Assembly (NCBI RefSeq): GCF_028994805.1
Contig: NZ_JAJQQP010000017.1
Location: 62,959 to 126,958 of the forward strand
DNA: 64,000 bases
Origin: Promicromonospora iranensis
GTDB taxonomy: Bacteria; Actinomycetota; Actinomycetes; Actinomycetales; Cellulomonadaceae
Direction of reading: 5' to 3'
Shown one piece after another: positions 1 through 64,000 of this stretch. Both the position numbers and the translations under genes were made by a program. The notes under the pieces are model-generated. The model ran no database searches, was not told where the DNA came from, and saw nothing but the letters and a program-made list of their open reading frames with translations. Within the stretch, counting starts at the first letter, position 1. The number at the start of each line of letters is the position of its first letter.

Positions 1-731
1 TCGAGCTCGATGTCGCCGGCGAGATCGGTCCGCACGACCTTCCGCTCGGACTGGTGCTCGCCCACGACGCCGCTCTCCCACAGCTCCCGGAACCGCTCGC
101 TCGACTCCAGCAGGTCCGTGACCAGGGCGCGCACGCGGTCGTCGGCGGGGTACCGGCCGTGCACCCGGCGCAGGTCCGCCACGAGGGACGCCTCGAACCC
201 GGTGCGGCTGCCCGACCGGACGACGATCGGCTGTTCGCCCTCGTCCAGCGTGTCCCCGGAGAAGAGCGCCCGGATCAGGTTCCGGCCGCGACCCTTCGGG
301 CCCGGCTCACCCTGCAGCGCCGCCCACAGCGGGCTCCACGTCACGAGGTCCCACGACGCGGTGAAGACCGCCAGCGGGACCTCCCCGAGCCGGGCGATCA
401 GGCGCTGGACCCCGGGCGGGATGTGCGCGGGCACCTCGCGGGGCGACGGCGGCAGCAGCCCCGCGACCACGAACAGGTGGTCACGCTCCGCGTCGGTGAG
501 CTGGAGCGCGCGGGCGAGCGCCGCCGCGACCTGGCTGGACGGCCGTGTGGCACGCCCCTGCTCCAGGCGGACGACGTAGTCGACGCTCAGCCCGGCCAGC
601 GAGGCCAGCTCCTCGCGCCGCAACCCCGACGTCCGGCGCGACGGGTCGAGGGGGAACCCGACGTCGACGGGCGAGAGGCGGTCACGCCAGGCGTGCAGGA
701 GCGTCCCGAGGTCAGTCTGCGAACCGTGCAT
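1..731 (-). CDS. XRE-family regulator with MmyB-like domain, 3' end outside the window
   Basis: Reading the minus strand from an ATG at 731, an open frame runs to the window edge, so the C-terminus is missing. Residues about 25-65 form an XRE helix-turn-helix (RRTSGLRREELASLAGLS, then a YVVRLEQGR recognition segment). The rest matches the MmyB-like ligand-binding domain common in actinomycete regulators (TASWDLVTWSPLWAAL, FRELWESG). Members of this family usually repress a divergent oxidoreductase gene, and an SDR gene starts divergently 101 bp away. Role and target are inference. A GACACT hexamer lies six bases before the ATG with no Shine-Dalgarno, so the message may be leaderless. Confidence 0.88.
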   Translation of the reverse strand, partial: MHGSQTDLGTLLHAWRDRLSPVDVGFPLDPSRRTSGLRREELASLAGLSVDYVVRLEQGRATRPSSQVAAALARALQLTDAERDHLFVVAGLLPPSPREVPAHIPPGVQRLIARLGEVPLAVFTASWDLVTWSPLWAALQGEPGPKGRGRNLIRALFSGDTLDEGEQPIVVRSGSRTGFEASLVADLRRVHGRYPADDRVRALVTDLLESSERFRELWESGVVGEHQSERKVVRTDLAGDIEL

Positions 732-832
732 CACGCCAGTGTCGCAGCGGCAGCACGATCCTGGGTGGTACTGCTGGTCCGTACGTCCAGGCGGGCCTGG
801 TCCTCCCCACGGCGACGCCGCAGAGTCGGGGC

Positions 833-1525
833 ATGACGACAACACTGATCACCGGTGCCAACAAGAGCCTCGGACACGAGACCGCCCGCCGCCTCATCGA
901 GGCCGGGCACACGGTCTGGATGAGCGCCCGCGACCCCGAACGCGGTCAGCGGGCCGCGGACGCGCTCGGCGGGCGGTTCGTACAGCTCGACGTGACGAGC
1001 GACGCGTCGGTCGCCCGTGCGGCCGAGACGATCGCGGCGGCCGGCGGCATCGACGTCCTGATCAACAATGCGGGCGTGCTGGGCCCGACCAGGCCGGCCG
1101 CCGAGCTCACCGCAGAGGACGCCCTGAGCGTCTACGACACCAACGTCTTCGGCATCATCCGCATGATCCGGGCCTTCGCCCCCATCCTGCGCCGGTCGAC
1201 CGCTCCCACCATCGTCAACGTGACCAGCGGCCTGGGGTCCTTCAGTGCCGTGCACGATCCCGAGCGCGTCGAGTTCGAGGTCCTCGCCCCGCTCTACACG
1301 TCCTCGAAGTCAGCGGTCACGATGCTCACCGTGCAGTACGCCAGGGCCTTCCCCGAGATGCGGGTCAACGCCGCCGACCCCGGCTACACCGCCACCGACT
1401 TCAACGGCCACGGCGGCCACCAGACGGTCCAGGAGGGCACCGACGCGATCGTCGAGCTGGCCACCCGCGACGGCAAGGGTCCGACGGGCACGTACATCGA
1501 CCGCTTCGGCGTCGCGCCCTTCTGA
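833..1525 (+). CDS. Short-chain dehydrogenase/reductase (SDR)
   Basis: A 230-residue classical SDR. The cofactor motif TGANKSLG sits at residues 7-14, the NNAG motif near residue 80, and the catalytic Ser and YTSSK motif near residues 130-160, so the enzyme should be an NAD(P)-dependent oxidoreductase. The substrate cannot be told from sequence. The length is normal for the family. The ATG at 833 gives the correct N-terminus (MTTTLITGAN); the longer upstream open frame carries no family sequence. It is divergent from the MmyB-like regulator, which by family precedent probably controls it, and convergent with the TetR gene across a strong terminator. Confidence 0.93.
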   Translation: MTTTLITGANKSLGHETARRLIEAGHTVWMSARDPERGQRAADALGGRFVQLDVTSDASVARAAETIAAAGGIDVLINNAGVLGPTRPAAELTAEDALSVYDTNVFGIIRMIRAFAPILRRSTAPTIVNVTSGLGSFSAVHDPERVEFEVLAPLYTSSKSAVTMLTVQYARAFPEMRVNAADPGYTATDFNGHGGHQTVQEGTDAIVELATRDGKGPTGTYIDRFGVAPF

Positions 1526-1531
1526 CGTCCT

Positions 1532-1563
1532 GGCGGGGGAGCGCCGGTCAGCGCTCCCCCGCC
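1532..1563. terminator. Bidirectional terminator between SDR and TetR genes
   Basis: Perfect 13-bp inverted repeat: GGCGGGGGAGCGC at 1532-1544, a 6-base loop, and its complement at 1551-1563. It lies just after the SDR stop and overlaps the last codons of the convergent TetR gene, so it can serve both. Confidence 0.8.
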
Positions 1564-2168
1564 GGCAGGTCGCGGCCGATCAGCCGGGAGATCGCCACCT
1601 CGGTGGCGCCGGCCATGTCGACGGAGCCGGGCTCCAGCAGCCACTGGAGCTGCAGGCCGTCCATGGTCGCGACGATCACCCGGGCGGTCGTCCCGGTATC
1701 GACATCGGCGGCCACCTCCCCCCGCTGCTGCGCCTCGTCGAGAGCCTCGACCAGCAGGGCGTGCAACCCCTGGTAGCGGCCGCGGAACCAGTCCTGCGCG
1801 GGGTGCTGGGCCGTCACGCTCTCCGCCGCGAGCACGGTGTAGAGCCGCACGATGCCCTCGCGCTCCGTGTTGCGCCGCACGGTCTCGACGAGGTGGCGCA
1901 GGAACGCCAGGCCGCGGGGACGTTCGTTGCCGAGCTCCTCGATGTCCGTGGAGTCGCGCAGGTCGAGCACCCCGGTGAGCAGGCTCGCCTTGGACGAGAA
2001 GTAGTGCAGCACCCCGGCCTGGGTCAGCCCCACCCGGTCGGCGATCTCGGCCAGCGAGGCGCTCTGGTAGCCGCGCTCGGCGAACGTCTCCATGGCGATG
2101 CGCAGGATCTCCGCCCGGCGCTCCACGGGAGGCCGCCGCACCCTGGTTCTCCCGCCTTCTCGTGTCAT
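1548..2168 (-). CDS. TetR-family transcriptional regulator
   Basis: A 206-residue TetR regulator. The N-terminal helix-turn-helix is clear (ETFAERGYQSASLAEIADRV, then GVLHYFSSKASLL), followed by an all-helical ligand domain. I chose the ATG at 2168 because a TAGACT -10 hexamer ends seven bases before it and there is no Shine-Dalgarno, a leaderless arrangement. A longer GTG start at 2210 is possible. It is divergent from the GH30 gene. A perfect 12-bp inverted repeat lies between the two genes, so autoregulation plus control of GH30 is likely. That is inference from position. Confidence 0.92.
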   Translation of the reverse strand: MTREGGRTRVRRPPVERRAEILRIAMETFAERGYQSASLAEIADRVGLTQAGVLHYFSSKASLLTGVLDLRDSTDIEELGNERPRGLAFLRHLVETVRRNTEREGIVRLYTVLAAESVTAQHPAQDWFRGRYQGLHALLVEALDEAQQRGEVAADVDTGTTARVIVATMDGLQLQWLLEPGSVDMAGATEVAISRLIGRDLPAGER

Positions 2169-2175
2169 CCGAGCG

Positions 2176-2181
2176 AGTCTA
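2176..2181 (-). promoter_or_regulatory. -10 hexamer of leaderless TetR transcript
   Basis: TAGACT read on the minus strand, seven bases upstream of the ATG at 2168. It fits the actinobacterial TAnnnT -10 element with transcription starting at the start codon. Confidence 0.5.
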
Positions 2182-2230
2182 CGGACCCGGTCCGCCCTGC
2201 TCCCCGCCACCCTCTCGGGTACAGGATCCT

Positions 2231-2258
2231 GCTACCTACCGAACACTCGGTAGGTAGC
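2231..2258. promoter_or_regulatory. TetR-type operator between tetR and GH30 genes
   Basis: A perfect inverted repeat: GCTACCTACCGA at 2231-2242, spacer ACAC, and the exact complement TCGGTAGGTAGC at 2247-2258. Size and symmetry are typical for TetR dimer pairs. It lies 40 bases before the GH30 start and about 60 before the TetR start. Confidence 0.8.
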
Positions 2259-2298
2259 GGTACGATCGGCGCACCAGCCACCCACCGAGGGAGTCGCA

Positions 2299-4191
2299 AT
2301 GACGCGCACCACCCGCACAGGGACCATCCGGATGACGCTCGCCACGCTGAGCGTCCTGGCCGTCGGCGCCGCCGGCATCGGCCCGGCCGCAGCCCCCGCC
2401 GCCGCCGCGCCGACCACCGCGCACGTCTGGGTCACGACCGCCGACGGCACCCGCAAGCTCGCCGACGGCGGCAACCTCAGCTTCGACACCGGCCCGCAGG
2501 CCGTCGACCTCCGCGTGCACCCGGACCAGGTCGCCCAGCGCTTCACCGGCGCCGGCGCCTCCGTCACCGAGGCCTCCGCGGCGCTGATCAGCGCCCTGCC
2601 CGCCGGCACCCGCGACAGCCTGCTGCGGTCGCTGTTCTCCCGCACGGGCGACGGCATCGGCCTGAACTACCTGCGCCAGCCGCTCGGCAGCACCGACTTC
2701 AACTCCGGCAGCTTCTACACCTACGAGGACACGCCCGGGCAGTTCAGCATCGCCCGCGACCAGCAGCAGATCCTGCCCGTGCTGCGCCAGGCGCTCGCGA
2801 TCAACCCGGGCATCCGGTTCATGGGCAGCCCGTGGACCGCCCCGGCCTGGATGAAGACCGGCGGTTCCCTGAACGGTGGCAGCCTGCGTGCCGAGAACTA
2901 CGACGAGTACGCCGACTACCTGGTCCGGGCGATCCAGGCCTACGCGCAGCAGGGCGTGCCGCTCAGCGACCTCACCGTCCAGAACGAACCGCTCTTCGCC
3001 ACGAGCTACCCCTCCATGAGCATGTCCGCGGCCGAGCAGGCGGAGTTCTTCCGGGTCCTCGACGGGGCGCTGACCCGTGCCGGACTGGGCACCCAGCTCT
3101 TCGCCTACGACCACAACTGGGACCGTCCCGACTACCCGCTGGAGGTCTTCGCCGGCACTCAGGGCATCTCCCGCGTGGCCGGTGCCGCCTTCCACTGCTA
3201 CGGCGGCTCCCCCGAGGCCCAGGCGCAGATCGTGGCGACCGGCAAGCGGGTCTACTTCACCGAGTGCTCCGGCACCGACAGCGAGAACGCCGCAGGAACC
3301 TTCGGCGACACGCTCGTCTGGCACGCGGAGAACCTCGTGGTACGGAACATGCGCAACGGCGGCGAGACGGTCATCAACTGGAACCTCGCGCTCGACCAGG
3401 ACGGCGGACCGCACCAGGGGCACTGCGACACACGCTGCAACGGTGTCGTCGAGATCGCCGGAGGCACGGTCACCCGCAACGCCGAGTTCTACACGCTCGG
3501 CCACCTCAGCAAGTTCGTCGACGCCGGCGCCCGCCGCATCGGCTCGACCAGCGAGCAGCCCGGCGGGCTCCAGAACGTCGTCTTCCAGAACCCGGACGGG
3601 ACCCGCGTCGCCTACGTCGTGAACGCCTCCTCCGGCAGCCGCACCTTCTCGATCACCGACGAGGGCCGATCGCTGACCCACACCCTGCCCGGCCGGGCGG
3701 TCGCCACCTACACGTGGGACCCGCAGTCGAGCACCGCCCCGGCCGATCCGGACCCGGCCGGCTGGTACCAGGTGGCGTCGTCCGTGAGCGGCAAGTGCCT
3801 CGACGCGGCCGGCTGGGGCACCGCCGACGGGACCGGGCTGCAGCAGTGGGCCTGTGGCGATGCCGGCCAGGCCAACCAGCGCTGGCGCTTCACACCCACC
3901 TCGGGCGGCTACTACCAGGTGCTGAGCCAGCACGCCGGCAAGGTCTGGGACGTGGCCGGCGGCCCGGGCGCCGTCGCCGACGGGACCTCGGTGCATCTCT
4001 GGTCGTACGTCGGGGGCACCAACCAGCAGTGGCGGCCGATGGCGACCGGCGCCGGCCTCAGCTTCACCGCCCGGCACAGCGGCCTGTGCCTCACGCTGGG
4101 CACGGCGACCGGGACCGACGGGACCCGGTTCACCCAGCAGCCCTGCACCGGCGCGGCCACCCAGGTCTTCCGGCTCGGGCAGGTGGGCTGA
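2299..4191 (+). CDS. Secreted GH30-family glycosidase with C-terminal ricin-B lectin (CBM13)
   Basis: A 630-residue secreted enzyme. A signal peptide with a hydrophobic core spans residues 10-38. The GH30 (beta-glucosylceramidase/endo-beta-1,6-glucanase type) barrel and beta-sandwich cover about 50-475. The acid/base is Glu230 in TVQNEP and the nucleophile is Glu322 in VYFTECSG. A short Pro-rich linker leads to a ricin-type lectin/CBM13 domain (about 488-628) with its QRW and QQW repeats. It should hydrolyse beta-linked glucan or a related glycan outside the cell, but substrate specificity within GH30 cannot be assigned here. A GAGGGAG Shine-Dalgarno precedes the ATG. It is single-gene, flanked by the TetR operator and a strong terminator. 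Confidence 0.93.
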   Translation: MTRTTRTGTIRMTLATLSVLAVGAAGIGPAAAPAAAAPTTAHVWVTTADGTRKLADGGNLSFDTGPQAVDLRVHPDQVAQRFTGAGASVTEASAALISALPAGTRDSLLRSLFSRTGDGIGLNYLRQPLGSTDFNSGSFYTYEDTPGQFSIARDQQQILPVLRQALAINPGIRFMGSPWTAPAWMKTGGSLNGGSLRAENYDEYADYLVRAIQAYAQQGVPLSDLTVQNEPLFATSYPSMSMSAAEQAEFFRVLDGALTRAGLGTQLFAYDHNWDRPDYPLEVFAGTQGISRVAGAAFHCYGGSPEAQAQIVATGKRVYFTECSGTDSENAAGTFGDTLVWHAENLVVRNMRNGGETVINWNLALDQDGGPHQGHCDTRCNGVVEIAGGTVTRNAEFYTLGHLSKFVDAGARRIGSTSEQPGGLQNVVFQNPDGTRVAYVVNASSGSRTFSITDEGRSLTHTLPGRAVATYTWDPQSSTAPADPDPAGWYQVASSVSGKCLDAAGWGTADGTGLQQWACGDAGQANQRWRFTPTSGGYYQVLSQHAGKVWDVAGGPGAVADGTSVHLWSYVGGTNQQWRPMATGAGLSFTARHSGLCLTLGTATGTDGTRFTQQPCTGAATQVFRLGQVG

Positions 4192-4195
4192 GCCG

Positions 4196-4234
4196 GTCGT
4201 GCGGGAGCCACGCGGCACGGGGCTCCCGCACGAC
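4196..4234. terminator. Bidirectional terminator between GH30 gene and thi operon
   Basis: Perfect 14-bp inverted repeat (GTCGTGCGGGAGCC at 4196-4209, complement at 4221-4234, 11-base loop) in the 46-bp gap between two convergent genes. Confidence 0.82.
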
Positions 4235-4237
4235 AGG

Positions 4238-7699
<3,462 letters not shown>

Positions 7700-7702
7700 T
7701 GC

Positions 7703-7790
7703 TTGGCTCCCTTCGCTGGCATGACCCAGATCAGGTTCGACGGTCGGCGCCCCGCGCCCTCTCAGCCCCGTCCGGGGCTCCCGTGCACGC
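7703..7790 (-). promoter_or_regulatory. TPP riboswitch
   Basis: Minus-strand sequence carries the diagnostic TPP aptamer elements: CTGAGA (complement of 7760-7765) after a GC stem, and the ACCTGATCTGGGTCATGCC segment (complement of about 7717-7736), followed by the purine-rich GCGAAGGGAG. That last segment doubles as the Shine-Dalgarno of thiO, so control by sequestering the ribosome site is likely. It lies directly upstream of the thiamine biosynthesis operon. Confidence 0.96.
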
Positions 7791-7819
7791 CACAACGATA
7801 GCCCTCCACGCGCGGGTCC

Positions 7820-7825
7820 TAAACT
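7820..7825 (+). promoter_or_regulatory. -10 hexamer of leaderless thiE transcript
   Basis: TAAACT seven bases before the GTG of thiE. No Shine-Dalgarno is present in the 42-bp gap to the riboswitch, so thiE appears leaderless and outside direct riboswitch control. Confidence 0.5.
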
Positions 7826-7832
7826 CGCGGTC

Positions 7833-8480
7833 GTGGATCCCCGTACCCGGCTCGCCGACGCCCGCCTCTACCTCTGCACGGACGCCCGGCAGGACACCGG
7901 CGACCTCGAACCTTTCCTGCACGCGGCACTGGAGGGGGGTGTCGACGTCGTCCAGCTGCGGGACAAGTCGCTCGAGGCGGCCCGCGAGATCGAGCTGCAC
8001 GCGCTCGTCGCCCGGATCGCCGCCGAGCACGGCGCGCTGTGGGCGGTCAACGACCGGGCCGACGTCGCACGGCTCGCCGGGGCGCCGGTGGTGCACATGG
8101 GCCAGGGCGACCTGCCGTCGGACGCCGTGCAGAGCCTGCTGGGCGACGACCCCGTGCTGGGCCGGTCCACCCACTCCCTCGACCAGGCGCTGGCGGCCGA
8201 GGCCGACCCGCGCGTCGACTACCTCTGCGTCGGGCCCGTGTGGGCCACACCGACCAAGCCGGGCCGTCCGGCCGTGGGCCTCGACCTGGTGCGCGACGTC
8301 GCCGCCCGGGTGCCGGGCACGCCCTGGTTCGCCATCGGCGGGGTCGACGCCGCCCGGCTGGACCAGGTGCTCGACGCCGGGGCGCGCCGCGTCGTCGTCG
8401 TGCGCGCCATCACGCAGGCGGACGACCCCCGGGCCGCCGCCGCCGAGCTGCGTCGCCGGATCACGAGCGCTGACCGATAG
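7833..8480 (+). CDS. thiE: Thiamine-phosphate synthase ThiE
   Basis: A 215-residue TIM-barrel enzyme with family motifs VVQLRDKS (about 39-46), [29 protein letters not shown] and IGGVD. It joins the pyrimidine pyrophosphate and thiazole phosphate to make thiamine phosphate. The GTG at 7833 places the family N-terminus correctly. It is divergent from the thi operon, and the TPP riboswitch lies on the other strand, so any thiamine regulation of thiE would need a different route. Confidence 0.95.
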
Positions 8481-8501
8481 CGATGAGTTTCGGCAGCGCT
8501 C
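8465..8501 (+). terminator. Terminator after thiE
   Basis: An imperfect hairpin overlaps the thiE stop: GAGCGCTG plus CCGA (one bulged A) pairs with TCGG plus CAGCGCTC ending at 8501. Confidence 0.55.
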
Positions 8502-8546
8502 CTCGTCCGTCACCACGACACCATCCCGACACCCGAGGAGAACATC

Positions 8547-9125
8547 ATGGCCGCCACCTACACCTGGGACGTCTTCTCCACCCTTGACGGCTACGGGTCC
8601 TACGGCCCTGACGGCGACTGGGGCGGCTACTGGGGAAAGCAGGGGCCGGAGTTCCTCGACCGGCGTCGTCACGTGCTGCGCGAGGAACAGCGGATGGTGC
8701 TGGGAGCCACCACGTTCCGGCAGTTCGTGGAGCTGCTGGGGCCCGTACCGGAGGCCGACCTCGACCCGGTGAACTCCCGCGTGCGCAGCATGCCGACGAC
8801 CGTCCTGTCGAGCACGCTCGACGGAGACGTCACCTGGCCGGACGCGACGGTCGTCGCGGGCGACGCCGCCGCGCTCGTCGCCCGCCTCAAGGCGGAGTCC
8901 GACGTCCCGCTCCGCTCGCACGGCAGCCTGTCGCTGAACCGTGCGCTGATGGCGGCGGGGCTCGTCGACCGCGTCCAGCTGACGATCTTTCCCGTCATCA
9001 GCGGCAGGACCGGGACCGATCCGGTCTTCGCCGAGGCGGACGACTTCGATCTCGAGCTGATCGAGAGCCGGACGCTCGACGGCCACACCCAGGAGCTCAC
9101 CTACCGACCGGTCCTGCACGGCTGA
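8547..9125 (+). CDS. Dihydrofolate reductase-like (RibD C-terminal) protein
   Basis: A 192-residue protein of the DHFR/RibD C-terminal fold. It starts with a family-like segment (DVFSTLDGYGS) and has the conserved ERR..LGATTFR and HGSLSLNRALMAAGLVDR regions, the latter being the pyridine-nucleotide contact of this family. It is probably an NADPH-dependent reductase; the substrate is unknown, and such stand-alone genes are not folate enzymes by default. A clear CGAGGAGAAC Shine-Dalgarno precedes the ATG. It stands alone between two terminators. Confidence 0.88.
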   Translation: MAATYTWDVFSTLDGYGSYGPDGDWGGYWGKQGPEFLDRRRHVLREEQRMVLGATTFRQFVELLGPVPEADLDPVNSRVRSMPTTVLSSTLDGDVTWPDATVVAGDAAALVARLKAESDVPLRSHGSLSLNRALMAAGLVDRVQLTIFPVISGRTGTDPVFAEADDFDLELIESRTLDGHTQELTYRPVLHG

Positions 9126-9134
9126 CCGCGAACC

Positions 9135-9171
9135 GTCTCGCCGTCCGACAGCCGTTGACGTACGGCGAGAC
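9135..9171 (+). terminator. Terminator after the DHFR-like gene
   Basis: Perfect 10-bp inverted repeat GTCTCGCCGT (9135-9144) with its complement at 9162-9171, 17-base loop, just after the stop codon. Confidence 0.55.
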
Positions 9172-9251
9172 CGCTCATTAGCCTCCGTGTGGCCGGTGGC
9201 GCGTCTCGTCGCGGATGCCGGCCTTGTGGCCCCGGACGAAGGAGTTCCGCC

Positions 9252-10511
9252 ATGCGTACCCCGATCACCCGCCGCACCCTGCTCGTCTCCGGCGCCGCCG
9301 TCGGCGCCTCCACCCTGCTGGGCGCACCGGCCGCGAGCGCCGAGGCCCGCGGGGGCCACGCCGCACTCGTGACGCCGGTCGCCGAGGTGCTCGACGGCGG
9401 TGAGCAGGTGACCTCGCTGGTCATCTCCTCGCCCGCGCTGAGCCGCGCGGAACGGTCGTCGCTCGGCGCGTCGACGTTCACCGTGCGCGTCACCGCCACC
9501 AACCCGCTCAGCGGCGAGGTCGCCTACGAGCAGGACCGCCGGGTGACCGCGGCGAGCTGGACGCGCCGTGGCGCGATCAGCCTGGAGCTCGAGCACGGGT
9601 GGGGGGTCGACGGCGGCAGCACCCTGCAGTACACGGGCCCGTACGGCCGCAACGTGGTCCTGGACCTCGATCACGCGATCACGCAGGTGGAACCGCTGCG
9701 CGCCAGGGGTGCGGGCGGCCCGGTCGTGCTCGACTCGTTCCGCCAGGGCTCTCTGGCCGATCCGGAGGTCGACGCCTTCACCCGCCACGCGACGGCGTCG
9801 GGCCTGAACTACCGGCTGTTCTCGCCCGCGGGTCGACGCGACCGCGACGGTGCGGCGCTCGTCGTCTGGCTGCACGGTGGGGGCGAGGGCGGGCTGGTGA
9901 CCGAGGACGGGCGCGTCTACTACGACAACGAGACGCAGCTGCGGGCCAACCGTGGCGCGCTCGGCTTCGCCACGCCGGAGGCCCAGGAGCTCTTCGGCGG
10001 CGCCTACGTGCTCGCACCGCAGTCGACGTCCGCCTGGATGCTCGACGGCGACGGCTTCGCGCCGCTCGTCCTGGAGGCGATCGAGGAGGTCGCCGCGGCG
10101 CACCGGATCGACGCGAGCCGGATCCACGTCGTCGGCTGCTCCAACGGCGGGTACATGTCGCTGAAGATGGTCGCCGAGCATCCCGGGATGTTCGCCACCT
10201 CCGTGCCGATCTGCTGCGGGATCGGCGCCCGCGACGGCTCCGACACCTACTTCGTCTCCGACGCCGAGCTCGCGGCGATGACGACCCCGACGTGGCTCGT
10301 GGCCTCGGCCGACGACACCACCCTGGACCCGGAGGACAACACCGTCCACGCCCACGAGCGGATCGACGGCTCGATCATGACCATGTACGACGGTGTCACC
10401 CGGGACGGGAACACGTACCCCGGTCACTGGTCCTGGATCTACGTCGCCCGCAACGACCCGCGCCATGACGGCACGAGCATCTGGGAGTGGATGGCGGCGT
10501 CCGAGCGCTAG
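9252..10511 (+). CDS. Tat-exported alpha/beta-hydrolase (esterase/depolymerase-like)
   Basis: A 419-residue protein. A twin-arginine signal (ITRRTLL at residues 5-11, hydrophobic stretch, ASA cleavage site near 30) predicts export of a folded enzyme. The N-terminal 35-160 region is an immunoglobulin-like module. The C-terminal alpha/beta-hydrolase has a WLHGGGEGG oxyanion region near 206-214 and nucleophile Ser297 in GCSNGG. It resembles secreted peptidase/esterase proteins annotated as PHB depolymerase-like or S9-like; substrate not known. The ATG at 9252 follows a GAAGGAG Shine-Dalgarno. It ends three bases before the convergent MBL gene. Confidence 0.85.
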   Translation: MRTPITRRTLLVSGAAVGASTLLGAPAASAEARGGHAALVTPVAEVLDGGEQVTSLVISSPALSRAERSSLGASTFTVRVTATNPLSGEVAYEQDRRVTAASWTRRGAISLELEHGWGVDGGSTLQYTGPYGRNVVLDLDHAITQVEPLRARGAGGPVVLDSFRQGSLADPEVDAFTRHATASGLNYRLFSPAGRRDRDGAALVVWLHGGGEGGLVTEDGRVYYDNETQLRANRGALGFATPEAQELFGGAYVLAPQSTSAWMLDGDGFAPLVLEAIEEVAAAHRIDASRIHVVGCSNGGYMSLKMVAEHPGMFATSVPICCGIGARDGSDTYFVSDAELAAMTTPTWLVASADDTTLDPEDNTVHAHERIDGSIMTMYDGVTRDGNTYPGHWSWIYVARNDPRHDGTSIWEWMAASER

Positions 10512-10514
10512 AGC

Positions 10515-11282
10515 TCAGCGGCGCACCAGACGGTCACCCATCCCTGCCTCGTCGAAGGCCGCCACGGTGGTCCGCAGGTCCTCGGAGAAGTGGGCCCAGC
10601 TGTCGACGTGGGCGATGAGCACCCGCCGTGCGTCGAGCAGGCGCGCCGCTTCCACCGCGCGCTCCGCGTCGAGCGTCAGCAGGTCGGGCTCGTCCCGCAC
10701 CACCGGCATACGGACGGCACCGGCGAACAACACGGCCTCCTCGACGTCGAACCGCTCGGCGACCTCGCGGACGACGTCGAGCGAGGCGTTGTCACCGCTG
10801 ATGTACACGACCGGAAGGCCGTCGCCGGTGAGCACGAACCCGATCACGTCACCGACGACCGGTTGCGAACCGTCCGGTCCGTGCTGGGCGCGCGTGGCGG
10901 TGACGGTGATGCTCCCGCCGCCCGGGCGCGGGACGTCGATCGCCTCCCACGGCGCCACCCCGCGCGCGGTCCCGCCCAGGCGCGCCGCCCCGCTGAGGGT
11001 CGTCAGCGTGAGAGGGACGTCGGCGAGAAAGGCCCGTCCCGCGTTGTCGAGATTGTCCGCGTGCTCGTCGTGTGACAGGAGGACCGCGTCCACCGCGCCC
11101 ACGTCGTCGGCGGTGACCGGCGAGCCGACGGTGCGCTCCAGGGGCGACGCGCCGGGATAGGTGCCCGCCGGGTCGAAGGTCGGGTCGGTCAGCAGGCGCA
11201 GCCCGCCGTACTCGACCAGGACGGTGGGTCCACTGATCACACGGGCGAGGAACTGCTCGGACGCCGTCGACGGCTCAGACAT
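10515..11282 (-). CDS. MBL-fold metallohydrolase (UlaG-like)
   Basis: A 255-residue metallo-beta-lactamase-fold protein of the UlaG-like branch. The metal motif is LLSHDEHADN at about 69-77. The usual HxHxDH is altered to HDEH.DN, as in a subset of actinomycete homologues, so metal content may differ. Further motifs are ATRAQHGPDG, YISGDN and the C-terminal AHVDSWAHF. It is probably a cytoplasmic hydrolase of unknown substrate. A GAGGGAG site precedes the ATG. It is divergent from the CGNR gene with 89 bp between. Confidence 0.87.
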   Translation of the reverse strand: MSEPSTASEQFLARVISGPTVLVEYGGLRLLTDPTFDPAGTYPGASPLERTVGSPVTADDVGAVDAVLLSHDEHADNLDNAGRAFLADVPLTLTTLSGAARLGGTARGVAPWEAIDVPRPGGGSITVTATRAQHGPDGSQPVVGDVIGFVLTGDGLPVVYISGDNASLDVVREVAERFDVEEAVLFAGAVRMPVVRDEPDLLTLDAERAVEAARLLDARRVLIAHVDSWAHFSEDLRTTVAAFDEAGMGDRLVRR

Positions 11283-11359
11283 CTTGTCTCCCTCTCATGG
11301 AAGCTCCGGCACGTTGCCGTGATGACTCTACGCGACACCTCACGGCAAAACGCAAGCTG

Positions 11360-11365
11360 TAGCAT
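11360..11365 (+). promoter_or_regulatory. -10 hexamer of leaderless CGNR-gene transcript
   Basis: TAGCAT six bases before the GTG at 11372, with no Shine-Dalgarno. Confidence 0.5.
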
Positions 11366-11371
11366 GAGGAC

Positions 11372-11983
11372 GTGCCCAGCCCGTCGACCCCACCCGCAGA
11401 GCTGCCACCGCCCGCACCCGGCGCAGCCGAGCACCGCGCGCTCGACCTCGCGAACTCCCTCGTCCAGGTCCCCGGCGGCGGCACGGTGGACGCGCTGGCG
11501 ACGCCCGGGACGGCGACCGCATGGCTGGTCGAGCGCGACCTCGCACCCCCCGGCTCACCGCTCCAGGAATACTGCGCATCCCGCCTGACCGGGCTACGTG
11601 GGCAGATCCGCGAGCTGTTCCGCTCGGTCACCACGGGAGCCGCTCCGTCGGCGGAGACACTGGACGGCATCAACGCGGCGCTCCGCCTGGTCCCCGCGAC
11701 CGAGGTGCTGCGCTGGGAGCCGGATCACGGGCTCGTCCGAGCGGCCGTCCATCCGGTCACCCAGGTGGTCGAGCACGCGATGGCGGCGCTGGCGGCGGAC
11801 GCGGTCGGCCTGGTCACCCGTCCCGAGGCGGCGTCGCTGGCCGCCTGCAGCGCCAGGTCGTGCAGCCGGTTCTTCCTGCGGACCCACGCCCGCCGCCACT
11901 GGTGCTCCACCCGCTGCGGCAACCGGGTGCGCGCCGCCCGGGCCTACGCACGCCGTAGCCCTGCGGAGCCCGCGGCGCGCTGA
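11372..11983 (+). CDS. CGNR zinc-finger (ABATE-domain) protein
   Basis: A 203-residue protein with the stress-induced ABATE N-terminal region (HRALDLANSLV at about 21-31) and the C-terminal CGNR zinc finger (CSARSCSRFF, then WCSTRCGNRVRAARAYAR), which supplies four Cys. The family is thought to be DNA-binding regulators, often beside oxidoreductase or hydrolase genes. Here it is divergent from an MBL hydrolase, a plausible target. The GTG start is supported by the leaderless -10 at 11360. Confidence 0.9.
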   Translation: MPSPSTPPAELPPPAPGAAEHRALDLANSLVQVPGGGTVDALATPGTATAWLVERDLAPPGSPLQEYCASRLTGLRGQIRELFRSVTTGAAPSAETLDGINAALRLVPATEVLRWEPDHGLVRAAVHPVTQVVEHAMAALAADAVGLVTRPEAASLAACSARSCSRFFLRTHARRHWCSTRCGNRVRAARAYARRSPAEPAAR

Positions 11984-12030
11984 AGCTCCGCACCATGAGG
12001 TGTGAGCTGTTCGGGTGACGAACCGTCACG

Positions 12031-12036
12031 TACGCT
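12031..12036 (+). promoter_or_regulatory. -10 hexamer before the GNAT remnant
   Basis: TACGCT six bases before the GTG at 12043, matching the leaderless pattern of intact genes in this window. Confidence 0.4.
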
Positions 12037-12042
12037 CCGCCC

Positions 12043-12150
12043 GTGGACAACACCCCTGGCCCGCTCCAGGCCGCCGCAACGCCCACGGCACCTGCTCTCC
12101 TGCTGCGCCCATGGAGCGCCACGGACGCGCCGCCCGACAGGGAGGTCGGG
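12043..12150 (+). pseudogene. 5' remnant of a GNAT acetyltransferase gene
   Basis: A GTG with a leaderless promoter starts a frame whose first 28 or so residues include LLLRPWSATDAPP, the usual N-terminal beta-strand of GNAT acetyltransferases. After about 12120 the frame no longer resembles the family and runs antisense into the GH20 gene. I read it as the front end of an acetyltransferase gene cut when the GH20 module arrived. The assignment rests on one short motif. Confidence 0.4.
12133..12150 (-). terminator. Possible terminator of the GH20 operon
   Basis: Short hairpin CCCGAC, 6-base loop, GTCGGG, 11 bases after the GH20 stop on the minus strand. Confidence 0.4.
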
Positions 12151-12161
12151 GAGGTACGTCG

Positions 12162-13859
12162 TCAGGGCTTCTCGTCGAAGGCCGCGACCATCTGGGCCAG
12201 CTGCGCCTCGAGCTCGTCCGGCGCGCGCATGTCGCCGAGCACGCCCGGCCGCTTCTGCCACGGCCTGGGGCCATCGAGGCGCCGGTAGGCGACGCCCCGC
12301 GCGTCCAGGCGACCGAGGTGGACGACGAGTCGCTCGAGGAACTCCTTGCCGTCCCTCTCCCCTGCTGACCACAGCGCCTCGGCGAGCGCTGCGACGCGCG
12401 GGAACGCCATGTACTCCAGCACCTGCCTCGAGTCGATGTGCTCCGTCCAGAGGTTCGCCTGGGCACCGAGCAGCACCCCTGTCGCCGCGGCGTCCGGCCC
12501 TGCCGTACCGGACGCAGCAGCGGACGCCGCGGCGGGGTCGAAGCCGTAGAGGTCGAGCAGGGTCGTCACCGCCCCGGTCGGTATGGGCTCGTCCGGGTCA
12601 TCGGACTGCCGGTAGTCCAGGTAGACACGGCCCGCCGGGGAGGAGACGACGTCGTACCCGCGCCGGGTGCCCACGCGCACCCCGTGCTCCCCGCGCCAGG
12701 ACGCGACGACCACACCTGGCACGTCGGGACCCTCGAGCACCTCGTCCCAGACCATGGCCCGGCGACCATGCCGGCCGAGGTGCTCGGCGAGCCGGGCCAC
12801 GAACCAGTTGTGCAGCTCGGGGTCCGTGGCCCCGCCGAGCTCGGCGCGCCGCGCGGCGACGCGGGGGTCGTCCTGCCAGCGCCCCTTGGGCGACTCGTCG
12901 CCGCCCAGGCACACGACCGGCGACGGGAACATGGCCACGACCTCGTCCAGGACGTCGCACAGGACGGCGACCGTGGCGTCGTCGACGCTGAGCACCTGGT
13001 CGGAGATCCCCCAGCGCGTCCAGACCTCGGGCGCGAGCGGCCTCCCGTCAGGCCCGACGTCAAGACCCGCTCCGAGTGCCGGGTACGCCGCGACGAGCGC
13101 CTGGACGTGGCCGGGGAGCTCGATCTCCGGGACGACGGTCACGAACCGGTCGGCGGCGTACGAGACGATCTGCGCGATGTCCGCGCGCGTGTACCAACCA
13201 CCGTGCGGGCGACCGTCCCCCGGCGCGTCGTCGCCGGCTCCGACCTGCGACTCACGGCGCCAGCCGCCCACCTCGGTGAGCCGCGGGTAGCCGTCGATCT
13301 CGAGGCGCCATCCCTGGTCGTCGGTGAGGTGGAGATGGAGCGTGTTGATGCGGTGCATCGCGAGCAGGTCCACGAACCGCAGCACGTCGTCGAGCGGCAG
13401 GAAGTGGCGCACGACGTCGAGCAGGACGCCGCGCCACGCGAAGCGCGGGGCGTCCTCGACGACGCCGCACGGCAGGTCCCAGGGTCCGTCGCCCACCGGG
13501 GCACGGGCGAAGGCCGACGGCGGCAGCAGCTGGCGCACGGCCTGCAGCCCGTAGAACACGCCGGCGGGGTCGCCGCCCCGTACGGAGAGATGGGTCGTCG
13601 TGATCTCGAGGACGAAGCCCTCCGCGGGGAGCGCGGGGTCGAGACCGAGCCGGATCGTCGCCTCGGCGAGCGGTGCCGGGTGCAGCCCGAGCCCGCTCGC
13701 CATGCTCAGCTCCGACCGAAACCAGTCGGTCACGCGCCGCAGCGAGTCCAGCGCACCCATCGTCGAGGTCGCGTCCAGGCGGAGTACGCCCTGCGCGCGT
13801 TCCCATCGCCGGGGCCGAGGGAGGAACGGAGGCGCCGCACCGTCCGGTGTGCCGCTCAT
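12162..13859 (-). CDS. GH20 beta-N-acetylhexosaminidase, cytoplasmic
   Basis: A 565-residue GH20 enzyme without a signal peptide: an N-terminal GH20b alpha/beta domain (about 10-135), then the catalytic barrel (RGVLLDVVRHFLP, NTLHLHLTDDQGWRLEI, VPEIELPGH). The catalytic pair is Asp321-Glu322 in CLGGDES. The His that normally opens this H-x-G-G-D-E signature is Cys317 here, a notable substitution. It should remove terminal GlcNAc or GalNAc from imported oligosaccharides. The ATG overlaps the permease stop (ATGA), and it closes the importer operon. The GH20b plus barrel length is normal. Confidence 0.92.
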   Translation of the reverse strand: MSGTPDGAAPPFLPRPRRWERAQGVLRLDATSTMGALDSLRRVTDWFRSELSMASGLGLHPAPLAEATIRLGLDPALPAEGFVLEITTTHLSVRGGDPAGVFYGLQAVRQLLPPSAFARAPVGDGPWDLPCGVVEDAPRFAWRGVLLDVVRHFLPLDDVLRFVDLLAMHRINTLHLHLTDDQGWRLEIDGYPRLTEVGGWRRESQVGAGDDAPGDGRPHGGWYTRADIAQIVSYAADRFVTVVPEIELPGHVQALVAAYPALGAGLDVGPDGRPLAPEVWTRWGISDQVLSVDDATVAVLCDVLDEVVAMFPSPVVCLGGDESPKGRWQDDPRVAARRAELGGATDPELHNWFVARLAEHLGRHGRRAMVWDEVLEGPDVPGVVVASWRGEHGVRVGTRRGYDVVSSPAGRVYLDYRQSDDPDEPIPTGAVTTLLDLYGFDPAAASAAASGTAGPDAAATGVLLGAQANLWTEHIDSRQVLEYMAFPRVAALAEALWSAGERDGKEFLERLVVHLGRLDARGVAYRRLDGPRPWQKRPGVLGDMRAPDELEAQLAQMVAAFDEKP

Positions 13860-14689
13860 CCCTTCACCGCCCCGGCCGTGAGCCCGCCGGTCACCCGGTT
13901 CTGCAGGACCGCGAACACGAGGAGCACAGGGAGCATGAAGAGCGTCGAGGCCGCCATGGTCGCTCCCCAGTCGGTGCCGAAGGTGTTGCCGAACGACGAC
14001 AACCACACGGGCAGGGTGCGCTGGTCCTGGTGGCTGATGAGGAGCGTGTTCGCGAAGGCGAACTCGTTCCATGCCGTGATGAAACCGAAGAGCGACGTGG
14101 ACAGCAGCCCCGGTGCGAGCAGCGGGAAGACGATGCGCCGGAACGCCGTCAGGTGCGAGCACCCGTCGACGCGCGCGGCCTCCTCGAGCTCGACCGGGAT
14201 GGCCTCGAGGAAACCGCGGAGGGTGAGCACGGTGAACGGCAGGGTGATGACGACGTAGACGACCAGGAGGGTCGCGAGGTGGTCGAGCGCCCCCGCGTCG
14301 CGCATCACGACGTACATCGGGATGAGCAGAGCCTCCCACGGCGCCATCTGCGCCGCGAACACGACGAGCACGAACGCGCGGCGCCCAGCCCAGCGCAGCC
14401 GCGCGACGGCGAACGCGGCGAGCGCCGCGACGACGAGCGCGATGAGGACCGACCCGACCGTCACGAGCAGGCTGTTGCGCCAGAAGGTCCAGAAACCGTC
14501 CGCTGCGAAGGCAGTGGCGAAGTGGTCGAGAGTCAGGGTGCTGGGCCACAGCTGCGGGGTCTCGGACTGGATGTCCGGGGTGGGCTTGAGTGCTGTCGTC
14601 ACCATCCAGTAGACGGGGAAGACAGACATGAGGAGCGTGATCACGGCCGCGACACCGAGGGCGGTGCGGGTCCACGGGCGCGGGGTCAT
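13856..14689 (-). CDS. ABC sugar-transporter permease (MalG-type, CUT1)
   Basis: A 277-residue inner-membrane permease with about six membrane segments and the EAA loop (EEAARVDGCSHLTAFRRIVFP near residue 175) that contacts the ATPase. The C-terminus GGLTAGAVKG is typical of MalG-like subunits. It pairs with the upstream permease to import the sugar captured by the lipoprotein. No ATPase gene is present, so a shared MsiK-type ATPase encoded elsewhere is likely, as in other actinomycetes. It overlaps both neighbours by four bases. Confidence 0.95.
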   Translation of the reverse strand: MTPRPWTRTALGVAAVITLLMSVFPVYWMVTTALKPTPDIQSETPQLWPSTLTLDHFATAFAADGFWTFWRNSLLVTVGSVLIALVVAALAAFAVARLRWAGRRAFVLVVFAAQMAPWEALLIPMYVVMRDAGALDHLATLLVVYVVITLPFTVLTLRGFLEAIPVELEEAARVDGCSHLTAFRRIVFPLLAPGLLSTSLFGFITAWNEFAFANTLLISHQDQRTLPVWLSSFGNTFGTDWGATMAASTLFMLPVLLVFAVLQNRVTGGLTAGAVKG

Positions 14690-15675
14690 CGGTCGGTCTC
14701 CTGACGCAGGGACTGGCGGAAGTACACGAGGAGCAGGACGGTGAGGACGACGACCGTGATCACCGAGACCGCGCCGGCGAGGTCGTAGCGGTTGAGCGTC
14801 TGGGCGACCTGGTACGCGTAGACCGGCAGCGTGGTGGTGGCGTCGTTCGGGCCGCCCTCGCTGATCGCCCAGATCTGGACGAAGCACTTGAAGACCCAGA
14901 TCACCTCGAGCGAGGTGATCAGGCCGAACAGCGACCGCAGGACGGGGAACGTGATGCGCCGGAACAACGCCCACCCGGCGGCCCCGTCGATCCGCGCGGC
15001 TTCGAACAGCTCGGCGGGGACCGTCGTCAGGCCTGCGTAGAGAGTGAGCGCGGCGAACGGGACCGACTGCCAGACGACGAGCACGACGATCAGCGCGAAC
15101 GTCGCGCTGCCGTTCGCGAGCCATGAGTAGTCCTGGAACTGCTCGAGGCCGAGCTGGACGAGGACCCAGTTGACGACCCCGAACCGGGACTGGAAGAGCC
15201 ACTGCCACACGGTCGTGGCCGCGATGACCGGCATCGCCCACACGACCACGAGCCCCGTCATCACCGCCACGCGCAGAACCCGGCCCAGGCGGGCGAGCAG
15301 GAGCGCGACGAGCGTGGAGAGGACCATGATGAGGACGACGTTCACGGCCGTGAAGGCGAGCGTGCGAACCACGACCTCCCAGAACACGCGGTCGGCGAAC
15401 AGCTCGCGGTAGTTCGCGAGACCCACGAACGCCGGGGCACCCTGGACGAGCTCGCGCAGTCCGAACTCCTGGAACGACATGACGACGTTGCGCACCACCG
15501 GGTAGCCGAGCACGGCTCCGACGAGCAGGACCGTCGGTGCGACGAGCAGGTAGGGCCAGAACGAGGTCCGGCCCCGGCGTGCGTCCGCGCGTCGCGGGCG
15601 GTCGCGGGGTGAGGATGCCCCGTGCTCCGGGGTGTGCGGCGTCGTCCTCACGGCGACTTCGCTCGGGACGGTCAC
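14686..15675 (-). CDS. ABC sugar-transporter permease (MalF-type, CUT1)
   Basis: A 329-residue permease. A basic, charged N-terminus of about 35 residues precedes the first membrane segment (SFWPYLLVAPTVLLVGAVLG). The EAA loop is ELFEAARIDGAAGWALFRRITFP. The GTG at 15675 follows an AGGAGG site. A large hairpin lies between this gene and the upstream binding-protein gene, which would lower permease expression relative to the binding protein. Confidence 0.94.
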   Translation of the reverse strand: MTVPSEVAVRTTPHTPEHGASSPRDRPRRADARRGRTSFWPYLLVAPTVLLVGAVLGYPVVRNVVMSFQEFGLRELVQGAPAFVGLANYRELFADRVFWEVVVRTLAFTAVNVVLIMVLSTLVALLLARLGRVLRVAVMTGLVVVWAMPVIAATTVWQWLFQSRFGVVNWVLVQLGLEQFQDYSWLANGSATFALIVVLVVWQSVPFAALTLYAGLTTVPAELFEAARIDGAAGWALFRRITFPVLRSLFGLITSLEVIWVFKCFVQIWAISEGGPNDATTTLPVYAYQVAQTLNRYDLAGAVSVITVVVLTVLLLVYFRQSLRQETDR

Positions 15676-15763
15676 GTGGCCTCCTGTGGGCTGAGTGGCG
15701 GGACCGGTGGGGCGCCGGTGTGTGGGAGAAGCAGCGCGAGGTGGCGCTGACAGAGCGGACGAC

Positions 15764-15799
15764 GAGGGAGCGCCGGCCGGGGTCGGCCGGCGCTCCCTC
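15764..15799 (-). terminator. Intercistronic hairpin between binding-protein and permease genes
   Basis: A perfect 16-bp stem: GAGGGAGCGCCGGCCG at 15764-15779, 4-base loop, complement at 15784-15799. It lies 14 bases after the binding-protein stop and 89 before the permease start. Such hairpins usually attenuate read-through or protect the upstream message, giving excess binding protein. Confidence 0.7.
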
Positions 15800-15812
15800 C
15801 GGTTGTTGCGGG

Positions 15813-17072
15813 TCAGCCGCCGCTGAGCGCGGACGTGATGGACTCCGAGGCCGTGGTCGCTGCCTCCTTCGGATCGGCGCCGGTGAGGACCTGGGTCATG
15901 TAGTTCTTGATCGGGTTGTTCGCCTCGACGGCCGCCCACTCGGGCGAGTTCGGGGTCGCGTGGCCGTTGTGCGCGCCGATGGCCATCGCGGCGGCCCCGG
16001 GGTCGTCCGCGAGCACGTCGGCCAGGGTGGTCTTGTTCGGCACGTAGCTCATCTCGACGGCGAGCCTCTCCTGCCACTCCTCCCCGGCGAGCGCCGCGAC
16101 GAACGTGTACGCCTCGTCGGGGTGCGACGCGGTGACCGGGATGACGAGGTTGGACCCGCCGGTGAAGACGGCGCCCGGCTCGTCGGCGGTCTTGCCCGGG
16201 ACCGGGAAGTAGCCGATCTTGTCCTCGAGCTCGGGGTTCGCCTCGACGATCTGGCGTCCCGCCCCCGGGGTGGCGATGATCTGCGCGACGTCTCCGGCGG
16301 AGAACACGTCGACCTGAGGAGGGTTGGCCTCGTCGGAGTCCTTCGGCCCCTTGCCCAGTGCCTGAAGCTGCGCGTAGAAGTCCATCCCGGCGAGCGCCTC
16401 GGGCGTGTCGAGCGCGCCCTTCCAGGTGTCCCCGTCCTGGACGGCGAGGTCGCCGCCCTCGTCCCAGACGAACCCGGCGAGGGCATACCAGTTCTGGCCA
16501 GGCAGGTAGATGCCCTGGACCTCCCCCGAGTTCAGGGTGGTCGTCGCTGCGATCCATGCGTCACGGGTCGTCGGAGGTTCGGTGATGCCCGCGGCCTCGA
16601 AGAGCTCGGTGTTGTACACGACGACGCGGTTCGCGGCGTAGTACGGGATGCCGTACTGCGCGTCGTCGATGCGGCCCGGTTCGGCGAGCCCTGGGATCCA
16701 GTCCGCGCCGCCGAGCTCGGAGACCTTGTCCCCCAGGTCGGTCAGGCCGCCGCTCGCGGCGTACTGCGCGACCTGGGTGTTGCCGACCTCGATCACGTCC
16801 GGAGCGTCGTTGCTCGCGATCGCGGACACGACGCGCTGGCCGATCCCGTCCCACTCCTGGATCTGCACGTTGACGTCGGTGTCGGGGTTGTCCGTCTCGA
16901 AGTCGGCGACGAACTCGTCGAGGAAGGCGTCGGTCACGCTGTCGCGCATGAGCCAGACGTCGATGGTCGTTGCCTCGTCGGGTGAGTCCTCGCTCGTACC
17001 GGACGAGCACGCCGCGAGCGACGCGGCGAGTCCTGCCGCCAGAACGATGGCGGCGAATCGGTTTTTCCTCAC
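15813..17072 (-). CDS. ABC sugar-binding lipoprotein
   Basis: A 419-residue solute-binding protein with a lipoprotein signal peptide (LAASLAAC, lipid-attached Cys near residue 22) and a family-1 sugar-binding fold (TIDVWLMRDSV, DVIEVGNTQVAQYA, GIPYYAANRVVVYN, GGSNLVIP). I chose the GTG at 17072 because GAGG lies five bases before it; a GTG two codons upstream is possible. With GH20, a GH16-CBM3 enzyme and a GntR/UTRA regulator nearby, the context resembles the chitobiose/GlcNAc-oligomer importers of Streptomyces (DasABC, Ngc). That substrate is inference. Confidence 0.93.
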   Translation of the reverse strand: MRKNRFAAIVLAAGLAASLAACSSGTSEDSPDEATTIDVWLMRDSVTDAFLDEFVADFETDNPDTDVNVQIQEWDGIGQRVVSAIASNDAPDVIEVGNTQVAQYAASGGLTDLGDKVSELGGADWIPGLAEPGRIDDAQYGIPYYAANRVVVYNTELFEAAGITEPPTTRDAWIAATTTLNSGEVQGIYLPGQNWYALAGFVWDEGGDLAVQDGDTWKGALDTPEALAGMDFYAQLQALGKGPKDSDEANPPQVDVFSAGDVAQIIATPGAGRQIVEANPELEDKIGYFPVPGKTADEPGAVFTGGSNLVIPVTASHPDEAYTFVAALAGEEWQERLAVEMSYVPNKTTLADVLADDPGAAAMAIGAHNGHATPNSPEWAAVEANNPIKNYMTQVLTGADPKEAATTASESITSALSGG

Positions 17073-17092
17073 GTTCACCTCATTAGTCTTGG

Positions 17093-17113
17093 TTACCAGT
17101 GGACCACTGGTAA
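17093..17113. promoter_or_regulatory. Palindromic operator upstream of the binding-protein gene
   Basis: A perfect 21-bp palindrome: TTACCAGTGG at 17093-17102, a central A, and CCACTGGTAA at 17104-17113. It sits 20 bases before the binding-protein start. The half-site ACCACTGGT recurs before the GntR gene (18768-18776), supporting GntR binding. It resembles, but is not identical to, the TGGT...ACCA dyads bound by HutC/DasR-type regulators. Confidence 0.75.
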
Positions 17114-17138
17114 GGGCGCTGGATGCGGGCGGAGACCG

Positions 17139-18563
17139 TCAGGGCACCGTGTCCAGGTGTGCCACCGAGTCCGCGCGGTACCCGTTCACCGCCTCCTGGA
17201 CCTGGGCTGGGGCCAGCACCTGGCCCTGCGCGAAGTACACGTAGTCGACCTTCTGGTCGTACGCCCGGGGCGTACTGCTGTCGACCAGGCCGCCGGAGAT
17301 GATCCAGTGGTTGAAGTTGATCGACATCGGCGTCTCGGGCAGGTACGGCTGACCGTGGGTGGCGAAGAGCCTGCCGTCCACGTAGTACCGGATGAGCTCG
17401 TGGTCGACGGTGATCACCAGGTCGTGCCAGCCGGCGAAGCTTGTGCGCTCCTCGGTGTGGATGTTGACGGCCTCCCACGGATCGGGCCGATAGGTCTCCC
17501 ACGACGTCGCGTAGAGGATGTTTGCGGGCTCGCCCCAGCCGCCGTTGGGCAGGTACTCGAAGTCGAGCTCGCCGTAGCTCGGGTCCATCGGTGCGTCGAG
17601 CGGGGTGATGGTGAAGAACGTCTGCACCATGTGGTCACCGTCGGGGCCGGACCGCGGGGCGTCGCTGAACCAGACCCGGGCGGCGTAGGTGCCCGTGGTG
17701 AACTTCTGCTGGTGGTAGAGCTCCGACTGGCGCGTGCCCGACGCCGTCCCGTCCGTGCTGGTCTCGAGGTTCATCACGGCGTTGCCGCTCTCCGCCGGGA
17801 ACGTGATGTTCTCGGGTGCCCAGACCACGCCAGGAGCTCCCGGCCCGCCGGCGCCGGACTTCACCGTCCAGCCGCGCTGGGCCAGTCGCGGATCGGTGTG
17901 CCCCGTGTAGCTGAAGTCGTCGAAGAGCACCGGGCCGGGTTCCGGGGGGTCGACCGGGCCGCCGCCCGGGTCCTCGTTCCCGGGGACCGTGCCCCAGACG
18001 ACCTCCCCGCCCGCCCGCGCGGTGATCCTGTCCCACGCGGCGTACGACGTGCGGGCCGCGCCGAACGAGTAGTCGTCGCTCTGGTCTATGCGTTGCCAGT
18101 CCGCGCGGTGGAAGCGCAGCTGCAGGTCGCCCGAGCTGTCACCCGGAGCCAGCGTGCCGGCACCCGGGCGGAACCCGACCTCCAGGTACCGGTCGGCTGC
18201 GGCTTCCGGATCGGCGATCTCGCCGAACGTCCCCGTCACGTTCGCACAGCCGCGGACGGCCCACGAGCAGGCGAACCGGTACTGGCCGGCGCCGGGGTCC
18301 GCGGAGAAGTAGTAGCGGATCGTGAGGTCGGCGAGCGCGACGGACGAGGTGCCGACGTTCCGGACCTGGAGCCAGGGTTCCACCTGGTCCGTCGTGGGAG
18401 AGGTGGCGCTCGTCCGGTACTCGACGACGATGTCTGGCGCGTCGTCCGTGACGGCCGTCGGGGCCGCGGCGGCTGCGGGGGTCGCGAGCAACAGGGCGAC
18501 GAGCCCGGCGGCCGCTGCGGCGGTACGGCGCCTCGCGGCGCGGTGTCTGGGCAGGGTGAACAC
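17139..18563 (-). CDS. Secreted GH16-like glycosidase with N-terminal CBM3-like module
   Basis: A 474-residue secreted protein. After a signal peptide (residues about 8-33), residues 40-195 match a family-3 carbohydrate-binding module (VEPWLQVRNVGTSSVALADL, IRYYFSADPG, DWQRIDQSDDYSF). A Pro/Gly linker (PGGGPVDPPEPGP) follows, then a jelly-roll domain with the GH16 catalytic signature ELDFE. It likely cuts a beta-glycan outside the cell and feeds the adjacent importer. The GTG at 18563 is chosen because it directly precedes the signal peptide. Exact GH16 subfamily and substrate are not known. Confidence 0.85.
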   Translation of the reverse strand: MFTLPRHRAARRRTAAAAAGLVALLLATPAAAAAPTAVTDDAPDIVVEYRTSATSPTTDQVEPWLQVRNVGTSSVALADLTIRYYFSADPGAGQYRFACSWAVRGCANVTGTFGEIADPEAAADRYLEVGFRPGAGTLAPGDSSGDLQLRFHRADWQRIDQSDDYSFGAARTSYAAWDRITARAGGEVVWGTVPGNEDPGGGPVDPPEPGPVLFDDFSYTGHTDPRLAQRGWTVKSGAGGPGAPGVVWAPENITFPAESGNAVMNLETSTDGTASGTRQSELYHQQKFTTGTYAARVWFSDAPRSGPDGDHMVQTFFTITPLDAPMDPSYGELDFEYLPNGGWGEPANILYATSWETYRPDPWEAVNIHTEERTSFAGWHDLVITVDHELIRYYVDGRLFATHGQPYLPETPMSINFNHWIISGGLVDSSTPRAYDQKVDYVYFAQGQVLAPAQVQEAVNGYRADSVAHLDTVP

Positions 18564-18660
18564 GGTGAACTCCGTTCGTGGGTTCCAGGTGACCCGACCG
18601 GGGCGAAGTGCCGGGTGCGGGTCGAGGTGACGTGCGGTGGAGCGTCGGTGCTGGTACCGG

Positions 18661-18776
18661 TGGTCACTTCGAGTGGTCAACCGTGGACAACATGGCATAG
18701 ACCAGTCAGGGCGTCAAGAGTCTCGCATTGGCCCAGAGCCGCCCCGTGAGCCTAGGATGCGGTGTGAACCAGTGGT
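18661..18776. promoter_or_regulatory. Intergenic control region between GH16-CBM3 and GntR genes
   Basis: The 242-bp gap holds repeated elements. Two AGTGGTCA-like repeats lie at 18661-18680, TAGACCAGT at 18698-18706 (a half-site like the Streptomyces DasR element), and ACCAGTGGT at 18768-18776, which is the complement of the ACCACTGGT half of the operator at 17093. The last lies 29 bases before the GntR start, fitting autoregulation. Confidence 0.55.
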
Positions 18777-18805
18777 AAACGATCGACGGTATCGAAGGAG
18801 GCACG

Positions 18806-19657
18806 GTGGAGGAGATCCGTTCGGGTCCGACACGGAAGCGCGAGCAGGTGCGCGACCGGATCCTCGAGCTCGTCGAGTCGAGCCCGGTGGGTCATCCGTT
18901 GCCCTCGGAGCGGGACCTGAGCAAGCAGCTCGGCGTCTCGCGCCCCACGCTGCGCTCCGCGGTGGACGAGCTGGTGGCCGCAGGCGTGGTCATCCGCGAG
19001 CACGGCCGGGGGATGTTCGTCGCCCGCGAGAAGGTCACGCAAGAGCTCGTCGCCAACGAGGCCGTCGCCGAGGTCCCACGGGCGAGCGGTGCCTGGTCGA
19101 GCCGCGTCCTGGACCTGACGACGATCGCCGCGGGCCCGCGGGTCGGGCGGAGACTCATGCTCTCCCCGTCGGCACCCGTGACGCACGTCGCCCGCCTGGT
19201 GCTGGTGGACGACGAGCCGATCGCGATCGAGTATCTCTACTTCCCGGCAAGTGTCGTGCCGGGACTGGTCGCGCGCGACGTCGAGTCCGGCGACCTCTAC
19301 GACCTCCTGCGCGAGCGCTACGGGGTCCGGGTCAGCCGAGCGACGCAGTCGATGGAAGCGACCGTGACGAGCGAGCAGGAAGCATCGATCATGGGCGTGG
19401 CGCCATTCTCCGCGGCGCTCGTCTTCGAGCGGATCACCCTGGACACGGGCGCGCGCCCGGTCGAGTACGTCCACTCGATCTACCGTGGGGACCGCTATCG
19501 CATCGTGTCTCGCCTCGCGCTCGACGCGGCGGCATCCGAAGCGACGGCTTCGACGGACGGACGCCTACCCGGAGCCCACTACCCAGGCATGCCCGGGAGT
19601 CTCGCCGGAGTACGAGCCGCCTACCGGACGAGCGGGGACGTCCAGCCGGCCGAATGA
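18806..19657 (+). CDS. GntR-family regulator with UTRA domain (HutC/DasR type)
   Basis: A 283-residue regulator. The winged helix-turn-helix spans about 10-72 (PLPSERDLSKQLGVSRPTLR). A UTRA effector domain spans about 100-250 (EYLYFPASVVPGL, YDLLRERYGVRVSRATQSME). UTRA regulators respond to phosphosugars; in Streptomyces, DasR senses amino-sugar phosphates. It is divergent from GH16-CBM3 and close to the GH20/ABC operon with matching palindromes, so it probably represses this regulon. The GTG start has a GAAGGAGG site. Confidence 0.92.
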   Translation: MEEIRSGPTRKREQVRDRILELVESSPVGHPLPSERDLSKQLGVSRPTLRSAVDELVAAGVVIREHGRGMFVAREKVTQELVANEAVAEVPRASGAWSSRVLDLTTIAAGPRVGRRLMLSPSAPVTHVARLVLVDDEPIAIEYLYFPASVVPGLVARDVESGDLYDLLRERYGVRVSRATQSMEATVTSEQEASIMGVAPFSAALVFERITLDTGARPVEYVHSIYRGDRYRIVSRLALDAAASEATASTDGRLPGAHYPGMPGSLAGVRAAYRTSGDVQPAE

Positions 19658-19663
19658 GGAGCG

Positions 19664-20302
19664 TCAGGTGAGGCGCTCGTGGCGGCGCGTCAGACGGGCT
19701 CCGGCCGCACCCGCGATCACGGAGATCAGGACGATCCCGGCGACCAACCAGGCGGTCGGCACGGGTGGGCTGCCCGCGGTTGCCGCTGGCGTGGTCGGCA
19801 CGGTGGGCGTCTCGGCGAGCGAGGCGGCGGTCGCGACGAACGTCGGGGCCGGGTGGTCACCCGACGGGTCGGTGTCCGTCCATCGGTAGGAGCCACCGCC
19901 GGCGCACCGCTGCTCGGCCGGAAAGGCGAACGACTGGCCCACGGTGCCGGTCACCCGCACGTCGAGCGTGAACTCCGCACGGTCGCCATCGGGTACTGCC
20001 TTGCCCGCCCAGAGCACCGATCCAGGTTCGAGCTCGGCGGTCCAGCCGTCGGGCTGGCCCGCTGCGAGTGCTTCCACGCCGTCGGGCATCGACACCTCCA
20101 GGGTGTCGGTCGGATCGCCCTCGCACCCGTGGTCGAAGGTGAGGGTGAGGGTGGCGGTGCCGTCGCCGTTGGGCTCGACGGTCTCGATCAGCACGTGTGC
20201 GGCGGCAGGTGCCGCGGGCACCAGGCACAGCAGTACGACGGCGGCACCTGTGGCGAGGCGTCGTCCGACGTCCGCGAACGATCGGCCGGTCCGTGTCGTC
20301 AC
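19664..20302 (-). CDS. YcnI-like (DUF1775) membrane-anchored protein
   Basis: A 212-residue protein with signal peptide (about 10-34), a beta-sandwich that begins AHVLIETVEP after cleavage (N-terminal His, as in copper-binding YcnI), a conserved FDHGCEGDPTDTLEVSMP segment, and one C-terminal membrane helix near 180-200 followed by basic residues. It is shorter than and divergent from the YcnI encoded upstream. The GTG overlaps the CopC-CopD stop (GTGA). It probably binds copper on the outer face of the membrane. It is the last gene of the copper operon. Confidence 0.8.
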   Translation of the reverse strand: MTTRTGRSFADVGRRLATGAAVVLLCLVPAAPAAAHVLIETVEPNGDGTATLTLTFDHGCEGDPTDTLEVSMPDGVEALAAGQPDGWTAELEPGSVLWAGKAVPDGDRAEFTLDVRVTGTVGQSFAFPAEQRCAGGGSYRWTDTDPSGDHPAPTFVATAASLAETPTVPTTPAATAGSPPVPTAWLVAGIVLISVIAGAAGARLTRRHERLT

Positions 20303-22005
20303 GATGTCACCTCCAGGGGGATGTCGACGATGGGGTTCTCGTACTTGGAGCTGCGGACACTGATCGTCACCGTCCAGCTCCCCGGCATGGTGAGGTCGAG
20401 CGTGGCCTCGTAGGTGCCAGGACCGGTCTCGGTCAGGGGCCGGGTGAACGGCCCGATGGCGGGCTCCGCGAGCGTGGTCGACAGCTCGGGCGTCTCGAGC
20501 GGTTCCAGGGGCGCACCGGCCGGGTCGAGGAGCGTGATCTCCAGCGAGTTGACGCCGACCCTGCCGGGGGTGATCCGCGCCCGGAGCGAACCGGTCCCGG
20601 CCTCCTCTGTGACGTCGACGCCCTGTGGTGCCGCTTCCTCGGCGACCGCGGCGTCCGTGGCGACGGGACTGTTCGAGACCAGGACACCGGTCGCACTGAG
20701 GACGAGCCCGAGGAGGGCCACCTCGGCCAGGACGGTCCGGCCGAGACGGCGCCGGGCGACAGCGGCGGGCGCCGTGTGGCCGCTGCCAGGACCGCCGCTC
20801 GTGACCGTGGGCACGAGGCGGTACCGGTTCCAGGCGGCGATCACGACGACGCAGAGCGCGAGCCCGGCCTTGATCAGCAGGGTTCGGCCGTAGTCCGTGC
20901 CCAGCAGGGCCTCTACGGTGCCCAGGGTGCGCCAACCGAGGGTCACCCCGGTCAGTGCGAGCACCAGCACGAGCCACGCGCCGAGCGTCGAGAACCGCAC
21001 GACGGTGGTCCCGGCACGGCGTGGGTCCAGACCGGCCGAGGGCGCCAGCACGAGGGCGAGCCCGGTCACGCCGCCGAGCCACACCGCGCCGGCCGCGACG
21101 TGCAGCGCGTCGGAGCCGAGGACGAGCCACGCCGGGCCGAAGGTCCGGGTGTGCCCGACCAGGAGCAGCGCGCCCAGCGCGAGCGTCGACGCGCCGAGCG
21201 CCACGCCGGCCGGCCAGGCGGCACGCGTCCCACGACCGGCACGGGGTGCGGACAGCGTTGCCAGGACGAGCCCGGTCAGCCCGAGCGCGCCGGCGACGGC
21301 GGTGTCGGACAAGATCCCGGTGGTCCACGTCGCGGGCTCGGCGACGGAGGCCAGGCTTCCGCCCGCCTGCCAGGCGGTGGTCAGCGGTACCGCGGCGACG
21401 AGCGCGACGGCGGCGGCGGCCAGCCCACCGGTCCGCACCAGCTGGATCCTGCGCCGGAGCACCGGCGCAGATCCGGGTGACACGTGCAGCACGAGCAGCT
21501 CGAAGACGACGAGCCCGACCACGAGGAAGGTCCCCAGGTACACGACGGTCTGGTCGATCGCGCGCGCCGCGACGAGGCCGGCGCTCGGCTCCGTGACCTG
21601 CGCGTCGATGCTCGTGCTGCTCGGCACGCCCACGGAGAACGAGAACGCGCCCGCGACCGGGTGGCTGTCGAGGGAGATGACGCGCCAGCTCACCACGTAC
21701 GTACCGTCGGCGAGCGGGGCGCCCGGGGTGACCACCAGGGTGTCGTCGACAGCGACGGCGGCGGCGTCGACCGGCGAGCCGTCGGCGGCCAGCAGGGTGG
21801 TACCGCCGTCGACCGCCTGGACCGGCTCGTTGAAGGTGATCGTCACCTTGTCCGGGGGCGCGTCGAGGACGGCGCCGTCCTGGGGGTCGGTGCCGAGGAG
21901 CACGGCGTGCGCCGCGGCAGGGCCGCCCGTGAGAAGCACGAGCAGCCCTGCCGCGGCACCGACGAGCACCGCCACCGCCCGGCGCCAGGATCTGGTGCGG
22001 GGCAT
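20299..22005 (-). CDS. CopC-CopD fusion copper-resistance/uptake protein
   Basis: A 568-residue fusion. A signal peptide is followed by a CopC domain (about 33-125) with copper ligands in the N-terminal AHAVL and in LDSHPVAGAF. Then comes a multi-helix CopD membrane domain (about 150-420; DALHVAAGAVWLGGVTGL is characteristic), and a C-terminal YtkA/FixH-like beta domain (about 450-568) facing outside. CopC-CopD fusions are common in actinomycetes and move copper across the membrane. I start at the ATG at 22005, eight codons before the hydrophobic core and seven bases after the ycnI stop. It overlaps the next gene by four bases. Confidence 0.92.
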   Translation of the reverse strand: MPRTRSWRRAVAVLVGAAAGLLVLLTGGPAAAHAVLLGTDPQDGAVLDAPPDKVTITFNEPVQAVDGGTTLLAADGSPVDAAAVAVDDTLVVTPGAPLADGTYVVSWRVISLDSHPVAGAFSFSVGVPSSTSIDAQVTEPSAGLVAARAIDQTVVYLGTFLVVGLVVFELLVLHVSPGSAPVLRRRIQLVRTGGLAAAAVALVAAVPLTTAWQAGGSLASVAEPATWTTGILSDTAVAGALGLTGLVLATLSAPRAGRGTRAAWPAGVALGASTLALGALLLVGHTRTFGPAWLVLGSDALHVAAGAVWLGGVTGLALVLAPSAGLDPRRAGTTVVRFSTLGAWLVLVLALTGVTLGWRTLGTVEALLGTDYGRTLLIKAGLALCVVVIAAWNRYRLVPTVTSGGPGSGHTAPAAVARRRLGRTVLAEVALLGLVLSATGVLVSNSPVATDAAVAEEAAPQGVDVTEEAGTGSLRARITPGRVGVNSLEITLLDPAGAPLEPLETPELSTTLAEPAIGPFTRPLTETGPGTYEATLDLTMPGSWTVTISVRSSKYENPIVDIPLEVTS

Positions 22006-22012
22006 CACAGCC

Positions 22013-22738
22013 TCAGTTCTGCGGGCGGGAGCGCAGGAACGCCAGCAGACCGAGCACGAGGCCACCCGCGCCGAGCACCAGAGCGATCCAGCTCACGGCC
22101 GAGGTGCTGCTGCCCGGGTCCGAGGTGCTCGTCGCACCGCCGTCGGCGGCCGCGGCCTGTTCGGTGTCAGCAGCCTCGTCCTCGGCAGGTACCTCGCCCT
22201 CGACCTCGGCGCCGGTGAGCACGATGGTCGGCGCCGGGTACTCGAGCTCGTCGGCACTCTGCCCGTCATCGGGCAGCTGCACCCAGCCGGTCTCACCCTC
22301 CTCGCACTCCTGGACAGCCGGGAAGGCCAGCGTCTCGCCCTCGGCCTCCGGCAGCTTGAGCGAGAGCTCGAACGCGTCACGCAGACCGTCGAGCAGAGGC
22401 TCCTTGGCCGTGTAGACGACCTCGGCCACCCGTTCCGTGTACTCGCCGCCGTGGCCGTCCTCGACGGGCTCGGGGAGGTCCTCCATGACCTTCTCGACGT
22501 CCCACCCCGGGTTCACGCTGGGCGTCACCGCGATGATCTGCTCCGGCATCTGGATGGACACCGTGGTGGTCGAGGATCCCTCGCACCCGTGCGGGACGCT
22601 CATGGTCAGGAGAGCGTAGGCGCCCGCGGCGGTCGTGCTGGGGGTCACCGTGACGTGCGCGGAGGCGCTCGTCGCGCCCGCGACGACAAGACCGGCCGCG
22701 AGCGTGGTCGCGCCGAGGGCGCGCGAAAGCTTTCGCAT
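22013..22738 (-). CDS. ycnI: Copper-binding YcnI/DUF1775 protein
   Basis: A 241-residue protein: signal peptide (1-27), mature N-terminus HVTVTPSTTAAGAY with the copper-ligand His28, a DUF1775 beta-sandwich (VPHGCEGSSTTTVSIQMP; NPGWDVEK with a conserved Trp), an acidic low-complexity linker (about 170-205), a membrane helix near 215-235 and a short basic tail. YcnI proteins bind copper outside the cell. It lies directly upstream of CopC-CopD, as in many genomes. Confidence 0.93.
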   Translation of the reverse strand: MRKLSRALGATTLAAGLVVAGATSASAHVTVTPSTTAAGAYALLTMSVPHGCEGSSTTTVSIQMPEQIIAVTPSVNPGWDVEKVMEDLPEPVEDGHGGEYTERVAEVVYTAKEPLLDGLRDAFELSLKLPEAEGETLAFPAVQECEEGETGWVQLPDDGQSADELEYPAPTIVLTGAEVEGEVPAEDEAADTEQAAAADGGATSTSDPGSSTSAVSWIALVLGAGGLVLGLLAFLRSRPQN

Positions 22739-22831
22739 GGTTGATGCCTTTCAGAGAGGAACGTCCGTGGGGTTCGTGGCGCTGTACGTGCCACGGGACC
22801 GAGCGTCCGTGGAGACGGCGCTCGGGTGGGG

Positions 22832-23377
22832 TCAGACCCGCACGGGCGGACCGCGTCCTCTCAGAGTCTCGGGCACACGTTCACCGTGGCCGGCGATCAG
22901 ACGACCGATGACGAGCTTGCGAGGCAGGGTGATGGCGGCCGGAGCCGTCGGGAGGTGACGCGCGGTCAGCCACACCCACAAGCGCCAGAGCAGGGTCTCG
23001 CCGTGCCGCAGGACGAGCGCCACGACGAGCGTCGCCACGACGTGTGCCCCGATCATCAACGGGTCCGCCATGGCCCCCGGATGGTGGTGTTCCCCCGGTG
23101 TCCCGGGCACGACGGAGAGCAGAGCACACTGCTCGAAGACGACGTGCAGCACCACCTGCCCGGCCCCGAGCAGCCCGACGAGGCGCGGCATCGAGATCTC
23201 ATGCCGGGCGACAGGCCGGACGGTCACCGCGGTCAGGGCCGCGAGGACGACGAGCGGCACCACTCCGGGACGGGCACCGCCGGCGAGACCATGCGCGACG
23301 AGGGACAGGCCGACCACCACAACGGCGAGCAGCAGCGCCCGCACGCCATGGAGAACTCCTGTTCCCGGCGAAGTCAC
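22832..23377 (-). CDS. Polytopic membrane protein of the copper operon
   Basis: A 181-residue protein with about four membrane segments (ALLLAVVVVGLSLVAHGLAGG; VVPLVVLAALTAVTV; LVGLLGAGQVVLHVVF; MIGAHVVATLVVALVL). A His-rich loop GEHHHPGAM and further His in membrane helices are potential metal ligands. It is not a family I can name, but it is regularly seen beside YcnI/CopC genes in actinomycetes. It heads the copper operon, with a leaderless GTG start behind a TAGAGT -10. Confidence 0.78.
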   Translation of the reverse strand: MTSPGTGVLHGVRALLLAVVVVGLSLVAHGLAGGARPGVVPLVVLAALTAVTVRPVARHEISMPRLVGLLGAGQVVLHVVFEQCALLSVVPGTPGEHHHPGAMADPLMIGAHVVATLVVALVLRHGETLLWRLWVWLTARHLPTAPAAITLPRKLVIGRLIAGHGERVPETLRGRGPPVRV

Positions 23378-23383
23378 GGACGA

Positions 23384-23389
23384 ACTCTA
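23384..23389 (-). promoter_or_regulatory. -10 hexamer of the copper operon (leaderless)
   Basis: TAGAGT on the minus strand, six bases before the GTG at 23377; no Shine-Dalgarno. Confidence 0.5.
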
Positions 23390-23492
23390 GCGCTCGACAG
23401 CCCCCATATGACCAGCCCCTGTCCGTGAATGCCGGGCTGGACGCCGAGCCGTCAGGGCTTCCCTAACGCAGCTCCCGGGTCAGGCGCTGAGC

Positions 23493-23524
23493 TGGCCGAG
23501 CAGTGCTCACGCGCTGCTCGGCCA
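23493..23524 (-). terminator. Terminator of the GH35/ABC operon
   Basis: Perfect 11-bp inverted repeat TGGCCGAGCAG (23493-23503) and complement at 23514-23524, 10-base loop, 14 bases past the last gene's stop. Confidence 0.72.
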
Positions 23525-23537
23525 CACCTCCGTCACG

Positions 23538-24854
23538 TCATGGGCCGCCCAGCAGGATGCGATTGCATTCGCGCTGGAGCTCCGTGTCGTCCCACATCGC
23601 GTGGTGCGGGGCCGCGTTCGAGCAGACGAGCGAGCCCCACGCACCGGCCTCGACGGAGAGCCGGGCCGCGTCGCGACAGATCTGCGCCCCGACCGGGCCT
23701 TCCTCGAACCGGCAGTCACGTGGCGTGTAACCGACCCAGCCCTCACCGAACACGAGCGGGATCTCCAGGCGTGCGGCGGTATCGGCTGCGACGCCGATCC
23801 ATTCCCTGAGGCGCAGGGCCATCGCGATGCGATGAGCGCCGTAGCGGTCGTAGAGCCAGCGGTCGACCCGCTGCGGGTCGCACCAGTCGTGGACGTAGAT
23901 CTCCGCCTCTCCCACGATCGAGGCGTGCCGTTTCCACTCCTCGTCAGCCGGCGGAGCCCACTCGGACAGTCGCGGCGCCCCCGGAAGCAGCAGCTCGGCA
24001 TCCGCACGCTCTTGCGGGAAGCCCGCGGGGTCGCCGCGGAGCGCGAACTCCTGGACGAGGTCGTCGAGCACGCCATAGACGTAGGGGTGTACGACGAGCA
24101 CCTCTGCGTTGCGCGGGAGGCCGCGCATGGCCGTGACCGGTACTGCCGCGTAGTTCACGCCGCACAGGACGTCGGGGTGGCGGGCGCGGAACGTGTCGAT
24201 CCCGGCCTCGAGGCGCCCGCGTAGCTCGACCACAGGATCTCCCTGGCCGGGCAGCCCGTGCGTGAGGTGGCCTGCCTGGACCTCGTTGTGCAGCTCGACG
24301 AAGGCGAGGGTGTGGGCAAGTCCGTGCTCGGTCAGCAGGTCGACCAGCTCGACCATGGCATGGCCGAGCTCCACGAGCCGTTCCTCGGGATCGACGGCCT
24401 GGAGTGCGTCGTACCACGCCCGGTCCGCCGCGAACGCCGGGCTCTGCTGGTACTCCCAGGACGAGGCGATCACGACCACCCCGTGCCGGTCGGCAGCCCG
24501 GAAGAAGGCCAGCAGGTGTGCACGCGCATCGATGGTCGTCGGTGATTCGACGTCGTACCAGCGCACCCTGCCGGCATACCCCCCGCCGATGGGCTGGAGC
24601 CGCACGGCACTGGTGTCGAGGCCGGAGCGGAACAGCAGGAACGGCATGGCGCAGATCCGCACGGTGTTGTAGCCGAGCTCGACGGCGCGGGCGAAGGCGG
24701 CGTCGAGGTCCTCGAACGGCTCGCCGGGACCGGTGCGGACGTACCACGAGAAGTCCCACAGCGTGATGGCGAGCCGCTCGGGCAGGTGCTCCGGGACGCG
24801 GGCCGAGCTGTCGGTCCGGACCTTCGTCGCTGTGGTCACCATGGACGCTCTCAT
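23538..24854 (-). CDS. Cellulase-like glycoside hydrolase (GH-A clan type), cytoplasmic
   Basis: A 438-residue TIM-barrel protein without a signal peptide. It has a GH5-like layout: DFSWYVRTGPGEPF and GYNTVRICAMPFLLF at the front, a probable acid/base Glu near 188 in ELHNEV and a probable nucleophile Glu near 369 in VFGEGWVGY. It is the type often annotated as cellulase-like family. It would act on sugars brought in by the linked ABC transporter. The ATG at 24854 overlaps the permease stop by four bases; a second in-frame ATG lies four codons later. The family number is not certain. Confidence 0.8.
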   Translation of the reverse strand: MRASMVTTATKVRTDSSARVPEHLPERLAITLWDFSWYVRTGPGEPFEDLDAAFARAVELGYNTVRICAMPFLLFRSGLDTSAVRLQPIGGGYAGRVRWYDVESPTTIDARAHLLAFFRAADRHGVVVIASSWEYQQSPAFAADRAWYDALQAVDPEERLVELGHAMVELVDLLTEHGLAHTLAFVELHNEVQAGHLTHGLPGQGDPVVELRGRLEAGIDTFRARHPDVLCGVNYAAVPVTAMRGLPRNAEVLVVHPYVYGVLDDLVQEFALRGDPAGFPQERADAELLLPGAPRLSEWAPPADEEWKRHASIVGEAEIYVHDWCDPQRVDRWLYDRYGAHRIAMALRLREWIGVAADTAARLEIPLVFGEGWVGYTPRDCRFEEGPVGAQICRDAARLSVEAGAWGSLVCSNAAPHHAMWDDTELQRECNRILLGGP

Positions 24855-25744
24855 CCCTTGACCGCCCCTGCTGTCAGACCGTTCACGAGCTGCTTGCGCA
24901 GGACGAAGAACACGATCAGGGCGGGCACCGCGGCCAGCACCGAACCAGCCATGACCAGGTCGTACTGGCGCCCCTCGGCGCCGAACAACGCCTGCAGCCC
25001 GAGCGGCACCGTGTAGAACTCCGGCTCCGCCACGATCACCAGCGGCCACAGGAGGTTGTTGTACGAGTTGAGGAAGCTCCACACGGCCAGCGCCCCGACG
25101 GCGGGACGCAGCAGGGGGAACACCACCGTGAGGAACGCCCGGAACTCCGAGCACCCGTCGATGCGTGCCGCGTCGAGGATCTCGTCCGGCACGGACTGCT
25201 CGGTGTACTGGCGCATCATGAAGATGCCGAACGCGGGTGCCACCCAGGGGACCACGAGCGCGAAGAACGGGTTGGCGAGCCCGAGCTTGGCGACCAGGAT
25301 GAACAGCGGGACCACGATCACCGCGAACGGGATGGCCATCGAGGAGAACATCACGTCGAAGAGCAGATTCTTGCCGCGGAACTCGTACTTGGCGAAGCCG
25401 AACCCGGCCAGCGAGCAGAGAAAGACGGTAGCGGCCGTGCTGACCACCGCGATCACGGTGCTCATCAGCATCCACGACCAGAACGGCTGAGTGGCGAGCA
25501 GCGTCGTGTAGTTGCCGAGCGTCGCGGACTCGGGCCACAGGGTGGGCGGGAACGCGAAGATGTCGCTGCGATCCTTGAAGGACGACGACAGCGCCCAGAG
25601 CAGCGGGACCACGTAGACGAGTGCGAGGGCGACGAGGGCCGCGTAGAGCGCTGCTCGTGCAGGGCGGGTGGCCCGCCGTCGTCGTACCGGCGCGATGGTC
25701 GCGGCCGGTGACGCTTCGGCGGTGGTGGTCAGTGTGGTGCTCAT
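24851..25744 (-). CDS. ABC sugar-transporter permease (MalG-type)
   Basis: A 297-residue permease with a basic N-terminus, about six membrane segments, EAA loop DAARIDGCSEFRAFLTVVFP and the typical C-terminus VNGLTAGAVKG. It forms the channel with the adjacent MalF-type subunit. No ATPase gene is linked. It overlaps both neighbouring genes by four bases. Confidence 0.95.
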   Translation of the reverse strand: MSTTLTTTAEASPAATIAPVRRRRATRPARAALYAALVALALVYVVPLLWALSSSFKDRSDIFAFPPTLWPESATLGNYTTLLATQPFWSWMLMSTVIAVVSTAATVFLCSLAGFGFAKYEFRGKNLLFDVMFSSMAIPFAVIVVPLFILVAKLGLANPFFALVVPWVAPAFGIFMMRQYTEQSVPDEILDAARIDGCSEFRAFLTVVFPLLRPAVGALAVWSFLNSYNNLLWPLVIVAEPEFYTVPLGLQALFGAEGRQYDLVMAGSVLAAVPALIVFFVLRKQLVNGLTAGAVKG

Positions 25745-26667
25745 CGGGTCCTCCCGACGCCGAACGCGCGGGTGCCGATGCGGCCCAGCACGAAGACGAT
25801 GACGAACATGATGACGCCGGCGGCTGCTGCGTAGCCGAGCTCATGACGCTGGAAGCCTGCGCGGTAGACGAACATCGAGACCGACAAGGTGGCCTCACCG
25901 GGCCCGCCCTGCGTGAGGAGGAACGGCTCCTCGAAGATCTGCGCCGTGTTGACCAGCATGGTCACGGCGATGAAGGCCGTGACGGGACGCAGCTGGGGCA
26001 GCGTGACGGAGAAGAAGCGGCGGACGACGCCCGCGCCGTCGAGCTCCGCCGCTTCGTGCAGCTCCCTCGGGATGGCCTGCAGGCCTGCCAGGAAGAAGAT
26101 CGTGAGGTAGCCGGTCCACCGCCACAGGACGAGCACGACCACCACGACGCGGGCCCACATCGGATCGGTGAGCCACGAAACTCCGCCGAACCCGAAGAGA
26201 GCTTCCAGGACTGCGTTCAGGAGCCCGTACTGTCCGTCGAAGATCAGGCCGAAGATCAGGGTGATGATGATCGGGGACAGCACGACTGGCATGAAGTACA
26301 CCAGTCGGAAGAAGTCGCGCAGCTTCAGGCCCCGCGCATCGAGTCCGAGTGCGATCGACAGCGACACGGGCAGCACGACGATGATCGCGAAGAGGGTGTA
26401 GAAGGCGGTGTTGCTCAGCGCCGCGCCGAAGCTCGCGTCCCCGAGCAGCCTGGAGTAGTTGGCCAGGCCGATGAACTCGGGCTCGCCGAGCCCCGCCCAG
26501 TCCGTCAGGCTCAGGTAAATGCCTGCCCCGACCGGGGCGAGCATGAAGACGGTGAAGAGCAGGAAGAAGGGCGAGATGAACGCGTAGGGTGCCCAGCGGC
26601 GCTGGTCGGAACGCAGCTTCGTCGCTGTGCTGGTGGTTGTCGTGGTGGTGCTCATGGTGGTGGTCAC
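25741..26667 (-). CDS. ABC sugar-transporter permease (MalF-type)
   Basis: A 308-residue permease. The N-terminus is a striking Thr-rich run (residues 2-16, nearly all Thr with a few Ser/Met). The EAA loop is HEAAELDGAGVVRRFFSVTLP. The GTG at 26667 overlaps the binding-protein stop; an in-frame ATG four codons later is an alternative. Confidence 0.93.
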   Translation of the reverse strand: MTTTMSTTTTTTSTATKLRSDQRRWAPYAFISPFFLLFTVFMLAPVGAGIYLSLTDWAGLGEPEFIGLANYSRLLGDASFGAALSNTAFYTLFAIIVVLPVSLSIALGLDARGLKLRDFFRLVYFMPVVLSPIIITLIFGLIFDGQYGLLNAVLEALFGFGGVSWLTDPMWARVVVVVLVLWRWTGYLTIFFLAGLQAIPRELHEAAELDGAGVVRRFFSVTLPQLRPVTAFIAVTMLVNTAQIFEEPFLLTQGGPGEATLSVSMFVYRAGFQRHELGYAAAAGVIMFVIVFVLGRIGTRAFGVGRTR

Positions 26668-27992
26668 TGCTGCACCTGCCTCTCGTACATCGCCACACCG
26701 ACCGTGAGGGCCGCCTCGGCGCCGATCTGGCCGTTGATCGCGCGCAGGATCGGCCCGCCGAGGCTGTCCCGCAGCACCGATGCCCCCGCGGCCTGGTAGA
26801 AGATCGGCATGTCCTGCGCTGCTGCCGCGTAGACCTCGAAGACCCGCTGGCCCCCGAGGTAGTCGTCGCTGATCTGCTGAAAGCTCGGCGCCTGGTACAG
26901 CTCGACGAGGGTCGGCAGGTACGCGCCGGCGTGATAGCGGGCGAGCTGACCCTCTTCGCTGAGGTAGGCCCGCTGGAGCAGGTCGGTCGCGGCGTCGGTC
27001 AGTTCTTGATCCTTGAGCACCGCGAACGCCGTCCCGCCCAGGGTCGACCCGACGTGGCCGCCGCCGGCGAACCTGGGGATGGTGCGCGCCCGCCAGCGCC
27101 CTGACTGGTCCGGGACGTTCGCCTGCAGACCGTAGACCTCGTACCAGTTGGGCATCACGGTCGCGATCAGCTGGCTCTCCTTCAGCGCCGCCGCCGCTGC
27201 GCCGCCGTACGGGTCGGACAGCGCGATGAACGCGCCGGAGCGTACGCCCTCGGCCATGAGCTCCAGGACCTCGACGGACTCCTCCGACACGACCGTGAGG
27301 TTGCCGTCGGCGTCGTACAGGCTGCCGCCGCGCTGCAGGAGCATCTGGACGAACCCGTTGACGATGGATCCGTTGTCGCCGTTGGCGACCATCCCGATGG
27401 CCTGTCCGGTGTCCGCCGCGACGCCGGCGCCGATCTCGAGCAGCTCTTCCCAGGTGTCGACGTCCTCCGGGATGCCGAGCTGTTCGAACAGGTCGGCCCG
27501 GTAGAACATCACGGAGACCGAGTTGTCCGACTCGAGGGCATAGACCTTCCCGCCGACGGAGTACGGCTGGGTCTTGAGCAGCCGGTCGCCCAGCGGCTCG
27601 GTCAGTGACGTGAGGTCGACGAACAGGTTCTCGGCGATGTCGGCCCGCATGACCCGCGGGAACTGGTCGATCACCAGGCCGGCGAGCTGCGGGAGCGGGC
27701 GCTGCGCGACCGCCTGGGTGATGAGCCGCGACACGATGTCCGCCGGGGCGATGGAGGTCACGTCGACACCGAAGCTCCACGCGCTTCCGCCGACCAGGGC
27801 GGCGTCAGTTGCGGCGGCGGTGAAGAACGTCGCGTACCCGGGGTCGTGCGTCCACAGGTCAAGGAGCGCGTCGCCGGACGAGACCGGCGTGGCGCAGCCC
27901 TGGGTCGTGCAGGCAGCCAGTGCTCCCCCGCCGGCGACACCGAGCCCCGCAAGACCGAGCACCTTGAGCAGGTCACGCCTGTTCAGCTCCAT
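26664..27992 (-). CDS. ABC sugar-binding lipoprotein with Tat-type signal
   Basis: A 442-residue solute-binding protein. The N-terminus has NRRDLLKVLG (twin-arginine) followed by a hydrophobic stretch and lipobox ALAAC near residue 28, suggesting Tat export and lipid anchoring. The fold is a family-1 sugar binder (LDLWTHDPGYATFF, LVIDQFPRVM, YSVGGKVYALESDNSVSVMFY, GGTAFAVLKD). The ATG at 27992 overlaps the GH35 stop (TGATG); a GTG one codon earlier is possible. It delivers an oligosaccharide to the two downstream permeases, probably a beta-galactoside given GH35. Confidence 0.93.
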   Translation of the reverse strand: MELNRRDLLKVLGLAGLGVAGGGALAACTTQGCATPVSSGDALLDLWTHDPGYATFFTAAATDAALVGGSAWSFGVDVTSIAPADIVSRLITQAVAQRPLPQLAGLVIDQFPRVMRADIAENLFVDLTSLTEPLGDRLLKTQPYSVGGKVYALESDNSVSVMFYRADLFEQLGIPEDVDTWEELLEIGAGVAADTGQAIGMVANGDNGSIVNGFVQMLLQRGGSLYDADGNLTVVSEESVEVLELMAEGVRSGAFIALSDPYGGAAAAALKESQLIATVMPNWYEVYGLQANVPDQSGRWRARTIPRFAGGGHVGSTLGGTAFAVLKDQELTDAATDLLQRAYLSEEGQLARYHAGAYLPTLVELYQAPSFQQISDDYLGGQRVFEVYAAAAQDMPIFYQAAGASVLRDSLGGPILRAINGQIGAEAALTVGVAMYERQVQQ

Positions 27993-30382
27993 CACTGCTT
28001 CGCCTCCTCGGCGACGAGCACGGCCTTGGCCACGCGGACGATCTCGACCGAGGGCACCGTGATGCCCTCGGCGACGTCGCGCACCGACGGGTCCACCCAG
28101 ACTCCGGTGTCGCCGCGCCAGGGCAGCAGCTCGAGCGTCACCCCGTCCCGGGCCGCCTGCTCACGCCACGGTGTCAGGTCCAGGTCCCAGGTGCGCCCGT
28201 GCCAGAAGTGGTCGCTGACGACCTCGTCACCGACCAGGGCCCGACCGACGTCGCCCGTCCAGGTGATCCGCAGGAGGGTGCGGTCGACGTCGGCCATGAG
28301 CTCGTCCGGTACGTCGAGCGGGACCCACGCTGCGCCGGAGAAGTCCCGCGGCGCGCTGAGGCGGTCCATCGGGCCGCCGCGCCCAGGCTCGGGTGGTGCC
28401 GCGGCCTCCGGTCGGAGGCCGCTCGCCAGCGGGCGCTGTCCCGCGCTGGTCCTGACCGTCCATGTGCTCCACGGCGCCGCCACGGCGGTGCCCGCGACGA
28501 CCTCGGCGTCCTCGGACGTCAGTGAGGCCGGCGCGGGCAGGAGCGACACGGTGACCGACCCGGTGTCCGGGTGGGCGACCAGGTCGCCGTCGAGCTCGTA
28601 CACGGGGGCGTCGGTCAGGACGAGCCGGTCACGCCCGGCGACCTCCAGGCGGTAGAGGTGGTTGGCCGTCACCTCGTCGACGACCAGGACGCGCACCCCG
28701 GGCAGCTCGACAAGTGCGCCCGGTCCCGGCACGCCCAGGAGGTCGACGACGGTGTGTCCGCCGTCGTGCCGCACCGTCCCCGCGCCGTGCACATCGACCG
28801 CGCCTTCGAGGACCAGCTCGACCGGAATCCCGTCGGTGGCGCACAGGACAACGATCTCTCCTGCGTCGTCGGCGATCCTGGTGACGAGCTGCGCCGTGGC
28901 GCTGCGCAGCACCAGCTCGTCGGTCAGCGGGTAACGCAGCGGCCAGACCACGGACACGCCCGCCGGTACGTCCGTCGGGCGGGAGGGGACGATCACGACG
29001 GTGTCGTCCAGCTCGACGGCGACCTGGAGCCCGGGCTGTGGGTCGAGCGGGTGACGGGCCGGCTGGTAGGTGGTGAGGAAGAGGTAGCCGCGGTACCCGT
29101 CGGAGCGGACCGACCAGCGCAGCTCGGACGGGTCCTCGCTGCCTCCGCCCACCGTGGTGCGCATTGCGGCCAGCCCCGTGCCGTCGGTCGCGAGCCACAG
29201 GTGCTGACGGCGCAGCAGGTGGTGGTGCGGGCGAACCTGCCCGTGCTCGCCGACCGGCGCGTAGAAGTCGTAGCTGAGGGTGGGCACATCGTTGGGATAC
29301 CCGGTGGCGTGCGACTCTTGCTCGGCGCCGTGGGCACCGCGCCGTTGCGTCCCGCCCGCGTACATGTAGTACCCCTGCCAGATGGAGCCGCTGCCGATCT
29401 TCGCCAGCGCGAGTGCGCCGACGTCCTCCGCGGTGACGAGCGGCCGACGGTGATACGCCACGTGCATGCCGCTCCCGAGCTCGCAGGTGGCGAACGGCAG
29501 TGCCGCGTCGTCCTTGAGCGGCACCGTCGACGGGTCCAGCACGATGCCGTCCAGGGCCTCACGCAGGTCCGCGCCGACGGTCAGGTCGTCCCGGACTTCG
29601 CTGTACCGGAAGTGGAAGGCCGCGAAGTGCGGCCATTCGGTGGCCGAGTCCTCCCAGAACCCGTCCGCGTAGGCGCTGTACAGGGGCAGCAGGGACTCGG
29701 GTACCTGGGCACCGCCCCAGCCTGTCGCCGTCCAGATGGGCACACGCAGGCCGAGGTCCTCCGCGACGGTGCGCAGCGTCGCGAGGTGCTCCGGTTGGTC
29801 ATAGAGCTCGTTGTCCATCTGGGCACCGACGACCGGGCCCCCTTCGACGTGCGCGAGCCCGGCCAGCTGGTCGACGATCTGCCGGTAGAACCGGCGCACC
29901 AGCTCGAGGTAGTCGGCGTCGTTCGTGCGGGTGGCCACGCTCCGCTCGACGAGCCAGTCCGGGAAGCCGCCGTAGCGGGCCTCGCCGTGTGCCCATGGCC
30001 CCATGCGGACGATCACGTCCAGGCCGTGCCGTGCGGCGAGCTCGATGAACGCCCGGAGGTCGAGGTTGTCGTCCCACCGGAACTGGCCCGGCTCCGGCTC
30101 GTGCGCCTGCCACAGGACGTAGGTGGCCACGGTGTCCAGGCCGCCGGCCCGGGCGTGACCCAGCACCTCGGACCACCGGTCGCGCGGGAGCCGGGAGTAG
30201 TGGATCTCGCCGGTGATCGGGAACCATGGCTCGCCCGCCCGTTCGATCCACCCGCTGGTGATCTCGATCCGGTCGGCGGTGCCCTCGGGCTCGCCGAGGG
30301 GCAGGTGACCGCGCCGGGGTGGGGGTGGCGCCTCGGCACGCAGCCGTTGAGCGGCGGGTACCGGCTGAACGTCGATGTTCAT
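27992..30382 (-). CDS. GH35 beta-galactosidase, cytoplasmic
   Basis: A 796-residue GH35 enzyme with no signal peptide. The barrel starts with GEIHYSRLPRDRW (about 58-70). The acid/base is Glu192 in AQMDNELYD and the nucleophile is Glu301 in ATCELGSGMH. Beta-sandwich domains follow to the C-terminus. It should remove non-reducing beta-galactosyl residues from imported oligosaccharides. It lies between the DUF5107 gene (41-bp gap with a GGAG site) and the binding protein (overlap). Confidence 0.94.
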   Translation of the reverse strand: MNIDVQPVPAAQRLRAEAPPPPRRGHLPLGEPEGTADRIEITSGWIERAGEPWFPITGEIHYSRLPRDRWSEVLGHARAGGLDTVATYVLWQAHEPEPGQFRWDDNLDLRAFIELAARHGLDVIVRMGPWAHGEARYGGFPDWLVERSVATRTNDADYLELVRRFYRQIVDQLAGLAHVEGGPVVGAQMDNELYDQPEHLATLRTVAEDLGLRVPIWTATGWGGAQVPESLLPLYSAYADGFWEDSATEWPHFAAFHFRYSEVRDDLTVGADLREALDGIVLDPSTVPLKDDAALPFATCELGSGMHVAYHRRPLVTAEDVGALALAKIGSGSIWQGYYMYAGGTQRRGAHGAEQESHATGYPNDVPTLSYDFYAPVGEHGQVRPHHHLLRRQHLWLATDGTGLAAMRTTVGGGSEDPSELRWSVRSDGYRGYLFLTTYQPARHPLDPQPGLQVAVELDDTVVIVPSRPTDVPAGVSVVWPLRYPLTDELVLRSATAQLVTRIADDAGEIVVLCATDGIPVELVLEGAVDVHGAGTVRHDGGHTVVDLLGVPGPGALVELPGVRVLVVDEVTANHLYRLEVAGRDRLVLTDAPVYELDGDLVAHPDTGSVTVSLLPAPASLTSEDAEVVAGTAVAAPWSTWTVRTSAGQRPLASGLRPEAAAPPEPGRGGPMDRLSAPRDFSGAAWVPLDVPDELMADVDRTLLRITWTGDVGRALVGDEVVSDHFWHGRTWDLDLTPWREQAARDGVTLELLPWRGDTGVWVDPSVRDVAEGITVPSVEIVRVAKAVLVAEEAKQ

Positions 30383-30423
30383 GTCTCTCCTTTGAGGGGT
30401 GCGATGCAGGCACGTCGGCGGCG

Positions 30424-33400
30424 TTACGTCGCCGCTGGGACCAGAAGGGTGCGGGCCGGTGCGTTCAGCGCGTCCTTGTCGAGGACCTGGCGAGCGAGAG
30501 CCGCGGCTGTCTCCAGGTCACCGTCGAGCGCGGCGAGCTGGGCACGCAGCACCATGACGCGGGTGTCGTGCGCGTGCTGCACGTCCTGCGTGAACAGCAG
30601 CAGGGTGGGTAGCGACGTCGCGAAGTAGTCGATGGTCGCCACACGCTCGCTCTGCTCCGCGACGTACCGCGCAAGGTCGTCCTGGAGCCGCCGCGCCGCG
30701 TCGTCCCTGCCGAGCCGGCGCAGTGCGGTGACCGAGGCTGCTGTGCGCTCGGAGATGGTCTGTACCTCCATGCCCTGGAAGTCACCCTGCTGGCCTGCGG
30801 CGGTGGACCAGGCAGCGTTCGCCTCCTCGGGTCGGCCGACGGCGTGCAGCGCGTCGCCGAGCAGGAGGTGCAGGTGTGCGGTGTTCGCCAGGGGATGACG
30901 TGCCTCGCCCAGCGAGCTGGCGGGCGACAGCGCGGCGGACACGTGCTCCAGTGCCCGCTCGGCGGCTCCCTCGGCCAGCGCTCGGCGGGCGAGGGCGAGG
31001 TGGGCCTCGTCCCAGGCATCGAGCACGCGGCCCTCGCCGCCTTCCCACGGCTGGAACGAACGCCCCGTCAGGATGCCGAGAGCGTCCGCCGATCGGCCCA
31101 GTGCGGTGAGCAGCTCGGCGAGCTGGACCGAGAGGTCGTCGCGGGAAGCCACGAGGCCGGCCCGCTCCAGGAGTACCTCCGCACGTGCGGCGGGTGCGGT
31201 GCCTCGGCGGCCTTCGAGCTGGTCGGACTCGTAGAGCAGACGGGCGTCGTCCGGCGCCACGTCGCGAGCCTGCGCGTAGTACTCGGCAGCCCGGTCGGCG
31301 TCACCCAGCACGTTGTAGGCAGCCATGCCCAGATTGCGCAGCACCACGGGGTCGTTCGTGTCGCCGGACGCGGAGGCCTCCCACGCACCGATGGCCTCCT
31401 TGTGCCGCCCCGCCGCGTACAGCCAGTGCCCGGCGAGCCCGGTGACCAGGGGGTTGTCCGGCCACGCCCGGCGCAGCCGCTCGAGCATGTCGTTGTCGCT
31501 CGCCGCGGGGAAGCACCATGTCCTGCGGATCCGAGCCGCCCGCCTGATAGCGGACTCGGCGGCCTCGCGGTTGCCCTTGCGAAGTTCCAGGTCAGCGCGG
31601 TGCAGTAGCGCCAGTGGCGCTACGTTGCGCTGCCCGGGCACCATCGGCAGGTCCGTGACGCGTTCAAGGAGCTCGATCGCGTGCCCGGTGTCCCCCACCG
31701 AGGCGTGTTCCAGGGCGACGTCGAGCGTGATGGTGGGGTCGCACAGGGGTTCCGCATCCTGGTCGAGGCGGGCGGCGAGGTCGCGCGCCCAGGCGTCGAG
31801 CGGGTCCTCGGCGAGGGTGCCGCGCACGAGGTCGTGCGCCGCGTCTCGGTTCCCGGACCTCAGAGCGGCGATGGTGGCGAGGTTGCGCGCCTGCACGTGG
31901 AACGGTGCGCGGGACAGCAGCGCCGCGAGGTCCTCGGCGGCCGCTACGTTCCGTCCGGCGGCGAGATCGAGCCGAGCGGTCGCGACGACGGCGGCGTCCG
32001 ACCAGGTCCGGTCCCACAGCGCCGTCGCGAGCGCTTCCCGTGCCTCGGCAGGGCGGCCTTGCCGGGCATGGACGAGGCCCAGGCGGTAGTGGGCCTCGGC
32101 ATCACGCGGGTTCGGGTTCCGCCGGGTGACGCGAGCGGTCGCAGTGCGCAGCAGCCGCTCTGCGTCCCCGAGACGGCCGTCGTGCATCCGCCGGGCCGCC
32201 AGTGCAGTGGCGCACCGCGCGTCGTGGGGGTCACGCCGGAGCGCTTCGAGCCAGTAGGGCTCGGGTGAACGCGTCGCGTGACGGTACTGCTCGAGGTGCA
32301 GCCCGGTGACGTAGAGCTCGTCCACGGACTCGATCTCGTCCGGAGCGGGCGGTTCGGTCGCCGGGTCGGGCAAGACACTCTCCGACGAGAGGGCCGGGCG
32401 GGGGCGCCACGTCACCAGGACGGTTCCCTCGTGCTCGACGACCAGCTCGTAGGCGGTGGCCTCGATGCCCGGTGCTCCCGGCAGGTGCCGGACGAGCGGC
32501 GCGCCCGGTGCGAGGTCGGTCCGCTCGTCGAGCAGCACCTCGCCCGCCGCGCGCAGCACGACCCGGGCGCCGGGTCGTGGTCCCGTGACCGCGACGCCGA
32601 CCCGCACCGGTTCGTCTGCGCCGACGTCCAGGCGCACCGCTGCGTCACGCGTCGCCTGGTGCACCGGGCCGATCTCCTGGATCGGGTACCAGTACTGGGA
32701 GAAGGACTTGGTCTCGCCCGGCCGCAGGAACGCGAAGTCGGGCTGGTTGTCGGTGAAGATGCCGGCCATGAGCTCCACGTAAGGGCCGTTCGTATCGGTC
32801 AGGTGGGCATCCCATGCCCAGCCGAACGGAGCGTTGCCCCAGGTCCACATCTTCTTGCCGGGTGCGATGCGGTGGTCTGCCCAGTGCACGAAGCCTGCTC
32901 CCGCGCCGTGGTCGTAGCCACCGAAGAAGTCGTCCTGCGTACCCAGGCACATGTACGACGTGGGCACGGGGATGTTCCTGTACCAGTCGAGCCGGTCGCC
33001 GTCCGGACGCTCCGTGGTGCGCTGCGCCGGGTAGTCGAAGCCGTAGTACCGGTCCGACGCCGCGGGGAAGGTCGTCACCGCCCGCTTGGCGTGATCGGCC
33101 ACGAACGTCACGTCGGTCGGGAAGAACGACTGGTAGTGGTCGCTCACGGCGGCCGCGACGTTCGCCCACCACAGGAAGGTCTGCACGTCCTCGGTGCGAT
33201 TGACCAGACGGCCACGGACCTCGACGAGCGCGCTGTGGGGCGCGAGTCGGATGCCGTGCATGCCCTGCATACGCCGGAACGGGTCATGGTCCGAGCACCA
33301 GACGGTCACCGAGCCATCAGGCGCCTCCTCGATCCGTGCCTCGGTCGGCAGGTAGGTCGCCGGCCGGTGGTGCTGCGGCCAGTTGAACTCCACACCACCC

Positions 33401-33789
33401 GAGATCCAAGGGCCCAGGAGTCCGACGAGGGCCGGTTTGATGACGTCGTTGCGGTAGAAGAAGTCGTAGCCGCGCGTACGGTCAAGGCCCACATGAATGC
33501 GCCCGCCCAGCTCGGGGAGGATCATCAGGCGTACATAGTCGTTCTCCAGGTGGATCGCATCCCACGACCGCGGCCTCTTCTCCTGGGCGACCCGGTCGAT
33601 GAACGGCATCGGGTACACCGCTCCCGAGGACCCCTGGTAGACACGCTGGTCGAGGTAGGCGGGGTAGCGGTCCGGTTCACCGACGTCATAGGTGTCGATC
33701 GAGACGGGCTCTCGCCACACGCGCACGGGGCGGGCGGCGATCTCGTCCGGGACGGGCGGGAGAACGATCCGCGACTTTGCAGAGGGCAT
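30424..33789 (-). CDS. DUF5107 domain protein with TPR repeats
   Basis: An 1121-residue cytoplasmic protein. Residues about 30-330 form the DUF5107 beta-rich domain, which looks like an aldose-epimerase/glycosidase-type beta-sandwich (LENDYVRLMILPELGGRI, SGGVEFNWPQHHRP, WWANVAAAVSDHYQSFFP, KMWTWGNAPFG). Residues about 470-1115 are TPR units. No characterised activity is known to me. It is the first gene of an operon with GH35, a sugar importer and a cellulase-like enzyme, and divergent from an AraC regulator, so a role in handling the same glycan is likely. I chose the ATG at 33789 (MPSAKSRIVLPPVP); upstream codons overlap the AraC gene. Confidence 0.85.
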   Translation of the reverse strand: MPSAKSRIVLPPVPDEIAARPVRVWREPVSIDTYDVGEPDRYPAYLDQRVYQGSSGAVYPMPFIDRVAQEKRPRSWDAIHLENDYVRLMILPELGGRIHVGLDRTRGYDFFYRNDVIKPALVGLLGPWISGGVEFNWPQHHRPATYLPTEARIEEAPDGSVTVWCSDHDPFRRMQGMHGIRLAPHSALVEVRGRLVNRTEDVQTFLWWANVAAAVSDHYQSFFPTDVTFVADHAKRAVTTFPAASDRYYGFDYPAQRTTERPDGDRLDWYRNIPVPTSYMCLGTQDDFFGGYDHGAGAGFVHWADHRIAPGKKMWTWGNAPFGWAWDAHLTDTNGPYVELMAGIFTDNQPDFAFLRPGETKSFSQYWYPIQEIGPVHQATRDAAVRLDVGADEPVRVGVAVTGPRPGARVVLRAAGEVLLDERTDLAPGAPLVRHLPGAPGIEATAYELVVEHEGTVLVTWRPRPALSSESVLPDPATEPPAPDEIESVDELYVTGLHLEQYRHATRSPEPYWLEALRRDPHDARCATALAARRMHDGRLGDAERLLRTATARVTRRNPNPRDAEAHYRLGLVHARQGRPAEAREALATALWDRTWSDAAVVATARLDLAAGRNVAAAEDLAALLSRAPFHVQARNLATIAALRSGNRDAAHDLVRGTLAEDPLDAWARDLAARLDQDAEPLCDPTITLDVALEHASVGDTGHAIELLERVTDLPMVPGQRNVAPLALLHRADLELRKGNREAAESAIRRAARIRRTWCFPAASDNDMLERLRRAWPDNPLVTGLAGHWLYAAGRHKEAIGAWEASASGDTNDPVVLRNLGMAAYNVLGDADRAAEYYAQARDVAPDDARLLYESDQLEGRRGTAPAARAEVLLERAGLVASRDDLSVQLAELLTALGRSADALGILTGRSFQPWEGGEGRVLDAWDEAHLALARRALAEGAAERALEHVSAALSPASSLGEARHPLANTAHLHLLLGDALHAVGRPEEANAAWSTAAGQQGDFQGMEVQTISERTAASVTALRRLGRDDAARRLQDDLARYVAEQSERVATIDYFATSLPTLLLFTQDVQHAHDTRVMVLRAQLAALDGDLETAAALARQVLDKDALNAPARTLLVPAAT

Positions 33790-33835
33790 GGTCGAACCTA
33801 GGTCGGCTTGACCGCCGCTGACGATGGGAGTTTCC

Positions 33836-34735
33836 ATGGCCTCCATGGACGAAACGACGGTCATCGAGAAACTGGCGCTCCGGGACGGATTTGCCGGCCA
33901 GCGCATGTTCGTCGTGCCGCGGCCCACGGTCCACGCAGCACTCGCACGACCCGTGACCAGCCGCCTCCTGGTCACTGACGCCGGATTGTTCCCTCACGCG
34001 GCGCACCACGGACGTCTGCGCGAGGGCGGCGCGAGCCAGCACATCCTGATGCTTTGCACCGGCGGCACGGGCTGGTGCCGAACGCCCGATGGACGGTTCG
34101 CCGTGCAGCGCGGCGACGCGGTCCTCCTGCCCGCCGCCGTCCCTCACGAGTACGCGGCATCCGAGGACGACCCGTGGACGTTGTGGTGGTTGCACTTCGT
34201 GGGCCTAGACTCCGAGGAACTGGTGCGCACGGCACATCAGGCCGCCGGCGGTCCGCTCTCTCATCTGCGCGACCCAGCACCCGTCGCCGGGCTCGTCTCG
34301 CAGGTCATCGACGCCCTCGACTCCGGCACCGCCGGAGGTCTTGTCCGAGCCACCGGCGCTGCGTGGAACGCACTGGCACAGCTGATCGCGACGGGTCGCC
34401 GCACCCCGGGCCCCGCCCTGAGCCCTGTCGAGCAGGCCGTCGAGCACCTGCGTGCCACGACGCCCCGACGCACCTCGGTCGAAGCACTGGCCGCGATGGT
34501 CGGGCTCAGCCCCTCCCAGCTCAACGCCGTCTTCCGACAGCAGATCGGCGTACCACCGCTGCGCTACCAGAGTGATCTACGCATGGCCCGGGCGCGCGAA
34601 CTCCTCGACAGCACGGAGCTCGCGATTGCGGCGATCGCGTTCCGCTGCGGCTATGACGACCCGCTCTATTTCTCCCGCCAGTTCACCCGGACTCACGGCC
34701 TGGCGCCCACGGCCTACCGGACAAGGACCAAGTGA
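33836..34735 (+). CDS. AraC-family regulator of the GH35 operon
   Basis: A 299-residue regulator. An N-terminal cupin-like sugar-sensing domain (about 65-135; LCTGGTGWCRTPDGRFAVQRGDAVLLPA) precedes the AraC double helix-turn-helix (about 205-297; SVEALAAMVGLSPSQLNAVF; IAFRCGYDDPLYFSRQFTRTHG). I chose the ATG at 33836 because GGGAG lies five bases before it; ATG 33824 is also in frame. Only 46 bp separate it from the divergent DUF5107 start, so one bound dimer could control both directions. Confidence 0.93.
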   Translation: MASMDETTVIEKLALRDGFAGQRMFVVPRPTVHAALARPVTSRLLVTDAGLFPHAAHHGRLREGGASQHILMLCTGGTGWCRTPDGRFAVQRGDAVLLPAAVPHEYAASEDDPWTLWWLHFVGLDSEELVRTAHQAAGGPLSHLRDPAPVAGLVSQVIDALDSGTAGGLVRATGAAWNALAQLIATGRRTPGPALSPVEQAVEHLRATTPRRTSVEALAAMVGLSPSQLNAVFRQQIGVPPLRYQSDLRMARARELLDSTELAIAAIAFRCGYDDPLYFSRQFTRTHGLAPTAYRTRTK

Positions 34736-34976
34736 AACCATCAGAAGCACAGGCCAGCGGCTGCCCATCCGGATGCCGCGCCCACGACAGAGGCGGCGCC
34801 TCTCATCACCATGTTGTGCGAGTGAGACGCGCGCAAGGAATGCTCGGTCGCGGCAGTGAAGCAGACCGCTGTCGACCATGACCCGTGAGCTCGACGGCGC
34901 TCGTGGTCCGAGCCAGGGGGCGTCGAGCTCGGACCACCCGAGGCCAACGATCACCTGCCGACACGGAGAGCACCCG
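34736..34976. other. Gene-poor gap after the AraC gene
   Basis: No frame here has recognisable coding character and I see no clear hairpin; it should hold the promoter of the DUF4193 gene. Confidence 0.4.
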
Positions 34977-35282
34977 ATGGCAACTGACTACGATGCCCCG
35001 CGCAAGACAGCCGAGGACGAAGACGTCGAGCACGAGTCGATCCAGGAGCTGAAGGCACGCCGCCCCGACGAGGCGTCCAGCGTGGTGGATCCCGACGAGA
35101 CCGAGGCGCTGGAGAACTTCGAGCTGCCGGGTGCCGACCTGTCCGGCGAGGAGCTCACCATACGAGTGATACCGCCCCTGCCGGACGAGTTCGCGTGCTC
35201 CTCCTGCTTCCTCGTGCACCACCGCAGCCAGCTGGCATACGAGGACGCCGGCCGGCTGATCTGCACGGAATGCGCTGCTTGA
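34977..35282 (+). CDS. DUF4193 zinc-ribbon-like protein
   Basis: A 101-residue acidic protein matching DUF4193, a small actinobacterial family: MATDYDAPRKTAEDED at the N-terminus and two Cys pairs near the C-terminus (CSSC and CTEC) that probably bind zinc. Function is unknown; the family is conserved across actinomycetes. The ATG at 34977 follows a GGAGAG site and gives the family N-terminus; an upstream extension of the frame is not conserved sequence. Confidence 0.92.
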   Translation: MATDYDAPRKTAEDEDVEHESIQELKARRPDEASSVVDPDETEALENFELPGADLSGEELTIRVIPPLPDEFACSSCFLVHHRSQLAYEDAGRLICTECAA

Positions 35283-35351
35283 GTATCCGCGTTTGACCGA
35301 ACCTCGGCTCCATCGAAGACCTTCGCACGCGACGCGCCGCCACAGCGGTCC

Positions 35352-35840
35352 TCAAGCTCGTCGGTGGTCGCGGGGTGTCGAAGGTTCGGACTGCTGATGC
35401 CAGCGGTCCAGCAGGGTGGGAATCTCGCCGAGCAGGAACTCGTAGAAGTCGTGCATCTGCGTCAGGCGCTGATGGGCGGGATCGCTGCTTGCCGTGGTGG
35501 CGATCCCCGCAGCCGCCGCCTGGAGCATTGCCTGGATGACGGCGTTCTGGCTCGTGAACAGGGTGGCCCAGGCGTTCTCGCGGAGCTGGTAGTGCTCGCG
35601 GCGGCTGCCGGGGGCGGGGAGGCGTTCGATCAGGCCGACTGTCAGCAGGGACTTGATGGCGCTGGAGACAGAGCCTGCGCTGGCCTCTAGCTGCTCGATG
35701 ATCTCGCCGGCGGTGACACTTTCCCGGTCGGTGAACAGGAAGACCGCCAGCGTACGCGCGGCCATGCGCTGCATGCCGCCCTCGGTCAAGGTCAGGGCCA
35801 GCTGTTCGGCCGCGAGCCACTGTTCCTGCCTGTCAGTCAT
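35352..35840 (-). CDS. MarR-like winged-helix regulator
   Basis: A 162-residue regulator. The winged helix lies at about 20-90 (TAGEIIEQLEASAGSVSSAIKSLLTVGLIERLPAPGSRREHY), followed by helices for dimerisation. It resembles the GbsR/MarR type paired with efflux or oxidoreductase genes. The ATG follows AGGAGGCGCAC. It is divergent from an epimerase-FAD monooxygenase pair, with a palindrome in between that it likely binds. Confidence 0.9.
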   Translation of the reverse strand: MTDRQEQWLAAEQLALTLTEGGMQRMAARTLAVFLFTDRESVTAGEIIEQLEASAGSVSSAIKSLLTVGLIERLPAPGSRREHYQLRENAWATLFTSQNAVIQAMLQAAAAGIATTASSDPAHQRLTQMHDFYEFLLGEIPTLLDRWHQQSEPSTPRDHRRA

Positions 35841-35880
35841 GTGCGCCTCCTCATCGGGACAGAATAGCTGACATGCAGAG

Positions 35881-35900
35881 TGTTCAGTAATTTCTGAACA
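35881..35900. promoter_or_regulatory. Operator-like palindrome between MarR and epimerase genes
   Basis: Inverted repeat TGTTCAG (35881-35887), spacer TAATTT, CTGAACA (35894-35900). It is AT-rich compared with its surroundings and lies 40 bases upstream of the MarR start. Confidence 0.68.
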
Positions 35901-35994
35901 TACGGTAGGTTGCTCACATCGAACTGCAGCGGTGACCGGCCAGGACCACCGGCATCCGTCAGCCCTCCGGCTGCCCCTCACTCCAGGAGCATCA

Positions 35995-36998
35995 ATGAAG
36001 TTGCTTGTTCTCGGCGGCACCCACCACGTGGGCCGCGCCATCGTAGAGACCGCACTGGAACGCGGCGACGAGGTGAGCACGCTCAACCGCGGCCTCAGCC
36101 GCAACCCCGCCCCCGGCGTGCGGGCGCTGCTCGCCGACCGCACCGACACCGAGTCGGTGCGGCGGGCACTGGTGACGAGGAGTGGGACGCGGTCATCGAC
36201 ACCTGGGCCTGGGCGCCCGGGGCGGTGCGCGACAGCGCCCGCCTGCTGGCCGGTCGCGCAGGGCACTACGGGTACGTCTCCAGCCGCGGCGTGCATCGCT
36301 GGCCCTGGCCTGCGGGTGCCGACGAGCAGGCGCCCCTGGTCGATGGAGACCCCGACAGCATGGACGCCATCGATTACGCCGCGGCCAAGCGCGGCGGCGA
36401 GCTCGCCGTCCTGGAATCCTTCGACGAGCGGGCGCTGCTGGCCAGGGCCGGGATGATCCTCGGCCCGTATGAGGACGTCGGCCGCATACCGTGGTGGCTG
36501 CGCCGCCTGGAGAGGGGCGGCCGGGTCGTGGCCCCCGCCCCTGCCGACACACCGCTGCAGTACCTCGACGTCCGGGGCCTGGCCGGGTGGATGCTCGGGT
36601 CCGCCGAACGCGGCCTGAGCGGCGCCTTCACCGTGACCGGCCCACCCGGGGCGATCACCCTCGGCGACTTGCTCTCCACGGCTCTGGAAGTCACCGGCTT
36701 CGACACCGAGCTGGTGTGGGCGCCGCCGGAACTACTCCTGCGACATGGCCTGCCGCTCGGCATGGAGCTCGGGATACGCATGCCGGACGGCAGCGCGCCG
36801 AGCGGCATGCATGACGCCGATGTCAGCGCCGCCCTGGCCGAAGGGCTCACCACGCGCCCGCTGAGCCAGACTCTTGCCGACACCTGGGCCTGGCTGCAGA
36901 CCGAAGGCGACCCGGTCCCCCGCGCCGATGCACCTTCCCCCGACACCTGGCTGGATGCCGCCGCCGAACAGCGGCTGCTCGACCAGCTCTCACACTAA
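35995..36998 (+). pseudogene. NAD-dependent epimerase/reductase gene with a -1 frameshift
   Basis: The front part starts at ATG 35995 with an NAD-binding motif (MKLLVLGGTHHVGRAIVETAL). The rest continues in another frame from about 36171 (GDEEWDAVIDTWAWAPGAVR, YVSSRGVHRWP, YAAAKRGGELA) to the stop at 36998. Adding one G at the TGGT at 36170-36173 would restore a single protein of about 334 residues. It is either an inactivating deletion or a sequencing error. The family is isoflavone reductase/epimerase-like. It is followed 16 bases later by the FAD monooxygenase gene. Confidence 0.8.
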
Positions 36999-37014
36999 GG
37001 AAGGACCACCCGCC

Positions 37015-38160
37015 ATGCGCGCCATCATCATCGGAGCCGGCATCGCCGGCCTGGCCACCGCCCTGCGCCTGCACCAGATCGGCTGGGACACCCTCATCGT
37101 CGAACGCGCGCCCGCCCGGCGCGGCGGTGGCTACGCGGTCACCTTCGGCGGCATCGGCTACGACGCCGCCGAACGCATGGGCATCCTGCCCGACCTGCGA
37201 GCCAAGTCCTTCGAGACCACCGAGCTCGTCTACCACAAGGGCGACGGCTCTCGCCGCTTCGCCCTGGATCGCGCCACCATCGCTGCCACCACCGGCGCGC
37301 GCTCGATCACCATCCTGCGCGGCGACCTCGAAGCCGTCCTGTACGACGCGGTCCGCGACCACGCCACGATCCGCTTCGGCACCACCCTCACCGCCGTCGC
37401 CCAGGACGAGCAGGCTGTCCGCGTCACCCTGAGCGACGGCACCATCGAGACCGCCGACTTGCTGATCGGCGCCGACGGCCTGCACTCGGCCACCCGCGCC
37501 CTGCTGTTCGGCCCGGAGGAGGACTTCCTGCTCGACCTGGACCACAGGGTCGCCGTCTTCATGCTCGAGCAGCGGCCAGCGGCCATCGCGCCCGGCGCGA
37601 CCGGCACCCTGTCATCGCGTGGCCGTACCGCGGCGGTCATCAGCGTCGGGGACGACCGCAACGTCGCCTTCTTCGGCTACCGTGCCGACCACGCCCTCCC
37701 GGACGAGGACGTCACCACCCAGCTGGAACGCATCTACGGTGACCTCGGCTGGGTCATACCCGAAGCCCTCGCTGGGCTCGAGCGGGCCGATTCGGTCTAC
37801 TTCGACACGATCAGCCAGGTCGTGGCACCGTCGTGGAGCAGCGGCCGAGTGGTGCTGCTCGGCGACGCGGCCTGGTGCGTCACCCTGTTCGCCGGCTACG
37901 GCTCATCACTGGCCGTCGGCGGCGCCGACCGGCTCGGCACCGAGCTGGCCGCCCACCCTGGCGACATCCCCGGCGCGCTGCACGCGTGGGAGGCAGTTGT
38001 CCGGCCCGAAGCCGAGCGCAAACAGAGGCTCGGCCGCCGGGTCAAGGGCGTCTACGCTCCGGCCAACCCCCTGCTGCTGTGGCTGAGCCTGCTACCCCTG
38101 AGGCTGGCCACCCTTCCTCCGGTCCGCCGGTACATGACCCGCCGCTTCATCAAGGGCTGA
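37015..38160 (+). CDS. FAD-dependent monooxygenase (PHBH family)
   Basis: A 381-residue class A flavoprotein monooxygenase: GAGIAG at residues 7-12 for FAD, an ADLLIGADGLHSATR motif (about 155-170) and GDAAWC near 283 for the FAD ribityl/pyrophosphate, with an AGYGSSLAVGGA active-site loop. It should hydroxylate a small organic compound using NAD(P)H; the substrate is unknown. The end of the protein is basic and amphipathic. It is co-directional with the frameshifted epimerase. Confidence 0.92.
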   Translation: MRAIIIGAGIAGLATALRLHQIGWDTLIVERAPARRGGGYAVTFGGIGYDAAERMGILPDLRAKSFETTELVYHKGDGSRRFALDRATIAATTGARSITILRGDLEAVLYDAVRDHATIRFGTTLTAVAQDEQAVRVTLSDGTIETADLLIGADGLHSATRALLFGPEEDFLLDLDHRVAVFMLEQRPAAIAPGATGTLSSRGRTAAVISVGDDRNVAFFGYRADHALPDEDVTTQLERIYGDLGWVIPEALAGLERADSVYFDTISQVVAPSWSSGRVVLLGDAAWCVTLFAGYGSSLAVGGADRLGTELAAHPGDIPGALHAWEAVVRPEAERKQRLGRRVKGVYAPANPLLLWLSLLPLRLATLPPVRRYMTRRFIKG

Positions 38161-38167
38161 GGCGTGG

Positions 38168-38195
38168 GCACCTGGCCGAGCGGGCGGCCAGGTGC
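38168..38195 (+). terminator. Terminator after the FAD monooxygenase gene
   Basis: Perfect 10-bp stem GCACCTGGCC (38168-38177) with complement at 38186-38195, 8-base loop, seven bases after the stop. Confidence 0.7.
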
Positions 38196-38260
38196 TGTAT
38201 CGCGGGCTCGAGCCCCTACCGGAGAACCTCCCCCGTGCTGATCCGAGATCGGAGAAATCC

Positions 38261-38878
38261 ATGAACGACCGCATCACGATGCCCGCGGCCACCGCCCCGT
38301 CCCGGGCATTCCCGCTGCTTCGAGCGCGCCGGTCGACGAAGCGGCTCCAGCCGGATCCGATCGACGTGGCGGATGCCTCGGAAGCGTTGTGGGCCGCGGC
38401 GGGGGCGACGGGGAATGGTCACCGCACGTCGCCCTCTGCGCACGCGATCCATCCGGTCTCGGTGACGCTGATCGCCGGGGCGGTAACGGGGCTCCCGGCG
38501 GGGGCGTACGGCTACGAGTCGGCGGATCATGCGGTCGCGCTTCGCATGTCAGGGGACCACCGGGAGAGGGTCGCTACGCTGACGCTCGACGCCGACTGGC
38601 TCGCAGTCTGCCCAGCGCTGCTCGTACTCAGTGCGGACCTGAGCGCCGCGAGGCGGCGCTTCGCACATCAGTCGATGGAGCACGGCGAACGTTTCGTCTG
38701 GATCGAAGCGGGCCATGTCGCACAGAATGTCTACCTGTGGGCAGCGGATCGTGGTCTCGGCACCTGTCTCGTCGCCGGCCTCGATGACGATCTGGCCCAG
38801 CGCACCGGCAGCGATCTTCTTCCTGCAGAGCATGCACTTCTCGGGATCCTCCCGCTCGGGCTGGTCACGTCGCCGTGA
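38261..38878 (+). CDS. Nitroreductase-family (SagB/McbC-like) oxidoreductase
   Basis: A 205-residue FMN-dependent nitroreductase-fold protein: RARRSTKRLQPDPI at about 25-38 for FMN phosphate, SAHAIHPVSVTLI, and the C-terminal GHVAQNVYLWAADRGLGTC and LLPAEHALLGILPLG segments. It resembles SagB/ThcOx-like enzymes, but no azole-peptide genes are nearby, so a detoxifying or redox role is equally possible. The ATG follows a GGAGAAA site. It is a single gene. Confidence 0.88.
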   Translation: MNDRITMPAATAPSRAFPLLRARRSTKRLQPDPIDVADASEALWAAAGATGNGHRTSPSAHAIHPVSVTLIAGAVTGLPAGAYGYESADHAVALRMSGDHRERVATLTLDADWLAVCPALLVLSADLSAARRRFAHQSMEHGERFVWIEAGHVAQNVYLWAADRGLGTCLVAGLDDDLAQRTGSDLLPAEHALLGILPLGLVTSP

Positions 38879-38957
38879 CCGGGACCCGCTACCGTGCTCC
38901 TGCCTGGGATCTCATGTGCTCCGACCGCCCTCGTCTCCCCACTGCCAGGAGGACCCC

Positions 38958-39440
38958 ATGACCATCGCCGTCTCCCCGCTGATCGTCCCGATGATCGACG
39001 ACGTCATCCACCTGATGGACCAGGGCGCGCCGTACGTCACGACGCGCACCGCGTCCGACTACTGGGTCTACGCCACCCTGTTCTCCTCCACCTGCCACAT
39101 CGCGCGCATCGACGGCGCGCTGGCCGGCACCGTGATCGCGTTCCGTCACCAGGACGACCCCGACGAGGTGTATGTCCAGGACGTCATGGTGCACCCCGCC
39201 TACCGGCGCACGGGCGTCATGACAGCGTTGCTGGCCGACGTCCGCGCCCAGGCGGAGCAGTGGGGGTGCCGCCGCCTGTGGCTCACCTCGGAACCGGACA
39301 ACCAAGCCGCCGACGCCGCCTGGAGGGCGCGGGGATTCTCCACCGTTCCCGGCGAACGGGAGGTAGACGGCGTCCAGGTGGTCTCCGGTCTCAAGGGGCC
39401 GGGCAAAGATCGCATCGTCTACGAGCTGCTGCTGGCCTGA
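38958..39440 (+). CDS. GNAT-family N-acetyltransferase
   Basis: A 160-residue GNAT protein. The acetyl-CoA loop is VMVHPAYRRTGVMTALLAD near 76-94, and the C-terminal LTSEPDNQAADAAWRARGF is typical. It acetylates an unknown amine. GGAGGACCCC precedes the ATG. It is followed by a strong terminator. Confidence 0.92.
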   Translation: MTIAVSPLIVPMIDDVIHLMDQGAPYVTTRTASDYWVYATLFSSTCHIARIDGALAGTVIAFRHQDDPDEVYVQDVMVHPAYRRTGVMTALLADVRAQAEQWGCRRLWLTSEPDNQAADAAWRARGFSTVPGEREVDGVQVVSGLKGPGKDRIVYELLLA

Positions 39441-39451
39441 CCGGAGCACAA

Positions 39452-39487
39452 GACAGCCGGACCTACGGCCTTGCAGGTCCGGCTGTC
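39452..39487 (+). terminator. Terminator after the GNAT gene
   Basis: Perfect 13-bp stem GACAGCCGGACCT (39452-39464), 10-base loop, complement at 39475-39487. Confidence 0.8.
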
Positions 39488-39626
39488 CGCGATGTCCTGC
39501 GACATCACACTCACTTCCAGCGGAGCGTGGACCAGGCCAAGGCGCAAGTACCTGACTCGAAGCGGTCGCTTGGCGCTCCGGAACTGGACTCATTGATGCT
39601 CCAGTGAAGATCCGACTCGACCTCGG

Positions 39627-39923
39627 TCAGTCGAGGCCTTCGACGATGCGGAAGTCGCGCTCGAAGCCGTCGGGGAGTTCGGCCAACGCCTTCTGGTAGG
39701 CCGCACTCGCGCGTGCGGCGACCGCCTGTTCGAAGCTGTCGAACTCGATCAGGACGACGCGCTCGGCGATTCCGGCTTCGTGTGCGTCGACCCGGCCGCC
39801 GACGCTGGCGAGCACCTGCCCGCCCGCGGCCGTGACGGCCAGACCGGCCAATTCGTTGTAGACATCAAGCCTCTCGGGATCATCGATGGTGGGGTAGACG
39901 CTGACCCAATAGCCCTTGGGCAT
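39627..39923 (-). CDS. DUF1330 protein
   Basis: A 98-residue DUF1330 protein with the typical beginning PKGYWVSVYPTIDDPERL and the RVVLIEFDSFEQAVA segment. It has the ferredoxin-like fold of the dimeric alpha-beta barrel superfamily; function is unknown, probably a small-molecule enzyme. The ATG at 39923 follows GGAGG. It is divergent from an HxlR regulator across two near-identical palindromes. Confidence 0.93.
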   Translation of the reverse strand: MPKGYWVSVYPTIDDPERLDVYNELAGLAVTAAGGQVLASVGGRVDAHEAGIAERVVLIEFDSFEQAVAARASAAYQKALAELPDGFERDFRIVEGLD

Positions 39924-39944
39924 GGAACCTCCAGTGTCGGGATG

Positions 39945-40002
39945 GTGCTTCGGATTCCGAAGCACTGTGGTGATGTGCGAAACTACCGTTTCGGAATCCG
40001 AA
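39945..40002. promoter_or_regulatory. Twin HxlR operators
   Basis: Two palindromes share the core TTCGGA-N-TCCGAA. The first is perfect over 21 bp (GTGCTTCGGA at 39945-39954, T, TCCGAAGCAC at 39956-39965). The second is TTCGGA, A, TCCGAA at 39990-40002, and its right half extends as TCCGAAGCAC. The two centres are 41 bp apart, about four helical turns, between divergent DUF1330 and hxlR genes. Confidence 0.85.
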
Positions 40003-40024
40003 GCACAAGAGTTGATGGAGAGTC

Positions 40025-40402
40025 ATGAACGCGTCGCCGACGCCCATGCCGGGCCGGCCGGTCCGCGGTTCCGCCACGGGACGATCGTTGATGGCGGCAC
40101 TGGACCTGTTCGGGCGTCGCTGGACTCTGCGCATCATCTGGGAGCTGGGGAACGAGCCGCTCGGCTTCCGGCTCTTGCAGCGGCGCTGCGACGGCATGTC
40201 TTCAAGCGTCCTGCAGCAACGGCTCACAGAGCTCCAGGAGGCCCGGCTCGCCGAGGTGCTGCCCGACGGCAACTACACCCTCACCCCGCTCGGCCACGAC
40301 GCCCGCGAATCCCTCGGTCCGGTCATCGAGTGGTCGCGGCGGTGGGCTGCCGAGCTCGCCGACGCCCCGCCCTCTGCCGCCGAGGGTGCCGACGACGGCT
40401 AG
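40025..40402 (+). CDS. HxlR-family transcriptional regulator
   Basis: A 125-residue winged-helix regulator with the HxlR signature (ALDLFGRRWTLRIIWELGN, FRLLQRRCDGMSSSVLQQRLTELQEA). Such proteins bind as dimers and often respond to reactive carbonyls or oxidants. It is divergent from the DUF1330 gene, with twin palindromes between that it likely binds. A GGAGAG site precedes the ATG. Confidence 0.94.
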   Translation: MNASPTPMPGRPVRGSATGRSLMAALDLFGRRWTLRIIWELGNEPLGFRLLQRRCDGMSSSVLQQRLTELQEARLAEVLPDGNYTLTPLGHDARESLGPVIEWSRRWAAELADAPPSAAEGADDG

Positions 40403-40482
40403 CGCAACCGGTTCTGACAGCGGTCCGCGCGCGGGACACCTCAGATTCTCGGCTCGTCACCACAGACTGGAGACCACGGACC

Positions 40483-40632
40483 ATGACAGAGTTCCCCTCA
40501 CGGGCGGCGCGCACCGCCGGCGCCGCGGCCCTGGCCGAGGATGAGTCGGGCCAGGACGTCACCACCGCGTGGAGCGTTGCCGAAGGCCTGGCGATGCTGC
40601 TGACGACCGACCCGGTGCCATGCCCGAGGTAG
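40483..40632 (+). CDS. Small 49-residue protein of unknown function, coupled to the PhzF-like gene
   Basis: A short frame from ATG 40483 (MTEFPSRAARTAGAAALAED) whose stop at 40632 overlaps the start of the PhzF-like gene by 13 bases. GGAGACCACGGACC precedes it. I do not recognise the sequence. It may be a translational leader or the trimmed start of another gene; coding status is moderate. Confidence 0.45.
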   Translation: MTEFPSRAARTAGAAALAEDESGQDVTTAWSVAEGLAMLLTTDPVPCPR

Positions 40633-41480
40633 TGGTCATCGACGCGTGTCAGCGTCAGGGCCGGGGCGGCAGCCCGACCGCAGTTCTCGACGAAGCGTCG
40701 TTCACCGACGAGGAGCGACGCCGCATTCCCGGGGAACTGGGCACTTCGCACGCCGTCTTCATCCGTGCCACCGGAGTTGAGCGCGGCCTTCCCTCGTACT
40801 CGCTCCGGTTCTTCACCGCCGAAGGCGAGCTGCCTGCCTGCGGCCACGGCACCGTCGCGGCCCTGGCGCTGCTCGCCACACGCGAAGGCGGCAGCGGCTA
40901 CCACGCCGTGCTGTGTACGACGAGCCGCAGCTTCGAAGGCTGGGCCAGCCGAAACCGCGACAGCGTGACAGCGTCGTTCGACCCGGGCCCGGTGAACCTG
41001 CGCGTCGCCCAGGCACCCGAGCTCAGGGCGGTCACAGCCGGCCTCGGCCTGGCTGACGATGCCGTCGTCGGCAACGCCTGCGTGGCCTCGAACGGGCGAC
41101 CGAGGCTTCTCCTGCCAGTCCGATCGCGCGCCGCGTTGGCCGACCTTTCCCCAGACTTCGCCCTGCTACGTGCCGCCTGCGACCGTTACGGCCTGTTGGG
41201 CTGCTACGCCTACTCGATCCCGGACCGGCACGGCCGGGCAGCCGCTCGGATGTTCGCCCCGTCGATCGGCGTCCCCGAGGACATCGCCAATGCCAACAGC
41301 ACAGCCTGCCTGGCCGCGCACATGGCCGGATTCGGCACGGACCGCCTCACCATCGACATGGGCGATCTCCTCGGCAACCCATCCACCATCACGGCAACCA
41401 TCGACAAGACCCACCTGGACCACCCGGTCCGAGTTGGGGGCCAAGCGACCATCGCACGAACAGTCGTGCGTGAAGCTTGA
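40620..41480 (+). CDS. PhzF-like isomerase/epimerase-fold protein
   Basis: A 286-residue protein of the PhzF/diaminopimelate-epimerase-like fold: CGHGTVAALALLA near 80-92 and DIANANSTACLAAHMA near 220-235 are family features. The N-terminal GNP.AVV motif of typical PhzF is altered to GGSPTAVL. The position of the catalytic Glu (SE in PhzF) reads TSHAVF, so chemistry may differ or be lost. The ATG at 40620 is chosen because it gives the family N-terminus (MPEVVVIDACQRQG). It overlaps the small upstream frame. Confidence 0.82.
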   Translation: MPEVVVIDACQRQGRGGSPTAVLDEASFTDEERRRIPGELGTSHAVFIRATGVERGLPSYSLRFFTAEGELPACGHGTVAALALLATREGGSGYHAVLCTTSRSFEGWASRNRDSVTASFDPGPVNLRVAQAPELRAVTAGLGLADDAVVGNACVASNGRPRLLLPVRSRAALADLSPDFALLRAACDRYGLLGCYAYSIPDRHGRAAARMFAPSIGVPEDIANANSTACLAAHMAGFGTDRLTIDMGDLLGNPSTITATIDKTHLDHPVRVGGQATIARTVVREA

Positions 41481-41986
41481 GGTTTGACGTCCGCCTTCCC
41501 ACCGCGCCTCACCCCGGTCTGTGGGACTTCAGTGGGACTTCGGGTGGCCTCCCCAAGCCACTCGCATCCACTTCCGTCTCACGGGCCGGAAGGAGAAACA
41601 GCAGGTCGGGCGGCATTTCCCCAGTTCAGGGACCTGCCGCCCGACCTCCTCGATCCTCAGACGTTGCTTCCGACGTCTGAGCCTGCGGTTCCACTGCGGG
41701 CGCGTGCCTCGTTCCTCGGCCCGCACCCTGCGCTGCACCTCCGGCTCAGACGTTGAACTGTGCATACCGGTCCTGACCTGGAGATTTGTCGTCGGCCGTC
41801 GGCCGTTGGGACTTCCCTGGGACTTGAGCCGGTTGAGGCTTCGAAATCGCCGGCAAAGATCAGCCGACACGGTGAGCGGCCCACGTGGGACTCCTCGCCG
41901 ACTCGCACGACAACCGTCGTGCGAACGTTCAGGATAACGGCGGAGTCGCGACGGCAGCGAGGGCGGTCCGCTGCCCGTGGTCCCGC
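41481..41986. other. Gene-free stretch with repeats and tandem hairpins
   Basis: No credible gene. It holds two tandem hairpins (41603-41681) and scattered copies of TGGGACTT (near 41522, 41532, 41808 and 41818). It marks the edge between the ordinary chromosome to the left and the accessory island to the right. Confidence 0.6.
41603..41681. repeat. Two tandem hairpins
   Basis: The first stem is AGGTCGGGCGGCA (41603-41615) pairing perfectly with 41635-41647 across 19 bases. The second is CTCAGACGT (41656-41664) pairing perfectly with 41673-41681 across 8 bases. They lie 120 bp past the PhzF-like gene; no T-run follows, so a role as terminator is uncertain. Confidence 0.65.
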
Positions 41987-44086
41987 TCATGACAGCAGCG
42001 TGGTGATCGCATCACGGATTCTCCGACGCAGGTTGTCGTCCTCCCAGACGAGGCTGTCCCAGCTGCCAGAGGTGACGATGCGTGCGTCCTGCTCCCAAAG
42101 CGCGCGCAGTCCGGGAACGGCGTCGGTTTCGCCCATCTCGGTGAGCAGATCTGCGGCATCGATGCTGCCCCACGGGCCCGCGATCTCCTCGAGGAGCAGC
42201 GGAACAAGACCTGCCGTAGCAGTGCCGGCATGCCAGAGCACACGGGCCGCCGGAACCCGTGCAGCGCCCTGGAAGGGCTCAGTGCGTTCTGCGAGACCGC
42301 GCAACACTGGGACAAACGGTCCGAGGAGTTCAGGCGGAAGCTCCACCGACAACTCGGCCGCTCGGGCCGCAGGCCTCTCCCCCGCTCGCAGCACCGCGTC
42401 CAGGGTCGAGGCCACGGCGTCGATGTCCCCGACCGCACGCCAGACGATGCGGGCACTGGCGACCTGGAGCTCACGGTCCGGGTAAGTCTCGGCAGCGTGC
42501 CCCGTCAGGTGTGTTCGCAGGCGCGGGACCAGGGACGCCGCGTCGGGTCCCGCCTCTGCGACCAGGTTCAGATCCCAGTCGGTGAGCCGATGACCGCTGT
42601 CCAGGAGCCCTGCGGCCACCGCAACGAGCGGCGCGGGATCCTCACACAGCTGGTGCAGGGCGTGAGCTGCCCGCAGCGCGGGAAGCCCGGCCCCGTCAGC
42701 CGCCGCACGGAGCGCAGCCTCAGCGTCACGGGCTGCCGGGCCGATCGCGGCCAGCGCCATGGGAACGGCGTACGGAGCCACGGGGAGCGCGTCGACGAGG
42801 ACGTCGAGGGCAGGTGCCGCAGCCGGCCCCCAGCCCCTGAGGACTGCGATGAGCGGGGCCGGACCGTCCGGCCAGCCTGCGGGGGTCGCCCACTCGGTGC
42901 GCTCGCTCGCCGAGGCATCAAGCACGGTCGCCAGTCGGTCGCGGATGACGGTCAGGGCGTCAGGGTCGAAGGACGGGACGTTGTCGCCGAGCAGCCGCAG
43001 CGCGTCCGGCGACTGGCCACGTTCCCATGCAGCGGTCAGCGCTGGAATGACGCGGTCGTCCCCGAGCCGAGCCAGGACGACAATCGCCATGTTCGCGGGA
43101 CCGCGGTGGTCAGAGACGTCACCGAGCGCCAGGTGCGCCAATTCCGGCGCCAGGCTCGACGCCGCGTGACCAGCATCGGCAGCTGCAGCGACAGCAGCCG
43201 CCACGACGCCCGTGTCGTCGTCGGCCAGAAGCTCGCGGAGGTGCCCAACGGAATCCCGCGCGGCCGACCGGCTGGCACGTGAGCGGAGGGCGAGGTTCTC
43301 CGCCTGACGGACACGACTCTCCGCGGAGCCAGTCCCCATCTTCGTGACAACAGTCCGCGCGGCAACGGCGTCGAGGCGTTCGATCACACCGTCGAACCGC
43401 CTGAAGGACTCCGTCCAGGCGCCGTTCCACTCCGCTTCCCGTGTGATCGCGGCCGCGAGGTGTTCCAGCGCCTCGCCAGGCACCGCGCGCCCGGCATCGA
43501 GGAGCACATGAGCCGCAGCAAGCGGAACCGGGAACGGATCTCGCAACGCGGCCTCGGCCACTGGGAGGGCGACAGCAGGCTCGACAGCGCACAGGCTCAG
43601 CACAATGCCCGCCTGGACCTGCGGGTCGTCCTCTACCTCCCGCCGCGCGACCAGAGCGGACGCAGCTTTGTCACCGCCACCCGTGTGGGCGACTGCGTAG
43701 GTGGCAGCCTCACGGACCGCCACTTCGGGGTCCTCCAGCAGCGGCAGGAGCGAGTCCGAGTGGGCTCGCAAGGCCTCCCGGACCGCGGGCAGAGCGCTGC
43801 CGTCGCTCATGTTCGGATCTCCGAACGCACCCAACGCGAAGCACAAGGCATCCCGGTGGTGAACGGCACGACCAGCGGCCAGGTCCACGATGAACGGCAC
43901 CGCAACCGCAGTCACGGGATAGACCGTCCCCTGGTGCCAGATCGAGGATAAGAACTCATCGAGCGCCTCACCCGCAACCCCCTTGTCGGGCGAAGCGAGC
44001 CCACGCAGAATCTCGGCCGCATCGCCCGCAGGCCCGTAGGCCCCGCCCAAGCCTTCCCAGTTGATCGTGTCCAGGTCCTCAAGCAC
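41987..44086 (-). CDS. HEAT-repeat protein
   Basis: A 699-residue all-helical protein built from HEAT-like repeats, very rich in Ala, Leu and Asp. It belongs to an actinomycete group that begins with a W..L..AYGPA segment (NWEGLGGAYGPAGDAAEILRGL). Repeats are visible throughout (for example LPLLEDPEVAVREAATYAVAHTG). No enzymatic motif is seen. Such proteins act as binding scaffolds and occur beside toxins as immunity proteins, but no toxin is adjacent here. The GTG start has a TAGGCT -10 six bases upstream and no Shine-Dalgarno. Confidence 0.85.
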   Translation of the reverse strand: MLEDLDTINWEGLGGAYGPAGDAAEILRGLASPDKGVAGEALDEFLSSIWHQGTVYPVTAVAVPFIVDLAAGRAVHHRDALCFALGAFGDPNMSDGSALPAVREALRAHSDSLLPLLEDPEVAVREAATYAVAHTGGGDKAASALVARREVEDDPQVQAGIVLSLCAVEPAVALPVAEAALRDPFPVPLAAAHVLLDAGRAVPGEALEHLAAAITREAEWNGAWTESFRRFDGVIERLDAVAARTVVTKMGTGSAESRVRQAENLALRSRASRSAARDSVGHLRELLADDDTGVVAAAVAAAADAGHAASSLAPELAHLALGDVSDHRGPANMAIVVLARLGDDRVIPALTAAWERGQSPDALRLLGDNVPSFDPDALTVIRDRLATVLDASASERTEWATPAGWPDGPAPLIAVLRGWGPAAAPALDVLVDALPVAPYAVPMALAAIGPAARDAEAALRAAADGAGLPALRAAHALHQLCEDPAPLVAVAAGLLDSGHRLTDWDLNLVAEAGPDAASLVPRLRTHLTGHAAETYPDRELQVASARIVWRAVGDIDAVASTLDAVLRAGERPAARAAELSVELPPELLGPFVPVLRGLAERTEPFQGAARVPAARVLWHAGTATAGLVPLLLEEIAGPWGSIDAADLLTEMGETDAVPGLRALWEQDARIVTSGSWDSLVWEDDNLRRRIRDAITTLLS

Positions 44087-44092
44087 CGCGCG

Positions 44093-44098
44093 AGCCTA
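44093..44098 (-). promoter_or_regulatory. -10 hexamer of leaderless HEAT-gene transcript
   Basis: TAGGCT on the minus strand, six bases before the GTG at 44086. Confidence 0.5.
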
Positions 44099-44330
44099 TC
44101 CGCTGACCACCGGCCGAGGCCGACATCCGAGCGATGGCGAGACGTCGACCAACCAGCCAAGACCCTGGGGCGCAGGTGTCAGCCGCATCGCCGGGACAAC
44201 CTGGCAGGACGGTGGTGTCGGGGGCGCGTCGACCGGCAACCGTTGATGGGGTTGTAGGCCATGTCAATTGTTACTAGGCGGGCACGGCGGGCTGCGATGG
44301 CGGTAGGTTCACCGGCATGGCTGGGATCGC

Positions 44331-47300
44331 ATGAAGCGGAGCACGAATGGCGGCGGGATGAGAGTGCTCCGCGGCGCACTTTGGCTTGTGCTCATGGTCG
44401 CCATCGCGGTCGCCGTAACGATCACTCCGGTTCTGCAGGGCCGTGTCCCGGCGGATGGATCGATCTGGACAGTGGTACGAAGCAGTTGGTTTCTTGCTGC
44501 CGTCGCCGTAGCGGTCGTGATCGCGGCTGCAGGCATGCTGCAGGTCCGGCTCCAGGGGACGGCATCCCCACACATGCCAGAAAACGCTGGCAGCGTCGGC
44601 GAAGGCGCGGCCACTGCGCAGCGAGTGGCAACACCTCACCTGGTTGCAGCTGGCAATGGTGTGTCCAACGTCGGCCAGGACGGGTCGTTTTTCCGCGGGC
44701 GACGTGCCGCATTGCGGGAAATCAATGGATGGTTGTCTGCGCCCGCTACCGATCAGGTCAACCCACGAGTCCTGATCGTGACCGGGTCACCAGGAACGGG
44801 AAAGTCCGCAGTCCTCGGCCGAGTTCTGATGGCAGCAAACGACACGTCGCGGAGCGTCTCAGACGACCAGCTCGACGAGGTGGCGGCGCCACCAGGTTCG
44901 ATCGGAATCGCAATCGAAGCAGCTGGCAAGTCCCCACTGGATCTAGGTCGGCAGATCGCTCAGGCCGTGGGACATGACATCGAGGAAGTCAAGGAACTCG
45001 CCGCCGCCTTAGCCTCGGCGCATGGTAGCGGCGACAGGTCGTTGACGATCTTGGTCGATGGTCTCGACGAGGCGGCCGCATCGGGTGCGGGCGATGTCGT
45101 CAGTAGCGTGCTGCGGCCGATCTCTCAGATGGAGGCCCGCTACGGCATCAGGCTGCTGCTGGGCACACGTGCAAGTCATCGCGGGGACGACCTGATTCAC
45201 CCATTCCCCGGCGCTCTGACGATTGATCTGGACAGCGACCGGTATTTCGAGGTCGAGGATCTTAAGCAGTACGCGTTGGCCCGGTTGCAGCAGGACCGGC
45301 CGGACAACCCTTACCTGGATGGCGGCCTGGCCGGTCCCGTCGCGGACGAGATCGCGGTCCGTTCCAACCGGAATTTCCTGGTGGCTGGTCTCATCGCACA
45401 TCGGCACGGCAAGGATGACGCAGTTGCCGTGGACTCCCCAGACGTGCAGGTGCCGGCCGACCTGATGGACGTGCTGCGAGACTATTTGCGTCGCGTGCCG
45501 CTCCTCGGTGGGCTGCCAGCGCGGCAGATTCTCAAGCCCTTGGCCTACGCCGAAGCACCAGGATTACCGGTTGGCCTGTGGAGCGCTGCGTTGAGGGCGT
45601 TGTTCGGGATCGAGACGAACGAGCTGCAGCTGAGGACATACGCAAGAGAGCTGGCCCGTGACTATCTGATCGAAACCGTACCGGCCGCCTCTGACGGGCA
45701 GCCGGTTTACCGCATGTTTCACCAAGCGCTGAGCGACTCGCTAGTGGGCGTCGATCCGTCTGTCCCGGAGTCCGTCTCGGACAACGCGAGGATCACGACA
45801 GCGTTCCTCGGCGCAGCACCGACCGATTGGTCCAGCGCCCCTCCATATCTGCTGCGCTCGTTGGCCAGCCATGCCGCAGCAGCGCGGATGCTTCCGGAAC
45901 TCATCGAACTGCTCGAAACGAGCAACTATCCGCTGCACGCGGACCTCGCGCGCTTGCAGACCGCGCTACAGGCTGATGACTCCGAAGGAGTAACTCGATA
46001 TCGGCGCTTGCTGGGACTGATGCCCGCGAGCGACGGGATGGGGCCAGCGGAGCGGGCAGCTGCATGGTCCGTGACTGAAGCCTTGCGGGGCGTGCCCACA
46101 GCTAGGAACAGGTTCGCCGTGATGGCCAAGGAGTTGGGAGCCTCCCATGCCGGTGCCTGGGGTGCGGCGTGGACGTCCGAGGCCATGGCAAACGTCTTGA
46201 CCGGCCACACCGACGTCGTGTTGTCCGTCGCGGTGACACCGGACGGACAGACCGTCGTGACAGGTAGCGGCGACGGAACGGTACGTATCTGGGACTTGCA
46301 GGCCGGCGCTCCATCGGCTGTTCTCTCCAGTCACATCCGCTTCGCCGCTTCCGCAGTCGTCTCACCAGATTGTCGGCACGCCATCATCAGCAGCGAAGAC
46401 GGCCAAGTACTCGTGTGGAATATCCAGACTCGCACCCACCGAACGGTGTTCGTCGCCGGCGATATCGGCGAGACAAGCTCGTTAGCGGTGACACCCGATG
46501 GCGGACGCTTGGTAGTCGGCCGCTGGGCGGTTCGGTACCAGGATCTCCGAACCGGGGACAGAGAGACGGTGCTCGACCAACACGTCGGGGCGATCCGACT
46601 GGTGACCTCGGACGGCCAGCATGTTGTCACCGGCGGCTACCACTCCTTTCTTGACGAGGGTGAGTCCAACGATGACGGGGTACCCCTACAGGTGTGGGAC
46701 CTTGAAACTGGCACCGAGCGAACGGTGCAGGCCGGGCAGATCGACAGGATCGGATCGATCGCCGTATCACCTGATGGGCGATTCGTCGTCTCCGGAGGAG
46801 GCGAGAAGACCATGCGAATCTGGGACCTGAAGACCGGGATCGAGCGGACTGTATACACAGAGCACTCTTCCCGTATCGGGTCGATCGCTGTGGCGCCCGA
46901 TGGGCGCCACGCCGTCATCGGAAGCTACGACGGGACTCTGCGACTGTGGGACCTCTTCACCGAGACGGAGCTCACCCGGTTCGCCGGCCACACCGACGTT
47001 GTGCGCTCTGTTGCTGTTACCCCTGACGGCAGGCGGGCAATTTCGGGCAGTGACGATCACACGGTCAGGGTGTGGGATCTGCGCGTGCGGGACGCGCAAT
47101 CCATCCGTGTGGGCCACACTGACATCGTCCGAGCGGTCGCGCTGACATCGGATCAACGTCACGTCATTACCGGTAGCAGCGATGGAACCGCACGGGTCTG
47201 GGATCTGCTAGACGGCACCCAGCGGGTCACGCTGACTGGCCACACCGGCTGGGTGCTGGCAGTGGCCACGGCGCCAAGCGGGCACGCCGTCACCGCCGGC

Positions 47301-47966
47301 ACAGACGGCACCATTCGAGTGTGGCATCTGAAGACCGGGAAACTTCTAGCCACCCTCATTGACCGGATCCACGTCGTATGGGCGGTGGCCGTGTCACCAG
47401 ATGGACGACACATCGTCTCCGGCAGCACCGACGGAACTATCCGGATCTGGGATCTGAAGAACCGGAAGCTGAGCGCCAAACTGATCGGACACACGGACGT
47501 TGTGGCAGCTGTTGCGACAACCCCGGACGGACAGCAGGTGGTCTCGGGTAGCGCGGACAGAACAGTGCGGGTTTGGGATATGAAGTTACATACCCTGCAG
47601 GCCACACTGAAAGGTCACACTGGCGCCGTCCGAGCTGTCACCGTTACGCCGGACGGGCAGCACATCATTTCGGCCGGCGCTGACAGGACCGTCCGGATCT
47701 GGGACCTGGTCGACAAGACCCTAAGGGCCACCCTGATCGGTCACACAGACGCAGTAGTAGCCGTCGCGGTGACACCGGACGGGAAACACATCATCTCGAC
47801 CGGCCCCGATCGAACGATCCGGACATGGGACTTGAACAGGCAGACCGCACTGGACGTGATCCACGCTCCAGACCAGGTCCAAGCAGTCGCCACGTCAGGG
47901 AGTCGCATGTTGCAGGCGTTGACAAGCGGCGTACTCGCGATCGACATCTCAAGACGGTCCGGATGA
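44331..47966 (+). CDS. Membrane-anchored STAND (NACHT/AAA-like) NTPase with WD40 repeats
   Basis: A 1211-residue protein. Two predicted membrane helices at the N-terminus (about 13-35 and 52-71) are followed by a P-loop NTPase: Walker A GSPGTGKS at 152-159, Walker B LTILVDGLDEA at 238-248, then a helical winged region to about 620. Residues 624-1211 are 13-14 WD40 repeats (GHTD..V.SVAVTPDG pattern, most ending in WDL), enough for two seven-blade propellers. This is the STAND layout of ligand-sensing switch proteins; many act in phage defence or signalling. The membrane helices take the place of an effector domain. It stands alone, followed by a copy of the dispersed repeat. Confidence 0.9.
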   Translation: MKRSTNGGGMRVLRGALWLVLMVAIAVAVTITPVLQGRVPADGSIWTVVRSSWFLAAVAVAVVIAAAGMLQVRLQGTASPHMPENAGSVGEGAATAQRVATPHLVAAGNGVSNVGQDGSFFRGRRAALREINGWLSAPATDQVNPRVLIVTGSPGTGKSAVLGRVLMAANDTSRSVSDDQLDEVAAPPGSIGIAIEAAGKSPLDLGRQIAQAVGHDIEEVKELAAALASAHGSGDRSLTILVDGLDEAAASGAGDVVSSVLRPISQMEARYGIRLLLGTRASHRGDDLIHPFPGALTIDLDSDRYFEVEDLKQYALARLQQDRPDNPYLDGGLAGPVADEIAVRSNRNFLVAGLIAHRHGKDDAVAVDSPDVQVPADLMDVLRDYLRRVPLLGGLPARQILKPLAYAEAPGLPVGLWSAALRALFGIETNELQLRTYARELARDYLIETVPAASDGQPVYRMFHQALSDSLVGVDPSVPESVSDNARITTAFLGAAPTDWSSAPPYLLRSLASHAAAARMLPELIELLETSNYPLHADLARLQTALQADDSEGVTRYRRLLGLMPASDGMGPAERAAAWSVTEALRGVPTARNRFAVMAKELGASHAGAWGAAWTSEAMANVLTGHTDVVLSVAVTPDGQTVVTGSGDGTVRIWDLQAGAPSAVLSSHIRFAASAVVSPDCRHAIISSEDGQVLVWNIQTRTHRTVFVAGDIGETSSLAVTPDGGRLVVGRWAVRYQDLRTGDRETVLDQHVGAIRLVTSDGQHVVTGGYHSFLDEGESNDDGVPLQVWDLETGTERTVQAGQIDRIGSIAVSPDGRFVVSGGGEKTMRIWDLKTGIERTVYTEHSSRIGSIAVAPDGRHAVIGSYDGTLRLWDLFTETELTRFAGHTDVVRSVAVTPDGRRAISGSDDHTVRVWDLRVRDAQSIRVGHTDIVRAVALTSDQRHVITGSSDGTARVWDLLDGTQRVTLTGHTGWVLAVATAPSGHAVTAGTDGTIRVWHLKTGKLLATLIDRIHVVWAVAVSPDGRHIVSGSTDGTIRIWDLKNRKLSAKLIGHTDVVAAVATTPDGQQVVSGSADRTVRVWDMKLHTLQATLKGHTGAVRAVTVTPDGQHIISAGADRTVRIWDLVDKTLRATLIGHTDAVVAVAVTPDGKHIISTGPDRTIRTWDLNRQTALDVIHAPDQVQAVATSGSRMLQALTSGVLAIDISRRSG

Positions 47967-48360
47967 CGTCAGGGCCCTCTGCCAGCGTGTGAACCGGGGT
48001 CGAGCGCGCGTTCGCGATCACCTGCACTGTCCACTACCTGGCGAATCCCTGCCTGGGACGTGGGAGGGGTCGAGCTGCAGTCCGACGGCGGCTCGCGCAA
48101 TGTGCTGAGGCGATCATGGGCACCGCCCCAGTACGACTGGCTAGAAGTCCCGGGTGGGTTCTTCTTTCTCGACTCAGCGCCCAATGGAAAGCACACCCCT
48201 GCTGGATCGTCACCGATCCTAGCGTCGCGCACACGGACCCGCAGGCCAGAGCGTGCCGCGGCCAGTGCCAGGGAGGAATACGCCATCGCATCGACGGCGC
48301 TCAGCCCATGCGTACGGTGTCACCTATTCGTGCAGCAGTCCCGCTCACAGCAGGTCCCGT
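47967..48360. other. Gene-free gap holding dispersed-repeat copy A
   Basis: No gene recognised between two convergent genes, the WD40 STAND and the OLD-type gene. The right half is the repeat at 48173-48342. Confidence 0.6.
48173..48342. repeat. Dispersed ~170-bp island repeat, copy A
   Basis: First of three copies. It starts CTCAGCGCCCAATGGAAAGC and ends near GTGCAGCAGTCCC. It holds the invariant GGACCCGCAGGCCAGA framed by GCACAC and GCGTGC. It also has a small hairpin, GGATCG-TCAC-CGATCC. It lies 18 bp before the stop of the OLD-type gene and 206 bp after the STAND-WD40 gene. Confidence 0.9.
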
Positions 48361-50112
48361 TCACCCGTGGTCCCGCGTTGTCGGGATGGACTCGGCGTTG
48401 GCGCCATCGATGAACTTGATGAGCGCCCGCACATGCACCGCTAGATCGTACAGCATCGGAACCTTGCTATCCCAGCGCTCGACGGTCTCGCGCGCGACTC
48501 GCACCTTTGACACAGACTCTAGACCAGTCTTCGCCTTGGCCAAGGGGTTCTCGTACTTTCCCGCTGCCTTCGGCGTCGCCGTTCGGTGAGCAGCACGCAG
48601 AGCCTCCGCGAGCAGATCTGCCGGCACATAGTTCTCGACGGTGTATCCCTCGGTGATCCAAATCAGCCCGCCCTCGCCTTGAAGTTCTTCCCGGATCCGC
48701 CGCTTAGAAGCGTTGAGACGCTTCCCCTTCTCGGTCCGATCAGAGTCAATGACGATCGCCATGTTGCGGTTGAGCCGCCGCAGTTTGATGAACTCATCAA
48801 GCATCTCGTCGTCGACATCCTTCGTCGTGAGGTGGTTCAGCAGCCCACCGCCGTAGAACATGATCGAATAGTGGACGCCCTCCACCAGCCGGTCACTTAC
48901 TGACTGGCGGATCCAGTGGTTGATATAGATCCGGTCAGATGGCCCCTCGACCCAGATCACCGCATTCGCCTGCACGATGTCCGAAGCTTTGTACCCCAGG
49001 TCAGCACAAATCAGGGACCTGTCCATCGGCGTGATCGCAGGGCTGACGCGTGTGCCCTCTGGCGACCACGTCGCATGAAAGATCGTGGCGATACTGCTGT
49101 TCACCAAATGAGCCGAGTGGGTAGCGATGAGGTACTGGTTGTTGGTCTTCTCATCCAAGTAGCGCAGCAGCTTGCGCTGCAGGACTGGATGGAGGTGGAT
49201 CTCCGGTTCTTCGATGCAGATCAGGCGCTCCTGGATCAGCGTCGCTGCGGCGGCCATGATCACAACCTGATGGATTCCGGTGCCGAGGTTTTCTAAGGGC
49301 AGGACAGTGTCCCCGCGGACTACGTTGAGGGTTCCCCCCTCGCTCGGTACCTCCAGGATGATGCTCGGGTCGTCGAGAACACCACGCACGAAGTCTGTGA
49401 TCTGGGTCCAGAGTCGCCGCGCTTTGTTCTGTACTGCTAGAGGGCGGTCCAGCTTCCGGAGCTCATCAATGAGTCCAGACCCGTCATAACGTTGCTCGCC
49501 ATCGATGGGGGGCCCGATCTGTCGGAACGCGTCGATCGTTTCGACGCGTACGCTGTCGTCGGGCTGGAGCGCTGTAAGTAGGGCCATCGTTCGCGTTGCG
49601 GCGACGCTCGATTGGCTCCCCTTGTACTCCGGCAACAGCTGCGACAACGCTCGTTGTGCGTGGATGTCGAGGCCGGCCGCGGTGGCCTCGATACCGTCGG
49701 TTTCGAGTCGCCACCCCCGACGAACCCACCTGCCGCCGCCTCCGGAGAGGTTTCCCTGTATCTGCTCGAAGTGTGACCACACAAGGTCATCGTCCGTCCC
49801 TGGGACCCGAGTTGTTCGCACGATGTCGACCAGGTGGTGGGGTTGGTTGACCACCTGGAATTTCTCCGCGAGATCGTCGTCTGAAACCCTTCTGGCAACC
49901 GCCATGCGGAGCAGGGGTGCCTCCGCGAGATCGACAGGCCTGTCCAGTTCCTCCAGTTCGATCCTCTTACCGGAGCACAAGAGCTGAGCGAAGCGCAGCA
50001 CGTTGGACTTACCGACGTTGTTCTGGCCCACGATGAGGTTGACCTTGTCCAGAGGGCCGACGTACTGCATCTCGCTGCCGAACGAACGGTAGCCCGCGAT
50101 GCCGAACCCCAT
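48361..50112 (-). CDS. OLD-family ATPase with TOPRIM nuclease domain
   Basis: A 583-residue protein. It has an N-terminal ABC-type ATPase (GIAGYRSFGSE; Walker A GQNNVGKS at about 29-36; signature region LENLGTGIHQ; Walker B LICIEEPEIHLHP near 297-309; switch His in IATHSAHLV). The C-terminal TOPRIM domain has VEGPSDR near 388-394 and IVIDSDR near 450-456, the acidic metal sites. This is the class 1 OLD architecture, a single-gene nuclease linked to phage defence; no UvrD-like partner is adjacent. I chose ATG 50112 with GGAG six bases upstream; ATG 50124 and GTG 50190 are in frame. Confidence 0.9.
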   Translation of the reverse strand: MGFGIAGYRSFGSEMQYVGPLDKVNLIVGQNNVGKSNVLRFAQLLCSGKRIELEELDRPVDLAEAPLLRMAVARRVSDDDLAEKFQVVNQPHHLVDIVRTTRVPGTDDDLVWSHFEQIQGNLSGGGGRWVRRGWRLETDGIEATAAGLDIHAQRALSQLLPEYKGSQSSVAATRTMALLTALQPDDSVRVETIDAFRQIGPPIDGEQRYDGSGLIDELRKLDRPLAVQNKARRLWTQITDFVRGVLDDPSIILEVPSEGGTLNVVRGDTVLPLENLGTGIHQVVIMAAAATLIQERLICIEEPEIHLHPVLQRKLLRYLDEKTNNQYLIATHSAHLVNSSIATIFHATWSPEGTRVSPAITPMDRSLICADLGYKASDIVQANAVIWVEGPSDRIYINHWIRQSVSDRLVEGVHYSIMFYGGGLLNHLTTKDVDDEMLDEFIKLRRLNRNMAIVIDSDRTEKGKRLNASKRRIREELQGEGGLIWITEGYTVENYVPADLLAEALRAAHRTATPKAAGKYENPLAKAKTGLESVSKVRVARETVERWDSKVPMLYDLAVHVRALIKFIDGANAESIPTTRDHG

Positions 50113-50343
50113 GAGTAGCTCCATGAGCAGCCATCCTGGCAGCGGCTGCTCGTCGTGAACAGCTATAGCGGTCGGACCCAGTGACATCACAGTAACGTGA
50201 TGACTTGGTGCGCGGCGGTCGAGGCGAACGCGGCAAGAGCGGCAGGGCGAAGGCTATTATGGCCTCTGCTCGAAGATTCCGCCTTGGGTAGGAGATGGTC
50301 GCGTCCGGTCCTGGCGTGCACGTGAAGTGCGCTTCTATGGTTC

Positions 50344-50363
50344 CCGAAGTCGATCGACTTCGG
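50344..50363. repeat. Perfect 20-bp palindrome
   Basis: CCGAAGTCGATCGACTTCGG, self-complementary with no spacer, 230 bp upstream of the OLD-type gene. It could be a protein-binding site or a recombination core. Confidence 0.7.
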
Positions 50364-50962
50364 CTCGCCCTCGGTGATGCCGGATGCGGACCTCGTTGCC
50401 TTCGTCGGGATTGCGGCCTGGTCCGATGAGGACGGTGGATCTGTCATCTGCGAGGAACGTACGGAAGCCGGCCTTCCGACGGGACAATGCTGCGTACGCA
50501 GACAGCCCCAACCTGGTTCAGCCGGTCGACTGAAGCCGCACCCTTCACTGGCTGCCCGACGGCACCATTTGGGCGGCAGGAGAGCCGGTGACATCGTGCG
50601 GCCGGATGCTGCTGGCCTCGGTGTCGGGACGGGGACCTGGCACCGTCTGCTATTCGAAGCATGCGATATTCCTTGCGACAGCCGAGCACGGGTGCGACTG
50701 ACGTACTGCGGGTCATTCGGTTACCGCAGGCCTGACCCCGTGCCCCGCGTCCGCGCCCCCACTGTCAAGCAGCGATAACGGGTCCCCTGCAGGTGAGCAG
50801 CTCTGGCGCGCCGCAAGTACGCAACTGCGTCAGCGGAGTCGCTTCCCGCACGTGTCGAGCCCGACAGCCACCCCTCGCCGTCGCGGAATCACGTGACACA
50901 GTGAGCGCCCCGGCATCAAGCCTCCAGCCGACCCTGGCGAAACCCGGCAACTCCGAGTGCCA

Positions 50963-50992
50963 TCGCGATTTCCCGTGGCTCAGCACCCATAA
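50963..50992. repeat. Possible truncated copy of the dispersed repeat edge
   Basis: CGCGATTTCCCGTGGCTCAG followed by CACCCATAAC closely matches the sequence spanning the left boundary of copy B (GCGATTTCGCGCGCCTCAGC then ACCCAAT). The match stops where the repeat core would begin. It lies 50 bp before the stop of the PD-(D/E)XK-like gene. Confidence 0.4.
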
Positions 50993-51041
50993 CGGCCTCC
51001 ATGATCGCAATCCCCACGGCCTCAGCCTTGCGGTCGTTCAG

Positions 51042-52295
51042 TTAGGACGGAGTCGGAGGGGTGGTCAGATCAGATGCCCACGACCATCTCGTGATTGCCT
51101 TGCGCATCGCCTCACGGACACCTTCAGCCGTCGCGCGCCCCTCCTGGACGTCACGCCAGGCCCGGAAGAGGTCGCGGGTGTCGATCAGGCAGCCGTCTGC
51201 GCTGGTCAGAGGCTTGAGGTCGAGCTCGTTAGGAATGGCCTTCTCGCGCGTCGAGGGGTCCTTGGTACGCCACCCGTTGACGATGTGCCACACCACATCC
51301 GGCGCTCTTCTGTGCTCGGCGGCGTACGCGACGGAGGGGCGGCCGGCGATCTGGGAGACGTCGGTGACCTTCGCGCCCTTCGTGTAGCCCTTGACCTCCG
51401 CGAGACACGCCCAGCCACCATCGGTGACGAGAAGGTCCTCGAGCTTGGCACCGGTCTTCTGGTCATGGTGGTCGTCCCGGTCCTCAACGGTAAACCCGAG
51501 GTCGCGCAACAGTGCGAGGACAGCGGCGACGAGGTCCGCGCCGTCGCTCGTCAGGACGCGTTGCGGCCCAGCCGCGGCGGTCACAGCGGCCTGGTCCAAC
51601 GCCGTCTTCGCCGCCACTTCCTGAGTAGCCAGTCGCTCGAGCGCGGCCACACGCTCAAGGGCGATCGCGCCGAGCTCGCCTAGCGACACCCGCATGTCAG
51701 GCGTTGCCCACGCCTCTCGGCGCTGCCAGTCCGGTGGAGCCGGGAACCGGGTCGGCTGCAGGCCGCGGAGGTAGTCGATGAACGCTGACAGCCACTCCCC
51801 ATGGGAGGTCACGTAGTCAGGGAGAGCGAGGATGAGCGCGCTGCCGTACGTCGACATGATCCCCGCGTACGGAGCCCGCTCCGCACCGATGGTGGCGATC
51901 GCCTGGAACCACTCGCGTGGCTGGCGGCCAAACACGTCCCGCGGTGGCGCGGGGGCAGGGCTCACGATGGTGCGATCGACGAGCGACGCAAACTCAGCGG
52001 GGCAACCCTCGTCGCGTTGAACAACCCGGGCGTGTGACTCATGTTGGCGTATGGCAGTGATGCCCGTCCCAGTCTTCGCATTCTCGAACCGCTGGCCGCC
52101 AAATGAGAGCACGTTGACCCCGCTCGGGCCTTCAGGCTCGCTGTCGCACGACACGATGAGATCCCAGTCGGTCGGGTGGATCGCGGGGACATCGTGCCCC
52201 AGGCGGCCGATGGTGGGGGCGTAGCGGGTCAGAGACTCGAAGAGCTCGTCGGACACCGACTCGAACAAGATCCGTGGCCGCGGGGTGTCGTCCAT
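51042..52295 (-). CDS. PD-(D/E)XK nuclease-like protein of unknown family
   Basis: A 417-residue protein. The N-terminal 200 residues are of no family I recognise. The C-terminal part (about 255-375) looks like a restriction-endonuclease fold: GADLVAAVLALLRDLGFTVE helix, KLEDLL with an acidic residue near 285, then AEVKGY near 299-304 as the E-x-K motif, and a later helix. It is probably a DNA-acting defence protein, but catalytic assignment is inference. It is a single gene in the accessory island, with dispersed-repeat copy B 303 bp upstream of its start. Confidence 0.72.
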   Translation of the reverse strand: MDDTPRPRILFESVSDELFESLTRYAPTIGRLGHDVPAIHPTDWDLIVSCDSEPEGPSGVNVLSFGGQRFENAKTGTGITAIRQHESHARVVQRDEGCPAEFASLVDRTIVSPAPAPPRDVFGRQPREWFQAIATIGAERAPYAGIMSTYGSALILALPDYVTSHGEWLSAFIDYLRGLQPTRFPAPPDWQRREAWATPDMRVSLGELGAIALERVAALERLATQEVAAKTALDQAAVTAAAGPQRVLTSDGADLVAAVLALLRDLGFTVEDRDDHHDQKTGAKLEDLLVTDGGWACLAEVKGYTKGAKVTDVSQIAGRPSVAYAAEHRRAPDVVWHIVNGWRTKDPSTREKAIPNELDLKPLTSADGCLIDTRDLFRAWRDVQEGRATAEGVREAMRKAITRWSWASDLTTPPTPS

Positions 52296-52991
52296 GACGC
52301 CGACGATAGCGGGCTACACCGACACCTTTTCGCGGTACGTCCTGGACGAGGTAGACGATGCCCGGAGCGAGTGCCGTCAAGCAGGCGAGCAACGACCGGT
52401 TCAGCCCGCCCGTCCGTTCCCGCACCGCACGAAAATTTCGGCATCTCGCGAAACACAGCATGTCGCGTCCGAGCCCGCAGCTCTCCCTGCCCCGCGTCGA
52501 CCCTGCGAGGGCACGTCCCCCATCAACGGGACTTGCAGGGTCTCGTCATGTTCTCGCATCTTGGCATCGACGTATGTGTGATTGCGATTTCGCGCGCCTC
52601 AGCACCCAATGGAAAGCACACCCTGTTGGATCGCCACCGATCGTAGCGTCGCGCAGGCGGACCCGCAGGCCAGAGCCTGCCACGGCCAGTGCCGGGCAGG
52701 AGCACGCCATCGTATCGGCGACTCTCGGCCCCCACGCGTCCGGTGTCACCTATCCGTACAGCGGTCTCCGTGCGACTGCCGGCCGCACAAGGTCACTGGC
52801 CTACGGACCAAGTGTCGAGCATTCACGACGCAACCAGGAGGCTCGGTCCGGGCGTGAGGCAGTGGCGCGAGTGTGCCGCCACAACAGCCGCATGGATCGA
52901 ATGGGTCAGATCCGCAACTTGCCGGACGGCGGCACCGGGGCCACCGCCTGGACGACTCCTAGGGCGTGTTGCTAAACCGCTTCCGTTCGTT
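52296..52991. other. Gene-free stretch holding dispersed-repeat copy B
   Basis: About 700 bp with no recognisable gene. Its middle is the repeat at 52598-52769. Sequence left and right of the repeat does not resemble that around copies A and C, apart from the short edge similarity described for 50963-50992. Confidence 0.6.
52598..52769. repeat. Dispersed ~170-bp island repeat, copy B
   Basis: Second copy, starting CTCAGCACCCAATGGAAAGC. The invariant GGACCCGCAGGCCAGA is framed by GCAGGC and GCCTGC, a perfect 6-bp stem. The fourth pair is G-C where copies A and C have C-G, a compensatory change. The small hairpin reads GATCG-CCAC-CGATC. Confidence 0.9.
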
Positions 52992-53765
52992 TCATTGCCA
53001 TGCGCGAACGTGGTGGATCGTGGCGGACTTGGGATAGTTGCCGCCGCGTGGTCCGATCTCGAAGAGGTCAATCATGAGGAACAGCGGATAGTCGGGAGCC
53101 TGTTGGATGCGCCGCAGCGCGCGGCCTTGGCACCCGATCACAGTTTCATCCTCGCCCCAGACCACCGTCCAGGTGTGGGGTGAGGATGCGTTCAAAGGGA
53201 TCGCGACCTCGCTCATGTCGGTGGTGAGGTGTGGGTCGTGGTGCGCTTTGATGCCGGTGCGGACCACTGTGGTTTCCCCGATGGAGTCGGAGTCGATCTC
53301 GAAGATGCAGATCTCGCCGGACTCTGTCGGGGATCTGTGCTCCGTTCCGATGAGCCATGCCGCGACCATGCAATTAGCGTCTTGGCTCGCGGAAACGGTG
53401 ATCTCGACTCGTCCGCGTGAGGGTGTGAACAGGAGCCGTTGTGGTGTCTCGGTGCGGACGTCGAGATCGACGCGGTGGCGATGCGTCCCGAGTGCGGAAC
53501 CGACTGGCCCTGAATAGACACCGGTCTGCAAGTTCGAGACGCGCAAAGGAGCATCTTCGAGGCGCCAATCGGGCTGGTCAGAGTCGATCCGCAACTCGAC
53601 TCCGTCCGCAACGACCTCGTAGTGCGCTCGCGCCCGCTCAGAGGTCGTCCACTGCGGCAAATAGCTCGCAATCCACCGTTTCGAGTTCAGGCCCGCGCTG
53701 AAGTCGTCGTCGAAGTCCGGTTTACGGTTCGGTGCGGCAGGAAGGCTCTCCGGCGAGTTCGGCAT
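52992..53765 (-). CDS. GH16-like jelly-roll protein, probably intracellular, altered catalytic motif
   Basis: A 257-residue protein with a concanavalin-like fold of GH16 type (FDDDFSAGLNSKRWIASYLPQW; SNLQTGVYSG; HTWTVVWGEDETVIGCQG). The GH16 motif E-x-D-x-x-E reads EICIFE near 149-154, with Cys in place of the central Asp. No signal peptide follows ATG 53765; a longer frame upstream lacks one as well. It may be a catalytically weak or lectin-like relative, or a detached copy in the island. Function unknown. Confidence 0.7.
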   Translation of the reverse strand: MPNSPESLPAAPNRKPDFDDDFSAGLNSKRWIASYLPQWTTSERARAHYEVVADGVELRIDSDQPDWRLEDAPLRVSNLQTGVYSGPVGSALGTHRHRVDLDVRTETPQRLLFTPSRGRVEITVSASQDANCMVAAWLIGTEHRSPTESGEICIFEIDSDSIGETTVVRTGIKAHHDPHLTTDMSEVAIPLNASSPHTWTVVWGEDETVIGCQGRALRRIQQAPDYPLFLMIDLFEIGPRGGNYPKSATIHHVRAWQ

Positions 53766-53896
53766 GAGAAATGATTGCACGCGGCCCAGCCAGTGCAGGG
53801 TCGAGGCGAGGCAGAGACCGGCATGGCAGTTGCGGGCGACCTTGTCTGGTCGCATGGCGATGCCGCGCCATTGCTTGAGCATTCGACAGCTCAGCC

Positions 53897-54352
53897 ATGG
53901 CGGTCGTGGGGCCCAGTTCTACCCGGGCTGCTGGCCAGTCGTTCACCGTGCTCGTGGTGGGCCCTTCAGGTGTCGGGAAGTCGACACTCATTGGCTCGTT
54001 GAACGAGATCCGACCATCGCGCGCCGATGCACACAACGCGGCAACGAGAGCCAGCACCGAAATCCCGTCCGTGCACGCCAGTACAACGCCGCAAGACCTC
54101 GGCCACGTCGAGCTCGCGGACAACACGGACGTGCACTTGGTCGCGGTTCCAGCCCAGCGGCGCTTCTGGGAACCACGGCTCTCCGACAGGTCGGTCGGCA
54201 TCCTCATGGTGATCGACACCCGGCACTTGGAAGACAGCTTCGAGCTCCTTGACCAAGTCGAGCTGCGAACACGCCTCCCGTTCGTGGTTGTCATCAATCG
54301 ATTCCCCGATGCGCCCGACTACTCGGAGAAGCGCGTTCGAGACGCCCTAGAT
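53897..54352 (+). pseudogene. Truncated conservon-type (CvnD-like) GTPase
   Basis: From ATG 53897 the frame matches the small Ras-like GTPase of actinomycete conservons: Walker A VVGPSGVGKST (about 21-30), a switch region, RRFWEPRLSDRSVGILMVIDTRHLEDSFELLD and VVVINRFPD. The homology ends at VRDALD (about 54352), where the C-terminal 35-40 residues should be. From there an unrelated gene is read on the opposite strand (stop at 54347). None of the usual conservon partners (histidine kinase-like, roadblock, DUF742) is present. It is probably a recombination remnant. Confidence 0.75.
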
Positions 54353-54670
54353 GTTGGTCGCCGTGACGTTCCATGTCGTTCCCCCGGCGACGGCCGCCGG
54401 CGTGGGGGGTGCGGTGCTGTAGTGCGCCTCGGTGTGGTCCAGACTGGCACCGCCCGGGAATGGGCTCTGCAGGACGTCGACCTTTGTAACGTGGACCGTT
54501 TGTGTCCGACCGTTCGGCAGTTCTTGCTCGATACGGTCGCCCTCCTGGACGTCCGCGTCGACGGGGAGCGCGTAGCGATTGGTGAGGTCCATCGCGCGCA
54601 TGGGTAGCCGCTGCTCGTGAAGGCCGGTACCTCGCACGACGGTAATCTGGAGGTTGTAGTTTGGCGTCAT
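54347..54670 (-). CDS. Hypothetical 107-residue protein
   Basis: The frame from ATG 54670 encodes a beta-rich protein (NYNLQITVVRGTGLHEQRL; GDRIEQELPNGRTQTVHVTK; LDHTEAHYST) with good codon bias. It is of a type found as singletons in actinomycete accessory regions; I do not know its function. A leaderless TACGAT -10 lies six bases before the ATG. Its stop overlaps the broken end of the conservon GTPase on the other strand. Confidence 0.7.
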   Translation of the reverse strand: MTPNYNLQITVVRGTGLHEQRLPMRAMDLTNRYALPVDADVQEGDRIEQELPNGRTQTVHVTKVDVLQSPFPGGASLDHTEAHYSTAPPTPAAVAGGTTWNVTATNI

Positions 54671-54676
54671 TACCGG

Positions 54677-54682
54677 ATCGTA
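54677..54682 (-). promoter_or_regulatory. -10 hexamer of leaderless transcript for the 107-residue protein
   Basis: TACGAT on the minus strand, six bases before ATG 54670. Confidence 0.45.
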
Positions 54683-54951
54683 AAAGCCGCCTCCGACACA
54701 CCGCGAGCGTCGGCACCAACCTCACTCGGGGGGTTCGCGCCCAGCGCCGGATCCTGCCGCCTGCGGCTCGCCACGTGCTCACCGGCCGCCGCGGACCCGG
54801 TCGGCCGGCGGTCCGGGGCTCGACGGCCGACTGCTGTGCGAAGCCCCAGAATCCCGCCATTCCAAGGTAGACCCGCCCCGCGCCCACTCGACAGCGCGCA
54901 CCCGCTTGTTTATTCGGGTGTGCACGTTGTGGGAGCCCTGTTCGTCAACAT

Positions 54952-55010
54952 CGCTGGCACCTGACCCGTGCCCGAAACACGGGCCAGGTGCCAGGTGCCA
55001 GGTGCCAGCG
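54952..55010. repeat. Hairpin with triple 7-bp tandem repeat
   Basis: CGCTGGCACCTG at 54952-54963 can pair perfectly with CAGGTGCCAGCG at 54999-55010, or form a longer nearly perfect stem with the first copy (CAGGTGCCAG at 54985-54994) including CCCGTG/CACGGG. The right arm is expanded as three tandem CCAGGTG units (54984-55004). Confidence 0.75.
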
Positions 55011-55492
55011 AATCAGCAGCTACGACGGCGTGGGTAGCTGAAGGTCTACACCGGTTGCACCCTTGGGGCGAGCAGTCACCGGTCTGCCGGCCGATTACCT
55101 CTCCGGCGGCGCACGCGCTCGGGCAGCTTGCTCACCCGGCACGCGGGCGCTGTCCACCAGCTCGGAGACCGGTTGGGCCGACGTCCAGCGAGCCGCCACC
55201 GGTCCGGCGGCCGACTACCTCTTCGAGAACATCTGGGGGTTGCCGGCGTACTGCACAGAAACGGGGTTGGTTGGCGCGCCTCGGTTCCACGGGGGCGTTC
55301 CGGTCCGCAGACTCCCGGGCCCACTGCCTCCTCGCCACCGCCCTTGCGCCACCCTCCTTGGCTGGGATACAAGGAAGTGAACGCTCTCCGCGTGAGCCGC
55401 TGTCCGCATGCAAGCCGGCTCCTCAAATGGACAGCGAAACCCATGGCCGTATGACGCCGTTTCCTATTTGAGATATTCGGCAACGTAGAGAT

Positions 55493-55513
55493 TTGTCCAC
55501 AGGCTTGTCCACA
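55493..55513. promoter_or_regulatory. Pair of DnaA-box-like sequences (possible origin remnant)
   Basis: Two exact TTGTCCACA nonamers, 55493-55501 and 55505-55513, 12 bp apart, matching the actinomycete DnaA-box variant. Near-matches follow at about 55647 (CGTCCACA) and 55742 (TTGTCCACC, next to the palindrome GACAAATTTGTC). The local sequence is less GC-rich than its surroundings. It suggests a replication origin of an integrated element or a DnaA-binding control site. Confidence 0.5.
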
Positions 55514-56098
55514 GGGTGGTGGTTTGCCCTCCTCCTCGACACCGCTGGATGTGAGGCATAGTGCGGATTTTTGGCGTCTCTACGACCTGGCTCGAGCACG
55601 CTTGAAGGCGAGCCGATAGGCGCTGGCGGGCCGATTTCCCGAGCACTCCGTCCACAGAGGTGGTGCGGGGCCCGGGTGGTGTCGGTCGTCCGGGTTATCT
55701 TGATTGCTGAAAGGCGAAGTCCCACATGAAGAACGACAAATTTGTCCACCGACACGGCCACCCCGGGCCGGCACAGTTCTCTCCGATGGTCACATAGACC
55801 ACTAGACGAGCGAGTGTCGGTGGTTGCGGTTACTGTGACCCGCAAGGCTCCGGCTGGTGGTGACTTCGGTCGTCGCCCAGGCGGACAGCACAAAGCCCGA
55901 GCGTTGGAGCGCTCGGGCCGAGTGCGACAACTCAACAACCGAAGACCGTGCTGTCGAGGCGTCAGGAGTTCTGCTAGGAACTCTGTCAGTCTCGCATGTC
56001 CGAACCGGCCCAGGGAACTGGGGTGGTTTACCAATGCTGTGAAGAACACCGCAGAGGTGGACGCACGGTCACCCGATTCTCCGAAGGAGAAGAAGTTA

Positions 56099-56728
56099 GT
56101 GACCGATGTTCCCGAGATCTACGTATCCCAGCTGACGCACTACATCGCGGCGAAGACCGCACCGGAAGCGGACCGCGCCATCGCGGGGATCCGTGACCAG
56201 CTCGCGCATGACTACGAGCACTGGAAGGACCACTGGAAGCCGGTCAAGGACGCTCTGTTCCGCGACCGGCGGGGCAGCCGTGACGGCCAGGAGCTGGCCG
56301 ACATCGTCGACCGTGCGGCAGTGAACCGGCAGGCGTCCTATGCCGTGGCGGCCGCTCGGTGGGCCCAGCTCGCCGGGTGGTGGGAGGGGCTGGAGAGCGA
56401 GCGGCTCGGGACCCGGGCGGTGCAGGTCGGGGGGCTGAGCGTCAAGGTTCCCCGGCTGTGTGCTGAGCGGCACCCGGGCGGCGAGCTCGAGGTGCTGTAC
56501 GTGCGGTTCAACCAGGACCGCCTGCCCCTGCACGTCGTGTACGGCGTGATGCGCATCGTCCAGCTGGCCCACCCCACCGCCGACATCACGTTCGTGGACG
56601 TGCACCAGCGCGCCACGCACAGCTCGCGCGGGCGTGACCTGAGCGTCTACGACGCCTGGATCACGCAGGCCGGCACCGACCTCGCGCAGTTGCTCATCAG
56701 CGGCCAGAGCCAGGCCACCGCCGCGTAG
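56099..56728 (+). CDS. Hypothetical 209-residue protein
   Basis: The frame from GTG 56099 (GAAGGAG nine bases upstream) encodes a soluble alpha/beta protein (YVSQLTHYIAAKTAPEADRA; WKDHWKPVKDALFRDRRG; VKVPRLCAERHPGGELEV; ITFVDVHQRATHSSRG). No domain that I recognise. The open frame continues far upstream without plausible coding sequence, so the start is set by the Shine-Dalgarno. It is located between origin-like sequences and mobile-element gene remnants. Confidence 0.68.
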   Translation: MTDVPEIYVSQLTHYIAAKTAPEADRAIAGIRDQLAHDYEHWKDHWKPVKDALFRDRRGSRDGQELADIVDRAAVNRQASYAVAAARWAQLAGWWEGLESERLGTRAVQVGGLSVKVPRLCAERHPGGELEVLYVRFNQDRLPLHVVYGVMRIVQLAHPTADITFVDVHQRATHSSRGRDLSVYDAWITQAGTDLAQLLISGQSQATAA

Positions 56729-57056
56729 CAGCAGCACCCCGGGAGTGGTGATCTCGTCGTGGCCGGCTCCCCGTGCCAGCGAGATCGCCACTCCCGTTCT
56801 CGCGCCTGCCGACAAGCCACACAAGGTGGTCGATCGGGGCCTGTACGGCGCCGCACCGCGAGGATCGTGAGCTCCTCACGCGTCATGGCGCGAGCGTGTG
56901 AGGGCTGCCCCTGAGCGTGTGATTGTCGGCATCTTCGCGGAAAGTGCGCACCTACCGGAACGGGAAAACCCGCCGCGCGTCGCTGGCTCGCCTGCCCGGA
57001 GGCTTGCGATGGCATCGTGGACCAGCGCCAGCGCGCTGCGGGCACGTGCCTAGCGG
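56729..57056. other. Gene-free gap
   Basis: About 330 bp with nothing recognised except a 14-codon frame from ATG 57009 ending just before GTG 57057, possibly a leader of the next gene or its damaged N-terminus. Confidence 0.4.
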
Positions 57057-57498
57057 GTGCTCCGGCCCGACGCGCACGAGCGCTGGCTCGGCCCCTGTCC
57101 GATTCCGTCCTGCCCCGGCGAGATCCGGCTCGGCGACGACCAGACCGCGACCGCGTGCGGCGTCTGCGGAGCGTTCGTCACCAAGGAGCAGCAGCAGGGC
57201 TACCTCACCGAGACGATGGACGAACGGCTCATGTCCGTCAGCGAGCTCGCCACCGCGCTCACCATCGTCACCGTCCTCCTCGTCAAGTACGAGACTATGC
57301 GGACCTGGGCCCGCAGCCGCAACGCCACCCGGCGGCTGGCGCTTGCCCGTCCGCCTCCACGAGCGCCACGACGACGGGACGCCCTGGCGATGCATCCCCC
57401 GGCTGACGCCCGGCACCGGACTGTACTCGTTCGCCGACGCTCTCACCCTCGTCGCCAGGCGCGAGACTCGGGTCCTGGTGGGAGGATCGGCAGCATGA
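57057..57498 (+). pseudogene. Zinc-ribbon/HTH mobile-element protein, frameshifted
   Basis: From GTG 57057 the frame has a zinc-ribbon-like pattern (CPIPSCPGEI, then CGVCGAF) and a helix-turn-helix-like segment (MSVSELATALTIVTVLLVKYETMRTW). At about 57310-57335 the coding sense moves to the next frame (LPVRLHERHDDGTPW, GLYSFADALTLVARRE), which ends at 57498 and overlaps the DUF6221 start by four bases. Together they give a protein of about 147 residues like the small DNA-binding proteins of actinomycete integrative elements and phages. The frameshift may be decay, sequencing error or programmed. Confidence 0.65.
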
Positions 57499-57848
57499 GC
57501 ATCAACCGGCAGGCCATCACCTACCTGGAAGCTCGACTCACCGAGGGCGAGGAGTTCGCCAAAGCGGCCGAGGCTGTCCCTCAAGAAGGCCAGCGGAGAC
57601 GCGCGGCGGTCGACAAGAACTACATGACTCACTGGGGCCCCGCTCGCGTGCTTGCAGAGATCGAGGCACAGCGGCAGATCCTCAAGGAGTACAAGAAGTT
57701 CGACGAGGTGGCGAACGAGGCGGCGAGAGTCCCGGGTGGCGATGCCTCGCTCGTGGCCGCCTTGGCGGCTGGGCTGGAGTTGGCCGTTCGAATCCACCTC
57801 GCGGTTCACAGTGACCGCTCGGATTTCGGCTCGGATTGGCTCACGTAA
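57495..57848 (+). CDS. DUF6221-like protein
   Basis: A 117-residue protein with the core of DUF6221 (YLEARLTEGEEFAKAA; HWGPARVLAEIEAQRQILKEY), a small family of unknown function typical of actinomycete phages and integrative elements. ATG 57495 is four-base coupled to the frameshifted upstream gene and has GGAGGA upstream. It supports a mobile-element origin of this segment. Confidence 0.75.
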   Translation: MSINRQAITYLEARLTEGEEFAKAAEAVPQEGQRRRAAVDKNYMTHWGPARVLAEIEAQRQILKEYKKFDEVANEAARVPGGDASLVAALAAGLELAVRIHLAVHSDRSDFGSDWLT

Positions 57849-57963
57849 ACATCACACCCGCTTTCCTAAGGTAGGTGCGCGGCACACGCACCACATCCGG
57901 AGTACAGAGCCGGTCTTGGCCTCGGAGCGCAGTTGCGCAATCGGCCCAGAGGCAGCCCTGACG

Positions 57964-57981
57964 CCGGCGCCTCGGCGCCGG
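57964..57981. terminator. Compact GC hairpin
   Basis: CCGGCGCC, 2-base loop, GGCGCCGG, 116 bp after the DUF6221 stop and 45 bp before the next gene. It is a possible terminator or processing site. Confidence 0.45.
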
Positions 57982-58013
57982 TTGGGTGCCTGGCCGCAGG
58001 TATGCCGGTCGGA

Positions 58014-58019
58014 TAGCGT
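58014..58019 (+). promoter_or_regulatory. -10 hexamer of leaderless transcript for the 84-residue protein
   Basis: TAGCGT six bases before ATG 58026. Confidence 0.45.
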
Positions 58020-58025
58020 GCCGCC

Positions 58026-58280
58026 ATGACCGAGACACCGGACATCCGCAGCGAAGAGACCAGTAGCGACACCCAGATCGTGCAGCTCATCCCCGCCAAC
58101 GGATGGGTCGCCGTCTACAAAGACGACGACACCGAGCTTCGAGCGCCGCTGGTGGCCTGGGCACTACGGCGCGACGGCGAGGTCATTCCGCTGGACACCG
58201 ACCCCGAGGGCGACGTCGGCGACCCCCGAAAGACCAGAAACTTCCACCGCGTCGAGCGGGTTACTGACAGGCACAACTAG
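58026..58280 (+). CDS. Small 84-residue protein of an actinomycete-specific type
   Basis: An acidic protein (IVQLIPANGWVAVYKDDDTELRAPLVAWALRRDGEVIPLD, then RNFHRVERV). Similar small proteins occur in actinomycete genomes and elements; function unknown. The start is supported by the leaderless -10. Its last codons overlap a second frame that continues to 58560. Confidence 0.68.
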   Translation: MTETPDIRSEETSSDTQIVQLIPANGWVAVYKDDDTELRAPLVAWALRRDGEVIPLDTDPEGDVGDPRKTRNFHRVERVTDRHN

Positions 58281-58560
58281 GCTCTACGAAGCCGGCAGCG
58301 GCTCCAGCTTCTACGGGCCTCGCCAGGGCGGCGCCTACGGGAGGCTGCACGCCTGGCAATCGATCGCCGCGCTGACCAGTGCGCCAAATACGGCAACCCC
58401 CGACGACGTCGCCAACCTGGCCCGCGCCTGCCGATGGTTCGCCCTGGACACAGCCAGTAGCTGGTTCTCGGAGGTGTGGGAACCATCCGACGTCGCCCTG
58501 GCCTGCATCGGCCCCGAGCCGGAACGCGTGGCCGTCATCGCAGCGACCGACACTGACTGA
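58264..58560 (+). CDS. Hypothetical protein of about 98 residues without a canonical start codon
   Basis: An open frame with normal protein composition (RLYEAGSGSSFYGPRQGG; LHAWQSIAALTSAPNTATPD; NLARACRWFALDTASSWFSE; DVALACIGPEPERVAVIAATD) runs to 58560. No ATG, GTG or TTG lies at its beginning; the first plausible codon is CTG 58264, overlapping the end of the 84-residue gene. It may use CTG, be reached by frameshifting from that gene, or have lost its ATG. No family recognised. Confidence 0.45.
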   Translation: MTGTTRLYEAGSGSSFYGPRQGGAYGRLHAWQSIAALTSAPNTATPDDVANLARACRWFALDTASSWFSEVWEPSDVALACIGPEPERVAVIAATDTD

Positions 58561-58707
58561 AGCCACCCAGCAGCAGCTGCGGCGGCTCAGCCGCCCTCGG
58601 TCGCACAGTGATCAGCAGATGCATATTCATTTACTTAAAGAGTAGAACCGTGGCCAATCCATGCCACTTTCATTGTGCTTCCGGCGCGTTTCCCGTAGAT
58701 ATGTCTC

Positions 58708-61362
58708 ATGGATGGGGTGCGGATACGGCCGGGGTGGTGGTTGATCGCAGGTAGCGTCGCGGCGGTCGCGGCGGGGATCTTCACGTTCGTTGACGACAGC
58801 GCTCCGTGGCTGGTTCTGCTTGCCTTCGCCACGGCGTGCGTCTCCCCCGCCGCACCGTTCGTGAGTCGTTGGTGGGAAGCGCGCCAGGCCCGAAGTGTGG
58901 CCCGCCAGGCTGTCATCGAGTCCTCCGCCCTGCTGCGCCAAGAAGGTGGGCCCTCCAGCTTGCTGGCTCCGGACCGGCAGGTCGTGCCGTTCCGGGGCAG
59001 GGCGGACGAGCTGGATGCGCTGGTCAGGTGGTGCGAAGGAGAAGGCTCACCGTTGCGTCTGGTCACCGGGCCTGGTGGGGTTGGCAAGAGTCGGCTTGCT
59101 GCCGAGCTCAAAGAACTGATGACTTCCGGTGGCTGGGAGTGTGTGGCCGTCGGCGAGGAACAGGAGCCGTCCATCTTGGGGCGAGTCCGCGGTGCCACGG
59201 ACGATCCGGTTCTGCTGATCGTTGATTACGCCGACACTCGCCACGAGCTCGACGACCTTGTGCGGCAGGTCGCCGCTGACCCTGTCGGCGTGCGGGTCCT
59301 GCTCATCGCGCGCAGCGCTGGTGAATGGTGGCAACGGCTGAAGGCCGGCGGACCGCAGGTCCGGGATATGATCCATGGCGCGTACGACGGCGCCGACCTC
59401 CCGGTACGCGTCGATACCGCGGTGACCGACGAGCAGATCGTCGCCGACGCCGTCGCCGCGTTCGCCCGACAGCTGGACCTCCCGGTCCCTGACTTCGAGC
59501 TGCGCGGCCGCACACCCGCACCGGGCCGCATCCTTGACCTGCACGCCGCGAGCCTGGTCGCGGTCCTGGACGCACAAAGCGGCCACACCGGGAGTGGACC
59601 GCTGGCCGTGGACGTCTCCGACATCTTGGCCGACCTGCTTGAGCATGAGCAACGGCACTGGATCGGCACGGCCGACCTCGCCGGCCTCATGCACGGACCG
59701 GACGGTCTCACCGTCGAGCTCTTGCGCCAGATCGTCGCAGCCCTCTACGTCGCACCGCCCGCCGATGAACATGACATGCGCAGGCTCCTGGCCCGGGTCG
59801 ACCCGAGTGCCGCCACGCCCAAAATCCTGCATTGGTTGCGCGACCTCTACCCGCCGCGCAACACGGAACACTGGATCGGGACCCTGCAACCGGACCGGAT
59901 GGCCGAACTGCACCTCGTCAACGAGCTCAGCGCCTCGCCCGGCCTGGCCGCCGCCCTGCTCGACGATCTCGACGGCCGCAACGCCCGGCACGCTGTCGCC
60001 GTGCTCGCTCGGTCCGTCGCCGACCATTTCTCCGACCAGAAGATCCGCGCCCGTGCGCTGCGGCTCTTGGACCGGACGGTCTCCGCCCTACCTGACAGCC
60101 TCGAGCTCCTCCGGTCGGTCTCCGCAGTGATCCCCTACCCGTCCGAAGTGCTGACCCAGTCGGACCTCTCCCTGCTCAACCGGATCCTCGGCCTCATCGA
60201 CCCGGCAGACGCCGCCGGACGAGCATGGGTGCTGCACGACATCGGCACGCGCCTGTACCACCTCGGGCGACGCGCCCAGGCGATCGAGCCCTTGACCGAA
60301 GCCATCCAGGAACGACGCGCCCTGACGGGCACAGACCCGATCAAACACGGATCCGAGCTGGCAGCGTCCCTGCGCTACCTCGGCGTCGTGCTGTCCGAAC
60401 TCGGACGTGCGCACGACGCCTTGCCCCCGACCATGGAAGCCGTCGAGATCGAACAGCGACTGGTCCGTGCAGACCGCGACACCTACCTCCCGTACCTCGC
60501 CCGCATCCTGTGTGACCTCGGCACGCGCTACCACGAAGCCGGCTTGCCCGGTGAAGCGATCACGCCGCTGCAAGAGTCCGTCAGGATCAACGAGCAGCTC
60601 GCCAAGGTCGATCCCGAACGAACCAACCCTCATCTGGCGCGATCCCTGATGAACCTCGCGATCGCCCTCAACCTGATCGGTCGGCCCGCCGCTGCACTGC
60701 CACCAATCCGGAAGGCCGTCGAGATCCGCAGGGTTCTGGCGCGGGACAACCCTGACGGGGACCTCGTCTTCCTCGCCCGCGCCCTGACCGAGCTCAGCTC
60801 CTGTCTGGTGCTCAACGCCCGCCCCCAGGACGGCGCCGCGGCCGGACAGCAATCGGTGGACATCCGCCGGCAGCTCGCCGAGACGAACCCCGAACGCCAC
60901 ACCGCCGGCCTCGCCCTGTCCCTGCGCCAGACCGCAACGGCACTGCGCTTTGCCGGCAGCCAAGCCGAGGCCGCCCTCTACTACCGGGAGGCCATCACCA
61001 TCGAACGTGGACTGGTCGCGACACATCCCGGGTCCGGGATGGCGACCGCTCTGGCTGAGTCACTCACTAGCTACGCTGCCATGCTGATCTCGCTCCAGCA
61101 ACCATCGGCAGCGCTCCCCCTCGCTCACGAAGGAGAACGATTGATCGCCTGGCGGACGAGCGAGGCCAGCCCCGCGGCGCTGCGGCCCGCGGCACGTTCC
61201 CTCTCCAACGTCCTGACGAACATCGCCGACGTCTTGGACGCCAACGAGCAAACCAGCGAAGCACAAGCACACCGACGAGAAGCCACCGCCCTCCTCGGCG
61301 GCACCCTCTTCGAATCTCCCGCCACTGGCTTAGCAGACACACCACCCCGGCACGAGGAATGA
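58708..61362 (+). CDS. Membrane-anchored STAND NTPase with TPR repeats
   Basis: An 884-residue protein. Two N-terminal membrane helices (about 9-28 and 33-52) are followed by a basic amphipathic stretch, then a P-loop NTPase: Walker A GPGGVGKS at 121-128, Walker B VLLIVDYADT at 168-177, LLIARSAGEWW sensor strand, and a helical winged domain. TPR repeats run from about 505 to 840 (repeating A..YL..VL..LGR..EALP..EAV.I...L pattern). It is the same plan as the WD40 protein at 44.3 kb with a different sensor: a candidate defence or signalling switch. It is preceded by an AT-rich promoter-like stretch (58620-58640). Confidence 0.88.
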   Translation: MDGVRIRPGWWLIAGSVAAVAAGIFTFVDDSAPWLVLLAFATACVSPAAPFVSRWWEARQARSVARQAVIESSALLRQEGGPSSLLAPDRQVVPFRGRADELDALVRWCEGEGSPLRLVTGPGGVGKSRLAAELKELMTSGGWECVAVGEEQEPSILGRVRGATDDPVLLIVDYADTRHELDDLVRQVAADPVGVRVLLIARSAGEWWQRLKAGGPQVRDMIHGAYDGADLPVRVDTAVTDEQIVADAVAAFARQLDLPVPDFELRGRTPAPGRILDLHAASLVAVLDAQSGHTGSGPLAVDVSDILADLLEHEQRHWIGTADLAGLMHGPDGLTVELLRQIVAALYVAPPADEHDMRRLLARVDPSAATPKILHWLRDLYPPRNTEHWIGTLQPDRMAELHLVNELSASPGLAAALLDDLDGRNARHAVAVLARSVADHFSDQKIRARALRLLDRTVSALPDSLELLRSVSAVIPYPSEVLTQSDLSLLNRILGLIDPADAAGRAWVLHDIGTRLYHLGRRAQAIEPLTEAIQERRALTGTDPIKHGSELAASLRYLGVVLSELGRAHDALPPTMEAVEIEQRLVRADRDTYLPYLARILCDLGTRYHEAGLPGEAITPLQESVRINEQLAKVDPERTNPHLARSLMNLAIALNLIGRPAAALPPIRKAVEIRRVLARDNPDGDLVFLARALTELSSCLVLNARPQDGAAAGQQSVDIRRQLAETNPERHTAGLALSLRQTATALRFAGSQAEAALYYREAITIERGLVATHPGSGMATALAESLTSYAAMLISLQQPSAALPLAHEGERLIAWRTSEASPAALRPAARSLSNVLTNIADVLDANEQTSEAQAHRREATALLGGTLFESPATGLADTPPRHEE

Positions 61363-61611
61363 ACCGCATCCAACTGACCAAGGACACCGAAAAGCTCAAG
61401 AATACGCTTTTGGGAGTTGCACACGAGCAGGACGCCGGAACGCGTAGATCCAACGCAGCGGCACCGCACCATCCGAGTCGGAGCTAGGAGCGGTACAGGG
61501 GCAGGACGAAACAGACATGCCCCCGGTACATGCTTGCGGAGTGTGGCCAATCCAAATCCGTCGCAGCACCTGCCGACAAGCGCGACCCACCGCTCCGCCT
61601 ACGGTTGCACT
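61363..61611. other. Gap after the STAND-TPR gene
   Basis: 249 bp with no recognised gene; it contains the leaderless promoter of the next small gene at its end. Confidence 0.4.
61600..61605 (+). promoter_or_regulatory. -10 hexamer of leaderless transcript for the 49-residue protein
   Basis: TACGGT six bases before ATG 61612. Confidence 0.4.
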
Positions 61612-61761
61612 ATGACCGTCTCCGTAGAGCAGCTCGCTGAACTCGACGCGATGTTCTTCAGGGCCGCAGGCCATTGGCCGGACCGTCCGAGACTGGATCC
61701 GGTGCTCGTCGCCAAGTCCAGAGAACTCGCTGAGGCGCTCCTCGAAACCAACCAGCCCTGA
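61612..61761 (+). CDS. Small 49-residue protein
   Basis: A short acidic helical protein (MTVSVEQLAELDAMFFRAAG, then VLVAKSRELAEALLETNQP). No family known. Coding status is supported by the leaderless -10 at the right distance and good codon use. It lies between the STAND-TPR gene and dispersed-repeat copy C. Confidence 0.5.
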   Translation: MTVSVEQLAELDAMFFRAAGHWPDRPRLDPVLVAKSRELAEALLETNQP

Positions 61762-61866
61762 TCACGTGTCGAACTGGCATTTCCGGCGCACGCGTCCAGC
61801 GGAGCATGCCCGTTGATAGGCCGGCTCGGCACGGCGGCCGGTGAGTGCGGTTCCGGTCTTTCGAGC

Positions 61867-62033
61867 CTCAGCGCCCAATGGAAAGCACACCTTGCTGGAT
61901 CGTCACCGATTCTAGCGTCGCGCACGCGGACCCGCAGGCCAGAGCGTCCCACGGCCAGTGCAGAGCAGGAGTACGCCATCGCATCGACGACGCTCGGCCC
62001 GGCGTCCGGTGTCACTTATCGGTGCAGCAATCC
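61867..62033. repeat. Dispersed ~170-bp island repeat, copy C
   Basis: Third copy, starting CTCAGCGCCCAATGGAAAGC. The invariant GGACCCGCAGGCCAGA is framed by GCACGC and GCGTCC (one mismatch). The small hairpin reads GGATCG-TCAC-CGATTC, still pairable as RNA through G-U. A four-base gap relative to A and B lies near position 62001. It is placed 106 bp after the 49-residue gene. Confidence 0.9.
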
Positions 62034-62041
62034 CTTAGGCA

Positions 62042-62128
62042 CCGCGATCGACGGTTAGCGGCCGCACGACCACACAGTCTGGGATGTGCTCAACCTCCTG
62101 CGTACGTGTGTGGGATGCACCGACCAGA
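62042..62128. other. Short gap between repeat copy C and the immunity-like gene
   Basis: Nothing recognised; no clear terminator for the toxin/immunity genes. Confidence 0.4.
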
Positions 62129-62380
62129 TCACGCCGTCCCGGCCGCGCCCCGAAGCCGTCGGGCGATCACGAAGTCATCCGCAAGAAGGCTGCCCCGAGC
62201 AGGAGAACGCGCATCGTCGAGCACAACGACTACGACCTCGGCCCCAGGATCAAGGGCGGCAGATCCGGTCTTCGTGTTGTCGATGAGTACGTCCGTCCCA
62301 TCGGAGATGACTACGATCGCCCCCCAGGGCATTCGGCGATCCACTGTGGCCGTGTACTCCTGATGCAGACGAGCACTCAT
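62129..62380 (-). CDS. Probable immunity protein, small OB/S1-like
   Basis: An 83-residue protein from ATG 62380 (SARLHQEYTATVDRRMPWGA; VVISDGTDVLIDNTK; VVVVVLDDARSPARGSLLAD), a compact beta-rich S1/OB-like pattern. Its ATG overlaps the stop of the upstream toxin-like gene (CGATGA), the usual arrangement for a toxin and its immunity protein. The immunity role is inference from this coupling. Confidence 0.65.
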   Translation of the reverse strand: MSARLHQEYTATVDRRMPWGAIVVISDGTDVLIDNTKTGSAALDPGAEVVVVVLDDARSPARGSLLADDFVIARRLRGAAGTA

Positions 62381-63090
62381 CGACCAGACACCCACCCTCT
62401 GTTCAAGGTGTGTTCACTGAAGCTACCGAGTCGGTCTACGGGAATCGCCCACTCGATCCGAGCGGCGCCCCCGGGTCCTTGCCAGTCATATCGGTAGGCG
62501 ACGTCACTGAACTCATCGAGGAAGCCCGGGTGCATATCGTAGCGGACCATGCCGTCCGCGTAACCAGGCCTCCCGACGTAGTCGCCTGCGACGCTCCGTT
62601 CGCCGAAGTAAGCTGCGGCGTCACCATCTTGATGGTTGAGCGGGTTGGGCCCGCCCGCCAGTTCATCGGCCGCATTCGGCGCCTTCGGCGTGCGGTAGAT
62701 CGAGATCGTCGGGACCTCGTCTGCTGCGTTCGCCTCGGCACGGAGAGCCGTCGAAACTCCCCCTGCCGTACGAGGGACGCGCAGAACCCCAACACCAACT
62801 GTTGCGATTTCCGGTCCCATGAATATCAGAGCGGCGACGTTCGTGCCAACTTCGACTTCCTCTGGGGTACTGGCGTTCTGCGCCGTCTCACTGAGATGGT
62901 GCGAAGCTGCATGGACCTTGCAGTTCTCCAACATCGTGGGGAACAGGCAGTTGAACACGAAGTTGTTGAAATGTTCGACGGGCCCCTGCGGATCACTTCC
63001 GAAGTCCGGGATGTAACCCTCGGACGTGGCTCCACTTGCAGCCGGATACACCCGCTGCAGGGCCGTCGCGCAGGACATCGTCCAGGGCAT
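62377..63090 (-). CDS. Toxin-like C-terminal module, N-terminus lost
   Basis: The minus-strand frame encodes, after about residue 15, a region (EGYIPDFGSDPQGPVEHFNN; VGTNVAALIFMGPEIATVGV) followed by a compact C-terminal domain (PNPLNHQDGDAAAYFGERSV; VRYDMHPGFLDEFSDVAYRY; RIEWAIPVDRLGSF) like the end domains of actinomycete polymorphic toxins. A toxin normally has a long secretion and repeat region in front; here the sequence joins a broken FtsK-like gene near 63.04-63.06 kb. No start site stands out; 63090 is the first in-frame ATG. Toxin function is inference from position, domain style and the coupled small gene. Confidence 0.58.
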   Translation of the reverse strand: MPWTMSCATALQRVYPAASGATSEGYIPDFGSDPQGPVEHFNNFVFNCLFPTMLENCKVHAASHHLSETAQNASTPEEVEVGTNVAALIFMGPEIATVGVGVLRVPRTAGGVSTALRAEANAADEVPTISIYRTPKAPNAADELAGGPNPLNHQDGDAAAYFGERSVAGDYVGRPGYADGMVRYDMHPGFLDEFSDVAYRYDWQGPGGAARIEWAIPVDRLGSFSEHTLNRGWVSGR

Positions 63091-64000
63091 CGGCCGGGGT
63101 CTCGATGCGGTCCTCGGCGCTCTCCTTCATCCCGGGCAGCGCATGCATCCCGATCCCGACCAAGATCGTGCGACCGGGCCCTGTCCGGGCATGCACTTGC
63201 TCGGCGAGGGCGAACAGGCGCTCGGTGATCGCGGCCGGGGTGGTCAGGTGCTCGACGTCGCACCCGCCGGCGAAAGCCACATCCACCAGGGCACGTTTAC
63301 CCGCCGCGGTCGACTTGTCTGTGGCGGTGGCGTCCAGAATCACGACTCGCGGCCGCGCCCCGCTGGACGCGTCGAGTTCTGCGGCGCCTGCGCCGGTGAG
63401 GATTGCGGACAAGGCCAGCCCGGTCAGGACCCCGAGTGCGTCGGTGGGCCCGTCGCCGACGACCATGACCCCGGCCCCCGGCTCGTGCGTGACGGGGATC
63501 GCGGTGGGGTCCTCGGTCACCGCGACCGGCAGCCCAGCCCAGGCAACTGCTGGCCCAGGCAGGCTGACGCTCGGGGTGCTCCCACGGGGTGCATTCGTGA
63601 AGGAGGTGTCACGCAGGGACGCGGTCAGGGCGGTGGGCAGGTGTGCGGGGTCTGCCAGGTGGAACACGCGCGGCGGTCGCATGCTGCTCCCACCGGCGCG
63701 TTCCCACAGCTGGCGTCGCAGGGCGGACAGGCGTTGGTGGTCGGCGTAGGCAATCTGCACCAGTTGGTTGTCCTCGAGGTGCCCGTAGTTCGTGTTCACG
63801 ATCGCCTGCCCGGGGAACCGCAGGCCCGCCGCGGCGGTGTTCCCGTTGCCGAGCACGACCTGGGAGTCCGAGACAGTGGTCTTCAGGGCGATCCTCGTGG
63901 GGGACCTGCCCGAAGATCGCGTCGCGCTTCATCGTCAGCTTCGGCGTCCCGTCCAGGGTCTGCGTCGAGAACTCCAGGTGGATGCCGTAGGCCCGGCCGA
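62993..64000 (-). pseudogene. FtsK/SpoIIIE-type ATPase fragment, frameshifted and truncated
   Basis: Minus-strand reading from the window edge gives GIHLEFSTQTLDGTPKLTMK and RDAIFGQVP, then continues in another frame as ALKTTVSDSQVVLGNGNTAA, FPGQAIVNTNYGHLEDNQLV, ARTGPGRTILVGIGMHALPG and DDVLRDGPAAGV, features of the last ATPase domain of FtsK/EccC-like translocases. The two parts are joined by one extra base in a five-G run (63899-63903 on the plus strand). Homology stops near 63.05 kb, where the remaining ATPase core is missing and the toxin module begins. The gene continues beyond the window. Confidence 0.72.

Follow-up and report, generated by a model that had tools for sequence, protein, structure and literature searches.

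Head-to-tail units bounded by recombination sites are known from integron cassette arrays and from SCC composite islands. Tsy transposons carry the tyrosine recombinases YRec and TnsF, an HTH protein and cargo genes, insert at the Walker B codons of comM and have ends without inverted repeats (PMC10293859). In the account given there, one end is long (135 bp in ZooTsy, where the long end adjoins the 5' part of comM), the other is short, with 20 bp being enough, and the elements have a circular intermediate (PMC10293859). For Dehalococcoides, CIMEs and tandem ssrA islands are described with direct repeats of the attachment site between them, and 15 of the ssrA islands are given as having no integration module (PMC3146451).

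The locus analyzed here lies in a 64,000-nucleotide stretch of Promicromonospora iranensis DNA (contig NZ_JAJQQP010000017.1), hereafter called the window, that contains three copies of a ~170-bp repeat. Most likely, these repeats mark the joints between small mobile units that were stacked head to tail, several of which carry a known or suspected virus-defence gene. Integron arrays and SCC composites likewise consist of head-to-tail units between recombination sites. The putative units resemble the CIMEs in their apparent tandem order, in having ends at both sides and in that no integrase was found in the scanned unit ORFs; unlike the CIMEs and ssrA islands as described, their target and ends are unrelated to those of the Dehalococcoides islands, and no integrase-bearing helper island was identified here. 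They also differ from PAISt of Streptomyces turgidiscabies, which is described as a large, conjugative island with its own integrase and with an 8-bp palindromic repeat at the bacA end (PMC4057263). Among the literature matches listed, we found nothing on these repeats.

Repeat copies and core sites in Promicromonospora

The three window copies show 85-88% pairwise identity and have the same orientation, and a 31-base piece of the repeat has three matches in the window versus none in 100 shuffles. In the 5.84-Mb genome of the strain, all three full copies are in the island, and a fourth match is 29 bases long. The repeat and its single orientation are thus as the initial annotation had described them, apart from two ends that were off by one. 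Confinement to the island, as stated there, is borne out in this genome (3/3 full copies) but not in the repeat family, which has 18 core sites at up to 3 mismatches in 7 of 13 genus genomes. Every copy begins with a 25-bp core. CTCAGC, which had been taken as the start of the window copies, is too short a limit for copies 2 and 3, where ~22 more bases are conserved further left.

Among 20 core sites the left flank is of a kind that we call (b) in 11, of a kind (a) in eight, and comM in one. To the right of the core there is a type i interior (~168 bp to the end), a type ii interior (~109 bp) or other sequence. Types i and ii are 91% identical in the core and 84% identical in the right end, with interiors that resemble each other no better than shuffled sequence does (0.388 versus 0.389), and flanks (a) and (b) occur with interiors i and ii in all four combinations. 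The right end matches an IS3-family element, as discussed below. The window copies, which are not clearly mutual nearest relatives (bootstrap 0.45), are as follows.

48173-48342, plus strand: copy 1, read as the long end of unit 1; core 48173-48197, type i interior, IS3-type end 48318-48342, left flank of kind (a)
52598-52768, plus strand: copy 2, read as the long end of unit 3; core 52598-52622, IS3-type end 52744-52768
61867-62034, plus strand: copy 3, read as the long end of unit 4; core 61867-61891, IS3-type end 62010-62034

The core was found only in Promicromonospora. Specifically, the species-level collection (one genome per species) returned 10 stretches, all of that genus, a family-wide search found the repeat in 7 of 221 genomes, again all of one genus, and phage, plasmid and viral collections gave no match. 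With a sequence model run over the 13 genus genomes, further copies came to light: clear ones in G012 (E 1.3e-7) and G010 (E 1.2e-6), and several that are weaker. Orientation is uniform in all six contigs with at least two copies, one decayed copy included. None of the 20 core sites is inside a gene call, with one overlapping a neighbouring call by 22 bp; a preference for convergent neighbouring genes was considered but rejected as weak (9/20), and several sites adjoin ordinary metabolic genes.

The initial annotation had allowed that the copies might turn out to be 3' ends of one gene family, to occur nowhere else, or to be a known IS. No common gene ends at the copies and no common gene or frame crosses the core, so the first of these was rejected; copies recur in other genomes; and one IS is involved, but by its 25-bp end only. 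The earlier statement that terminal inverted repeats are absent was confirmed, with 12-24% of shuffles being as good as the match of the left core to the reversed right end. Inspection by eye revealed neither a matched target duplication at the copies nor an inverted repeat involving the (b) end. No tRNA was found within the window, and a candidate duplicated tRNA end near the copy on contig C32 of G006 was rejected, there being no common word of at least 12 bases. Clean empty sites for the copies on G002 C9 and P. citrea C2 were not found; their flanks match scattered places.

An insert with both ends splits comM in P. citrea

A search with flank (b) returned an exact copy in P. citrea ATCC 15908 (G007; contig C219, 23624-23645); what follows it is not the core but comM in reverse complement. 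In this genome an insert of 12,746 bp interrupts comM exactly behind its Walker B codons, such that the middle comM piece ends ...HRGILFMDE at 23623 and the next piece begins APEFRSDVLE at 36370. The comM pieces match Pfam Mg_chelatase (PF01078) at 1-32, 30-114 and 116-204, and the insert sits between the second and third of these; the match positions on its two sides indicate that no comM sequence was lost at the cut. Reverse-complemented, (b) stands at the start of the insert and the core at its end, and GAGGCGC is in register at both comM-insert junctions. An exact insertion with both ends is observed in this one genome, and direct abutment of (b) and core is observed elsewhere.

The core and (b), which bound the comM insert with GAGGCGC on each side, are thus the two ends of a single insert, and copies in which (b) abuts the core, window copies 2 and 3 included, are therefore read as head-to-tail joints of two units. 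When (b) plus CTC was matched at up to 5 mismatches over 23 loci, 12 of 13 matches abut a core, a half-core or comM, the exception being L161. The (b)-like sites in G002 and G003 (two) have no core adjoining, and a (b)-like match on C21 of G002 from the model search looked like chance since it is within a coding frame.

Inside the P. citrea insert there are, in addition, a half-joint (E 0.17 when taken alone) and a decayed core (E 1.9e-7), so that the insert reads as three units. Between the half-joint and the decayed core, in the middle unit, are Gabija GajA and GajB (PADLOC E 8.4e-181 and 2.9e-186), and the unit beside it codes for a 1239-aa protein that has no Pfam, PADLOC or NCBIfam match.

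One of the 20 core sites shares with Tsy transposons the position at the comM Walker B codons; no target was identified for the other 19. The lack of inverted repeats, the pairing of one long with one short end and the presence of cargo genes are also Tsy-like. However, genes for YRec, the HTH protein and TnsF were not found in the units (19 window and seven P. citrea candidate ORFs), and the 5' part of comM is abutted by the short end (b) instead of by the long end as described for ZooTsy. The units differ further from the Tsy transposons as described in that they are small and form tandem arrays. Given the missing Tsy genes and the different end orientation, we say that the units work like Tsy transposons, not that they are Tsy transposons. 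In P. iranensis, comM was not found in the window or in contig stretches C9:1-19999, 30000-49900 and 126959-159561. The likeness of flank (a) to comM is good in one copy, being equalled by 8 of 2000 shuffles, and weak to absent in three others (101, 569 and 1130 of 2000).

Proposed units and cargo in the window

By the same reading of its ends, the window reads as four stacked units, the fourth being open-ended.

48173-50978: unit 1, with an OLD/AriA/GajA-like ATPase
50979-52597: unit 2, with a 417-aa protein
52598-61866: unit 3, 9.3 kb, with the STAND-TPR gene
From 61867: unit 4, open on its right side
50957-50989, plus strand: half-joint, a (b) end followed by CTCAGCACCCA with the remaining core lost; read as closing unit 1 and opening unit 2; 4/24 mismatches
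52576-52597, plus strand: (b) end of unit 2, exact consensus match
61845-61866, plus strand: (b) end of unit 3, degenerate, 5/24 mismatches
48361-50190, minus strand: OLD/AriA/GajA-like ATPase, unit 1 cargo; Pfam AAA_15 and AAA_21, PADLOC AriA 3.9e-21
50187-50594, minus strand: 135-aa ORF, unit 1 cargo, no match
51042-52295, minus strand: 417-aa protein, unit 2 cargo, no match
53897-54607, plus strand: P-loop NTPase-like protein, unit 3 cargo
58276-58564, plus strand: 3' gene remnant, unit 3; a relative lies 57 bp before a core on C1 of G004
58708-61362, plus strand: STAND-like NTPase with TPR repeats, unit 3 cargo; a relative lies beside a half-site in G005
61612-61761, plus strand: 49-aa gene, unit 3 cargo; a relative lies beside a core in G004

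The unit borders are placed by three (b) ends that differ from the consensus at 4, 0 and 5 of 24 positions, those of the half-joint and of copy 3 being degenerate. Note that the half-joint, which was absent from the initial annotation, is weak when taken alone (E 0.022 for the whole genome). Neither the window nor C9:126959-159561 yielded a second end for unit 4. The 3' end of the OLD/AriA/GajA-like ATPase gene is 18 bp from copy 1. Some modules carry no defence genes.

Several cargo genes recur beside copies at other loci. The STAND-TPR gene of the window and its G005 relative are 73.7% identical over 2593 bp, and in G005 a half-site of kind (a) stands after a type II CBASS operon (5/5 proteins matched) and before this relative. 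The 49-aa gene is 79% identical to its G004 relative over 164 bp. A gene of 325-328 aa beside copies in G006 and G010 is 92% identical over 1088 bp at otherwise unlike loci, runs in opposite directions in the two genomes and has no Pfam match; none of the remaining 11 genus genomes yielded the gene whole, six of them giving matches of 28-232 bases only. Overall, when copy-bearing regions were paired between genomes, 17 of 110 pairs shared sequence, versus 6 of 107 control pairs built from 16 regions at hand-chosen positions (Fisher p 0.026, with pairs that are not independent); the count falls to 14 of 110 (p 0.10) without three pairs at the tRNA-Pro(ggg) locus. This control is modest, and the single cases of shared cargo therefore outweigh the overall count.

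The IS3-type right end and alternative explanations

The right 25 bp of the window copies is the inverted end repeat of an IS3-family element 1273 bp in length (NCBIfam IS3, 232 bits), with no mismatches in six IS ends of the strain's own genome and 1-3 mismatches in nine copies. Such an end lies within 250 bp of the core at 9 of 20 sites; two more sites, where a cargo ORF intervenes and the end is 0.9-1.1 kb inside, bring the number within 1200 bp to 11 of 20. In type ii copies the likeness to the IS extends over some bases inward of this end (42 bp at 86%, also seen by eye), which argues that the IS3-type right end is probably a scar. The right end of type i has no such explanation. The same matches would fit copies that are MITE-like derivatives of the genus IS3-family element, moved by its transposase, with the island genes merely trapped between them, and a 75-bp MITE with two IS3-type ends is indeed present in G009. 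However, a MITE has two inverted terminal repeats, and here only the right end matches the IS, with no inverted counterpart on the left; inspection by eye showed no matched target duplication beside the copies, the borders of the comM insert are the core and (b) instead of an IS end, and the IS end accompanies only the nine (or, at the wider distance, 11) core sites given above. We consider a MITE origin improbable.

Homologous exchange, by which the copies would be old dispersed island DNA that provides nothing but homology for ordinary recombination and the modules would be swapped between islands with neither a unit nor a dedicated enzyme, would account for the four combinations of flank and interior, for modules that differ on both sides of the copies and for copies that are about as distant within a genome as between genomes. 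An exact split of comM with two ends and seven shared bases is not expected from such exchange, and no long stretch is common to comM and the unit ends, so that we think it unlikely to be the explanation. The conserved sequence at intergenic positions is also what one would see if the copies were genes for structured regulatory RNAs near defence genes; a structured RNA was among the guesses of the initial annotation. This suggestion found no support: Rfam gave no match at the copies, folding energy was no better than that of shuffles in 6/6 cases (z between -1.38 and 0.52; window copies -0.54, -1.38 and -0.63), and only 5 of 46 predicted pairs are changed on both sides, with an unfavourable covariation term. 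An RNA role is thus very improbable.

A model for assembly of the units

No recombinase was found among 19 candidate ORFs scanned at 48173-64000 of the window or among seven in the P. citrea insert, and therefore none can be assigned to these ends. Tyrosine integrases are present near some copies or (b) ends in relatives, with no tie to these ends. The reading that we prefer, and which we hold to be probable, is that the repeat forms the long end of mobile units that make up one family, insert site-specifically, lack a recombinase of their own and are arrayed by one acting in trans. A unit, with no inverted repeats, would consist of a long end (the 25-bp core plus ~85-145 bp), a short end (b) of ~22 bp and a cargo of one to several genes that in several cases would be a defence system. 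The trans-acting recombinase would cut and join at GAGGCGC, the seven bases common to both junctions, and the best guess for this enzyme is a tyrosine recombinase of the Tsy kind (YRec plus TnsF). Units would enter a target such as comM, and later units would enter at the end of an earlier one, with successive entry giving head-to-tail arrays of single orientation. In the window the outcome would be four units: one OLD-like, one with the 417-aa protein, one with STAND-TPR, and a last one of which the beginning is present. The terminal 25 bp of the window copies would probably be the scar of an IS3-family element formerly at the inner border of the long end.

A more specific version, which we advance tentatively and regard as doubtful, is that Promicromonospora has an integron-like but enzymatically distinct cassette system. 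Here, small units without a recombinase, bounded by a 25-bp core and a 22-bp end, would be captured serially into head-to-tail arrays by a comM-targeting, Tsy-like tyrosine recombinase in trans, and some of these units would each be an entire defence system (Gabija, and perhaps the OLD-like and STAND-TPR genes).

The initial reading is in part supported by these results. Of its three guesses, a recombination site for the swapping of modules came closest, with the copies best read as joints between inserted units. The guess of a non-autonomous mobile element is right in that the units look mobile and no recombinase gene was found, but the mobile entity would be the unit and not the 170 bp alone.

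How systems in defence islands are gained and lost one by one is an open question. Unit borders that are legible from sequence make the gain of a single cassette directly testable. The unit ends may also serve as bait, such that any DNA enclosed by a core and the (b) end that follows it becomes a candidate for a cargo unit. This bait reaches genes with no known domain, such as those for the 417-aa protein in the window and the 1239-aa protein beside Gabija in P. citrea. As a side observation, the (b)-core joints look like the joints of circles, but they also look like tandem joints.

The tRNA-Pro(ggg) locus and a second dispersed repeat

In 3 of the 13 genomes of the Promicromonospora set, a copy of the ~110-170-bp repeat lies within ~2.3 kb of tRNA-Pro(ggg), a locus that looks like a hot spot for islands. 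The tRNA gene is located as follows in stretches cut from these genomes:

L089 8666-8741, tRNA-Pro(ggg)
L100 7660-7734, tRNA-Pro(ggg)
L160 8460-8534, tRNA-Pro(ggg)

Another dispersed repeat, the second of its kind, carries a hairpin that resembles a terminator (L089 10218-10620 and relatives). It sits in the region that separates an integrase gene from a copy, and this region has matches in eight of the 13 genomes.

Defence genes and the comM locus

In genome G005, a half-site having the (a) flavour of left flank beside the core comes directly after a type II CBASS operon (L163 10304-14832) coding for a cyclase, E2, E1, JAB and TIR-SAVED. In P. citrea, the unit adjoining the Gabija unit codes for a 1239-aa protein (L094 13888-17607) that has no matches in Pfam, PADLOC or NCBIfam, and its gene is a candidate defence gene. 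The P. citrea comM gene also has a second break, at its Walker A codons (...LLLVGPPG), that runs from 16414 to ~23300 of G007 contig C219 (L165, L094). This ~7-kb insert contains, as judged by eye, a gene of MFS type and an ORF resembling a transposase. Its ends are unlike those of the units bounded by the core and the short (b) end.

IS3-family element and riboswitch

The assembly of the window genome breaks at the IS3-family element, as indicated by six ends of this element that are located within 100 bp of the ends of contigs C4, C8, C9, C14, C16 and C31. Genome G009 also has a 75-bp MITE in which the IS3-type terminal repeat occurs twice, in inverted orientation (C164:23299-23373; L102 9800-9874). 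Finally, the window contains a riboswitch:

TPP riboswitch on the minus strand at 7690-7794 (60.4 bits with Rfam RF00059)
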